Assembly: GCA_022600195.1 (NCBI GenBank)
Contig: JAHZKX010000024.1
Location: forward strand, 1 to 39,816
Origin: Planctomycetota bacterium
Lineage (GTDB): Bacteria; Planctomycetota; Planctomycetia; Planctomycetales; Planctomycetaceae
Length of the DNA stretch: 39,816 nucleotides
Reading direction: 5' to 3'
Position 1 is the first letter of the stretch, and every line of letters starts with the position of its first letter. The position numbers and the translations under genes were made by a program. The notes under the pieces are model-generated. The model was not told the DNA's origin and made no database searches. It worked only from the letters and a program-made list of their open reading frames with translations. This document shows positions 1-39,816 of the stretch, piece by piece.

Positions 1-63
1 TGCATCACGCAATTTTCGAACGATTTGTTCGGGAGTATGTCGTTTACGTTTCTTTGTTGTCAT
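1..63 (-). CDS. IS3-family transposase OrfA, N-terminal fragment cut by the window edge
   Basis: Read on the minus strand from the ATG at 63-61, the 21 visible codons give MTTKKRKRHTPEQIVRKLRD plus one Ala. This is the usual opening of IS3-type OrfA proteins, whose HTPEQIV..LR segment begins the helix-turn-helix that binds the element's ends. An AAGGAG ribosome-binding site lies at 71-76, seven bases before the start. The frame is open to position 1, so the rest of orfA and the orfB integrase lie outside the window. Family assignment rests on this short N-terminus only. I cannot tell whether the element is intact. Confidence 0.75.
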   Translation of the reverse strand, partial: MTTKKRKRHTPEQIVRKLRDA

Positions 64-150
64 TCTAAATCTCCTTGTCCCCATTATGAGGACTGGTATT
101 CTTCATAACAACTGGTACCGTTTTTTAAAAGCAGACCAGTGGCTATCGGG
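64..150 (-). mobile_element. Probable terminal region of the IS3-type element (leader and end)
   Basis: This is the leader upstream of the transposase start, and it should contain the element's terminal inverted repeat. ACTGGT occurs at 92-97 and 111-116 and its complement ACCAGT at 135-140. The last two could form an inverted pair around an A/T-rich core. The true boundary cannot be fixed without the other end or an empty site, so the right limit is a guess. Confidence 0.35.
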
Positions 151-187
151 TAGAATCTTTGATTGTGCTTATATTGTTTTACCCTGC

Positions 188-209
188 GGGCAGACACATG
201 GGTCTGCCC
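188..209. repeat. Short palindromic repeat, GGGCAGAC hairpin
   Basis: GGGCAGAC at 188-195 pairs perfectly with GTCTGCCC at 202-209 around a 6-base loop. Short G/C-rich palindromes of this type are commonly interspersed in bacterial intergenic DNA (REP-like). Only one copy is in the window, so its repeat status is inferred. Confidence 0.45.
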
Positions 210-380
210 CTACTTTTGGTATTGGCTCGGTCTCTTATGAAATTGTTGATTTGGTTTTTTGTTAGTTGTTTCCTAACGGCGAATGGCTCGATGGCGTTTC
301 GTTTTTCTTTGTTGAACACTTTGGATGATTGTTGCGATGGGCGCGAGGGGGTCAAGTTCATTTTGTTGCGCGATTGGTGG

Positions 381-450
381 TTGATAGCTGTCGAACGGTG
401 GTTGAACAGTGTTCGAAACGTGTCGAAGCGTGTTCGATACGCGTCGATAA
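381..450. repeat. Helically phased TCGA/TTGA array
   Basis: TTGA or TCGA begins at 381, 391, 402, 413, 423, 434 and 444, a spacing of 10-11 bases. The last part (409-450) resolves into two 21-base units of the form GTGTTCGA..C G.GTCGA that agree at 16 of 21 positions. The period is not a multiple of three, which argues against coding. One-turn spacing would place each TCGA on the same face of the helix, as in cooperative protein-binding or bent DNA. Confidence 0.5.
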
Positions 451-565
451 GTTACGAGACATTGGGAACCGGTGCGGAATTGACAGATGAAGATTTTCAA
501 AACATAGAGACTTTTATAGTAGTGAGATCTTCAGTATTCACAAAAAGCAGTGCGCAAAAAACTCA

Positions 566-608
566 TCTCGCGCGCGACGCTTATAACGCATATTCGCGAA
601 GCGCGAGA
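566..608. repeat. Inverted repeat TCTCGCGC / GCGCGAGA
   Basis: An 8-bp perfect stem (566-573 with 601-608) encloses 27 bases that contain further CGCG-type self-complementary sequence. It may be a remnant of a mobile element or a structured repeat. No function is assignable. Confidence 0.35.
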
Positions 609-685
609 CGCTGTCAAGTTCAAAATAGACACCATGAAAACAGGGGACTTTTTAGAATTTCAGCCGTAAATGAATCGATCCTGAG

Positions 686-706
686 AAACGATTTCAGAAA
701 TCGTTT
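686..706. repeat. Perfect hairpin AAACGATTT-cag-AAATCGTTT
   Basis: A 9-bp perfect stem with a 3-base loop lies about 100 bp upstream of the promoter of the GntR-type regulator. It could be an operator for that regulator (autoregulation) or part of an interspersed repeat. The symmetry is seen directly; the role is unknown. Confidence 0.35.
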
Positions 707-802
707 TCGGAAACGTGGAACTGTTCCCGTCTTTTTGTGGAGACTTTTTTTCAGTGGTCATCACCCAGCTACTGATCGAGCTGAAATGCAGGGCAGGCTT
801 AG

Positions 803-831
803 TTTACATTGTCGCCAATATCATATATTAT
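803..831 (+). promoter_or_regulatory. Sigma70-like promoter of the GntR regulator
   Basis: TTTACA (803-808), a 17-base spacer and TATTAT (826-831) form a near-consensus promoter. Transcription would start near 838, about 25 bases before the ATG at 864. Its position supports the start at 864 over the much longer upstream open frame. Confidence 0.55.
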
Positions 832-863
832 GTCAAAATCAGAAAACTGACCGAGGGACAGCG

Positions 864-1727
864 ATGCAGATTTTGACACTGACGAATTATATTAAAGCCG
901 ACCTGATTTCCCGGCTGTCGCGGGATGAACTCTCTCCGGAGAGTTTGACGCTGGCGGCGTTGTCGGATCATTACCGGGTGAGTGTCACGCCGATTTATAA
1001 TGCGATTAATGAGCTGATTAACGAGGGTTATCTTTATCGTGAAAAAAACCGTCGACTGTACGTGAACAAAGACAAAAAGAGTGAGGCATTGACGGCTGCG
1101 CAATCGCCTCGCCCGGCGCCGCCTGAAGATCATGCAAAACTGATTACGGACGACCTGCTGGCAATGAGCCTTGAAGGGGAGTCGGTTTACCTGCGTGAAA
1201 TGGCATCCGCGAAGAAATATGGGATCAGCAGAACGAGCCTGCGGAATATTTTTAATCGGTTAACCGGTGATGGGGTGCTGGAACATGTCCCTCGACGTGG
1301 ATGGAAACTGCGCACGTTTAATCAACACGATCTGGATGCTTTTATTGAAGTGCGTGTGGTGCTGGAATTGAAAGCACTCGAACTGGCGCAAGGCAGGCTT
1401 GACAAAGAGGTTCTCCAGAAGATACTGTCAGGCAACCGGGTTCCTCAAACGGATACAGAGCCGTTACAGATTGATAACAGCCTGCACGAATATCTGATTA
1501 AACAGTCGGACAACTATTACATCATCAGTTTCTTTGATCGTCACGGTCGCTATTTTGATCTGCTGTTTCTATGGGAATCGAATGACCGTGACGCCGCCAT
1601 CCAGGAGATCGAGCAGCACCAGCGGATACTCGATGCCTTATTGAAGGAAGACTGGAAGCGGGCCCGCGAAGAACTGGAATTTCACCTGCGAAGCAATCAT
1701 CCAGTGCTGTCGCAATTACAACAGTGA
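864..1727 (+). CDS. GntR-family transcriptional regulator with two winged-helix domains
   Basis: The 287-residue product has an N-terminal winged helix (about 14-65, with the helix-turn-helix in LAALSDHYRVSVTPIYNAI). After a Pro/Ala-rich linker comes a second winged helix (about 95-155, YLREMASAKKYGISRTSLRN, then a GDGVLEHVPRRG wing). The C-terminal helical part resembles a short FCD ligand-binding domain (FIEVRVVLELKALELA, ending in a helix typical of GntR/FadR proteins). Ordinary GntR proteins carry one DNA-binding domain, so the duplication is distinctive. The ATG has a GAGGGA ribosome site five bases upstream and a promoter at 803-831. The open frame extends 235 codons further upstream, but that part looks noncoding. 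The effector is unknown; metabolite control is inferred from the family. Confidence 0.8.
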   Translation: MQILTLTNYIKADLISRLSRDELSPESLTLAALSDHYRVSVTPIYNAINELINEGYLYREKNRRLYVNKDKKSEALTAAQSPRPAPPEDHAKLITDDLLAMSLEGESVYLREMASAKKYGISRTSLRNIFNRLTGDGVLEHVPRRGWKLRTFNQHDLDAFIEVRVVLELKALELAQGRLDKEVLQKILSGNRVPQTDTEPLQIDNSLHEYLIKQSDNYYIISFFDRHGRYFDLLFLWESNDRDAAIQEIEQHQRILDALLKEDWKRAREELEFHLRSNHPVLSQLQQ

Positions 1728-1752
1728 AGTTGCAGACAGAAAGTATCGTTGT

Positions 1753-2121
1753 TTAGTCTTCTTCTTTTTGATGCGTTGCGGTAACGCTGCTGCTAATACC
1801 GCCTCGGGGAGTGAAGTCGGCCCGGAGTTCGATCCAGCGGGGATCGGTGACGGCGATCAGGTCATCGAGAATACGATTGGTTACGTCTTCATAAAAGGCG
1901 CCGACATTGCGGTAACTTTGAAGGTACATTTTCAATGATTTGAGTTCGAAGCAGACTTTGTCGGGAATATAAGAGATGACGAGCGTTCCAAAATCGGGCT
2001 GGCCTGTTTTGGGGCAGACTGATGTGAATTCGGGACAAACCGTTTCCATGACATAGTCACGATTGGGATAAGGATTCTCGAATGTTTCCAGTAGATGCCG
2101 GGGGGATTCGGTTTCGCTCAT
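1753..2121 (-). CDS. queF: NADPH-dependent preQ0 reductase (7-cyano-7-deazaguanine reductase), QueF type I
   Basis: QueF reduces the nitrile of preQ0 to the aminomethyl group of preQ1 in queuosine biosynthesis, in the cytoplasm. The 122-residue protein shows the catalytic Cys36 in [13 protein letters not shown], with Asp43 as the proton donor, and the NADPH-binding motif ELKSLK at 59-64 followed by YRN.GAFYED. It belongs to the short single-domain (unimodular, T-fold) form and is at the short end of that class. No other queuosine gene is in the window. It converges on the GntR gene with 25 bases between the stops. No strong ribosome site precedes the ATG. The enzyme assignment is firm from the motifs. 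Confidence 0.93.
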
Positions 2122-2174
2122 GATTTTCTATTTCTGTTTACGTAAAGGAGCTTCAACTGTGAGTGAGCCACGAC

Positions 2175-2197
2175 GCGGTGAGTTGCTCACCGTGTTT
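2175..2197. terminator. Hairpin terminator between queF and the acyltransferase gene
   Basis: ACGCGGTGAG and CTCACCGTGT pair over 10 bp with one G-T wobble and a TTG loop. On the plus strand it is followed by a T-rich stretch (TGTTTTATT). On the minus strand it lies about 57 bases past the stop of the acyltransferase gene, where a terminator is expected, but there the U tract is poor. Confidence 0.45.
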
Positions 2198-2253
2198 TAT
2201 TGGCATTGTCCAGCACGTGCAAGCACGGCAGCAGGCTTTTCGTTGAAAACAGT

Positions 2254-3705
2254 TCAAATCTTGACAAAGATTTTCTGGATGTACATCCAGAGACAAATCA
2301 GCCACAAGATAAAGAGCACCGTAGCGGAAAGCGCGATTGGCGAGTAGGGGCAGGCAGCTCCATACAGGGAGTCTGTCAACGTCCAGCCAGTTGCGACATC
2401 AACGGTATTCAGATGAATCTTGAGCGATTTCTGAACCCATGGTTTAATGAGTTGGGCCATACAATACATGGCAATGGAGTTCATTCCGACCACAACAAGC
2501 GGGAAGGCCCACTTTTTGTAACCTTTGACATCAATGATCCAGTAGAAGACGGCGAGGAACCAGAAGGCCCAGCCTGCACTGAAAATGGCCCAGCCGGGAG
2601 ACCAGATGCGTTTCACAATCGGCACTAAATTCCATTCCCATTGGGCGATGTTAAAGGGCCAGATCGATGTATCCAGCAGCATGGAAATCACAAAACAGAT
2701 CAACCCCGCCTTCAGTAACCATTTGACTTTCTCATTTTCTTTACGGGGTGACATTAATAACTGTCCTGCCATCAAGCCAAACAACATGGTGGCAATCGCC
2801 GGGATAAAATTCAGCGTCTGATAGCCTCCCGCATTCACCCAGAATTTCTGATCGCGAAAGGGTTCTTCATATCGTGGAAGTTGATTGAGCCATTCGCGAT
2901 CGATGGCAGCGGCGGCATTTGTATGTTTATTCCAGGCGCTTCCGAAGCCGGAAAATTGTGACCATTCTGCAGCATCCTTCTTTTTGACTTCCTGCAAGTA
3001 GGCTTGCACGTCGGCTAATTCCTGTTCGGGTGGGACATACTGATAAAAGAAATACCAGTAGCCGCCCAGAATCGTCATGACTCCAATTAACTGGGTCACA
3101 AATTTGCGATTGACATAAAAGAAGACAAACAGATAACCCAGGCCAATCTGACAGAGAACATTCGCAAATGTGAAATTCGTATGCGGTCCTGATCGGGAAG
3201 ATAAAAAGACACCCAGTGCTACCAGCAGGACAGCCCGAAAGATGGCGTGCATCCAGATTCGAAACCCCGAGTTTCCAACCTGTTTGCGTTTTCGATAAGA
3301 GAAGGGCATCGAAACGCCGACCATGAACATGAAGGAAGGTTGAATGAGATCCCAGAATGCGGTTCCCGTCCATTCCACATGGCTTAATTGATAGGACAGG
3401 GTTTGCCACAGATATTTCCAGGAACTTTCCCAATCGGTCCCGTTGTACTGATCCAGGATTTCAGGCGATTTTCTGACCACACTGGCTACCGCCAATCCTC
3501 CGGAGACCATCGCCAGCATCACAAAACCTCGATACGCGTCCAGAGAAACCAGTCGCTGGTTTGCTTTCTGCTGCTTCTGCTTCTGCTCTTTCTCTTTGTC
3601 GTCAGTGCCAAATTCGACAGGTGGTGTAATAGCCTTTTCAGGAACATTCTGCAAGGGAATCGTTTTCGATTTTTGCGAGTCGGAATCGGGAGTATTTTGT
3701 GACAT
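2254..3705 (-). CDS. NagX/HGSNAT-like membrane acyltransferase (DUF5009 / COG4299 family)
   Basis: The 483-residue integral membrane protein opens with a Lys/Gln-rich cytoplasmic tail (1-50), followed by the family signature RLVSLDAYRGFVMLAM (Asp56, Arg59). Next come about ten hydrophobic segments. The motif SHVEWTGTAFWDLIQPSF contains His109, in the place of the catalytic His of heparan-alpha-glucosaminide N-acetyltransferase. Relatives move an acetyl group from cytosolic acetyl-CoA across the membrane to an amino sugar. A soluble insert of about 90 residues (roughly 220-310, from YVPPEQELADVQ) lies between membrane segments and is longer than in the bacterial NagX I know. It diverges from galE with about 160 bp between the starts. 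The substrate is not deducible. Confidence 0.8.
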   Translation of the reverse strand: MSQNTPDSDSQKSKTIPLQNVPEKAITPPVEFGTDDKEKEQKQKQQKANQRLVSLDAYRGFVMLAMVSGGLAVASVVRKSPEILDQYNGTDWESSWKYLWQTLSYQLSHVEWTGTAFWDLIQPSFMFMVGVSMPFSYRKRKQVGNSGFRIWMHAIFRAVLLVALGVFLSSRSGPHTNFTFANVLCQIGLGYLFVFFYVNRKFVTQLIGVMTILGGYWYFFYQYVPPEQELADVQAYLQEVKKKDAAEWSQFSGFGSAWNKHTNAAAAIDREWLNQLPRYEEPFRDQKFWVNAGGYQTLNFIPAIATMLFGLMAGQLLMSPRKENEKVKWLLKAGLICFVISMLLDTSIWPFNIAQWEWNLVPIVKRIWSPGWAIFSAGWAFWFLAVFYWIIDVKGYKKWAFPLVVVGMNSIAMYCMAQLIKPWVQKSLKIHLNTVDVATGWTLTDSLYGAACPYSPIALSATVLFILWLICLWMYIQKIFVKI

Positions 3706-3863
3706 CTGATTTACCGATGACTAAATAGAAGCTAATGTATCATCTAGGACGAATATCTTTATCGATACTGGGCTTAAAAAAACCTGTATTTATGGTACCG
3801 TGTTTAGTTTTCAACGTAAATCACCAATCAAAATCTATTTATGCAATTTATTTGGGAAACCAT

Positions 3864-4895
3864 ATGACGATTCTTGTCACAGGCGGAGCGGGTTATATCG
3901 GCTCACACTGCGTCCAACAGCTCATAAATGCGGGGGAAAAAGTTTGTGTGATCGACAATCTATCGCGTGGCCATCGCGAATCTGTTCCACCTGAGGCTTC
4001 TTTTTTTCAGATAGATCTGTTGGAAACCGACCGCTTGACGGAAACGATGAAGTCACAGCGGATTGAAAAAGTCATTCACTTTGCAGCGCTGGCGTATGTT
4101 GGCGAATCTGTTGAAGACCCACTTCCATATTATAACAACAATGCAGCAGGCACGATCTCGCTCTTACGGGCGATGCGAAATTCACGAGTCAGCCAGATTG
4201 TATTCAGTTCGTCCTGTGCGACCTATGGAATCCCCGAAAATATTCCTGTCACTGAAGAAAGTTCTCAGCGTCCCATTAACCCTTATGGCTGGTCAAAGTT
4301 ATTTATCGAACAGATTTTAATGGACTGTGCTCACAGTTATCCGAACTTTGGTTTTATCGGCCTGCGTTATTTCAATGTCGCCGGATGTGCGCACGATGGT
4401 TCGCTGGGTGAAGATCATTCTCCAGAAACGCACCTGATACCCAACTGCCTGAATACTGCACTCGGACAGCAATCGGAGGTAACCATTCTGGGCAATGATT
4501 ATCCGACAGAAGATGGAACCTGTATCCGCGACTACATTCATGTTGAAGATATCTGTGCGGCTCATCTGTTGGCATTGAATGCACTCACTCCTGATTCAAG
4601 GTGCTTCTATAACATTGGCCTCGGGCATGGATATTCGGTTCTGGAAGTCGTCAAAACAACGGAGAAGATCACCGGCTGTGAGATTCCGATTACGTACCAA
4701 ACGCGTCGCCCCGGCGACCCTCCGGTACTGGCCGCTTCCAATGATAAAATCAGCAGAGAACTAGGCTGGTCTCCTCAATATACTACTTTGGAATCAATCA
4801 TCCAAACTGCCTGGACCTGGTTTCAAAATCATCCAGATGGTTACCAGAGTCCAATCAGCCTGACTAGCGAAAACAAATCGAAGGATCATCCGTGA
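3864..4895 (+). CDS. galE: UDP-glucose 4-epimerase
   Basis: This cytoplasmic short-chain dehydrogenase-type enzyme interconverts UDP-glucose and UDP-galactose. It shows the NAD-binding TGGAGYIG (6-13), the family segment VFSSSCATYG carrying the catalytic Ser/Thr region, and the Tyr-x3-Lys pair in YGWSK (Tyr141, Lys145). The C-terminal GDPPVLAAS and LGWSP motifs are typical, and 343 residues is a normal length. The start at ATG 3864 is chosen because the Rossmann strand begins at residue 2; the open frame extends 43 codons upstream without family resemblance. The stop TGA overlaps the next start (GTGA), so the two genes are translationally coupled. UDP-galactose would feed envelope polysaccharide. 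Confidence 0.92.
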   Translation: MTILVTGGAGYIGSHCVQQLINAGEKVCVIDNLSRGHRESVPPEASFFQIDLLETDRLTETMKSQRIEKVIHFAALAYVGESVEDPLPYYNNNAAGTISLLRAMRNSRVSQIVFSSSCATYGIPENIPVTEESSQRPINPYGWSKLFIEQILMDCAHSYPNFGFIGLRYFNVAGCAHDGSLGEDHSPETHLIPNCLNTALGQQSEVTILGNDYPTEDGTCIRDYIHVEDICAAHLLALNALTPDSRCFYNIGLGHGYSVLEVVKTTEKITGCEIPITYQTRRPGDPPVLAASNDKISRELGWSPQYTTLESIIQTAWTWFQNHPDGYQSPISLTSENKSKDHP

Positions 4896-7729
4896 GTGAT
4901 CCTTTTCCTGAAGTCCGTTTTCGAGGACAACTTCGTCCTTCCCAGGCTGAAGCCATTTCTGTAGTCGAACAGCAATTGGCCGCCGGTCAGAAACGACTGC
5001 ACATTGTAGCGCCTCCCGGTTCCGGAAAAACCGTATTGGGACTGTACCTGTGGGCGCATCATATTCAACGCCCCGCATTGGTGCTCTCACCCAACTCGGC
5101 AATTCAATCGCAGTGGGCAGCGCGTACGGACTTGTTTCAATCTTCGGTTTCCCCACAAAGTCTGGTGTCGACTGAAACAGACAGCAGTGCATTGCTGACT
5201 TCACTGACTTATCAAGCGGTGAGACTGCCTCGACAAGGGGACGCGGACCTGGAAATGGAAACGACCTGCTTCTGGGTTGAAATACTGATTTATAAAGATC
5301 AGGCGCAAGATCCTGTAGAAGCGATGACCTGGATCAATGACCTCAAAACTCATAATCCCGATTACTACGAAAAAAGAATGCGTACCTACCGAAAAGCAGT
5401 TCGAGATGAGGCAATCCTGAATGGAAACGCTCTGGACATGCTGCATCGCTCTTCCCGGCGGACTTTGGAGTCCTTCAAAAACCGGGGCATCGGACTGATT
5501 ATCCTCGATGAATGCCACCATCTGATGGGTCACTGGGGCAGGGTACTTGCAGATGCGCATGAATTTCTCGAACAACCGGTGATCATAGGCCTGACAGCTA
5601 CTCCCCCAGATGAAAAAGGAAAACAGCAAGGTGATATTGAGCGGTATCAGGAATTCTTCGGCCCGATCGATTACGAAGTGCCCATTCCGGCTGTCGTGAA
5701 AGATGGTTATCTGGCCCCTTATCAGGACCTGGCCTACTTTGTGCGTCCGACAACAGATGAGCTGACTTATATCGCCAACACCGACGATCAACTGCACCAG
5801 ATCATCGAAACTCTTTGTGCCATTCGAGAACCGGAATCAGCGCTGCCGCACGACACAATACAGGAACCGGACGCTCTGCCTCCCGTTAAGAGAACAGAGC
5901 CGATGCAGGACTGGCTATTGGGTGCCTTACAGAATTTGGAACTGCCTTCGGGTAAAGTGGAAGACTGGACGACGTTTGAACGACGTGATCCCTCACTCGC
6001 CGATGCCGCCCGTCTGTTTTTACAGGAGCGTGGCTATGATCTGCCAACGCACGTTCCACCTTTACCCATTGATCTCATCGAGGAAGACATACCCAAACTT
6101 ACCTACTGGGGTCCCGTGCTCGATCGTTACATTCGGCATCGCCTGCGACGTTCGCCCTCGCAGCAGGATCAACAATTGGCCGCACGGGTGATCGACCATC
6201 TGCGTCTGCTGGGTTTACAAATCACCGAGACGGGCTGTCAAAACTGCGCCTCGCCCGTCGGACGTGTCATTGCGTATTCCCGAAGTAAAGTCAAAGCTTT
6301 GCTCCCGATTATGCAGGTTGAGTTACAAAGTCTGGGAGAATCCATTCGTGCGGTTGTGATCGCCGACTTCGAGAAAACCTCTGCGACTTCGGCCGACATC
6401 GAACACTTATTAGATGAGGAAGCTGGCGGTGCCATTTCTGCATTCAAGGAACTGCTCAATCATCCGGAAACGGACCGCCTGAACCCCGTTTTGCTGACGG
6501 GATCCAGTGTACTGGTCGACAATGATATCGGTGATCTTTTACAAGCAGCTGCTGAAAAGTGGCTTGAAGAACGAAAGATTGATGTCACGTTGAGTCGAGA
6601 ACCTTTTGAAGGATTCTACATGCTCATCGGCAGTGGAAGCCAGTGGTCGCCTCGCGTATATGTCGAGATGATTACAGATCTGTTTCAGGCAGGTGTCACG
6701 CGTTGTCTGGTTGGGACAAGAGGTTTGCTGGGAGAAGGCTGGGATGCCAATAAAATCAATGTATTGATCGATTTGACCATAGTCACAACATCGATGAGCG
6801 TGAATCAACTCAGGGGGCGTTCGTATCGTCTTGATCCTGACACACCCGAAAAAGTGGCAAATAACTGGGATGTCGTTTGTATCGCCCCTGAATTCACGAA
6901 AGGGCTGGACGATTACGAACGTTTCATCAAAAAGCATAAAACATTGTTTGGGGTTACCGATGACGGGATGATTGAAAAAGGGGTCGGCCACGTTCATGCC
7001 GCGTTTACGGAAATGAAACCAGAAGGACTCGAGGGCTCAACACAACTGCTTAATAGTGACATGCTGTTGCGCGCAACACAGCGAACAGAATCCCGTGGAC
7101 TTTGGAAAATTGGCGAACCCTATCAGGGACTTCCTTTAAAAACCATTGAGATTCTCTCTTCAGGTGGCAAAGGGGGAGGGTGGGGCTTCCGACCATTTAA
7201 CGGAATGCGTTCTCCCTGGTCATCCGATTCACTGACACAGGCGATTAGTCGCGTCGTTCTCGAATCACTTCAGGAGTCGGAATTACTTTCTGCCCGCTCT
7301 AAACTCCAAATCGGAACCCGTTCGGGGAATTACATCCGCGTCTTTCTTGACCAGGCATCTGAAGAGGAATGCGATCTGTTCCTGGAAGCCGTGCATCACG
7401 TGTTCGGACCTTTACAAGGGGCACGTTACGTCATTCCGCGTCACGTGCATCAGATGAAAGACACCTGGATTTCAAAACTACTTCCTGATTTACTCGGAAG
7501 ATACTTCCAGAGAAGAAATCAGGAACTGGTGATGCTACATTCAATCCCCACAGTATTGGCACGGAACAAAGAGCTGGTCAGTATCTTTGAAAAACGATGG
7601 AATCAACATGTCAGCCCCGGTGAAGCTCTGTTTGCATATCGGGGAGAAGGTGCAGAGTTACTGGAACAGGCTCAGCATGCAGGGCTGGTTCCCCACAGTA
7701 AAATTCACATCAAAGAGACATTTCAGTAA
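4892..7729 (+). CDS. Superfamily 2 DEAD/DEAH-type helicase with uncharacterised C-terminal domain
   Basis: The 945-residue protein has a Q-like LRPSQAEAI segment, Walker A APPGSGKT (40-47), a DECH motif II (206-209) and a motif III region GLTATPP. Motif V is in GTRGLLGEGWDA and motif VI is QLRGRSYR (639-646). An insert of about 250 residues (roughly 280-540) separates the two RecA-like folds and contains one CQNC pair. The last 250 residues (GNYIRVFLDQASEEE, ARYVIPRHV) match no domain I can name. It starts with GTG inside the galE stop codon. The ATPase/translocase fold is certain; the nucleic-acid substrate and pathway are not. Pairing with galE may reflect shared transcription only. A role in repair, recombination or defence cannot be separated on sequence alone. 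Confidence 0.8.
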   Translation: MSDPFPEVRFRGQLRPSQAEAISVVEQQLAAGQKRLHIVAPPGSGKTVLGLYLWAHHIQRPALVLSPNSAIQSQWAARTDLFQSSVSPQSLVSTETDSSALLTSLTYQAVRLPRQGDADLEMETTCFWVEILIYKDQAQDPVEAMTWINDLKTHNPDYYEKRMRTYRKAVRDEAILNGNALDMLHRSSRRTLESFKNRGIGLIILDECHHLMGHWGRVLADAHEFLEQPVIIGLTATPPDEKGKQQGDIERYQEFFGPIDYEVPIPAVVKDGYLAPYQDLAYFVRPTTDELTYIANTDDQLHQIIETLCAIREPESALPHDTIQEPDALPPVKRTEPMQDWLLGALQNLELPSGKVEDWTTFERRDPSLADAARLFLQERGYDLPTHVPPLPIDLIEEDIPKLTYWGPVLDRYIRHRLRRSPSQQDQQLAARVIDHLRLLGLQITETGCQNCASPVGRVIAYSRSKVKALLPIMQVELQSLGESIRAVVIADFEKTSATSADIEHLLDEEAGGAISAFKELLNHPETDRLNPVLLTGSSVLVDNDIGDLLQAAAEKWLEERKIDVTLSREPFEGFYMLIGSGSQWSPRVYVEMITDLFQAGVTRCLVGTRGLLGEGWDANKINVLIDLTIVTTSMSVNQLRGRSYRLDPDTPEKVANNWDVVCIAPEFTKGLDDYERFIKKHKTLFGVTDDGMIEKGVGHVHAAFTEMKPEGLEGSTQLLNSDMLLRATQRTESRGLWKIGEPYQGLPLKTIEILSSGGKGGGWGFRPFNGMRSPWSSDSLTQAISRVVLESLQESELLSARSKLQIGTRSGNYIRVFLDQASEEECDLFLEAVHHVFGPLQGARYVIPRHVHQMKDTWISKLLPDLLGRYFQRRNQELVMLHSIPTVLARNKELVSIFEKRWNQHVSPGEALFAYRGEGAELLEQAQHAGLVPHSKIHIKETFQ

Positions 7730-7748
7730 AGATTCTGAATTAAATAAA

Positions 7749-7775
7749 CGGCAGGCCATATGACATGACCTGCCG
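7749..7775. terminator. Bidirectional terminator between convergent genes
   Basis: CGGCAGG (7749-7755) and CCTGCCG (7769-7775) form a 7-bp stem between the helicase stop at 7729 and the Clp-like stop at 7793. A T-run lies downstream on the plus strand (TTTTTT near 7788), and on the minus strand TTTATTTAA follows immediately. It fits termination of both transcripts. Confidence 0.6.
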
Positions 7776-7792
7776 CTTAATACTAACTTTTT

Positions 7793-9652
7793 TCAGACAG
7801 CAGTTGTGTTTCGTTCTTTCCGCTGAGCGAGTGATTTGTCAACCACTTGATCACCGGCGATCGTCGAAATCACACCAGGTTCTGAGTTCTCAGACTGCTG
7901 TTGTTCATAACGAATCAGGACCCGCTGCTCTTCAAAGGTTAAAAACAGGGTTGTCTCTTTTTCGAGCGAACGCGAATTGATGGCATCGGCTATTACCGGT
8001 GTCACAAAGCGTTCTATCGTACGTCGTAAAAAACGTGCCCCGAAATAAGGGTCATAACCTTTCGCAGCCAGCCAGTCGAGAATCTTGCGATCAGGCTCAA
8101 TTTTCAACTGATTTCGTTTCAAGCCGATGCGATCCTGCAACAGATTCAATTCACACGCTGCGATTGACCGAATGTCATTCGCATTCAGTGAGTGAAAGTA
8201 CACAATCTCATCGAACCGATTCAAAAATTCGAACCGAAAATACTCTACCAGCCGACGATGAACAGCCTGTTCCACTTCCTGCTTTGAGGAAAACCCTTCT
8301 GAGAAACCAATCATGTTTCTGCGATAGAGTTCTGCCCCCGCGTTAGTCGTGGCAATAATCACCGTCGAACGGCAGGAAATCGATTCTCCCATTCCATTAA
8401 TAAAACAACCTTCATCGATCAACTGCATAAAACGATCAAGCACCAGAGGAGAACACTTTTCGAATTCATCCAGTAACAACACTGTAAACGACTGCCCCTG
8501 CAAACGCTGTGTCAACAAGCCTTGTCGTTTGGGAACAGTATATTCTTCCGGATTCCCGAATAACGTAAAAGCTGCTCCGTCCGCTTGATAATCCGCCATA
8601 TTCAGCCGCACCATACTGTCTGACCGTCCCAGCAAATACTGCGACAGTTTCTGAGCGACGTGTGTTTTACCGACACCTGTTGGCCCGGCAAACAGAAACG
8701 CTCCCAGCGGACGCCGCACGTCACTCAAACCGGCCTTGATGATTCCGATCATCCGAACGACTGCTTCCACTGCCGAATCCTGGCCCAGAACAACCGAGGC
8801 AAATTGGTCACGCACCTGTTGCAGATCTAAAGGCAAATCAGGATCAATCAGTGACAGAGGAACTTTATGAACCTGATGAAAGCGTGTGATAACATCAGTC
8901 TCGCTGACTGTTTTCTCATCACTGCGAACAACTTTCACCTGATTTAACAAATCCAGAACCTTCCGCGGCATCAATAACCGTGAGAGGAACCGATGCGTCA
9001 ACAATAACGCTTCTTCCTGTGCTGATTCAGAAAACTGAATACTCTCTGATTTCAACTGATTTTCTGACCAGCGGCTGACAATTTTTCGAGCCGAGGAGAG
9101 ATCAGGTTCATGCACCATTAACGCAACAAAATGACTCTCCAGTTCCGGGTAGTTTTCAAACATCGCTTCCACGCTGGAGCGACTTCCTTCCGCCAGTAAT
9201 GGGCGATTTGTCTGATAGGCAAACGACTGCAACAAAGGCTGCAGATTAAAATCGTTCATCACTTCCAGATCACAGAAGAATGGAATGATATTTTCATCTG
9301 ACGCCAATAACGCATTCAACAGTTCCTGAAAATCTCCACGCAGCTGGTTTTCTTTTTTCAGACAGGCGATTGCCCGTCGGAAAGACAATTTCACAACACG
9401 TGCATTTTCAAAAGAGGCCGGACCTTCTCCCTCAACTGACAACGTGACCAGTTGATAAATCACTGAGGATTTACCAACTCCTGAACCACCATACAGAATT
9501 GGAAACCGCCCTGCATTCAAGACTTCTGCAACATCATTGACCAATTCATCCAACAGAAAGACCGGCGCTAATTTCCCGGCGCGAGCTTCTTCTGTAAGAT
9601 CGCGTTCCAACCATTGATTGAGAACTGTTTGTAGACTTTTTGTCTTAGACAT
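7793..9652 (-). CDS. Compact ClpA/ClpC-like AAA+ ATPase with degenerate first module
   Basis: The 619-residue protein carries two AAA+ modules but no Clp N-domain and no middle coiled-coil. Module 1 has Walker A GGSGVGKS (55-62), but its Walker B position reads IIPFFCDLEVM, without the DE pair, so it is probably inactive. Module 2 is complete: Walker A GPTGVGKT (323-330), Walker B VLLLDEFEKC, sensor 1 IIATTNAG, Arg finger in FEFLNRFDEIVYF and sensor 2 FGARFLRR. An IGF tripeptide (448-450) after TTNAG sits where ClpA and ClpC carry the loop that docks on ClpP, which points to a ClpP-partner unfoldase. The start at 9652 is preferred because GAGGAGA lies just upstream; an earlier in-frame ATG at 9667 overlaps that ribosome site. 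It is too short for ClpB or ClpV. The substrate is unknown. Confidence 0.8.
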   Translation of the reverse strand: MSKTKSLQTVLNQWLERDLTEEARAGKLAPVFLLDELVNDVAEVLNAGRFPILYGGSGVGKSSVIYQLVTLSVEGEGPASFENARVVKLSFRRAIACLKKENQLRGDFQELLNALLASDENIIPFFCDLEVMNDFNLQPLLQSFAYQTNRPLLAEGSRSSVEAMFENYPELESHFVALMVHEPDLSSARKIVSRWSENQLKSESIQFSESAQEEALLLTHRFLSRLLMPRKVLDLLNQVKVVRSDEKTVSETDVITRFHQVHKVPLSLIDPDLPLDLQQVRDQFASVVLGQDSAVEAVVRMIGIIKAGLSDVRRPLGAFLFAGPTGVGKTHVAQKLSQYLLGRSDSMVRLNMADYQADGAAFTLFGNPEEYTVPKRQGLLTQRLQGQSFTVLLLDEFEKCSPLVLDRFMQLIDEGCFINGMGESISCRSTVIIATTNAGAELYRRNMIGFSEGFSSKQEVEQAVHRRLVEYFRFEFLNRFDEIVYFHSLNANDIRSIAACELNLLQDRIGLKRNQLKIEPDRKILDWLAAKGYDPYFGARFLRRTIERFVTPVIADAINSRSLEKETTLFLTFEEQRVLIRYEQQQSENSEPGVISTIAGDQVVDKSLAQRKERNTTAV

Positions 9653-9694
9653 TTGAGTTCTCCTCATTCACTGTTTTCTGAAAGGGGCCAAGCT

Positions 9695-9732
9695 CCCTGT
9701 CTCTGCACAGAAAACCAATTACTGTGACAGGG
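9695..9732. promoter_or_regulatory. Imperfect inverted repeat in the leader of the Clp-like gene
   Basis: CCCTGT and CACAG on the left pair with CTGTGACAGGG on the right (11-bp stem with a 4-5 base bulge, loop AAAACCAATTA). It lies about 45 bases upstream of the Clp-like ATG. Chaperone genes are often controlled by inverted-repeat operators. This does not match CIRCE, so regulation here is only a suggestion. Confidence 0.3.
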
Positions 9733-9881
9733 AAAAACAATACAAAGATGACGATTGATTCTTGTCTGTGGTTCGCAAAAACAGGTCGCTTTCTCAGGAA
9801 AATCTTGACCTTTTGATTCAAAGAAGCTCATAAATCATCTCAGTAATTTGTGTTGTGCCTTCGAGAATGACGGGCACCTGG

Positions 9882-9910
9882 CTGACAGCGATCACGTAAC
9901 CTGATACAAT
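9882..9910 (+). promoter_or_regulatory. Sigma70-like promoter of the esterase gene
   Basis: CTGACA (9882-9887), a 17-base spacer and TACAAT (9905-9910) lie about 64 bases before the ATG at 9974. Spacing and both hexamers are close to consensus. Confidence 0.5.
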
Positions 9911-9973
9911 TCCAAGCATTGTTTATCAAATTCTCACCAAAGTCTCCCACCTCTGAAAACAACAGGATTTGTG

Positions 9974-12091
9974 ATGACTCAGAAACGACACCGCCTTAAT
10001 GTAATCGCGTTGACTTTCATTGGATTGTTTCTTCAGATTGGCAGTTCACAGGGTGCAAATCCTGTTCTCAATAAACGCAAGGTCATTGGAACCAGCCCTG
10101 CAGACCAGCAACTGAGTAACTATTTCCGTTATCACGCCGAGCAATTGGCGAATCGCAGTTTGAGGGATATTAAAGACCTGGAGGCTTGGAAAAAGAAACG
10201 AGGCACCTATCGAAAACAGCTTTTTGAAATGCTCGGACTCTCACCTTTGCCACCGAAAACTGACCTGAAACCCAAAATCACTAACACAACTAACAGTGAT
10301 GGTTTTATTGTCGAAAATGTTACATTCCAGTCGCGACCGGGATTACATGTCACAGGAAATCTTTACCGTCCGATCAAACAGGAAGGCAAAATCCCCGCGA
10401 TCCTCTATGTTTGCGGCCATGGAAATGTCAAGAAAAACGGGATCAGTTACGGCAGCAAAGCACATTACCAACATCATGGTGCCTGGTTTGCCAGAAATGG
10501 TTATGTCTGTCTGACGATCGACACGTTGCAACTGGGAGAAATTGAAGGCCTGCATCACGGAACCTATCGTGAAGGGATGTGGTGGTGGTTTTCCCGCGGT
10601 TATACTCCGGCTGGTGTGGAAGCCTGGAACTGTATCCGCGCTCTGGATTATCTGCAGTCTCGACCGGAAGTGGATGGCGAAAAGCTGGGTGTCACAGGCC
10701 GCTCGGGTGGGGGGGCCTATAGCTGGTGGATTTCCGCTATTGATGAACGAATTAAGGCATCTGTCCCGGTTGCTGGAATCACAAATCTCAAGAATTACGT
10801 GATCGATGGAGCCGTCGAAGGGCACTGTGACTGTATGTTTATGGTCAACACTTATCAGTGGGACTACGCCCAAGTCGCGGCGCTGGTGGCACCGCGTCCT
10901 TTGTTGATTTCCAACACCGATAAAGACAGTATCTTTCCACTCGATGGAGTGGTTGACGTATACCGAAAAACAATGCAGATTTACGAATTGTATGGTGTCC
11001 CACAAAATCTGGGTCTACAGATCACAGAGGGGCCACATAAAGACACTCAGGAATTGCGAATTCATGCTTTCCACTGGTTCAACCATTTCCTGAAAGGAGA
11101 TGACTCTCTGATTGAAATGGCAGCGACCAAATTTCATACCCCGGAAGAACTCAAGGTATTTAAAACACTACCCGCAGACCAGAAAAACACGAAAATACAC
11201 GAATCATTTGTCAAACAGGCAAAAGCACCGATTCCAAAAGACACGCAGCAATGGGAACAACAAACTGAAAAATGGAAAAAGCTGCTTCGCACTAAATCGT
11301 TTCGTGCCTGGCCAAAGAAAAATGATTCTACAATCAAAACGAAAGTCGAAACCACGACCAAAGACGGGCTCACGCTGAAAACAGTTACCTTTGACAGCCA
11401 GAAATACGTTCCTCTCAAATTGTTCATTATCGTTCCCGAAAAGACTCCAGAAAAAGGGATCGGGCAAGTGAGATTGAATGTATTGAACCAAGAGGAATGG
11501 GAAGCCTTTACTCAGGTGCTGGCTCCTGTATTTCCAGATTCGTTTTCGCAGAATTCGAAATCTAAGATTTCACCCAATCTTTACCAGAAAATGCAACAAC
11601 AGGTCATCGACCAGAAGACGGCTGTTGCCTATTTTGCACCAAGGGGAATTGGCTTGAGCAGTTGGAATCCTGATAAACGGAAGCAGATTCAGATCAAACG
11701 TCGGTTTTATCTGTTAGGACAATCTCTGGAAGGAATGCAGATCTGGGATGTTCGGCGTGCTATCCAGGAATTGAAGGGACAACCTTATTTATCTAAAGCT
11801 AGATTGGAGTTGAAAGCGAGTGGAAATGCGGCTGCCTTGTGCCTGTATGCCTCACTTTTTGAAGAAGGAGTCAACGAACTGGACCTGACCGGCATGCCTG
11901 CATCGCATCAGAATGGTCCCGCGCTGCTGAATGTAATGCGATTCCTGGATGTGCCTCAAGCGCTCGCGATGGCCGCCAGTCGCAGACCGACCAAAGTCAG
12001 TCATGCGAACGCAGAGGACTGGAGTTATCCAATCAAAGTCAGCCAGCAACTGGGATGGGATGAAAAACAACTTCAGATCAAGGAAAAATAG
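9974..12091 (+). CDS. Secreted alpha/beta-hydrolase, acetyl-xylan-esterase-like, with second hydrolase-like domain
   Basis: The 705-residue protein has a signal peptide (hydrophobic 9-24, likely cut near SSQGA-NP). Its alpha/beta-hydrolase domain shows the nucleophile elbow GRSGGG (Ser244), Asp318 in NTDKDSIFP and His355 in EGPHKDTQ, a complete catalytic triad in the expected order. Conserved HGN in YVCGHGN likely shapes the oxyanion region. The fold resembles planctomycete acetyl-xylan-esterase/prolyl-oligopeptidase-like enzymes acting on polysaccharide esters outside the cytoplasm. Residues about 430-690 look like a second hydrolase-type domain (VTFDSQKYVPLKLFIIVPE; ELDLTGMP) without a clear Ser elbow, perhaps a non-catalytic duplicate. 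ATG 9974 is preferred over GTG 9971 because AGGA at 9964-9967 is better spaced. The exact substrate is unknown. Confidence 0.75.
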   Translation: MTQKRHRLNVIALTFIGLFLQIGSSQGANPVLNKRKVIGTSPADQQLSNYFRYHAEQLANRSLRDIKDLEAWKKKRGTYRKQLFEMLGLSPLPPKTDLKPKITNTTNSDGFIVENVTFQSRPGLHVTGNLYRPIKQEGKIPAILYVCGHGNVKKNGISYGSKAHYQHHGAWFARNGYVCLTIDTLQLGEIEGLHHGTYREGMWWWFSRGYTPAGVEAWNCIRALDYLQSRPEVDGEKLGVTGRSGGGAYSWWISAIDERIKASVPVAGITNLKNYVIDGAVEGHCDCMFMVNTYQWDYAQVAALVAPRPLLISNTDKDSIFPLDGVVDVYRKTMQIYELYGVPQNLGLQITEGPHKDTQELRIHAFHWFNHFLKGDDSLIEMAATKFHTPEELKVFKTLPADQKNTKIHESFVKQAKAPIPKDTQQWEQQTEKWKKLLRTKSFRAWPKKNDSTIKTKVETTTKDGLTLKTVTFDSQKYVPLKLFIIVPEKTPEKGIGQVRLNVLNQEEWEAFTQVLAPVFPDSFSQNSKSKISPNLYQKMQQQVIDQKTAVAYFAPRGIGLSSWNPDKRKQIQIKRRFYLLGQSLEGMQIWDVRRAIQELKGQPYLSKARLELKASGNAAALCLYASLFEEGVNELDLTGMPASHQNGPALLNVMRFLDVPQALAMAASRRPTKVSHANAEDWSYPIKVSQQLGWDEKQLQIKEK

Positions 12092-12188
12092 AGCGAATCG
12101 AAGGTCTATTTTAAAACCAATACCGCTCCAGCGTTTTCTCAGTCTTCCAGTTCAGTTATAATCTGTTTCAGGATGCTCGTTTCGTCTA

Positions 12189-12216
12189 TTGACTGCTGCG
12201 GGTCTACCTCAATAAT
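12189..12216 (+). promoter_or_regulatory. Sigma70-like promoter of hemQ
   Basis: TTGACT (12189-12194), a 16-base spacer and AATAAT (12211-12216) lie about 38 bases before the GTG start of hemQ. Confidence 0.45.
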
Positions 12217-12253
12217 CAATCTTTACGTATCTTAAATTACAAGGTAAACCGAC

Positions 12254-13096
12254 GTGAATCGTCCTCCCCATAGTTCTGCTCCGATGCCTGACCCCACCAC
12301 CAGGATGACTGAAGGCTGGCATTGCCTGCATTTGTACTACCGCGTTGATCAGGGAGTATTGAACCAGATCGACCAGAAGACTCGTGCTGCAGGTCGCGAA
12401 ACACTTGCAGCTCTGCTGAGTCCTGATCGTGAAGACGCTCCCGTTCGGATTCAGTCTTCTATTGTTTCCGGGCATAAAGCCGATTTGCAGGTGCTCGTGA
12501 TGGACCCTGATCCTATCAAACTCGACAGTATTCAACAGGCGATTCGTTCTTGCGAACTGGGACCGGCATTGATTCCCACTTATTCGTTTGTTTCCATCAC
12601 AGAAATATCAGAGTATGTACCCACGCTGGAACAATATACGTCAAAGCTGAAGCAGGAGGGAACCGACCCGGAAAGCCCGGCATTTCAAGCCAAACTCAAA
12701 GCATACGAAAGCCGTCTGCCTTCGATGAATCAACAGCGGATCTATCCGGAGTTTCCCGACTTCCCTGTCTGTACATTTTACCCGATGAATAAATCGCGCG
12801 TGCCCGGTGCCAACTGGTACATGGAACAGTTCAGCAACCGTTACAGTATGATGGCGGAACATGGACTGAGCGGAATGAAATTCGCTGGCCGCGTGGTGCA
12901 AGTCATCACTGCATCCACGGGCTTTGATGACTGGGAATGGGGCGTCACACTCTGGGGTCGCGCTCCCGAGCCGATTAAGGAAATCGTATATACAATGCGA
13001 TTTGATAAAGCATCAGCCAAGTATGCAGAATTCGGACCGTTTTATTTGAGCTATATCATGACCCCGGAAGCAGCAATCGCCCATCTCAAACTCTGA
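12254..13096 (+). CDS. hemQ: Coproheme decarboxylase (HemQ/ChdC, chlorite-dismutase family)
   Basis: HemQ performs the last step of the coproporphyrin-dependent heme pathway, oxidatively decarboxylating Fe-coproporphyrin III to heme b with peroxide. The 280-residue protein has the family's YPMNKSR segment (176-182) and MAEHG, whose His203 matches the proximal heme ligand. These are followed by the diagnostic DDWEWGVTLWG and YTMRFDKASAKYAEFGPFY. Tyr121 in SEYVP is the likely catalytic Tyr by family position. It starts with GTG, preceded by AAGG at about ten bases; ATG codons at residues 11 and 18 are alternatives. About 20 N-terminal residues precede the fold. It stands alone, without other heme genes nearby. 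The assignment is firm. Confidence 0.9.
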   Translation: MNRPPHSSAPMPDPTTRMTEGWHCLHLYYRVDQGVLNQIDQKTRAAGRETLAALLSPDREDAPVRIQSSIVSGHKADLQVLVMDPDPIKLDSIQQAIRSCELGPALIPTYSFVSITEISEYVPTLEQYTSKLKQEGTDPESPAFQAKLKAYESRLPSMNQQRIYPEFPDFPVCTFYPMNKSRVPGANWYMEQFSNRYSMMAEHGLSGMKFAGRVVQVITASTGFDDWEWGVTLWGRAPEPIKEIVYTMRFDKASAKYAEFGPFYLSYIMTPEAAIAHLKL

Positions 13097-13148
13097 AAGC
13101 TCGAGACGGGCGATTTATGCATATTCCATTTATTAAAAACGCGATCGC

Positions 13149-14213
13149 TTATTTGCGAAACCGATAATTTTTGTTCGATTTACTGAACTCTGATGTGGCC
13201 AGTTCAGATTGCATATTGATATCAGTAAAAGAATAAGATTCGATCAGAGTCTTTTCATCCAACTCTTCCGGAGAAGCACTGGCGATACCATCTTCAGGCC
13301 AGCCAAATCCCCGCACAAATATTGGCAGACAAGTTTTCTGATCAATATAAATGATTGATTTACGATAGATGTCAGATTCTTTGGCATTGGCAAAATGGGC
13401 GATGAAACAATAACAGTCTTTACCATCAAACTTCTGATTTGGCAGCATCACACACTCGGTGTTGAGATCTAAATCAAGGTCTTTTTTGCGATATCCGATG
13501 ATCTCTTTCGCAAGAGCCATAATTCCAGCCTTCGTGATCGGATAACGTGATTCCTGCATTGCTAATGAACCCGTAGGATCAAGTTTCAATGTGGGTACAA
13601 GTCGCCCTTTCAGGCCTCCCATCTTCACCAGCATCTTATTATCATTCTGGCCATTAACATAAAGAAGCTCCTGTCCCTTATCTCCCACAACCCACTTCAT
13701 GTAAACACTGAAAGGCTTATGGCGGCATTTCAGGTTGATCACCTGATTCTCTGATAAAGTGCCTCCAACAAATTCCTGCTTGGAAAATGTTGTTGTGTAA
13801 TCCGGAACGGTTTCAAGATGACGACACCCTTTTTCCAGCAGTAACAGATTCATCAACAATGCCATGCGACCAGTTAAAGTACCATTTTGCTGAGGTGCCT
13901 GTTTGGTGCTGCCATCCCGTTTCATTGTCTGTTGCGGCTCGGACAGATTGGTTGGTTTATAAGCGATAACTGGAATCGGGACCGGCTTCATCGCCATGAT
14001 CGCCATATCACTCGGATCTGCATCTGCCGGAGAAGGGTCAAAGCTAAAATAAAGGATTCCGATCGCTGCCGAAAAGATGGCGGATGCCAACATATTCGAA
14101 AAATGGTGTTGTGATCTGATTTTTAGCATGCGCATCATGCGGTACCGTTCCTTTTCGCTAAGAAAATGCAAGGCACCGTCTTGTCTGAACTGAATCTCGA
14201 GAACGTGATCCAT
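13149..14213 (-). CDS. DUF1571 domain protein, membrane-anchored
   Basis: This 354-residue protein has one N-terminal membrane segment (about 40-58) after a short cytoplasmic tail, then a Pro-rich stretch, then a DUF1571 domain (about 120-330). Recognisable family phrases are DYTTTFSKQEFVGG, FSVYMKWVVGDKGQELLYV and SRYPITKAGIMALAKEI. DUF1571 is frequent in planctomycetes and its fold is thought to resemble lipoprotein-carrier (LolA/LolB-like) domains; its function is unknown. Orientation of the anchor puts the domain outside the cytoplasm. It converges on hemQ with about 50 bases between stops. The start could be the Met pair at 26-27, closer to the membrane segment. Confidence 0.75.
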   Translation of the reverse strand: MDHVLEIQFRQDGALHFLSEKERYRMMRMLKIRSQHHFSNMLASAIFSAAIGILYFSFDPSPADADPSDMAIMAMKPVPIPVIAYKPTNLSEPQQTMKRDGSTKQAPQQNGTLTGRMALLMNLLLLEKGCRHLETVPDYTTTFSKQEFVGGTLSENQVINLKCRHKPFSVYMKWVVGDKGQELLYVNGQNDNKMLVKMGGLKGRLVPTLKLDPTGSLAMQESRYPITKAGIMALAKEIIGYRKKDLDLDLNTECVMLPNQKFDGKDCYCFIAHFANAKESDIYRKSIIYIDQKTCLPIFVRGFGWPEDGIASASPEELDEKTLIESYSFTDINMQSELATSEFSKSNKNYRFRK

Positions 14214-14816
14214 TCATCCGTGATAAGACGTAAACCGGGCTTGCCCGTCGTGGTGATATGATTTGGCCAGCACATCAAAATCATTTTGTGTGTCTGACGA
14301 ATATTTATTTTCATGTAATCTCTTTGCCTTCAGTAATCTGAATAAAGAAAATCAGGACTGGTCAGTTCTATTAAGTTCAGAACTTGCAGATCATAATTGT
14401 GACTGACTTTTTCAGATCCACTCAAAACATCGCACCGTTCAACCTCACTGTTGAACAGGTGCCTCATAAATTCAGGACAGCTATGACTAAAAATTCGTCA
14501 TTTACAGCAGTTTGGTATTAGCGAAACTGATGTCAGCTGAAAATCAGAACCGTTCCCAATTCGATCCGGGTTCAGATTAGATTAAACCCACAATCTCATC
14601 CCAAATTACCAGAATTTACTTCAACCATTTCTGACTGTACTTTCTTAAACTGAACTGATCCAAAAATAGAAAAGAGCGTCCTGCATTTTATTTTTATAAA
14701 ACATTGTTCTATAATCACTTAAGGACTTGATACTCTCTTAACTTTCGTAAGAGACCGGTCCTGATTGGTTTCACACTGAATGAAATCATTAATCTCCACG
14801 AGGAAAGGCTTAGTCA
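14214..14816. other. 600-bp intergenic region with hairpins and a candidate promoter
   Basis: This lies between the divergent DUF1571 (minus) and isomerase-like (plus) genes. No convincing open frame is present. It contains an 11-bp stem hairpin with one bulge (14433-14461, CACC-TTCAAC arms, loop CTCACT). It also has a perfect TATAAT at 14710-14715 and a TCTCTTA/TAAGAGA hairpin (14734-14754) that would fall in the leader of the downstream gene. It is long for this otherwise compact window and could host an unannotated small RNA. Confidence 0.45.
14687..14715 (+). promoter_or_regulatory. Candidate promoter of the isomerase-like gene
   Basis: A perfect TATAAT (14710-14715) has only a weak TTTATT at -35 (14687-14692, 17-base spacer). 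If used, the leader would be about 95 bases and begin with the 7-bp stem hairpin at 14734-14754. Confidence 0.3.
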
Positions 14817-15773
14817 ATGACTTTCAATCGACGTACATTTATACAATCTTCAAGTGCTGCCCTGTTCTCAGGCGCTTTAACGAGTTTCACCTCCGCTTCA
14901 CTGACCAAACCCAGGCCAAGATTGATGAAACTGGACCTCTCTTGCGGTCGTATCGGCGTGAAAGCCAATCAAAAACAGGCCCTCGATTATGCGTCCCGGT
15001 TTGGTTTTGAAGCAGTTGTGCCTGATGCAGGCTATCTGGGAAAACTCACTGAAAGTCAATTAGCAGACTTCAAATCAGAGATGCAACGTAAGAATCTGGT
15101 ATTCAGTGCTGCGGGTATGCCTGTTGACTTTCGTAAAGACGAAGCCACATTCAAGAAAGGAATTGCTGCGCTACCAGCTTCTTCAGCCGCCTTGCAACGA
15201 GCGGGAGTCACACGAACGGGAACCTGGTTGATGCCCACTCATAAGGAATTAACCTACAACGCTAACTTCAAACAGCATGCACGTCGCTTAAAACAAATCT
15301 CACAAATTCTGGCAGATCACGGGTTACGATTCGGATTAGAATATGTTGGCCCGAAAACTCTCTGGTCTAGCCAAAAATATCCATACATTCATTCGATGCC
15401 TGAAACGAAGGAACTGATTGCAGAAATTGACGTAAAAGGAGTCGGGTTGGTCATGGACAGTTGGCACTGGTATACCGCACATGAAACCAAAGAAGATTTG
15501 CTGACATTAACCAACGCTGACATTGTTGCCGTGGATCTGAATGATGCGCCCTCAGGCCTTGCGGTGGATGAGCAGATTGATCAGAAACGCGAATTGCCCA
15601 TGGCGACCGGTGTGATTGATCTGGCAACATTCCTGAATACGTTGAATCACCTTGGCTATGATGGCCCGGTTCGCGCAGAACCATTCAATGCAGCTCTCAG
15701 AAAATTACCGGCAGATCAAGCGGTCGCCGCCACTGCCGCCGCTATGAAAAAAGCATTCGCTCTCATTAACTGA
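14817..15773 (+). CDS. Tat-exported sugar phosphate isomerase/epimerase-like TIM-barrel protein
   Basis: The 318-residue protein starts NRRTFIQSSSAALFSGAL, a twin-arginine signal followed by a hydrophobic stretch (about 4-28), so it is exported folded or held at the membrane. The rest is an AP-endonuclease-2/xylose-isomerase-like barrel. Candidate metal ligands are Glu in GLEYVG, Asp and His in VMDSWHWYTA, Asp in AVDLND and Glu in RAEPFN. Such exported isomerase-like proteins are numerous in planctomycetes, and substrates are mostly unknown. GAGGAAAGG lies about nine bases before the ATG. Its stop is one base from that of the convergent YdjY-type gene. Confidence 0.75.
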   Translation: MTFNRRTFIQSSSAALFSGALTSFTSASLTKPRPRLMKLDLSCGRIGVKANQKQALDYASRFGFEAVVPDAGYLGKLTESQLADFKSEMQRKNLVFSAAGMPVDFRKDEATFKKGIAALPASSAALQRAGVTRTGTWLMPTHKELTYNANFKQHARRLKQISQILADHGLRFGLEYVGPKTLWSSQKYPYIHSMPETKELIAEIDVKGVGLVMDSWHWYTAHETKEDLLTLTNADIVAVDLNDAPSGLAVDEQIDQKRELPMATGVIDLATFLNTLNHLGYDGPVRAEPFNAALRKLPADQAVAATAAAMKKAFALIN

Positions 15774-15774
15774 A

Positions 15775-16728
15775 TTATTTCTTTGCGACTGAGATTTCAA
15801 TCGTTACAGGGGTGCCACGCGGGGGAATTTTATCCGGATTGGCCTCGTATAGTAGATTTCCTTCCCCCGAAGAAGAGCTTGCGATATTGATATCGATGAT
15901 CGCAGTCGGAAAGTTAGCAACACAGATTAAGTCACCACCTTCGGCATGGTAAATTTTTTTGCCTGTTGTCTCATCAACTGAAAAACCACTGCCAGCAAAG
16001 ACCCAGTCTGCTTTCATGGTATGTATTTGACTTTCATCATAGAATTTATTGATCGCCTTCTGAAAGGATTTATTACTCGACATGGCAAGAAAGTCATCAC
16101 GCGATTTTATAGACATCTGACCGAACCAGATCAACTCCTTGTATTTATCGTCATATCGCAATTCATTTTTTTCCTTATCGATGACCACGCCTTCAGGCAG
16201 CTTGTCCAGCTTACTGGTAAAATAGCGATTTGTGGCAGTGCGGACCCAATCCTGTGCTAATTCACGATATAGTTTTCCCTGTTTATCCTTCCATTGAAGA
16301 TAGAGATTCAACTTTTGTCCCTGTGGCGGTTGATACTTTGGTGAGAATTTTACCGGAGATCCCGCCTTGGCACCGATGGCAAGCAGGCCAGCATGAATGG
16401 CCTGAGCCGAAGTATCGATCGAAAGAATCGATTCGTGTTCCTTCGTCTGCTTTTTACAGCAGAGCATTTCCAACACGCCTTCCTGCAGACAAACCTGTGT
16501 TCTCAACAACAGACGTTTCCCCTCCACATCAAGCAGTACGGTTTTCTGCTTATTAAGTGCCACCAGGCCTTCGTTATCTGGTTTCGATTTTGTGTTTGAG
16601 CTGGAACTCTTTTTAGCCGTTTTCTGTGTACTATTTTTGGCAGGATCATCCGCATGATTCTGTTTTTCACACACAAAAAAAAGTACCAAGGTGACGAGTG
16701 GCAACCAAGAGAAGATTTGTCGCTTCAT
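15775..16728 (-). CDS. YdjY-type secreted protein
   Basis: The 317-residue protein has an N-terminal signal (hydrophobic 8-20, FFVCEK follows, possibly a lipoprotein-like or ordinary cleavage). A low-complexity Lys/Ser/Thr linker (27-52) follows, then a YdjY-like domain. Typical phrases are LLLRTQVCLQEGVLEMLCC, ESILSIDTSAQAIHAGLLAIGAKAG and NLYLQWKDKQGK. A C-terminal region repeats a similar theme (DWVFAGSGF, GGDLICVANFPTAIIDI). YdjY-domain proteins are common in planctomycetes and have no established role. The call is on resemblance. Confidence 0.65.
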   Translation of the reverse strand: MKRQIFSWLPLVTLVLFFVCEKQNHADDPAKNSTQKTAKKSSSSNTKSKPDNEGLVALNKQKTVLLDVEGKRLLLRTQVCLQEGVLEMLCCKKQTKEHESILSIDTSAQAIHAGLLAIGAKAGSPVKFSPKYQPPQGQKLNLYLQWKDKQGKLYRELAQDWVRTATNRYFTSKLDKLPEGVVIDKEKNELRYDDKYKELIWFGQMSIKSRDDFLAMSSNKSFQKAINKFYDESQIHTMKADWVFAGSGFSVDETTGKKIYHAEGGDLICVANFPTAIIDINIASSSSGEGNLLYEANPDKIPPRGTPVTIEISVAKK

Positions 16729-16954
16729 AATCGATCCAAATCAAGAAAGATAGGAATGTCTTTTTTTACATACTGTTATTCTATGCACTTCGAAATAAAA
16801 GTCTGTACCGAAACAGTCGGAATTACAAAATCTTTCCGGAAGTCCTCAGCCCGGCAAGCCAATTGGACTAATCAGTGGCAATCAACTCTCGATTTAGATC
16901 AAATTCGAGAAACTGTACCACGACTGAGTCTTGAAGACAGGTCCGCGCATTGAT

Positions 16955-17494
16955 TCAAACCAACATTGTTTCGAGGACCCGGGCGTAACTGCCGAATGTT
17001 CCCTGATCAAACAAGACAAATCGAACAAGATCCAGTTGATCCGAAGTTTCCAGTTTAACTGCGACGGTTCGTAAAGCGACTTCCGCCGCTAAATCGACCG
17101 GATAGCGATACACGCCGGTACTGATGGAAGGGAACGCCAGCGTGCGACACGTATGCTTCTCTGCCAGAGACAGACATGCCTGATAAGCCGCCTCCAACAA
17201 TCCACTCTCTTTTTTTCCGCCTCCCTGCCAGATCGGCCCGACCGCGTGAAAGACATAGCGTGAGGGTAAATTTCCGCCAGAAGTCACAACAGCACTACCT
17301 GTCGGACAGCCATCTGGATACCGACGCTGGAGCTCTTCCATGATTTTCGGCCCCGCTGCCAGATGTATGGCACCATCCACACCTCCCCCACCGGCCAACT
17401 GTGCATTCGCCGCGTTGGCGATGGCATCAACCTGTTGAACCGTAATATCTCCCAATACTAACTCAATCCGGGCAGATCCAAACTGTACGATCAT
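16955..17494 (-). CDS. Macro-domain protein, probable O-acetyl-ADP-ribose deacetylase
   Basis: A stand-alone 179-residue macro domain of the YmdB/MacroD type that binds ADP-ribose and typically hydrolyses O-acetyl-ADP-ribose or mono-ADP-ribosyl esters in the cytoplasm. Seen are VLGDIT (Asp16 contacts adenine), NAANAQLAGGGGVDGAI (27-43), with the Asn and Gly-rich loop of the active class, and FPSISTGVYRYP for the phosphate-binding loop. Length is typical. ATG 17494 begins directly at the first strand; the open frame reaches a TTG ten codons upstream without resemblance. It diverges from the glycosyltransferase gene. Confidence 0.88.
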   Translation of the reverse strand: MIVQFGSARIELVLGDITVQQVDAIANAANAQLAGGGGVDGAIHLAAGPKIMEELQRRYPDGCPTGSAVVTSGGNLPSRYVFHAVGPIWQGGGKKESGLLEAAYQACLSLAEKHTCRTLAFPSISTGVYRYPVDLAAEVALRTVAVKLETSDQLDLVRFVLFDQGTFGSYARVLETMLV

Positions 17495-17634
17495 CAGTAG
17501 CCGATCTATGATACAGAATAACAAAACGCCAATAACAGATATTGATCTTTTGGACTCATTATAAAATACTATAGACTCTGTTCAAAGAGTGAACTCAAAA
17601 ACAATTCCCTGCAACGATTGCGAATCATTCCACT

Positions 17635-18750
17635 GTGATTAAAGTCAGCCTTCTTATTCCGACTCTGGATCAATCCGGTGCTGAAAAACAGCTCACTCTG
17701 CTGGCGACTGGTTTACCCCGTGATGAATTTGAAGTGCAGGTGATCACTCTCACACGAGGTGGCCCCTACGAAGAGATTCTGAAAGAACATCAGATCCCGG
17801 TAACCAATTTAAAAAAACGCTTTAAATTTGATCCTTTCGCCTATCGTGCTCTGAAAAAGTTAGTTCAGCAGCAACAACCAGATATCCTGCACACCTGGCT
17901 CTTTGCTGCAAACGCTTATGGCAGGATGGCAGTAAAACGTCTTCCCGCTTCCCAGAAGCGACCCAAAGTCATCGTTTCCGAACGCTGTGTCGATTCCTGG
18001 AAAAGTAACTGGCAACATAATATCGATCGTAGATTACTTACTCAGACTTCTCTCATGGTTGGTAATTCTCAAGGTGTTGTCGATTTTTATCGAGAGAAAA
18101 ACGTCCCAGAATCAATTCTGCGCGTCGTCTCTAATGGGATTCCGATCCCAGATTCCACCATTTGTGAAACAACGCGAAATCAACTGATTCAGGAATATAA
18201 TCTTCCCAAAGACGCGCGACTGATTGCCTTTGTCGGTCGTCTGGCCAGACAGAAACGCGTGGAAGATCTTCTCTGGGCCTTACAACTCTTACGACAGATG
18301 AATGACAACGTCAGGTTGCTCATCATCGGTGATGGCCCGGAACGCGCCAAACTGGAACAACTGGCTCACAAGTATACGGTCACCCCGCATGTCTGTTTTC
18401 TGGGGCACCGCCCGGACGTCAAAAAGCTGTTTCCAATGTTTGAACTGTTCCTTTTGGCCAGTGACTTCGAAGGTCAATCCAACAGTATCATGGAGGCAAT
18501 GTCGTATGGAATTCCCGTCATTGCCAGTGATATTCAGCCAAACCAGGAACTGGTAGTGCATGGCAAAACAGGTTTTTTATCATCCGTTGGTGATTGCACC
18601 GGATATGCACAATATGCGGAACGCATCCTTGCTGACTCGGCACTGGCGAAAGAATTGGGAACTGCTTCGCAAAAAAGGATGCAAGAGGAATTCAGTGTCG
18701 ATAAAATGGTACAGAGCTACGCCGCGCTTTATCGTGAAGTGCTTACCTAG
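17635..18750 (+). CDS. GT4-family glycosyltransferase (GT-B fold)
   Basis: This 371-residue cytoplasmic or peripheral enzyme transfers a sugar from a nucleotide donor to a lipid or polysaccharide acceptor. The N-terminal domain carries SGAEKQL near residue 14, typical of GT4 members. The C-terminal domain has AFVGRLARQKRVEDL, IIGDGPER and the EX7E motif (EGQSNSIME in SDFEGQSNSIMEA) before GIPVIAS. It starts with GTG; there is no clear ribosome site. The asparagine-synthase-type amidotransferase follows after 54 bases in the same direction. Such pairing is usual in exopolysaccharide loci, so the two probably modify a surface polysaccharide. Confidence 0.85.
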   Translation: MIKVSLLIPTLDQSGAEKQLTLLATGLPRDEFEVQVITLTRGGPYEEILKEHQIPVTNLKKRFKFDPFAYRALKKLVQQQQPDILHTWLFAANAYGRMAVKRLPASQKRPKVIVSERCVDSWKSNWQHNIDRRLLTQTSLMVGNSQGVVDFYREKNVPESILRVVSNGIPIPDSTICETTRNQLIQEYNLPKDARLIAFVGRLARQKRVEDLLWALQLLRQMNDNVRLLIIGDGPERAKLEQLAHKYTVTPHVCFLGHRPDVKKLFPMFELFLLASDFEGQSNSIMEAMSYGIPVIASDIQPNQELVVHGKTGFLSSVGDCTGYAQYAERILADSALAKELGTASQKRMQEEFSVDKMVQSYAALYREVLT

Positions 18751-18804
18751 CCTTAAGCCGCGTTCTGCTTCTTTTTTTCTTCGATCATAATTAGAATTTG
18801 ATTC

Positions 18805-20817
18805 ATGTGCGGAATTACCGGGACCTCGTGGACCACGCGGGATAAAAATATTTCTCCGAGTGTGCTCAAACGCATGACCGATGTCATTTCGCATCGTGGG
18901 CCTGATGACTCAGGTGGTTACCATTCCGATCTGTCTGGCAAATCCTTTCTTTTTTCTGATGAGAACGCCTTTTCGGATTTCAAACCCACTTCAGAAAATG
19001 GTGCAGCGTTAGGTCACCGCAGACTTTCCATCATCGACCTGGGAACCGGACATCAACCGCTATCCAACGAAGATGGTTCCATCTGGATCGCTTTCAATGG
19101 CGAAATTTATAACTATCAAGAGCTCAGAAAAGAACTCATTCAACAAGGGCATCAATTCAAAACAGAATCCGATACAGAAGTAATCGTGCATCTTTACGAA
19201 GAGCAGGGGACTGCCTGTGTAGAACGTTTAAGAGGTATGTTTGCCCTGGCGATCTGGGACGAACGCCGCCAGCGTCTCTTCCTGGCACGCGACCGAATCG
19301 GTCAAAAACCTCTTTTCTACCGGGAACAAGCGGGCAGCCTCAGCTTCGCCAGCGAGTTAAAGTCACTACTGCAAATGCCGGACGCAAGCAGAACCGTCGA
19401 TCCTCGCGCAATCGACTTGTTTCTTGCCTATCAATACGTGCCACATCCCTGGTCAATTCTCAAAGGTTATCAGAAACTTCCCCCGGCACATCGCGCTATC
19501 TACGAGCAGGGTCAACTCAAGGTTGAACGCTACTGGACTCCCCAGTATCAAAATCCGGAATCCAACTCAGAGTTCCCGTTTCAAACTCCGCAACAATGGT
19601 CAGAGGCACTAAGAGAGAGGCTTACCGAATCAGTTAAAATCCGAATGCGCAGCGATGTACCTCTCGGAGCATTTCTTTCGGGTGGAATCGATTCCACCAT
19701 CATTGCGGGATTAATGCAAAGCATGTCCGACCGTCCTGTGCATACATTTTCAATCGGTTTTCCTGTTAAACAATTCGACGAACGCAGTTACGCGCGCGAA
19801 GCAGCCAAGATGCTGGGAACCGATCATCACGAATATGTGGTGGAACCAGAGGCACTTGAAATGCTTCCCCGGCTTGCCTGGCATTACGATGAACCCTTCG
19901 CGGACAGCAGCGCCATTCCCACCATGTATCTGTCTCAAGTCACACGCCAGGAAGTCACCGTTGCTTTATCTGGCGATGGGGGAGATGAATTATTTGCTGG
20001 CTACGACCGCTATAAAGCTGTTGCGCTTTCTCAATGGTTTGATCGCTTGCCCACTGTTGTCAAGAAAATGATGACCGCTTCCGTCTGGCAAAAACTGCCT
20101 GCTTCTGTGGAACAAAAATCGTTTCGTAGACGCGTCAAACGATTCCTTGCTGGTCTCGCGGTCCCTCCAGAACGCCGCTATCTGAAATGGGTCGGTATTT
20201 TTGATACGGAACGCAGACTCGAAATGTATTCATCCGAATTTCGTGAGCAACTTGGAATTTTTGACACTGATGAGTTTTTGCTTGATGCCTATCAACTTTG
20301 CCCGGATCGTGATTTTGTCACCCGTACCACGGCTGCCGATGTCCTGTCTTATCTTCCTTGTGATATATTGACGAAAGTCGATATCGCCAGCATGGCGCAC
20401 AGCCTGGAGTGCCGTAGCCCGTTTCTGGATCACCATGTCGCGGAACTGGCCGCAGCGATGCCTCTGAGTCTCAAAATGAATAAAGGACGCGGAAAACAAA
20501 TTTTGACAGACACCTTTTCTGATCTTCTGCCAGAATCCATTCAGACGCGCAAAAAAATGGGTTTTGGGGTCCCCCTTAACAATTGGTTCCGTAACGAGCT
20601 GAAACCACTGTTATTCGACGTATTGCTGGACCAGCGGGCCATAGATCGGCAGATTTTCAACCCGGCTGCGGTAGAACAACTCATCAGCGAACACCTCAAT
20701 CTACAGTGGGATCATAGTGCCCGACTGTGGTCTCTACTCGTTTTAGAAATGTGGTTTCGAACCTTTATCGACCCCACATCTCTCCCGGATCATTTTCCTG
20801 AAACCGTTCCAACATAA
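18805..20817 (+). CDS. asnB: Glutamine-dependent asparagine synthase-type amidotransferase
   Basis: The 670-residue protein starts MCGITGT, exposing Cys2, the nucleophile of the N-terminal glutaminase domain, with RLSIIDL and NGEIYN typical of class II. The synthetase domain has the ATP-pyrophosphatase loop SGGIDST (292-298), FSIGF, SGDGGDELFAGY and CRSPFLDH. Ammonia made from glutamine is passed to an adenylated carboxylate. Members in polysaccharide and exosortase loci (amidotransferase 1 type) amidate sugar acids rather than aspartate, and its neighbour is a GT4 enzyme. A glycine/serine-rich insert (about 36-65) lengthens the glutaminase domain. Whether it makes asparagine or an amidated sugar is open. 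Confidence 0.85.
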   Translation: MCGITGTSWTTRDKNISPSVLKRMTDVISHRGPDDSGGYHSDLSGKSFLFSDENAFSDFKPTSENGAALGHRRLSIIDLGTGHQPLSNEDGSIWIAFNGEIYNYQELRKELIQQGHQFKTESDTEVIVHLYEEQGTACVERLRGMFALAIWDERRQRLFLARDRIGQKPLFYREQAGSLSFASELKSLLQMPDASRTVDPRAIDLFLAYQYVPHPWSILKGYQKLPPAHRAIYEQGQLKVERYWTPQYQNPESNSEFPFQTPQQWSEALRERLTESVKIRMRSDVPLGAFLSGGIDSTIIAGLMQSMSDRPVHTFSIGFPVKQFDERSYAREAAKMLGTDHHEYVVEPEALEMLPRLAWHYDEPFADSSAIPTMYLSQVTRQEVTVALSGDGGDELFAGYDRYKAVALSQWFDRLPTVVKKMMTASVWQKLPASVEQKSFRRRVKRFLAGLAVPPERRYLKWVGIFDTERRLEMYSSEFREQLGIFDTDEFLLDAYQLCPDRDFVTRTTAADVLSYLPCDILTKVDIASMAHSLECRSPFLDHHVAELAAAMPLSLKMNKGRGKQILTDTFSDLLPESIQTRKKMGFGVPLNNWFRNELKPLLFDVLLDQRAIDRQIFNPAAVEQLISEHLNLQWDHSARLWSLLVLEMWFRTFIDPTSLPDHFPETVPT

Positions 20818-20945
20818 ACGGCTGACGACCATATTCAGAATTGACACTTGAGCTTTCCCAGCCAATAAGTGAAAATATCCAGAGCAGTTGATTGTCGGCT
20901 GCATCCAACCAGGAGTCACTAACGAACTTCCTCCGCTCAGTGTAA

Positions 20946-20974
20946 CCCTGCCTGAATTACCCCTGCCTAAATTG
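20946..20974. repeat. Tandem 15-bp direct repeat before the PQQ gene
   Basis: CCCTGCCTGAATTA and CCCTGCCTAAATTG (12 of 14 match) start 15 bases apart and end nine bases before the ATG at 20983, replacing a normal ribosome-site region. It may be a duplication affecting translation or a binding site. Confidence 0.45.
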
Positions 20975-20982
20975 AGATCGCG

Positions 20983-22350
20983 ATGCGTTATTTATTCATT
21001 CTCGTTCTAACGTTACTCATATCCGATCCGGTTTCTGTTATGGCCGGAAAACCAAATGGTAATACATCAAAAATCTCCCCTAAATTTGAGGAATGGCCAC
21101 AATGGCGCGGCCCTCGAGGAGATGGAACCTGGAACGGTCCTCCCATCAAAACTACCTGGCCGAAAACAGGATTGAAAAAATTATGGGAACATCAAATTGG
21201 TGGAGGTTATGGCGGTATTTCTATCGCTCAGAGACGCCTTTACCTGATGGATCGACCTGCATCATCAAAAGCAGAACAGAAGAAAGCAGAAGGAATTCAC
21301 AGCCACCGAATTCAGCGAAAAAATGTGGAACGGATTCTTTGTTATGATGCGCTCTCGGGTAAAATGCTTTGGTCGCATGAATATCCCAGCAATTACAACA
21401 AACTCGAGTATGGAAATGGACCGCGCGTTGCCCCGACGGTCCATGACGGCTTCGTATATACACTGGGAACAATGGGCGATGTATTTTGCCTCTCCGCTCA
21501 TACAGGTAAGGTCATCTGGAAGAAGCAACTCGTCACGGACTTTGGTGGCAAAGTTCCCCAGTGGGGTTATGCAGCAGCTCCCTATGTGATCGGCGAACTG
21601 GTTATTCTGATGCCCGGCGGGGAAAAGCAGGGGACTGCGATTATCGCCCTGGATCGTAAAACAGGAGCAGAGCGTTGGCGCAGTTTGTCCGATCAGGCGG
21701 GATATGCAACTCCGCTCTTAATTCATCATCAAGGCCAGGATCAGTTGATTGTCTGGTCGCCTAATCACATTCATAGTGTTTCACCACAGACAGGAAAACA
21801 TTTCTGGTCGGTACCCTATAAAGTAACTTACGGCGTCGCCATTGCCAGTCCCATAGAAAAAGAGGGTCTGGTCTTTGTCGCCGGCTACTGGGAAGGCTCA
21901 AAAGCGATTGAGCTTGGTAAACAGCCAGAGCAAGCCAAATTGAAATGGGAAGAACGCCGCACCTTACGGGGATTGATGTCACAGCCACTTTATCGCGATG
22001 GATACGCCTATCTGCTGGACAAACAATTCGGTCTGACCTGTTTTGAATATGCTACGGGAAAAAAAATCTGGGATGATGCCAATCAAATGACTCCCAGTAA
22101 CAGTCGAAATCCTCAAGCAACCTTGGTTTGGCTCAATCAATCAGCACGGGTGCTCATTTTGAATTCGGAGGGAGAACTGATTCTGGCTGAGTTAACGCCC
22201 GCCGGTTATAAAGAATTCGCGCGAACCAAAGTGATCGGGGAAACCTGGGCTCACCCCGCGTATGCAGAAACCAGGATCTATGTACGCAGCAACACGAAAC
22301 TGATTGCTTATGAGTTACCGATTGAAGAATCCATTAATGAATCCCCATAA
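20983..22350 (+). CDS. Secreted PQQ-like beta-propeller protein
   Basis: The 455-residue protein has a signal peptide (5-21, cut near VMA-GK), then the planctomycete opening WPQWRGPRGDG. About six propeller blades follow, marked by repeated xTGKxxW phrases: SGKMLWSHEY, TGKVIWKKQ, TGAERWRSL, TGKHFWSVPY and TGKKIWDD. The fold is that of BamB and quinoprotein dehydrogenases, but I see no catalytic quinoprotein features. A structural or binding role in the periplasm is more likely. It is separated from the amidotransferase by 165 bases and from pgsA by 167 bases, so it is probably its own transcription unit. Confidence 0.78.
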   Translation: MRYLFILVLTLLISDPVSVMAGKPNGNTSKISPKFEEWPQWRGPRGDGTWNGPPIKTTWPKTGLKKLWEHQIGGGYGGISIAQRRLYLMDRPASSKAEQKKAEGIHSHRIQRKNVERILCYDALSGKMLWSHEYPSNYNKLEYGNGPRVAPTVHDGFVYTLGTMGDVFCLSAHTGKVIWKKQLVTDFGGKVPQWGYAAAPYVIGELVILMPGGEKQGTAIIALDRKTGAERWRSLSDQAGYATPLLIHHQGQDQLIVWSPNHIHSVSPQTGKHFWSVPYKVTYGVAIASPIEKEGLVFVAGYWEGSKAIELGKQPEQAKLKWEERRTLRGLMSQPLYRDGYAYLLDKQFGLTCFEYATGKKIWDDANQMTPSNSRNPQATLVWLNQSARVLILNSEGELILAELTPAGYKEFARTKVIGETWAHPAYAETRIYVRSNTKLIAYELPIEESINESP

Positions 22351-22517
22351 AAGCAAACAGGCTGACCTGTGAAATCCTTAGCAGATTCGATAAAATGATT
22401 TAATCGTAGTCAGTTTATCCAGTGAACAGAACAAGAACATATTTCACTTTTTCCTTGTTTTGAGTTGCTGATCGCTTATTTTCTTCTTTCAAATTCTTCT
22501 GAAAACATAGCAGCAAC

Positions 22518-23150
22518 ATGAACTCACAATCGGAAAATCAGTCCGAGAATGTAACAGCAGGAACTGAATTACTAGGGCCGGAAATCTGGAATCTGCCTAA
22601 TACGATTACCGTCAGCCGACTGGTACTTGCGATCATACTTTTCGTCATCATCTATCTGGAAGGGTGGTGGAAAACTTCGGCGCTGTTGTTTATTATCGCA
22701 GCCGCGACAGACTTTCTCGATGGATATTTCGCACGAAAATACAATCAGGTTACCACGCTCGGGCGTATTTTAGATCCATTTGTTGATAAATTCATCATCT
22801 GTGGCGCGTTCATTTTTCTACTGGAACGCGGACCTGCAACCGGAATCAATGCCTGGTTTGTATTGATTATCATTGGCCGCGAAATGTTTATCACCAGTTT
22901 ACGTGGATTTCTAGAACAGCATGGACGCGATTTTTCTGCGAGTTGGAGCGGTAAAATTAAAATGGGCGTGCAGTGTGTCGCCGTTATATTATGTCTGCTC
23001 TCATTGAGCCCTGAATCTCCCTTCAATACTTTTGGCTTTTTCCTTTTACGAGATATTTCCATCTGGTCTGCAGCCATCATCACATTATACAGTGGAATCG
23101 ATTACGTTTTCAGAGCAGCCAGAATGCTCCGGCAAGCACCACTGAAGTAA
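22518..23150 (+). CDS. pgsA: CDP-diacylglycerol--glycerol-3-phosphate 3-phosphatidyltransferase
   Basis: This integral membrane enzyme makes phosphatidylglycerol phosphate, the committed step to phosphatidylglycerol and cardiolipin. The CDP-alcohol phosphatidyltransferase motif is complete: Asp65-x2-Asp68-Gly69-x2-Ala72-Arg73-x8-Gly82-x3-Asp86-x3-Asp90. NLPNTITVSRL just before the first membrane helix is the usual PgsA opening. About five to six membrane segments and 210 residues are normal. The N-terminal 24 residues are polar and not conserved. A phosphatidylserine synthase is excluded by the motif context and length. Confidence 0.88.
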   Translation: MNSQSENQSENVTAGTELLGPEIWNLPNTITVSRLVLAIILFVIIYLEGWWKTSALLFIIAAATDFLDGYFARKYNQVTTLGRILDPFVDKFIICGAFIFLLERGPATGINAWFVLIIIGREMFITSLRGFLEQHGRDFSASWSGKIKMGVQCVAVILCLLSLSPESPFNTFGFFLLRDISIWSAAIITLYSGIDYVFRAARMLRQAPLK

Positions 23151-23191
23151 ACTTGGGATTCCTGGATCATGATATTTAGTACCGGTTTTCA

Positions 23192-23219
23192 TTCATAAAT
23201 CGAATTTGTGATTTATGAA
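23192..23219. promoter_or_regulatory. Perfect 10-bp inverted repeat upstream of the site-2 protease gene
   Basis: TTCATAAATC and GATTTATGAA form a perfect 10-bp stem with loop GAATTTGT. It lies 88 bases before the preferred start at 23308 and covers an alternative ATG at 23215. It could be an operator or a leader hairpin that hides the upstream ATG. Confidence 0.4.
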
Positions 23220-23307
23220 ACTCTTGAAATCACGACTCCACTTTATTGATTTTCAAGTATACAATACGAGAACCCGATCATTCGACTTTCATTTTAGATC
23301 TGGACTT

Positions 23308-24306
23308 ATGTCTGACGCAACGAATCCTCAGCCACCTTCTGACAATGTCATCATCATTCAACCGGGTGACTATCAGACCGAGATTAAGGATTTTTCGTCT
23401 CAGCAGCCACTTCCTTCGTCTCGCATCACCCCTCCGCGCAGCAAGCTGCCACTCATCCTTTTTATTCTGACTTGTTTGAGCACATTTATCGTCGGGGGTT
23501 ATGGTAATCGACCATTTTTACCAGTCCCTGCTCAATTCATGGAATTATATGCATACATTCAGGGTATTGGCTGGAACACATTTTTGTTACGTGGTATTTC
23601 CTATGCGGGCCCTGTGATGCTGATCTTGCTGTCACACGAAATGGGGCATTACCTGCAAGCAAAGCGGTATCATATCCCTGCTACACAACCATTTTTTATT
23701 CCCATGCCGATCACCCCGATAGGCACGATGGGTGCTGTCATTCTGCAAAGAGGGGGAGTTGCCAATCGCAAACAGATGTTTGATATCGCGGTTTCTGGAC
23801 CACTGGCGGGGCTGATCTTTGCACTCCCCTTTGCTTATTGGGGAACTCTCAATTCTACGGTTGGTCTCAAACAGGGTATGAGTTTTGGTGAGCCGTTAAT
23901 TCTACAGTGGATGATCACGCTTGTGCATGGCCCGTTAGCAGAGCATCAGGAGGTGATTCTCAACCCGATGATGTTTGCAGGCTGGGTCGGGATCTTTATC
24001 ACTGCTTTAAATTTAATTCCCATCGGCCAGCTTGATGGAGGGCACATTCTCTATATGCTGATTGGCAAGAAAGCCAATCTTGTCGCACGGCTTTTCTTGA
24101 CGGGAGCAATTTGTTATATGATCTATAACAATGAATATGGATATTCGCTACTCATTCTGCTGCTGGTCTTTTTCGGGATCACTCATCCCCCCACAGCAGA
24201 TGATACGGTTCCATTGGGATCAATGCGTATAATCATCGGATGGTTGACTCTTGCTTTTTTCGTGATTGGATTCACCATCACGCCGATTGTCACGCATGCT
24301 CATTAA
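23308..24306 (+). CDS. Site-2 protease family (M50) membrane metalloprotease
   Basis: The 332-residue polytopic zinc protease cleaves substrates within the membrane. HEMGH (110-114) gives two zinc ligands and the catalytic Glu111; Asp243 in GQLDGGH gives the third ligand. PFFIPMP and GTMGAVI follow the HExxH as in the EGY1/soluble-N-terminus group. No PDZ domain is present. Around 60 polar N-terminal residues precede the first membrane segment. The start at 23308 (MSDATNPQ) is chosen; the open frame reaches ATG 23215, which lies inside a perfect inverted repeat. The usual role is regulated intramembrane proteolysis; the partner is unknown. Confidence 0.85.
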   Translation: MSDATNPQPPSDNVIIIQPGDYQTEIKDFSSQQPLPSSRITPPRSKLPLILFILTCLSTFIVGGYGNRPFLPVPAQFMELYAYIQGIGWNTFLLRGISYAGPVMLILLSHEMGHYLQAKRYHIPATQPFFIPMPITPIGTMGAVILQRGGVANRKQMFDIAVSGPLAGLIFALPFAYWGTLNSTVGLKQGMSFGEPLILQWMITLVHGPLAEHQEVILNPMMFAGWVGIFITALNLIPIGQLDGGHILYMLIGKKANLVARLFLTGAICYMIYNNEYGYSLLILLLVFFGITHPPTADDTVPLGSMRIIIGWLTLAFFVIGFTITPIVTHAH

Positions 24307-24318
24307 ATAAACTCACGC

Positions 24319-24335
24319 GGACACAGCCTGTGTCC
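24319..24335. terminator. Hairpin between the site-2 protease gene and the minus-strand operon
   Basis: GGACACA-GCC-TGTGTCC, a perfect 7-bp stem, lies in the 86-base gap between convergent genes. No strong T-run follows, so termination strength is doubtful. Confidence 0.45.
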
Positions 24336-24392
24336 AGAAATACTGTAGCATCTCCCGGGCCATTTGAAACGAGATGCGTTGAGCAAGCAACA

Positions 24393-25820
24393 TTATTTAA
24401 TTTTGCTCAGAATCTGTTCGGCGCGATACACGATCTCCAGGTCTTTATTTTTCGTGGCTTTCTGCAATTCGGCCTGAGCTGCTTTTCCATACTCTTCAAG
24501 TTTCTTTTGTGCCTCTTCACGTTGTTCCCAGTCTGAAGTTCCTAACTTTGCTATTAATTGATTAATCCGCTTCAATAAAGCAGGATCAGCATCAACTAGA
24601 ATTACAATCGCCGTTCGGCGTAAGACATCAGGAAATGGAGTGACTTCCACGGGGAGAATTTTGTCAAGATAACTTTCATCCATACAATACACGACAGTCG
24701 CCTGATCGTTCCGTAATGCATGTTGAGCGAGAATTTTCAAGACGTGTGTGGTCTCTGGTTTTCCCAATCCCAGTTCAGTTAATGTCTTTTCCCACACACC
24801 CATAATTTTTTCCTGTGTCAGTGGTGGTCTATCAGCAAATGGGATACTAATCGGGGGTACTTTCACCGCTGCGGGAGTTGGTTTTGCCGTACTTTTTGTT
24901 GTCGGTTTGGTTAATTTAGGCAGCGCTCCGATCGCTCGCAATTGTCCACCCAGAGCTGCCAATTCGCCTGCCTTTTTCACCTTCGCCTTATCCTTCAGAC
25001 TTTTATCTGACAACGGATCATTGGCTTTCGATTTCGTAGTTGTTTCTGTTTGCGGCGCTGGTTTCTTTTCCTTTTCCTTTTTCTTGAAACCTGGAACTTG
25101 ATTGATCGCCGCCAATTTCCATTCCTGCTTCTGTGAGGTTGGCTGCAGAATCGTAACATGCTGTAATGGATAAGCCTGCCGATTCTGAATTTGAAACCCC
25201 TCTTTCGAATGGGTTAGAGTAATTCCCGGTACATGATTTAATTCCACATCATACAAAATAAATCGTTCGCTCTTATTAATCCCCTTCAAAAACAACCGAT
25301 CTGCAGACTGCAAATGACTGAGCCAGTGGGAATTTTGCATCTTCATACTGAGCTGACTCTCTTTTAACATATTTTGAGCGCGCCAATAAATTCGTTTTGA
25401 TTGAATTCGTGCTGTTGGCCAATGAGATAAAAACCGTCCGGAAGGAAATTCAATCAGGATATCGATATCTTTTACTGCAGGACCTTCGAACGTCATTAAA
25501 CCAAGGGGGACTGGTTTGTGGCTATTCTCCGCGTCTGCACTCAATCGGCGTGATAACATATACCCGGGAGTTGTGGAGCGAAATAATTTGGCATCATTCA
25601 GTTTTTTCCCATGTGCCGAAACCAGAAACACACTCACATCACGTACGATCAATTGTGAAGCAGTCGGTTTTTTTTTTGCAGGATCACCTGCTACCAAATC
25701 TGACATTCCAAATGGGCTAAAAGCAGTCGAGATAACAATCAGCATCAGAAGCATGCTATAACGCTCTCGAATGCGGTCACAAATTTTAAATCGAAAATGA
25801 TATGCGTGTTGTCTATTCAT
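24393..25820 (-). CDS. Secreted protein with C-terminal HEAT-like segment; last gene of the operon
   Basis: The 475-residue protein has an N-terminal hydrophobic signal (about 22-44, cut near LVAGD), then a beta-rich part and a low-complexity Lys/Thr/Pro linker (about 250-320). The C-terminal segment reads DWEQREEAQKKLEEYGKAAQ...A.EIL, the planctomycete HEAT-like pattern in which a DWxxREEA helix precedes a helix with GxxAxxxL. I do not know a function. It is downstream of the NPCBM gene in the same direction, so it is likely an exported component of the same system. A gap of 36 bases separates the two. Confidence 0.65.
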   Translation of the reverse strand: MNRQHAYHFRFKICDRIRERYSMLLMLIVISTAFSPFGMSDLVAGDPAKKKPTASQLIVRDVSVFLVSAHGKKLNDAKLFRSTTPGYMLSRRLSADAENSHKPVPLGLMTFEGPAVKDIDILIEFPSGRFLSHWPTARIQSKRIYWRAQNMLKESQLSMKMQNSHWLSHLQSADRLFLKGINKSERFILYDVELNHVPGITLTHSKEGFQIQNRQAYPLQHVTILQPTSQKQEWKLAAINQVPGFKKKEKEKKPAPQTETTTKSKANDPLSDKSLKDKAKVKKAGELAALGGQLRAIGALPKLTKPTTKSTAKPTPAAVKVPPISIPFADRPPLTQEKIMGVWEKTLTELGLGKPETTHVLKILAQHALRNDQATVVYCMDESYLDKILPVEVTPFPDVLRRTAIVILVDADPALLKRINQLIAKLGTSDWEQREEAQKKLEEYGKAAQAELQKATKNKDLEIVYRAEQILSKIK

Positions 25821-25856
25821 AGTACTCTAACATTAATTTCTATAACCTGATTTCAT

Positions 25857-27683
25857 TCAATTTTTACTTGCCGCAAGTTCTTTCGGTATTGTACGGATCA
25901 ACTTGGGATCCCCCCAGACAAAACGATCGCCAACGTCCTGACCTTTTCCAAAGTCCACAATCAAAGTTAATGTCTGACAGTTGGTCACATCCAGACTAAG
26001 TGGTTCCTGTTTGAAACCAATTGTAAATCCCAATTTTTCATATATCGTTTTTCCGTCAGCCACAATTTTCACATCAACATTTCCCAGATGACCTGAACCC
26101 TCTTGAAGGCCGAGACTGGCCTGAAACCGTTCGAAGTTCTTCCCAAGAGAATAGACCAATACAGTTTTGGAATGCACACACAATCCTCTTCGAAAGATTT
26201 TGTTACCAACTTTCAAAGGCAAACCCGAGAACGATTTATCAACTTGATACGGATAAACCTGATTGAAAAAAGGGACTTGTGTGACAGAATCGGGAACAAT
26301 TCCAGTCAATGGAACCGACCGGGCATTGACTGTTCTGATAGAGGCCATTTCTATCTTGTGAATTGAGATCTGATCTCCCCAAGGCATCTTAATGGAAGCA
26401 ATAGAATTATCATCTACAGTCACTTCACCTGTGAACTGAGAATTACCGATTAGTTTCACCTGACTTTGCAACGCTAGATTTGATTTTTCCTTGAGACGTT
26501 TTTTTTGAAGAACCAGTCCAACCACACGGTCGAGATTGATTTCACGTTCCTGTCCTTCATATTGAAAGAGCAAGCTCTTGTCATTCATGCCGACCACTTC
26601 ACCTGTAACCCGATGGACATTGCCCTCTTTCGTTAATACATAGGCCGAATCTTCGGTATCAGATTCCTCCTTACGATCTGCACGCCAGTTTTTTTTAGGA
26701 TCAGACTGCACCTTCCACATCTCATGAATGGCTTCTTTTTTTAAGGGGACATCCAACTCTTTGTAAGATACCTGTACTTCAAAAAGAAAGCCACCTTTCG
26801 CAAAGCCCTTCAGCTTGCCTGTCAGTTTACCCTTTTGCGCAAAAGAAACATGCCAGCCAGACTTACTCTTTTCTACCGCCTGTTTGAATAATTCATTTGG
26901 ATAAGATCCGACATATAACTTTGCCTTACTATTTTTATCCGTCTCGATGGAAAACGTATACTCTCCATCCTTTGGTATCTTAATTAGCGTGTCATAAACA
27001 ATTCCAAAATTAATAGCGCTGCGTTTTGAAAGCAAAGCCAGACGCGGAGTCGTTCCTCTTTTTTTTACTGGAATATATTTAAGATCGTGGCTGGATTTGA
27101 CTTCTTCAGGAGGCTTCCATTCCATTAGTCGATATCCAACATTTCTCTTTGCGTCTTTCAAATTCACTGGTAAACGATACCCCTCTTTATCAACTTTGTA
27201 GTCCTTGGTAGCTACTTTGCGAACTTCGACAGAGTTATTATACAACAAATTGTTCGGGATCTCTGCACTTTTCATATTCGGCCCCGACATCATGATCTTC
27301 AGATTTGCGATTCCCACCGTATGAAAATAGGGTAGTACAAAACGGTGATAGCCTTTCCGAAGTTTTACCTTGCCTTTCCGCGGACCTTTTGCATAGCTGG
27401 GTTTCTCACCATCAATCAATAACTGACAGACATCCTGAGGTTTGTCAGGTTGGATAAATTTGTAAGAGGTAATATCAAACAGGTTTATTTTCTTCGTCGT
27501 GTCTGCGACCTTAATCATCATCATTTTCGAATCGATCGTACTAATTTGGCCGATAACTTTTTTGCCGTCATAGAGGACCACTTCATCTGCAAGAATCGCA
27601 GATGAGAATGACAGACTTAACCCGCAAATGATTGCAGGAAAGAGAAAATGTAGCATTATTAAAGTTTTCTTTATTTCCATCAT
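25857..27683 (-). CDS. Secreted NPCBM-domain protein with PA14-like region
   Basis: The 608-residue protein has a signal peptide (about 8-32, cut near ILADE). An SH3-like start (VVLYDGKKVIGQISTI) is repeated later (GEVVGMNDKSLLFQYEG; LIGNSQFTGEVTVDDNS). A PA14-like beta region follows (INFGIVYDTLIKIPKDGEYT to about 310). The C-terminal NPCBM domain (about 480-600) carries PLKVGNKIFRRGLCVHSKTV and VDVKIVADGKTIYE. NPCBM domains bind carbohydrate and occur with glycoside hydrolases, but there is no catalytic domain here. It likely binds glycan outside the cytoplasm. Its ATG lies one base after the stop of the gene upstream, so the genes are co-transcribed. Confidence 0.75.
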   Translation of the reverse strand: MMEIKKTLIMLHFLFPAIICGLSLSFSSAILADEVVLYDGKKVIGQISTIDSKMMMIKVADTTKKINLFDITSYKFIQPDKPQDVCQLLIDGEKPSYAKGPRKGKVKLRKGYHRFVLPYFHTVGIANLKIMMSGPNMKSAEIPNNLLYNNSVEVRKVATKDYKVDKEGYRLPVNLKDAKRNVGYRLMEWKPPEEVKSSHDLKYIPVKKRGTTPRLALLSKRSAINFGIVYDTLIKIPKDGEYTFSIETDKNSKAKLYVGSYPNELFKQAVEKSKSGWHVSFAQKGKLTGKLKGFAKGGFLFEVQVSYKELDVPLKKEAIHEMWKVQSDPKKNWRADRKEESDTEDSAYVLTKEGNVHRVTGEVVGMNDKSLLFQYEGQEREINLDRVVGLVLQKKRLKEKSNLALQSQVKLIGNSQFTGEVTVDDNSIASIKMPWGDQISIHKIEMASIRTVNARSVPLTGIVPDSVTQVPFFNQVYPYQVDKSFSGLPLKVGNKIFRRGLCVHSKTVLVYSLGKNFERFQASLGLQEGSGHLGNVDVKIVADGKTIYEKLGFTIGFKQEPLSLDVTNCQTLTLIVDFGKGQDVGDRFVWGDPKLIRTIPKELAASKN

Positions 27684-27684
27684 C

Positions 27685-28356
27685 TTACTTTTGTTTATCA
27701 GGAGTCGTCTTATTTTTGTCGACGGCTTGATTTCGGGCTAACCGGCGAAAATAATCTGCCAGAATATCTTCATACCCGGGAGGGAAACCTTCCGTGCGCG
27801 ACTGTAGAATTTTCTCACGTTGTTTTGGTGTCAGGTCGGCCCAGTTGCGCCCTTTTTTATCAGGTGCTTTCAATTTTCCCTGACCGCCGGGCCCCTTTGC
27901 CAACGTTGAAGAATTAGCAGGCCGTGTTGGATTTTGACCTGCAGCACCACTTCCGCTTTTACATGATTTTTCCAACATTGTGATTAAAGTATCCAGACGG
28001 GAAATAATTCGTGGCTGAGTCGTTTTGACCGGCTGCCTGGTCTGACCTTGATCAAAATCCTTGATCACAGACTTTACATCGGTCTGGATATTTTTGAATG
28101 GATCTTTTAACCAGGCGTCGTCCCGCATCATCGATAAATGATCTTTTTTTTTCGGCAAGAGAACTGGCACAGATTTCCCAGGCACAGCCTGAGGCTTTTT
28201 TGCTTCGACTGATTTCTCAACGGCTTGTTCTGATATGCTGGCGTCGTTGTCAGCACCAAGCATTACCTGCGCAGAGGGAACAAACCAGATTCCACAACAC
28301 GTCAGTACTGTCATATAGGTATATATTTTTCGAATTCTCATAGAAACAAGCTGCAT
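27685..28356 (-). CDS. Short secreted protein with conserved C-terminal motif, function unknown
   Basis: The 223-residue protein has a hydrophobic N-terminal segment (about 10-33, cut near VMLGAD), a Lys/Pro-rich middle and the C-terminal motif DLTPKQREKILQ...GFPPGYEDILADYFRRLA. A motif of that kind ends many small planctomycete proteins in vWA/MoxR clusters. I do not recognise a fold. An AGGAGGT ribosome site favours the ATG at 28356 over that at 28359. Either start overlaps the stop of the coiled-coil gene (ATGATG), so the two are translationally coupled. Confidence 0.7.
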   Translation of the reverse strand: MQLVSMRIRKIYTYMTVLTCCGIWFVPSAQVMLGADNDASISEQAVEKSVEAKKPQAVPGKSVPVLLPKKKDHLSMMRDDAWLKDPFKNIQTDVKSVIKDFDQGQTRQPVKTTQPRIISRLDTLITMLEKSCKSGSGAAGQNPTRPANSSTLAKGPGGQGKLKAPDKKGRNWADLTPKQREKILQSRTEGFPPGYEDILADYFRRLARNQAVDKNKTTPDKQK

Positions 28357-29834
28357 CATTCACCTCCTGCCAGACAATGCGGACAAGTCAGACTGTGTAA
28401 CCGTCCGGTTATTGTATCGATTTCCTTTTGTCGAACGGTCAGTAAATCGATTCGTTCCTTTACCGCCGTTTCTGAGATTTTTTTCTGATCAACCTGTTTG
28501 TCCAGATTATCCGTTCGCTTATGTACTGATTGCTGCATCCACCGTAGCATTTTCACTTCAGCTAATAATTTATTCCGATTTCCTTTACAGCCCTTACATT
28601 GACCGCCCCCCTGTTTATTCGAAGGACGCGAGGCTTCGATCATGGCATCGAGTAGCGCCTGCAGGTCTTCCTCGATTTGTTGTTGATCTTTAATCATCTC
28701 AACGTCGGCTTTACTATGAATTAAACCTTCGTTCACAAATTCCATCTGCTCGCGAACTGCTCCTAAAGCCACAGGGAGTACCAGGCTGAACTGAGTTAAT
28801 TCACAGAGTTCAATCGATTCTGAACAGAGATCGATAATTTTTTCTTCGGTTGCTGCCAACCGTCTGACCGCTACCAGAGCTTGTTTCTGCTTCTGCAAAA
28901 CGCGAGCTTGCAGTTTTGTCGTGACATCACGGACTTGTCTCTGCTGCGTTATCATGTCCTGAATCTGATCCATGACCCGTTGACGTACAAGCGATTCTAC
29001 TTCTTTACGAAGTTGTTCTTCAAGCTTTTTGATATCTAACTGGGCCTTGCTGAGATGCTCAATCGCTTTTTTCTGTTCTGTTGAAGCAGGCTTGGGTTGT
29101 GACTCGCCTAGTTTCTTACAGGCACCTCCCATGCATTTACCTGCCCCCGAGAGGGATTTGCAAATTCCATTGGAAGCAGCCCCATATTCGCGCAGAAGCT
29201 GTCCCAGAGTTTCTGCAGATTTCTGATTCCGTTTTTCACTGGTCTCCAATGCTTGCAGGTCTTTTTTGTTTTGCTTTTTATCCTTTTGATCCAGTGTATT
29301 CGAAAGTTGTAATTCTTCTTTTTTGAGGAGTTTACTTAAAGTTTCGCGCGAATTGATCAACTTTCGCAACTGTTCCAGTTTGAGTTCCAATCCGATGTCC
29401 GCTGTTAACAAGAGTTTCTTCAATTCTTCTAACAGAACCAGAATTTCTTTCTGTTCCTTACTGGCCTGATCCAATTTCAATTTGTCCAGCATCTTTGATG
29501 CTTCGCCCATGCGATCAAGAATCAGTTGCTCGCGGGCTTTACGTAAACCGAGCAGGAGTCGCGCCGCATCTTCCGGTTGCGACTCTCTAATGAGATTGGA
29601 AAGCCGAAACATGCGTTCTTCCAGCTCTTGCATGTGTGCTTTGGCTTTGACCTGCTCAAACTGAATTCGTTGCTGGGGCGCAATTTTTCCGGTTGTCGCT
29701 TTCCCGGTTGTCGTTTTCGAACTCGCTTTTGCGACGTCTGTTGATTTTTCTGCAGCATTGATCGAGGACAGCATAAAGGTGAATGCCACGACTACCGCGA
29801 GTCCGATCAATGTCTGTATTTGCCTTTTCTGCAT
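28356..29834 (-). CDS. Secreted coiled-coil protein, cysteine pairs near the C-terminus
   Basis: The 492-residue protein has a signal peptide (about 10-27), then long amphipathic helices with heptads (about 55-190 and 240-310), rich in Glu, Lys, Leu and Gln. Cysteine pairs occur in CKSLSGAGKCMGGACKKLG, QCKGCKG and the last residues CPHCLAGGE, suggesting disulfides or a metal site. I do not recognise a family. The ATG at 29834 is chosen because GGAGGTGAGGG precedes it by a few bases; a second ATG 15 bases upstream overlaps that site. It is co-transcribed between the DUF4175-like gene (39-54 bases before) and the short secreted protein (overlapping). Confidence 0.7.
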   Translation of the reverse strand: MQKRQIQTLIGLAVVVAFTFMLSSINAAEKSTDVAKASSKTTTGKATTGKIAPQQRIQFEQVKAKAHMQELEERMFRLSNLIRESQPEDAARLLLGLRKAREQLILDRMGEASKMLDKLKLDQASKEQKEILVLLEELKKLLLTADIGLELKLEQLRKLINSRETLSKLLKKEELQLSNTLDQKDKKQNKKDLQALETSEKRNQKSAETLGQLLREYGAASNGICKSLSGAGKCMGGACKKLGESQPKPASTEQKKAIEHLSKAQLDIKKLEEQLRKEVESLVRQRVMDQIQDMITQQRQVRDVTTKLQARVLQKQKQALVAVRRLAATEEKIIDLCSESIELCELTQFSLVLPVALGAVREQMEFVNEGLIHSKADVEMIKDQQQIEEDLQALLDAMIEASRPSNKQGGGQCKGCKGNRNKLLAEVKMLRWMQQSVHKRTDNLDKQVDQKKISETAVKERIDLLTVRQKEIDTITGRLHSLTCPHCLAGGE

Positions 29835-29888
29835 TTCCCTCACCTCCATAACAGGGGGCCATTGAAACCGATGAACTGGTTTCCTGAA

Positions 29889-32072
29889 TTATTTATCGAA
29901 AATGGAATCAACCTGCTTCTTCTTCAGTTCTTCTGTCTTTTCTTTGACAAGTTGCTCCAACTTAATCACTGCGTTTAATTGATTTACAACATCAATAAAA
30001 CTATCCCATTGAGCCATCTTTTTGAGAATTTCATCTAATGACTTTACAATTTGGTCCTGACGCGCTTCCATTGTCTCCGTCGAGTCAGGGGTTTCCGTTC
30101 TTAACGTTTCTAAAGACTGTCTTTGTCGCTCCATTTCCCGTTCATGCAGGTTCTGCAGCGGTTTTAGTACGGTTTGTGAAATCAACTGATAGGTTTCTTC
30201 ACCCCCCAATTGATTCAGTTTCATTTCTTCCACAGATCCATTTAAAGCATGGCTGACCTGTCCCACCTCACGGCGGACCAGCTGATGTTTCCGCATCCAG
30301 TCAGCAGCCTGATCCAGGCTGTTCGCCTGTTTTAAATCATCTCTTAGTTGTTCTGCCTGATCTCTGGCTTTTCGCAGACGAGAACGTAATTGCTGTTGTC
30401 TCAATAGGATTTCGCGAAAAAGTTCTTCTGGTTTGACGATCCGAAAGACTAACTGTCGCGATCTCGTTTTCTGTCTTCCTGTATAACAATCATCCTCTGC
30501 ATAGCTATGAAAGGTTATCACTGCTCCCGGATTCAGTTTCATCTCAGAAATCGAAACCTGCTGCTCATGATCAATCACCGTTTCCACGGCGGGTTCAGCC
30601 GGGCCATACACGGGATACTCTTTTTTCTTGTCTTTATTCTCTGGAGTCTTACTTTTGGTTTCCTTTACAGCTGATTCTGTCTTCGCTACTTCATCTGATT
30701 TTTCTTTTGTCTCTGTTCCTGACAAAGGCAGATGCGATGTCATACCAACCAGACGAATTCCATAATCATCACGGGCGATCATTGTGAAAGGAATGGTCGC
30801 TTTGGCAGTAATTCGTTGTCGTACTCCGGAATAGCGAAAACTCAGGCGTGGACTACGATCCGGTTGCATTCCAATTGAAACAGGTCTTGGATGTGAATTG
30901 ATTTCGTGTTCGGCAGAATGCAACGTCAACTTAAAACTGACTGGTTTTTCATGCGTCCATCGCGCTTCAAAATGCTTACCATCTGTACTCTCCCATTGTA
31001 ACGAAACGTCCTCAGAATCAACGTCAATCTGACTGACTTTGACATTTGTGGTTAATTGTATCGTCACCTCTGATTGAGGTAATAGTCTCACATTTCCCTC
31101 ACTGGCTGAAAAATGTGACACAAATGGTTGCGAGAGACGAGGATGCGTCGCCCGGATCGTCAAATCAGTAATCCGTGGCCGATCAATGGGAACGATCTCG
31201 AACGGCTCAGACTCTCCATCTCCTCCCCAGGCATACGCTTTGTAAGGCAACTGCAAAGGTGGAATTTCATACCGAAAATCACCCGCCTGGAAACGGTTCA
31301 TGGTAATCGTTTCACTTTCCCCGTCGTCACTTTCCAGATGTAACCAGACGCTTTCTGTTGTTCCTTCTTCATCTTCCGTATGAACCTGCAATGTCGCAGT
31401 TTCACCTCGCGGAATGATCCACTGTCCATTTTTCAGGCCGACCACCGATAAATGTGTATTGCGGGGCCATGCCTCATTTGAACCTAACAACCAGCGCTGG
31501 CTCCACAACCGAGCGGTTTCCGGAAAGATGAAAATAAAACAGAGAGGAATCAGAAATGCTGCCAGCACAGCCAGTAAGCAATGCCTGGTATGCCTTGGAT
31601 CGATCGAGTCCTGAAAGGGGTACTGGCTGAGTTGCTGATAATTGTACTGCACAGCCTGTTCGATCATTGGCTGTGATTGTTCTGCTTCTGAAAGATGCGC
31701 AGGCAATTGCAAGACACTGGCTACACGCGGTGCAATTGCCTGTTGCGGAGATACTTGCTTCGATTGATCAATCAGATTCGCGATCTCGATCGGTGAAAGT
31801 GCAATCCGTAACGGTAAAATCACATGTTGATAAATCAGGTAGCCAACAGTTCCCAGACCCAAAAGCAGACACAGGACGCGCGCCACGAAACTGAGTTCCA
31901 GCCACCAGTCAAACAGGAGCGATAAACAAGCCAGTCCTAAAATGGCAACAAAAATCCGCGCCACCGCTTCTAAGAGAGTATGACGGCGCAAAGAGCTCCC
32001 CACGTTTTCCAGTTTCCCGGAAATCATATTTTGCAATACTTTGAATTCACTCGGCCGCTCAACGCTCGACAT
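29889..32072 (-). CDS. DUF4175-like membrane protein with C-terminal coiled coil
   Basis: The 727-residue protein has membrane segments at about 38-56, 62-82 and 165-184. A large non-cytoplasmic beta-rich region follows (WIIPRGETATLQVHTED), then a Lys/Glu-rich linker (about 445-490) and a coiled coil (about 545-720). It follows the general DUF4175 plan (two membrane helices, then a third, then a long soluble part), which in other bacteria sits beside MoxR/vWA genes. Membrane-anchored scaffold is an inference. The gap to the preceding vWA gene is 26 bases. It has no catalytic motif I can name. Confidence 0.7.
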   Translation of the reverse strand: MSSVERPSEFKVLQNMISGKLENVGSSLRRHTLLEAVARIFVAILGLACLSLLFDWWLELSFVARVLCLLLGLGTVGYLIYQHVILPLRIALSPIEIANLIDQSKQVSPQQAIAPRVASVLQLPAHLSEAEQSQPMIEQAVQYNYQQLSQYPFQDSIDPRHTRHCLLAVLAAFLIPLCFIFIFPETARLWSQRWLLGSNEAWPRNTHLSVVGLKNGQWIIPRGETATLQVHTEDEEGTTESVWLHLESDDGESETITMNRFQAGDFRYEIPPLQLPYKAYAWGGDGESEPFEIVPIDRPRITDLTIRATHPRLSQPFVSHFSASEGNVRLLPQSEVTIQLTTNVKVSQIDVDSEDVSLQWESTDGKHFEARWTHEKPVSFKLTLHSAEHEINSHPRPVSIGMQPDRSPRLSFRYSGVRQRITAKATIPFTMIARDDYGIRLVGMTSHLPLSGTETKEKSDEVAKTESAVKETKSKTPENKDKKKEYPVYGPAEPAVETVIDHEQQVSISEMKLNPGAVITFHSYAEDDCYTGRQKTRSRQLVFRIVKPEELFREILLRQQQLRSRLRKARDQAEQLRDDLKQANSLDQAADWMRKHQLVRREVGQVSHALNGSVEEMKLNQLGGEETYQLISQTVLKPLQNLHEREMERQRQSLETLRTETPDSTETMEARQDQIVKSLDEILKKMAQWDSFIDVVNQLNAVIKLEQLVKEKTEELKKKQVDSIFDK

Positions 32073-32098
32073 AGACTTTTAAACTCCAGTGACCCATT

Positions 32099-33958
32099 TT
32101 ACAGAAGGCGACACCATTTCCTTAAAATCCACTCTGCTACCAGTAATCCAAAAATCAGGATATAAAATATTGGCGCATCCCAAATCTCCTGTCGTTCCTC
32201 AAGAAAGCGGGAGACCTGTTTGATTTTAAATGCGTTGGGAATCTCGTTTGCATCAGAAATCTGATAGGTGCGGCCTCCCGTGGAAACTGCCATCATTTGT
32301 AAGAATGCTTCATCTAATGCCGGATTTTCCAATTCCTTGTTCGGAAATTCGACTTTAATCGGCAGAGTGGCTGCTTTGACGGTTGCACCCGCGGATTCAT
32401 CGCCCAGCCAGACTCGAACAAAATAGGTACCCGGCTGCGAAACGGGAAAGGTCGTTGAAAATTCACCCGCTTTATTCCCGGGGGACAGTGTCAACGGAAT
32501 TGGCTGATCATCGCCACGTTCGACTTCACCGTAGAGTGTTTGCAGACCTGGTTCCATTTGTGAATCATCGAGAAAACGCGCCATGATTTTCGCTTGACTT
32601 CCAGGCTGATAAGTTGCCTGTACTGTTGAAAGACGAAAAGGATAATTTCCACCCAGTTGTTTACTGCGACCGGCCCGATCAACAACACGTGCCCAGAATC
32701 CGTCAAAAAACTGTTCATCCAAATATCGCCAACGGTAGGTACTGTCGAATCCGATAAAGATCGACCAACCTGGGCCCACTCGTTGCGAGGCAATCAGCAC
32801 TTCTTGTCCGTATTCGTTCCGCATGCGGGGATCAGCATGAACGGCGAGAACCGTTGCTCCCGGTTTTGCTTTCGTTACTGGAAAATGCCAGAACATCCCC
32901 GGCAGATTATTCAAAGTTTGTTCGTTCGTCTGACGATCATTGGAAAAAGTAAAAATGGAATCCTGAAATCCCTGTTCGGTTACATCCAGTTTCCAGGGCG
33001 ATCGCGCACTCAATCGAATTTGCACTTGTGACCGAAACAGGCCCGGTTCCCGAATTACGGGCAGGAGATTCAACCAGCTCAATGAGGGATCAGACTGGCG
33101 ATCAAACATCCTGGCGGTCTGCATTTCACCTGCAATATAAACCAGACCGCCACCCGCTTTGGTCACAAAGCTGGTCAATAGTTCCGGAAAATTAATCGGC
33201 CACAATGTCGGATCAGGATCATATAGAATGACACAGTCATAATCGTTGAGTTCTTCCTGTGTGACTGGCAAACGGCGAATGGGTAAATCACCTGGATGTT
33301 CGTACGTTTTATCCGCGGCCATCAGCCAGGACGACAAATTGATCTGTCGATCTCGCAGAAAGGTATTTCGCAAGAACTGAACTTCCGGGAAAGTAGAACC
33401 CGCGATGAATAGCACGTTTAAACGCTGACGGATGACACGCACTTCAGCCGAAGCCAGATTATCATCTTCAGAGATCTCCGGGCCAGTATCGATTATTTTT
33501 GCCCGGAATTCCAGTTTCCCATTTTTGGTTTCACTGAAATCAAACGTTCGCGGCTGTAATTGACCTTCCAGATTGAGCACGATTTCTTCACGCACAAATT
33601 CCTGCCAGGGACCACCATTTCTGCGTTTTTCAATCAGCAATGTCGCTGTTTCTGCCTGCATGCCGCGCGATTCGATATGCACGGTCATTTGATTCGTATC
33701 CTGCACAAAGACGACAGGACTGACTTCCAATTCGCTGATCGCCACATTTCGAGGGCCATCTGTTGTCCCCACGCCCACCGTCACGAGAGGAACGCCTTCA
33801 TCCGAGAGCATTTGCAGCACTTCTTCAGGTGGCTCACCCGCCGTCGATTGACCATCGCTCACCAGTAATACACACCCGACAAGGGCATTCCCGTGTAAGA
33901 CAATAGAGCCTGTCTGAGAGAACTGGCGATGGCGGTTGCATTTCCGCCAGTATCCCAT
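32099..33958 (-). CDS. C-terminal part of a frameshifted vWA membrane protein
   Basis: From about 33873 this frame reads VLLVSDGQSTAGEPPEEV, the second half of a vWA domain whose first half is in the 33859-34521 gene. A beta-rich segment, a class-I-amidotransferase-like/ThuA-like region (RLNVLFIAGSTFPEVQFL, DYDCVILYDPDPTLW, AGGGLVYIAGE) and a C-terminal membrane helix (FYILIFGLLVAEWIL) follow. The first 28 residues (33958-33873) are an out-of-frame reading of the N-terminal gene, so the annotated start is not natural. With one base added near 33870 the joined protein would be about 807 residues, close to the normal vWA family size. No catalytic Cys triad is seen, so the amidotransferase fold is probably structural. 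Confidence 0.75.
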   Translation of the reverse strand: MGYWRKCNRHRQFSQTGSIVLHGNALVGCVLLVSDGQSTAGEPPEEVLQMLSDEGVPLVTVGVGTTDGPRNVAISELEVSPVVFVQDTNQMTVHIESRGMQAETATLLIEKRRNGGPWQEFVREEIVLNLEGQLQPRTFDFSETKNGKLEFRAKIIDTGPEISEDDNLASAEVRVIRQRLNVLFIAGSTFPEVQFLRNTFLRDRQINLSSWLMAADKTYEHPGDLPIRRLPVTQEELNDYDCVILYDPDPTLWPINFPELLTSFVTKAGGGLVYIAGEMQTARMFDRQSDPSLSWLNLLPVIREPGLFRSQVQIRLSARSPWKLDVTEQGFQDSIFTFSNDRQTNEQTLNNLPGMFWHFPVTKAKPGATVLAVHADPRMRNEYGQEVLIASQRVGPGWSIFIGFDSTYRWRYLDEQFFDGFWARVVDRAGRSKQLGGNYPFRLSTVQATYQPGSQAKIMARFLDDSQMEPGLQTLYGEVERGDDQPIPLTLSPGNKAGEFSTTFPVSQPGTYFVRVWLGDESAGATVKAATLPIKVEFPNKELENPALDEAFLQMMAVSTGGRTYQISDANEIPNAFKIKQVSRFLEERQEIWDAPIFYILIFGLLVAEWILRKWCRLL

Positions 33959-34521
33959 TCATCCGACAGCTTTAATGAAGTCGGATCGAACTTGTCGGAA
34001 AAACCATGTAAGTGAACAGTTCGCGTTCCCTTGGCAGAGAGATCTTTTAAAAACTGTTCGTTAATCAGTTTTTGCGTCAATTGCATCCGATTCAATTTTC
34101 GCATGGCATCAGTATTGGCAGACATCCCCAGTTTTCGTGAGACTTCCATCGCTTTCTCCTCATCTTTCCAGGCATCTTTTAATGACATGGAAAGAGAAGT
34201 GTCTATCAGAACCAGCAAGTGCGAAGGGATTTTTTCCTCTTTACTAAGCACGAGAATCGGTTCCAGCAACATCGCGATGACCAGGGAGAGAATCGAAATG
34301 CGAATCGTATACAATAAACAACGTCTTCCTAAAGGAACCTGCCGTGCATCGCGTTTGTAAAGCCACCACCCACCAGCGATAAGGATAACCGTTCCCAGTA
34401 AGAATAAGAGCATCCAGTCGCCTGTCGGCAGACCGACCCACTGGGCGGACCATTGTCCCCCTTCGGTCCAGGACGAAGATTGAATGCCAAATATAAATTC
34501 CAGAAACTTATTCAATTTCAA
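33859..34521 (-). CDS. N-terminal part of a frameshifted vWA membrane protein
   Basis: The 220-residue fragment has two membrane segments (about 36-53 and 70-92) and the start of a vWA domain. The MIDAS motif DTSLS is at 107-111 (DxSxS, metal-binding), followed by TGGNATAIASSLRQALL, the MIDAS Thr region. It ends PLSGVYYW, where family members continue with a hydrophobic strand and SDG. That strand and the SDG appear in the -32099 frame, which overlaps this one. It is a truncated product unless the shift is corrected, suppressed or a sequencing error. It follows the BatA-like gene by ten bases. Confidence 0.75.
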   Translation of the reverse strand: MKLNKFLEFIFGIQSSSWTEGGQWSAQWVGLPTGDWMLLFLLGTVILIAGGWWLYKRDARQVPLGRRCLLYTIRISILSLVIAMLLEPILVLSKEEKIPSHLLVLIDTSLSMSLKDAWKDEEKAMEVSRKLGMSANTDAMRKLNRMQLTQKLINEQFLKDLSAKGTRTVHLHGFSDKFDPTSLKLSDEWDTGGNATAIASSLRQALLSYTGMPLSGVYYW

Positions 34522-34531
34522 ATCTCGCTAT

Positions 34532-36685
34532 TTACCGCCGCCGACCAATCCAGGTCGCCAGCATACTTTCTGAAATCAGACAACCCAGCAAGAGGACTGC
34601 CAGATATCTCCATAGTTCCGTCCCTTCTGTCGAAAGGTCCATTTCTTTTCCCTGGTATCGAATCAATTTTAAAGGCATGCGACCTAAAAATTGTTGCAGC
34701 GCCTGCTCATTCATTTTTTTCTGAAGTGAATCATCGACATTGGCATTGATTGCAAACTTCTGCGATTGATCGCCGAGTTGCGAATCCTGCCAATTCGCTT
34801 CGACCACACCTGCAAATCGAACCGGCGCAGAACTTAACATGGTTTTTGATTCGTCAATGGAGCCAAATGTGATATCAAGCGGATTTAATTCTCGATCTAA
34901 CCAAATCAGTTCACCTGATTGAGGCGCGGTAATTGTCTCCAGCTCGTAGTGAATCGGTTCCCCGGCGATCAGGTTATCTCCACGTTGAATATCTGCAGCT
35001 ATTTGCTGTGCTGCCACACGCATCGCAAGTACAAAGCTGGCTTCCGCAGGCCAGTCACTCCAGCTTTTATCTGCAGTGATGGTCCAGAAGAGAACGCGTC
35101 CTTCACCAAAGCGTTTTTCGAGGACCGCTGGCGACTGGCTCGCATCATTCCAGCGTGCCAGCACGCGTACTTTCTGCTGATCGATATTGGGTTCCGTACT
35201 GGAATCAATGATCACATCCGCAAAGCGGCGCGGACGAACGCGACTTAGAAGCTCTGGTGTCAACCCTTTCAGGAGTTCGATCGGTGAATCGGCAATCGGT
35301 TCGATCACCAGTCCCTGCGACTGTAAATCGCTGATCTGTCGTAAACGCGCCGGAAGCAGACCATTGCCTCCTTTGAAGAGACGTTCATTGTAAAGTTCCA
35401 GATCACACTGGTCGCCGGCAAAAATCATTAGCCCAGTTCCCAGAGCTACGAGTTCTTCCAGCTCTGTAATCCGTTTTTTTGACAACTGATCAACATTTGC
35501 CAGAATAATTAAATCGGGGGCTGTTAACAGCTGATTTTTCCAGGTCGAACTTTCCTCCTGTGTGACCTGCCAGCTTGAATTTCCGGCCGAAAGCGCCAGC
35601 GCCAGAAAATCTGTTTCACTGTCAAATGGATTCAAGCCAGGTTCTCCATCGACCAGAACCACATCAACCATCTGTCGTACATTAATCACTTTTCGCTGAA
35701 TATTATCATCCTGCAATTTATCTGTCGGAATACTCAGGGACACAACATGCTGTCCCGGCTGGTCAAATCGCACACTGACGGGTACATTCACTGTTTTATC
35801 TGCAGGAATTTCCGGTAGAGAAACAGGTGTTACATCTCCATCAACGGTAAGCAGTGCCTGACCCGACTTGAGTGGTTCATCTCCTGCATTTTCGATTACA
35901 GCCGTCATTTTGACTTCTTGATCGACCAGCGCAATTCGACTATCTAATTCCAGCGAACGTAAGACTCGATTACCTGCAGGTTCAGCACCGATATCAATAA
36001 AACGCACAGTGACTTGTTCCTGTGACCAGCGATCAAACAAATCTTGCACTTCAACAGTCCAGCCAGCCGCCCAGAGATCAGTGACGATAATCACTTCTTT
36101 CACCGGAAACGTTGCTTCCTGTAGCTGTCGATCAATATCCTCTAATGTCGAAATCCAGTGGCTGGCCATCTGACAGCTTGCCAATTCGTTAATCCGCGCG
36201 ACCAATTTATTTCGCTCGTTTTCCTCCAGATGTGCCATGCGTACCAATGTTTGTGAGGGATTCGACGCCAATACTACCGAAACGGAATCTTGTGGGCCTA
36301 ACTGATTCAGAATTTGTCTCGCGGCATTTTTTGCCCGCTCAAATGCTGATTGATCTCCCTTCTGATACGACATGCTCAACGAATCATCAATCACGATCAC
36401 GCGGCTGGCTCGGCCTTCCACCGAAAGGAATCCAGCCAGATTTGTACTCGAACTGATCGGGCGGGCGATCGCAAAAAACAAAGCCAAAACTGCTAAAGTC
36501 CTGAGCGCCAGCAACAACCATTGCTCCAGTCGTAAACGTCGACGATTGGTTTTCAACGTCAACTTCAGATATTCCATCGGCGCCCAGTTCACGCGTGTAA
36601 ACCGTCGCCGGTTTAGCAGGTGAATGATGATGGGGGCGGTTGCCAGAACCGTTCCCGCCAATAAAAGGGGTGCCAGAAAATGCAT
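34532..36685 (-). CDS. BatA-type N-terminal membrane domain plus vWA protein
   Basis: The 717-residue protein begins MHFLAPLLLAGTVLATAPII, with the BatA N-terminal domain: a first membrane helix (1-24), HLLNRRR, then a second helix (56-78, LLLALRTLAVLALFFAIARP). A vWA domain follows with MIDAS DxSxS at Asp100-Ser102-Ser104 (VIVIDDSLSM). A beta region (about 250-340) and a ThuA/amidotransferase-like region (VDVVLVDGEPG, LIILANVDQLSKK, GTGLMIFAGD) come next, and a final membrane helix near 690-712. This matches planctomycete BatA-like proteins, which act with MoxR and DUF58 proteins. Integrin-like metal-dependent binding is inferred. It lies 27 bases after the DUF58 gene. Confidence 0.82.
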   Translation of the reverse strand: MHFLAPLLLAGTVLATAPIIIHLLNRRRFTRVNWAPMEYLKLTLKTNRRRLRLEQWLLLALRTLAVLALFFAIARPISSSTNLAGFLSVEGRASRVIVIDDSLSMSYQKGDQSAFERAKNAARQILNQLGPQDSVSVVLASNPSQTLVRMAHLEENERNKLVARINELASCQMASHWISTLEDIDRQLQEATFPVKEVIIVTDLWAAGWTVEVQDLFDRWSQEQVTVRFIDIGAEPAGNRVLRSLELDSRIALVDQEVKMTAVIENAGDEPLKSGQALLTVDGDVTPVSLPEIPADKTVNVPVSVRFDQPGQHVVSLSIPTDKLQDDNIQRKVINVRQMVDVVLVDGEPGLNPFDSETDFLALALSAGNSSWQVTQEESSTWKNQLLTAPDLIILANVDQLSKKRITELEELVALGTGLMIFAGDQCDLELYNERLFKGGNGLLPARLRQISDLQSQGLVIEPIADSPIELLKGLTPELLSRVRPRRFADVIIDSSTEPNIDQQKVRVLARWNDASQSPAVLEKRFGEGRVLFWTITADKSWSDWPAEASFVLAMRVAAQQIAADIQRGDNLIAGEPIHYELETITAPQSGELIWLDRELNPLDITFGSIDESKTMLSSAPVRFAGVVEANWQDSQLGDQSQKFAINANVDDSLQKKMNEQALQQFLGRMPLKLIRYQGKEMDLSTEGTELWRYLAVLLLGCLISESMLATWIGRRR

Positions 36686-36712
36686 GTATTGTCTCGGAAT
36701 TCTCTTTCAGAT

Positions 36713-37708
36713 TTACTGGAGTGATTTCGTTTCAGGGGCAGGGGAGTTCTCTCTGTTTTTCTCGCTTTGGTTTTCTTTACGAGACGGACTGCCCAGCGAA
36801 GACATTCGTCCGCGATGCGTCTTTGCACCTCCGAATTGGCGATTATGTAAATAACTGCTTAAGACGGCTCCCAGATTTTCATCCGTCAAGATCTGTAGAT
36901 AATCAATGCCGCAATATTGACAACGCTGTCGAGTTTCCTGAGTAAATTCTTCCATGGCAGCCTGATAGGCTTTATGAAATGCCCAGGGTTCCGCGAAGAT
37001 TTCCTCTTCTCCTTCAATATCTTTAAAAATCACAGAGTCTTTAAAAGGCATTTCCATTTCATCGCGATGTAGAATATGTGCAACGATGACTTCATGTCCG
37101 GCATGTTGCAGCTTGCCTAGCGATTCATAAAACGGGTCTAAAGGTGTCAGCAGATCCGAAAGCACCACAACCACACCCCTGCGATGGATCTGATCGGCAA
37201 CTTGTGAAACTGCCGGGCCGATATCGGTTTCTCCGATCAGTTCGACACGCTGTAATACTTCGATAAATTTCGCCAGATGTGAAGGAGTTCCACCTGTTTT
37301 CAGGTCTTCCTGAACGCGATCATTCAAAATCGCCAGGCCTACCGCGTCCCGCTGTTTCAATAAAACAGCCGACAGCGAAACGGCAATCGTGGCAGCACAA
37401 TCATATTTTGAAAACTCCGGCGCACCATATTGCATCGAAGCTGAAGAGTCGATAATGAACACCGCGCGTAGATTCGACTCTTCTTCAAATCGTTTGATAT
37501 AAAATCGATCGGAACGGGCGTACGCTTTCCAATCGAGGTTCTTTAAATCATCTCCGGGTGTATAACTTCGATAGTCGGCAAATTCAGGAGAGAGTCCGTG
37601 CAGAGGGCTCCGGTGCTGACCGGCAATCGTACCTTCCACCGGTTGTCGTGTTTTAAAACCAATCCCGGCGATTCTTCCAATCACTTCAGGATTTAAGTAT
37701 TCTTTCAA
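36713..37708 (-). CDS. DUF58 protein with vWA-type core
   Basis: The protein (331 residues from the TTG at 37708) shows the DUF58 signature YTPGDDLKNLDWKAYARSDR followed by RFEEESNLRAVFIIDSSASM. DSSAS is a MIDAS-like motif of the vWA fold. DUF58 proteins are partners of MoxR ATPases. The TTG start has AGGAAAGGA eight bases upstream and begins LKEYLNPEVI, where relatives usually begin. A GTG at 37732 is an alternative eight codons earlier but has no ribosome site. The start overlaps the end of the moxR gene, so translation is coupled. It likely forms the soluble part of the vWA/MoxR assembly. Confidence 0.85.
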   Translation of the reverse strand: MKEYLNPEVIGRIAGIGFKTRQPVEGTIAGQHRSPLHGLSPEFADYRSYTPGDDLKNLDWKAYARSDRFYIKRFEEESNLRAVFIIDSSASMQYGAPEFSKYDCAATIAVSLSAVLLKQRDAVGLAILNDRVQEDLKTGGTPSHLAKFIEVLQRVELIGETDIGPAVSQVADQIHRRGVVVVLSDLLTPLDPFYESLGKLQHAGHEVIVAHILHRDEMEMPFKDSVIFKDIEGEEEIFAEPWAFHKAYQAAMEEFTQETRQRCQYCGIDYLQILTDENLGAVLSSYLHNRQFGGAKTHRGRMSSLGSPSRKENQSEKNRENSPAPETKSLQ

Positions 37709-38738
37709 ACTGTCCGTCCTTTCCTGCCTCACTCTGATGCAAGGGAGTTTCCTCTATCAGCTTTTCGACTACAGTATCTGCTGTCTGTCCTTCTGATTCC
37801 GCGTTGTAAGACAAAACAATCCGGTGACGCAAAACTGCTTTCGCTACTGTCTGTAAATCTTCGACGATCACTTCAGGACGTCCATACAAGGCAGCTCTGG
37901 CTTTTGCGGCCAGAATCAACGACTGACCGCCTCGAGGGCCAGCGCCCCAGAGAACCCATCGATTGATAAAATCTGGTGCATCTTCGCTATCGCGGCGTGT
38001 GGCTCGAATCAGATCCATTGTGTAGTCCACCAGAAAATCACTGATCGGAACACGTCGGACCAGATGCTGTAATTCCAGGACTTCTGCTCCCGTTAACGTC
38101 GCCTCAGGTTCTACCTGATCATCACCGGTCACTGTTTTATAGATCAATCGTTCTTCATTCCTTGTCGGGTATTCGACTATGATTTTCATCAGAAAACGGT
38201 CCAATTGTGCTTCGGGCAGGGGATAAGTGCCTTCCTGTTCAATCGGATTCTGTGTTGCCAGCACAAAAAACGGGCTGGGCAATTCATAGTGTTTTGTACC
38301 GGCAGAGATATTTCGTTCCTGCATACCTTGCAACAATGCAGCTTGCGTCTTGGGTGGCGTACGGTTGATTTCATCGGCAAGTAACAAGTTGGTAAAAATC
38401 GGGCCTTCGATAAACTTGAATTCGCGGCTGCCCGTCTGTCGATCTTCATAAATCACATCGGTCCCGGTAATATCAGCGGGCATCAGGTCTGGTGTAAATT
38501 GAATACGACCAAATTCAAGTGAAAGACTTTTCGCCAATGTCGAAACGAGCAATGTTTTTGCCAGCCCCGGTACTCCCTCAAGGATACAATGTCCTCCGGC
38601 CAGAATACTGACCAGGAGTTGCTCTACCACATCATCCTGGCCAATGACAACCGTTCGAATTTGTTTGCGAATTCGTTCCTGGGCTGCTCTGAGTTTTTCC
38701 AAAGCTTCCATATCTGGTGCTGTTTTGATCTCTGACAA
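37686..38738 (-). CDS. MoxR-family AAA+ ATPase
   Basis: The 350-residue AAA+ chaperone-like ATPase has Walker A GVPGLAKT (55-62) and Walker B LLLADEINR (118-126). It also has the MoxR phrases QFTPDLMPADITG, NRTPPKTQAALLQGMQE, LATQNPIEQEGTYPLPEAQLDRF, and a C-terminal lid (WGAGPRGGQSLI). MoxR proteins are thought to activate or assemble vWA-containing partners; DUF58, BatA-like and vWA genes follow directly. It starts with TTG, preceded by GGGGAG with six bases spacing; the next ATG is nine codons in. It is cytoplasmic. It forms one transcript with its downstream genes. Confidence 0.9.
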   Translation of the reverse strand: MSEIKTAPDMEALEKLRAAQERIRKQIRTVVIGQDDVVEQLLVSILAGGHCILEGVPGLAKTLLVSTLAKSLSLEFGRIQFTPDLMPADITGTDVIYEDRQTGSREFKFIEGPIFTNLLLADEINRTPPKTQAALLQGMQERNISAGTKHYELPSPFFVLATQNPIEQEGTYPLPEAQLDRFLMKIIVEYPTRNEERLIYKTVTGDDQVEPEATLTGAEVLELQHLVRRVPISDFLVDYTMDLIRATRRDSEDAPDFINRWVLWGAGPRGGQSLILAAKARAALYGRPEVIVEDLQTVAKAVLRHRIVLSYNAESEGQTADTVVEKLIEETPLHQSEAGKDGQFERILKS

Positions 38739-38790
38739 GGTTCGCTCCCCGTTCTACCAGCCTGCAAGGGTGGTTACTACTGTTTGAAAA

Positions 38791-39627
38791 TCAACGTTGA
38801 TAAATGGGTAAATACTTGTAAGGCAGTTGCATCACAATCAAGGCCACACTGGTTCCGAACACCGGGCCAACGCCATCGCCATTCCAACTGCCATCCTTTT
38901 TTGATTGTGTCTTGATCAAGCTGTCCCGTTGACCGAGAAAATAGGCATTCCAGTACTCATCGCCTGCCTGATAAAACGCCTGAGAGGCGTAAAGATTCAA
39001 ATAAAAATAGTGCCCGGACCGAAAACCATTTTTTCGACTCTTGAATTGACCATACACATATTCCATACATTCCTCAGCCAATGGCGATTCATATTCCCCT
39101 GCTGAATACAGACAGGTAATGGCAGCGGCTGAAATGGGCAAACGCGTATCGTTTCCGGAATTATAAGAGTAACGGATACCCCCATCCGGAGTCTGACAGA
39201 GCTCCAGATAGCGGACAGCATTTTCAATGGTTCCTTTGGGTACCGTGAACCCGGCGTTATGTGCTGCACGGAGTCCCTGCATCTGCGTTACAGTAACACT
39301 TCCTTCATCTCCACCACCGGGAGTATAGATCCAGCCACCCAGATTACTTTGCCCCGACGCAGTCAATTGAATTCCATTTTTCAGGACTTTTCCTATTCGG
39401 GCACGCACTTTAGCATCAGTTTCCATACCAAAGACACTGGAGAGAAATAAAAGTGAGAAACCATGGCCATACATGGGGCGGCCATTTTCTGAACCAGCGG
39501 CAATCAGACCATTCTCCTGTGCCTGACTCAAAACGTACTCCGTGGCTTTGCGTACCTGATCTGCATACGGACCACGACTTGATGTATTACCATTAGCTAA
39601 AAACGCAATCCCTGCCAGGGATGTCAT
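38791..39627 (-). CDS. Toroid-fold protein (squalene-cyclase/prenyltransferase repeat), N-terminus lost
   Basis: The 278-residue frame contains alpha-alpha toroid repeats typical of squalene/oxidosqualene-cyclase- and prenyltransferase-like proteins. Repeat phrases are LGGWIYTPGGG, LELCQTPDGGIRYS, ISAAAITCLYSAGEY, FYLNLYASQAFYQAGD and KKDGSWNGDG. Catalytic motifs of terpene cyclases are not visible, and planctomycete relatives are usually secreted and non-enzymatic or unknown. The first Met has no ribosome site. The same frame stays open and plausible for 26 more codons to a TAG at 39706-39708 (ending TTQDGSTYPVS before the Met), so the true start was upstream and the gene is truncated where hairpin-rich DNA begins. 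It is first in the MoxR/vWA operon. Confidence 0.65.
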   Translation of the reverse strand: MTSLAGIAFLANGNTSSRGPYADQVRKATEYVLSQAQENGLIAAGSENGRPMYGHGFSLLFLSSVFGMETDAKVRARIGKVLKNGIQLTASGQSNLGGWIYTPGGGDEGSVTVTQMQGLRAAHNAGFTVPKGTIENAVRYLELCQTPDGGIRYSYNSGNDTRLPISAAAITCLYSAGEYESPLAEECMEYVYGQFKSRKNGFRSGHYFYLNLYASQAFYQAGDEYWNAYFLGQRDSLIKTQSKKDGSWNGDGVGPVFGTSVALIVMQLPYKYLPIYQR

Positions 39628-39734
39628 TGAAACCGGGTACGTACTTCCATCCTGGGTGGTTTGAAAGCTGCCTGAAGCTGACCTTCCCCCGATGTTAGTA
39701 CCAGCCTAAGTGAGAGAATCGGGGTTCATGGGGT

Positions 39735-39783
39735 CGGTGTTCTTCTGGAGTGAGGCCGTAGGCCGAACGGAAGAAGAACACCG
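39735..39783. repeat. Long hairpin, 12-bp perfect stem
   Basis: CGGTGTTCTTCT (39735-39746) pairs with AGAAGAACACCG (39772-39783). The 25-base loop contains GGCCGTAGGCC, which can fold again. It is the most stable inverted repeat in the window. Confidence 0.6.
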
Positions 39784-39784
39784 C

Positions 39785-39798
39785 GCGGCAAATGCCGC
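39785..39798. repeat. Hairpin GCGGCA-aa-TGCCGC
   Basis: A perfect 6-bp stem with a 2-base loop lies one base after the larger hairpin. The two together resemble the subterminal structures of hairpin-dependent mobile elements. Confidence 0.5.
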
Positions 39799-39816
39799 AG
39801 GGGTTTGGTAATTCAA

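Follow-up and report, generated by a model that had tools for sequence, protein, structure and literature searches.

A stretch of DNA of 39,816 nucleotides from a Planctomycetota bacterium (the window) carries a gene set that, on balance, we think is the Planctomycetota form of the MoxR-DUF58-DUF4159/BatA-vWA envelope-maintenance machine, extended outward to envelope glycans. Beyond a rhizobial-type core and a DUF4175-type protein, it adds a toroid protein (A) with a predicted squalene-cyclase fold, protein I with its CBM51 domain and, in this window, protein J. Planctomycetota have an unusual envelope and divide by budding, and the proteins involved are poorly named. The link to a rhizobial operon gives a testable role to a set of 'hypothetical' proteins and would bring MoxR, DUF58, BatA-type and DUF4175 proteins, none of them well understood, together in one machine. 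The family is found widely across the phylum, and the source genome has several versions of it.

Eleven ORFs, from the toroid gene to J, were found on the minus strand of the window, with gaps of 1-52 bases between them or overlaps:

38791..39678, minus strand: A, alpha/alpha toroid protein lacking its 5' end
39676..39816, no strand assigned: multicopy repeat, which cuts the toroid gene and extends to the contig end
37686..38738, minus strand: B, MoxR AAA+ ATPase (Pfam AAA_3 1.4e-61; Walker A)
36713..37732, minus strand: C, DUF58 protein (Pfam DUF58 4.7e-42; vWA DxSxS; no hydrophobic segment)
34532..36685, minus strand: D, BatA-type membrane protein (BatA 4.9e-18, VWA_2 4.1e-10, two_anch 3.4e-22)
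33859..34521, minus strand: E, N-terminal piece, with two hydrophobic segments and the start of the second vWA domain; frame broken
32099..33958, minus strand: E, C-terminal piece, with the remaining vWA domain, a GATase1-like/MG2-like region (by family) and a C-terminal hydrophobic segment
29889..32072, minus strand: F, N-terminal, membrane-anchored part of a DUF4175-type protein
28356..29849, minus strand: G, coiled-coil part of the DUF4175-type protein
27685..28359, minus strand: H, short protein with a C-terminal W-x-x-L ... Y-F-x-x-L-A motif (from the alignment)
25857..27683, minus strand: I, beta-rich N-terminal stretches and a C-terminal CBM51/NPCBM domain at 474-595 (Pfam NPCBM 1.2e-27)
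24393..25820, minus strand: J, putative exported protein with a hydrophobic segment at 21-40

The first-pass annotation had described a ten-gene minus-strand operon. Its strand, gene order and short gaps or overlaps agree with what was found, but there are eleven ORFs, with E split and the toroid gene incomplete, and position 39705, which it gave as the end of the operon, lies within the repeat. Its assignments of the MoxR, DUF58, BatA-like and NPCBM proteins are borne out by the Pfam matches listed above.

The DxSxS motif of vWA domains was seen in C, in D and in the first piece of E. In D the vWA domain with this motif lies between the hydrophobic segments (1-25, 53-78 and 694-714). Hydrophobic segments thus stand at each end of D, and likewise of E when its two pieces are considered together. 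A GATase1_like match was obtained in 5 of 23 E family members. The core is collinear with the MoxR-DUF58-DUF4159 operon of Sinorhizobium meliloti, in which homologues of B, C, D and E stand in the same order. The matches to the window core reached 2e-126 for MoxR and 5e-30 for DUF58; the D profile matched the DUF4159 protein at 2e-27, window D itself having no direct DUF4159 match in Pfam, and the E profile matched two S. meliloti ORFs (2e-11 and 5e-25). We take RL3499-RL3502 to be the counterpart of the S. meliloti operon. As in the RL3499-RL3502/cmdABCD-type operon, MoxR and then DUF58 come first in the window, D answers to the third gene (a BatA/DUF4159-type membrane protein) and E, though broken here, to the fourth (a vWA/GATase1-like membrane protein). 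In contrast, no homologues of F, G, H, A, I or J follow the core in the S. meliloti stretch that was read. In the parts consulted of citing papers, RL3499 is given an important role in membrane integrity and in the morphology of the cell (PMC3893208), and the rhizobial operon, named cmdA-cmdD, is connected with changes in envelope and morphology (PMC5700661). The Bat operon of Bacteroides and spirochaetes likewise has MoxR, DUF58 and a BatA-domain vWA protein in common with the window; its BatD gave no Pfam match in the window ORFs or in the E family members scanned, and the DUF4175, toroid and CBM51 parts are extra relative to it.

Judged by this homology, the ATPase/vWA half is an already known operon type. 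The proposal of an undescribed system is thus right in that no description of the gene set occurs among the literature matches listed by full-text search, but not for the ATPase/vWA half. No experiment on the gene set in any planctomycete was found in the literature searched. Neither the main text of the Planctopirus limnophila essential-gene paper nor that of the Tuwongella proteome paper mentions MoxR, DUF58 or von Willebrand, and the Rhodopirellula and FtsZ-like family papers had nothing on the gene set.

The same core might instead belong to an anti-invader (conflict) system built on MoxR and vWA, such as Kaur and co-workers have described. MoxR with vWA, NPCBM domains and planctomycetes all appear in the portions consulted of PMC7159879 and PMC8195603, and the window MoxR scores over the bpMoxR cut-off (43.8 bits vs 27), with a far higher AAA_3 score. 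However, PADLOC matched 0 of the 10 ORFs scanned, a result on which a conflict or anti-phage system was rejected; neither a third component nor an effector domain appeared among the Pfam matches of the window ORFs and of a toroid relative; hydrophobic leaders or anchors are present in D, E, F, G, I and J; and the core is common to the rhizobial operon. We regard this explanation as very improbable.

Fusions of F with G, and of all three of F, G and H (loci L085-L087), were found in other lineages. Because of these fusions, the "DUF4175-like", "coiled-coil" and "short motif" genes are, by sequence comparison, one DUF4175-type protein split in pieces. The "at least four secreted proteins with no assigned role" of the first-pass annotation therefore reduce to this protein together with the toroid, the CBM51 protein and J. 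A DUF4175 match was observed in 11 of 25 G family members (best 1.5e-8) and in 4 of the 33 rows of the F set, in which 7 rows are F-G fusions; TIGR02302 matched one row of the 33 (1.7e-4). Other family members match DUF4175 better than the window proteins do, the best at 1e-13. Window G gave 0.049 and 12.1 bits, below the PF13779 (DUF4175) cut-off of 27.3, and window F gave no match to DUF4175. The window F and G thus differ from DUF4175/TIGR02302 proteins in being split and under the curated cut-off. AdvA, a DUF4175-domain protein, is a critical division protein of Acinetobacter according to the part consulted of PMC7481262. In the part consulted of PMC9275681, a MoxR gene and a TIGR02302 gene of Rhodobacter sphaeroides, unlinked to each other, both appear in the table of CenR targets of the envelope regulator CenKR.

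Cysteine pairs do occur in window G, as had been noticed, but the 25-member G alignment contains no Cys among its conserved columns, and a redox function of G via conserved cysteine pairs was ruled out on this account. H had been called a short secreted protein. No hydrophobic leader above a simple threshold was detected in it, so the argument for its secretion comes from the fusions; none of the 111 H protein matches listed has a Pfam domain.

To judge conservation, gene order was compared within the genus and across the phylum. The order from C to J was kept in 9 of 9 full same-genus loci and in locus L037, and large parts of it also in distant genomes, so the order is more than chance. Conservation beyond close relatives had been set beforehand as the test that could refute the proposal, and the order was found conserved there. 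In two same-genus genomes of low completeness (G005 and G015), at most a weak match was obtained. Plasmid pPL62-3 of Planctomyces sp. SH-PL62 carries a MoxR/DUF58-matching ORF followed by D to J. The H family is present in 67 of 98 Planctomycetota genomes, and the order BatA-vWA-DUF4175-H-(toroid)-(CBM51) recurs in the phylum. As read from these genomes, conservation of the gene set as a unit reaches far past close relatives, with variable composition.

The composition was followed in 80 H loci picked by hand from the H match list, which exclude the same-genus matches of G002/G003, the window's own, matches weaker than 1.2e-6 and those inside the neighbouring G gene. Four of the 80 (L093, L099, L115 and L122) are without H by profiles; 31 fall below 19 kb, which leaves 49 long loci, two of them lacking an H call. 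In these 49 long loci, F/G occurred in 45, a toroid or CBM51 protein in 35 and D/E (BatA/vWA) in 28; by profiles, the toroid was not found in 26 and the CBM51 protein not in 31. In 21 of the long loci, D/E was not found near F-G-H, which indicates that the halves are not obligatorily linked. Divergence or a greater distance may account for some of these misses; in genome G048, about 20 kb separate H from a DUF58 gene upstream of it. The source genome has three further H loci, namely a complete B-I operon and two related loci of smaller size. On a tree of E, the type of tail was clustered: it changed 17 times, whereas shuffles gave a mean of 38.9, and 0 of 200 shuffles went as low. This tree excludes L029, L033, L036 and L048 (same genus), L049, L050 and L062 (duplicates) and E ORFs outside 680-960 aa, including that of L037, and keeps both L043 and L152, which are identical in sequence; its label J covers loose J matches (L059, L061, L069, L075 and L097), of which that of L061 is a probable artefact.

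According to a model of its full-length same-genus relative, A has a predicted squalene-cyclase-type alpha/alpha toroid fold, common to class II terpene cyclases. It differs from these enzymes (squalene-hopene cyclase) in that 94 of 130 family members have a hydrophobic N-terminus and only 4 of 130 the DxDD general acid motif, which is also missing from the window copy; an active squalene cyclase was rejected for this reason. An alpha-2-macroglobulin-like thioester toroid was rejected as well, since TED matches were only 0.0024-0.036. One toroid scan covered the best 80 of 549 rows. An acidic residue precedes a Ser in 116 of 130 members when looked for as a pattern rather than as an alignment column, and an alignment of 30 rows has 19 invariant columns. 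These residues and the enzyme-like fold would suit a different explanation, in which MoxR/vWA is a maturation chaperone that loads or activates a secreted toroid enzyme and its CBM51 partner, like NorQ/NorD, and the envelope is not the target. NorQ/NorD are essential for iron insertion into NO reductase, as stated in the part consulted of PMC9976466, and toroid and CBM51 protein also occur as a pair without the core (L150 and several other loci). However, the rarity of DxDD speaks against it, and since the toroid was not found in 26 of the 49 long loci, it cannot be a universal client of MoxR/vWA. We consider a chaperone of this kind unlikely.

For I, both the profile match and the fold place the C-terminal domain in the CBM51/NPCBM family, the model agreeing with 2vmg at a TMt of 0.83 and an rmsd of 2.2, and the protein is probably sugar-binding. 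Unlike other arrangements of this family, window I has no glycosidase or peptidase domain attached, and beta-rich stretches are there instead. The model (mean pLDDT 69.5, pTM 0.46) is weak beyond CBM51 and some beta stretches, its N-terminal part being of low confidence; the other Foldseek rows, among them some toxins, were treated as noise in view of query TM-scores of about 0.1-0.2. The CBM51/NPCBM domain and the vWA DxSxS motif could also be read as adhesion or surface display, in which vWA and CBM51 domains attach to external polysaccharide and MoxR remodels the adhesin; the Borrelia vWA protein BB0172 binds an integrin, according to the part consulted of PMC5700661. Yet the hydrophobic segments at both ends of D and E argue for an inner-membrane location, and the homologous rhizobial operon type is linked to envelope integrity, so we hold adhesion to be distinctly unlikely. 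J, at 24393-25820, had been named 'HEAT-like'; it matched 0 Pfam families at E<=0.1, and the name is not upheld. Relatives of J are present in loci L037 and L233. The HEAT-like tail of J is a reading by eye.

In an envelope-maintenance machine extended to glycans, which is the reading we favour, the vWA domains of D and E would face the periplasm, and MoxR/DUF58 would use ATP to remodel the D/E complex. F-G-H would form a membrane-anchored coiled-coil tether spanning the periplasm, with A and I at its far end, holding or processing an envelope glycan or glycolipid. Such a machine would probably serve to hold wall and outer membrane together and preserve both during stress, in line with reports on the rhizobial operon. 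Against this reading, toroid and CBM51 protein may serve something else, since they also stand as a pair without the core. The CBM51 domain appears compatible with glycan display or monitoring. A more specific form, which we think quite improbable, is a Planctomycetota-specific ATP-driven trans-envelope machine, in which cytoplasmic MoxR/DUF58 would act through periplasmic vWA/GATase-like membrane proteins and a DUF4175 coiled-coil tether on a secreted toroid and a CBM51 lectin gripping an isoprenoid/hopanoid-tailed glycan, I taking the glycan and the toroid cavity the lipid. If this were true, operon paralogues that differ in their secreted tails would each grip a different envelope glycan.

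The window copy of the operon looks damaged, with two broken genes, and it may be inactive. E is a single ORF of 804-841 aa in the 9 full-length same-genus loci and two ORFs in two frames in the window (33859-34521 and 32099-33958); in 7 of 7 relatives, the length in the stretch of the frame break is unlike the window's. The toroid of relatives has 347 aa with a hydrophobic leader. The window match starts at about residue 52-55; the sequence enters the repeat at about 39676, and the contig ends at 39816. Besides the window's own copy, the repeat occurs at 15 near-identical places on other contigs, with one divergent copy on contig C68. The SIMPL gene upstream of the operon in relatives (matched in 8 of 8 searched, one with an internal stop) had no match at the window locus. 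These lesions, together with the second full B-I operon in the same genome, point to a decaying copy without current function, a reading compatible with the others, and we give it a serious chance, somewhat short of even. Against it, the source genome is a draft assembly of 84 contigs, in which both the E break and the toroid cut could be assembly errors, and the remaining window genes are open and similar to their relatives. An Rfam scan of the window gave 0 matches, and a promoter scan gave 16 sites vs 20.8 in shuffles, which is no excess. No minus-strand terminator-like site fell within any intergenic gap from the toroid to J; over both strands of the window, 26 such sites were counted vs 15.0 in shuffles.

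The cluster in the window consists of 11 ORFs, all on the minus strand, which overlap or are spaced by 1-52 bases. The letters A to J stand for the toroid (A), MoxR (B), DUF58 (C), the BatA-type protein (D), the second vWA protein (E), two DUF4175-like parts (F and G, G being the coiled-coil protein), the short motif protein (H), the NPCBM protein (I; CBM51) and the last gene (J). Clear Pfam support was obtained for B, C, D and I. E matched weakly and below the cut-off, and no match above cut-offs was obtained for F, G, H or J. B retains the Walker A motif; DxSxS is retained in C, in D and in the N-terminal piece of E.

The first-pass annotation had treated F (DUF4175-like), G (coiled-coil) and H (short motif) as three separate genes. 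Fusions of F with G occur in loci L038, L043, L044 and L062, and in many loci of a toroid-anchored scan, from which the best 80 of 549 matches were taken. All three are fused in L085-L087 (1405-1417 aa), and at another locus of this genome, L119, a 1355-aa ORF matches F and H. DUF4175 was matched by 11 of 25 G members (best 1.5e-8) and by 4 of the 33 rows of the F set (best 1e-13); F-G fusions make up 7 of these 33 rows. The three genes are therefore best read as parts of a single, split DUF4175-type protein.

With the H profile, three loci beyond the window were found in this genome; in L119 and L073, neither MoxR nor DUF58 was called.

Related loci of this genome outside the window
Contig C73, near 82 kb (L050): B to I called
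Contig C73, near 39 kb (L119): D, E, F/H ORF, toroid
Contig C39, near 66 kb (L073): E, F-G, H
Contig C12, L150:11744-15449: toroid-CBM51 pair without the MoxR core, adjoining a glucose/sorbosone dehydrogenase-like gene

A lone toroid lies on contig C28. As for the L150 toroid, each of 4 other same-genus genomes searched also has a toroid paralogue of like score. In a tree of 73 E proteins, the number of changes required by tail type was 17, compared with a mean of 38.9 after shuffling, and none of 200 shuffles was as low; near-copies and some loose labels contribute to this signal, which therefore speaks for clustering of tail types and not for single origins.

When G was used as query, matches, many of them weak, were obtained in 26 of 30 relatives' genomes; among the 16 same-genus genomes, two of low completeness (G005 and G015) stood apart, one lacking a match and the other matching just weakly. 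Twenty loci were then fetched, including one same-genus contig that was too short. The gene order proposed in the first-pass annotation was kept from C to J, with MoxR at least partly, in 9 full same-genus loci, and from C to J with a partial B in L037, outside the genus. The H profile matched 67 of 98 genomes sampled across the phylum, and 80 H loci were picked by hand from these matches. The 49 of at least 19 kb include 47 in which H was called, 45 with F or G, 35 with a toroid or CBM51 protein (23 and 18, respectively), 28 with D or E and 7 with J; in the other 21, D/E was not found. B or C was called in 13, an undercount because the upstream reach was only ~13.5 kb. DUF58 occurs in all 98 genomes, with 9 copies in this genome among the matches listed; as a rough yardstick of chance, at a density of nine DUF58 loci per 6.58 Mb a random 20-kb stretch would contain one ~3% of the time. 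In L051 and L054, from two genomes of the same family, the H proteins have 354-366 aa, and F, G, A and I were not called nearby.

The 80 loci taken as the best of the 549 toroid matches all bear planctomycetal titles. F, G or H was present in 54, I in 63 and any of these four in 69; in the 37 loci of at least 19 kb, F/G/H was found in 23, B-E in 19 and I in 31. The common order is D-E-FG-H-A-I, as in Blastopirellula marina DSM 3645, Singulisphaera sp. GP187 and Paludisphaera soli, and the window-like placement of the toroid before MoxR also occurs in L056, L060 and L080, outside the genus. On the 81-kb plasmid pPL62-3 of Planctomyces sp. SH-PL62 (NZ_CP011276.1, L233), typed non-mobilizable, lie D to I, one unassigned gene and J; the record begins with a single ORF ahead of D that has matches to MoxR as well as DUF58. 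Such operons are therefore not confined to chromosomes.

Two genes of the window differ from those of its relatives. E is split into two pieces (33859-34521 and 32099-33958); it is a single ORF of 804-841 aa in the 9 full same-genus loci, and 7 of 7 relatives have a length here other than that of the window sequence. In relatives the toroid is a 347-aa protein that starts with a hydrophobic leader; in the window the match begins at about residue 52-55 of that protein, and at this 5' end the gene meets a repeat.

Features at the upstream end
Window 39676-39816: multicopy repeat that recurs almost unchanged at 15 places on other contigs, mostly contig ends, and once as a divergent copy inside contig C68
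L143:2476-5548 (same-genus relative): PQQ_2/TPR protein gene and SIMPL/DUF541 gene, ahead of the toroid on the same strand

The repeat is perhaps the end of an insertion sequence or other repeat at which the assembly breaks. In L143 SIMPL lies directly upstream of the toroid, and ORFs of size and strand similar to the L143 pair precede the toroid in three other relatives. All 8 relatives searched, the closest among them, have a SIMPL match (the G014 copy has an internal stop); this genome has none. Either the operon copy in the window is undergoing decay, or the lesions are errors of the draft assembly.

In S. meliloti, the order MoxR-DUF58-DUF4159-E is the same as in the planctomycetal core (profile matches: MoxR 2e-126, DUF58 5e-30, DUF4159 2e-27; E spread over two ORFs, 2e-11 and 5e-25). 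By its gene content, this operon is probably the counterpart of RL3499-RL3502. Gemmatirosa kalamazoonensis plasmid 1 (L234/L236; Gemmatimonadota) carries E, two unassigned ORFs on the same strand and then B-C-D-FGH, with an F-G-H fusion of 1268 aa; the toroid and CBM51 gene were not called in this locus. In Deinococcus aetherius, B-C-D follow a weak match to F. Judged on these few outgroups, the DUF4175-bearing core therefore seems older than the planctomycetal additions. In R. leguminosarum, membrane integrity and morphology are reported to depend on RL3499 to an important degree (PMC3893208), and its operon is named cmdA-cmdD (PMC5700661); AdvA, a DUF4175-domain protein, is reported to be critical for division in Acinetobacter (PMC7481262). 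A CenR target table from R. sphaeroides contains both a MoxR and a TIGR02302 gene, chromosomally far apart (PMC9275681). For Planctomycetota, none of the open-access journal papers listed by full-text searches describes the gene set, as judged from their titles or opening abstract lines.

From family knowledge, MoxR with DUF58 would use ATP. The operon, and the vWA partners of other MoxR proteins, suggest coupling to D and E, whose vWA/GATase-like parts may lie in the periplasm, as hydrophobic segments and flanking positive residues read by eye would place them. F-G-H, with its membrane segments, coiled coil and fusions, might act as a tether, and A and I, to judge from their folds, as a glycan/lipid grip. 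By analogy with rhizobia, the purpose may be envelope integrity.

Elsewhere in the window, a 483-aa ORF (2254-3705) gave 0 Pfam matches at E<=0.001, and a ClpB-like AAA protein (624 aa, 7793-9667) and a ResIII/DEAD helicase (945 aa, 4892-7729) are encoded convergently.
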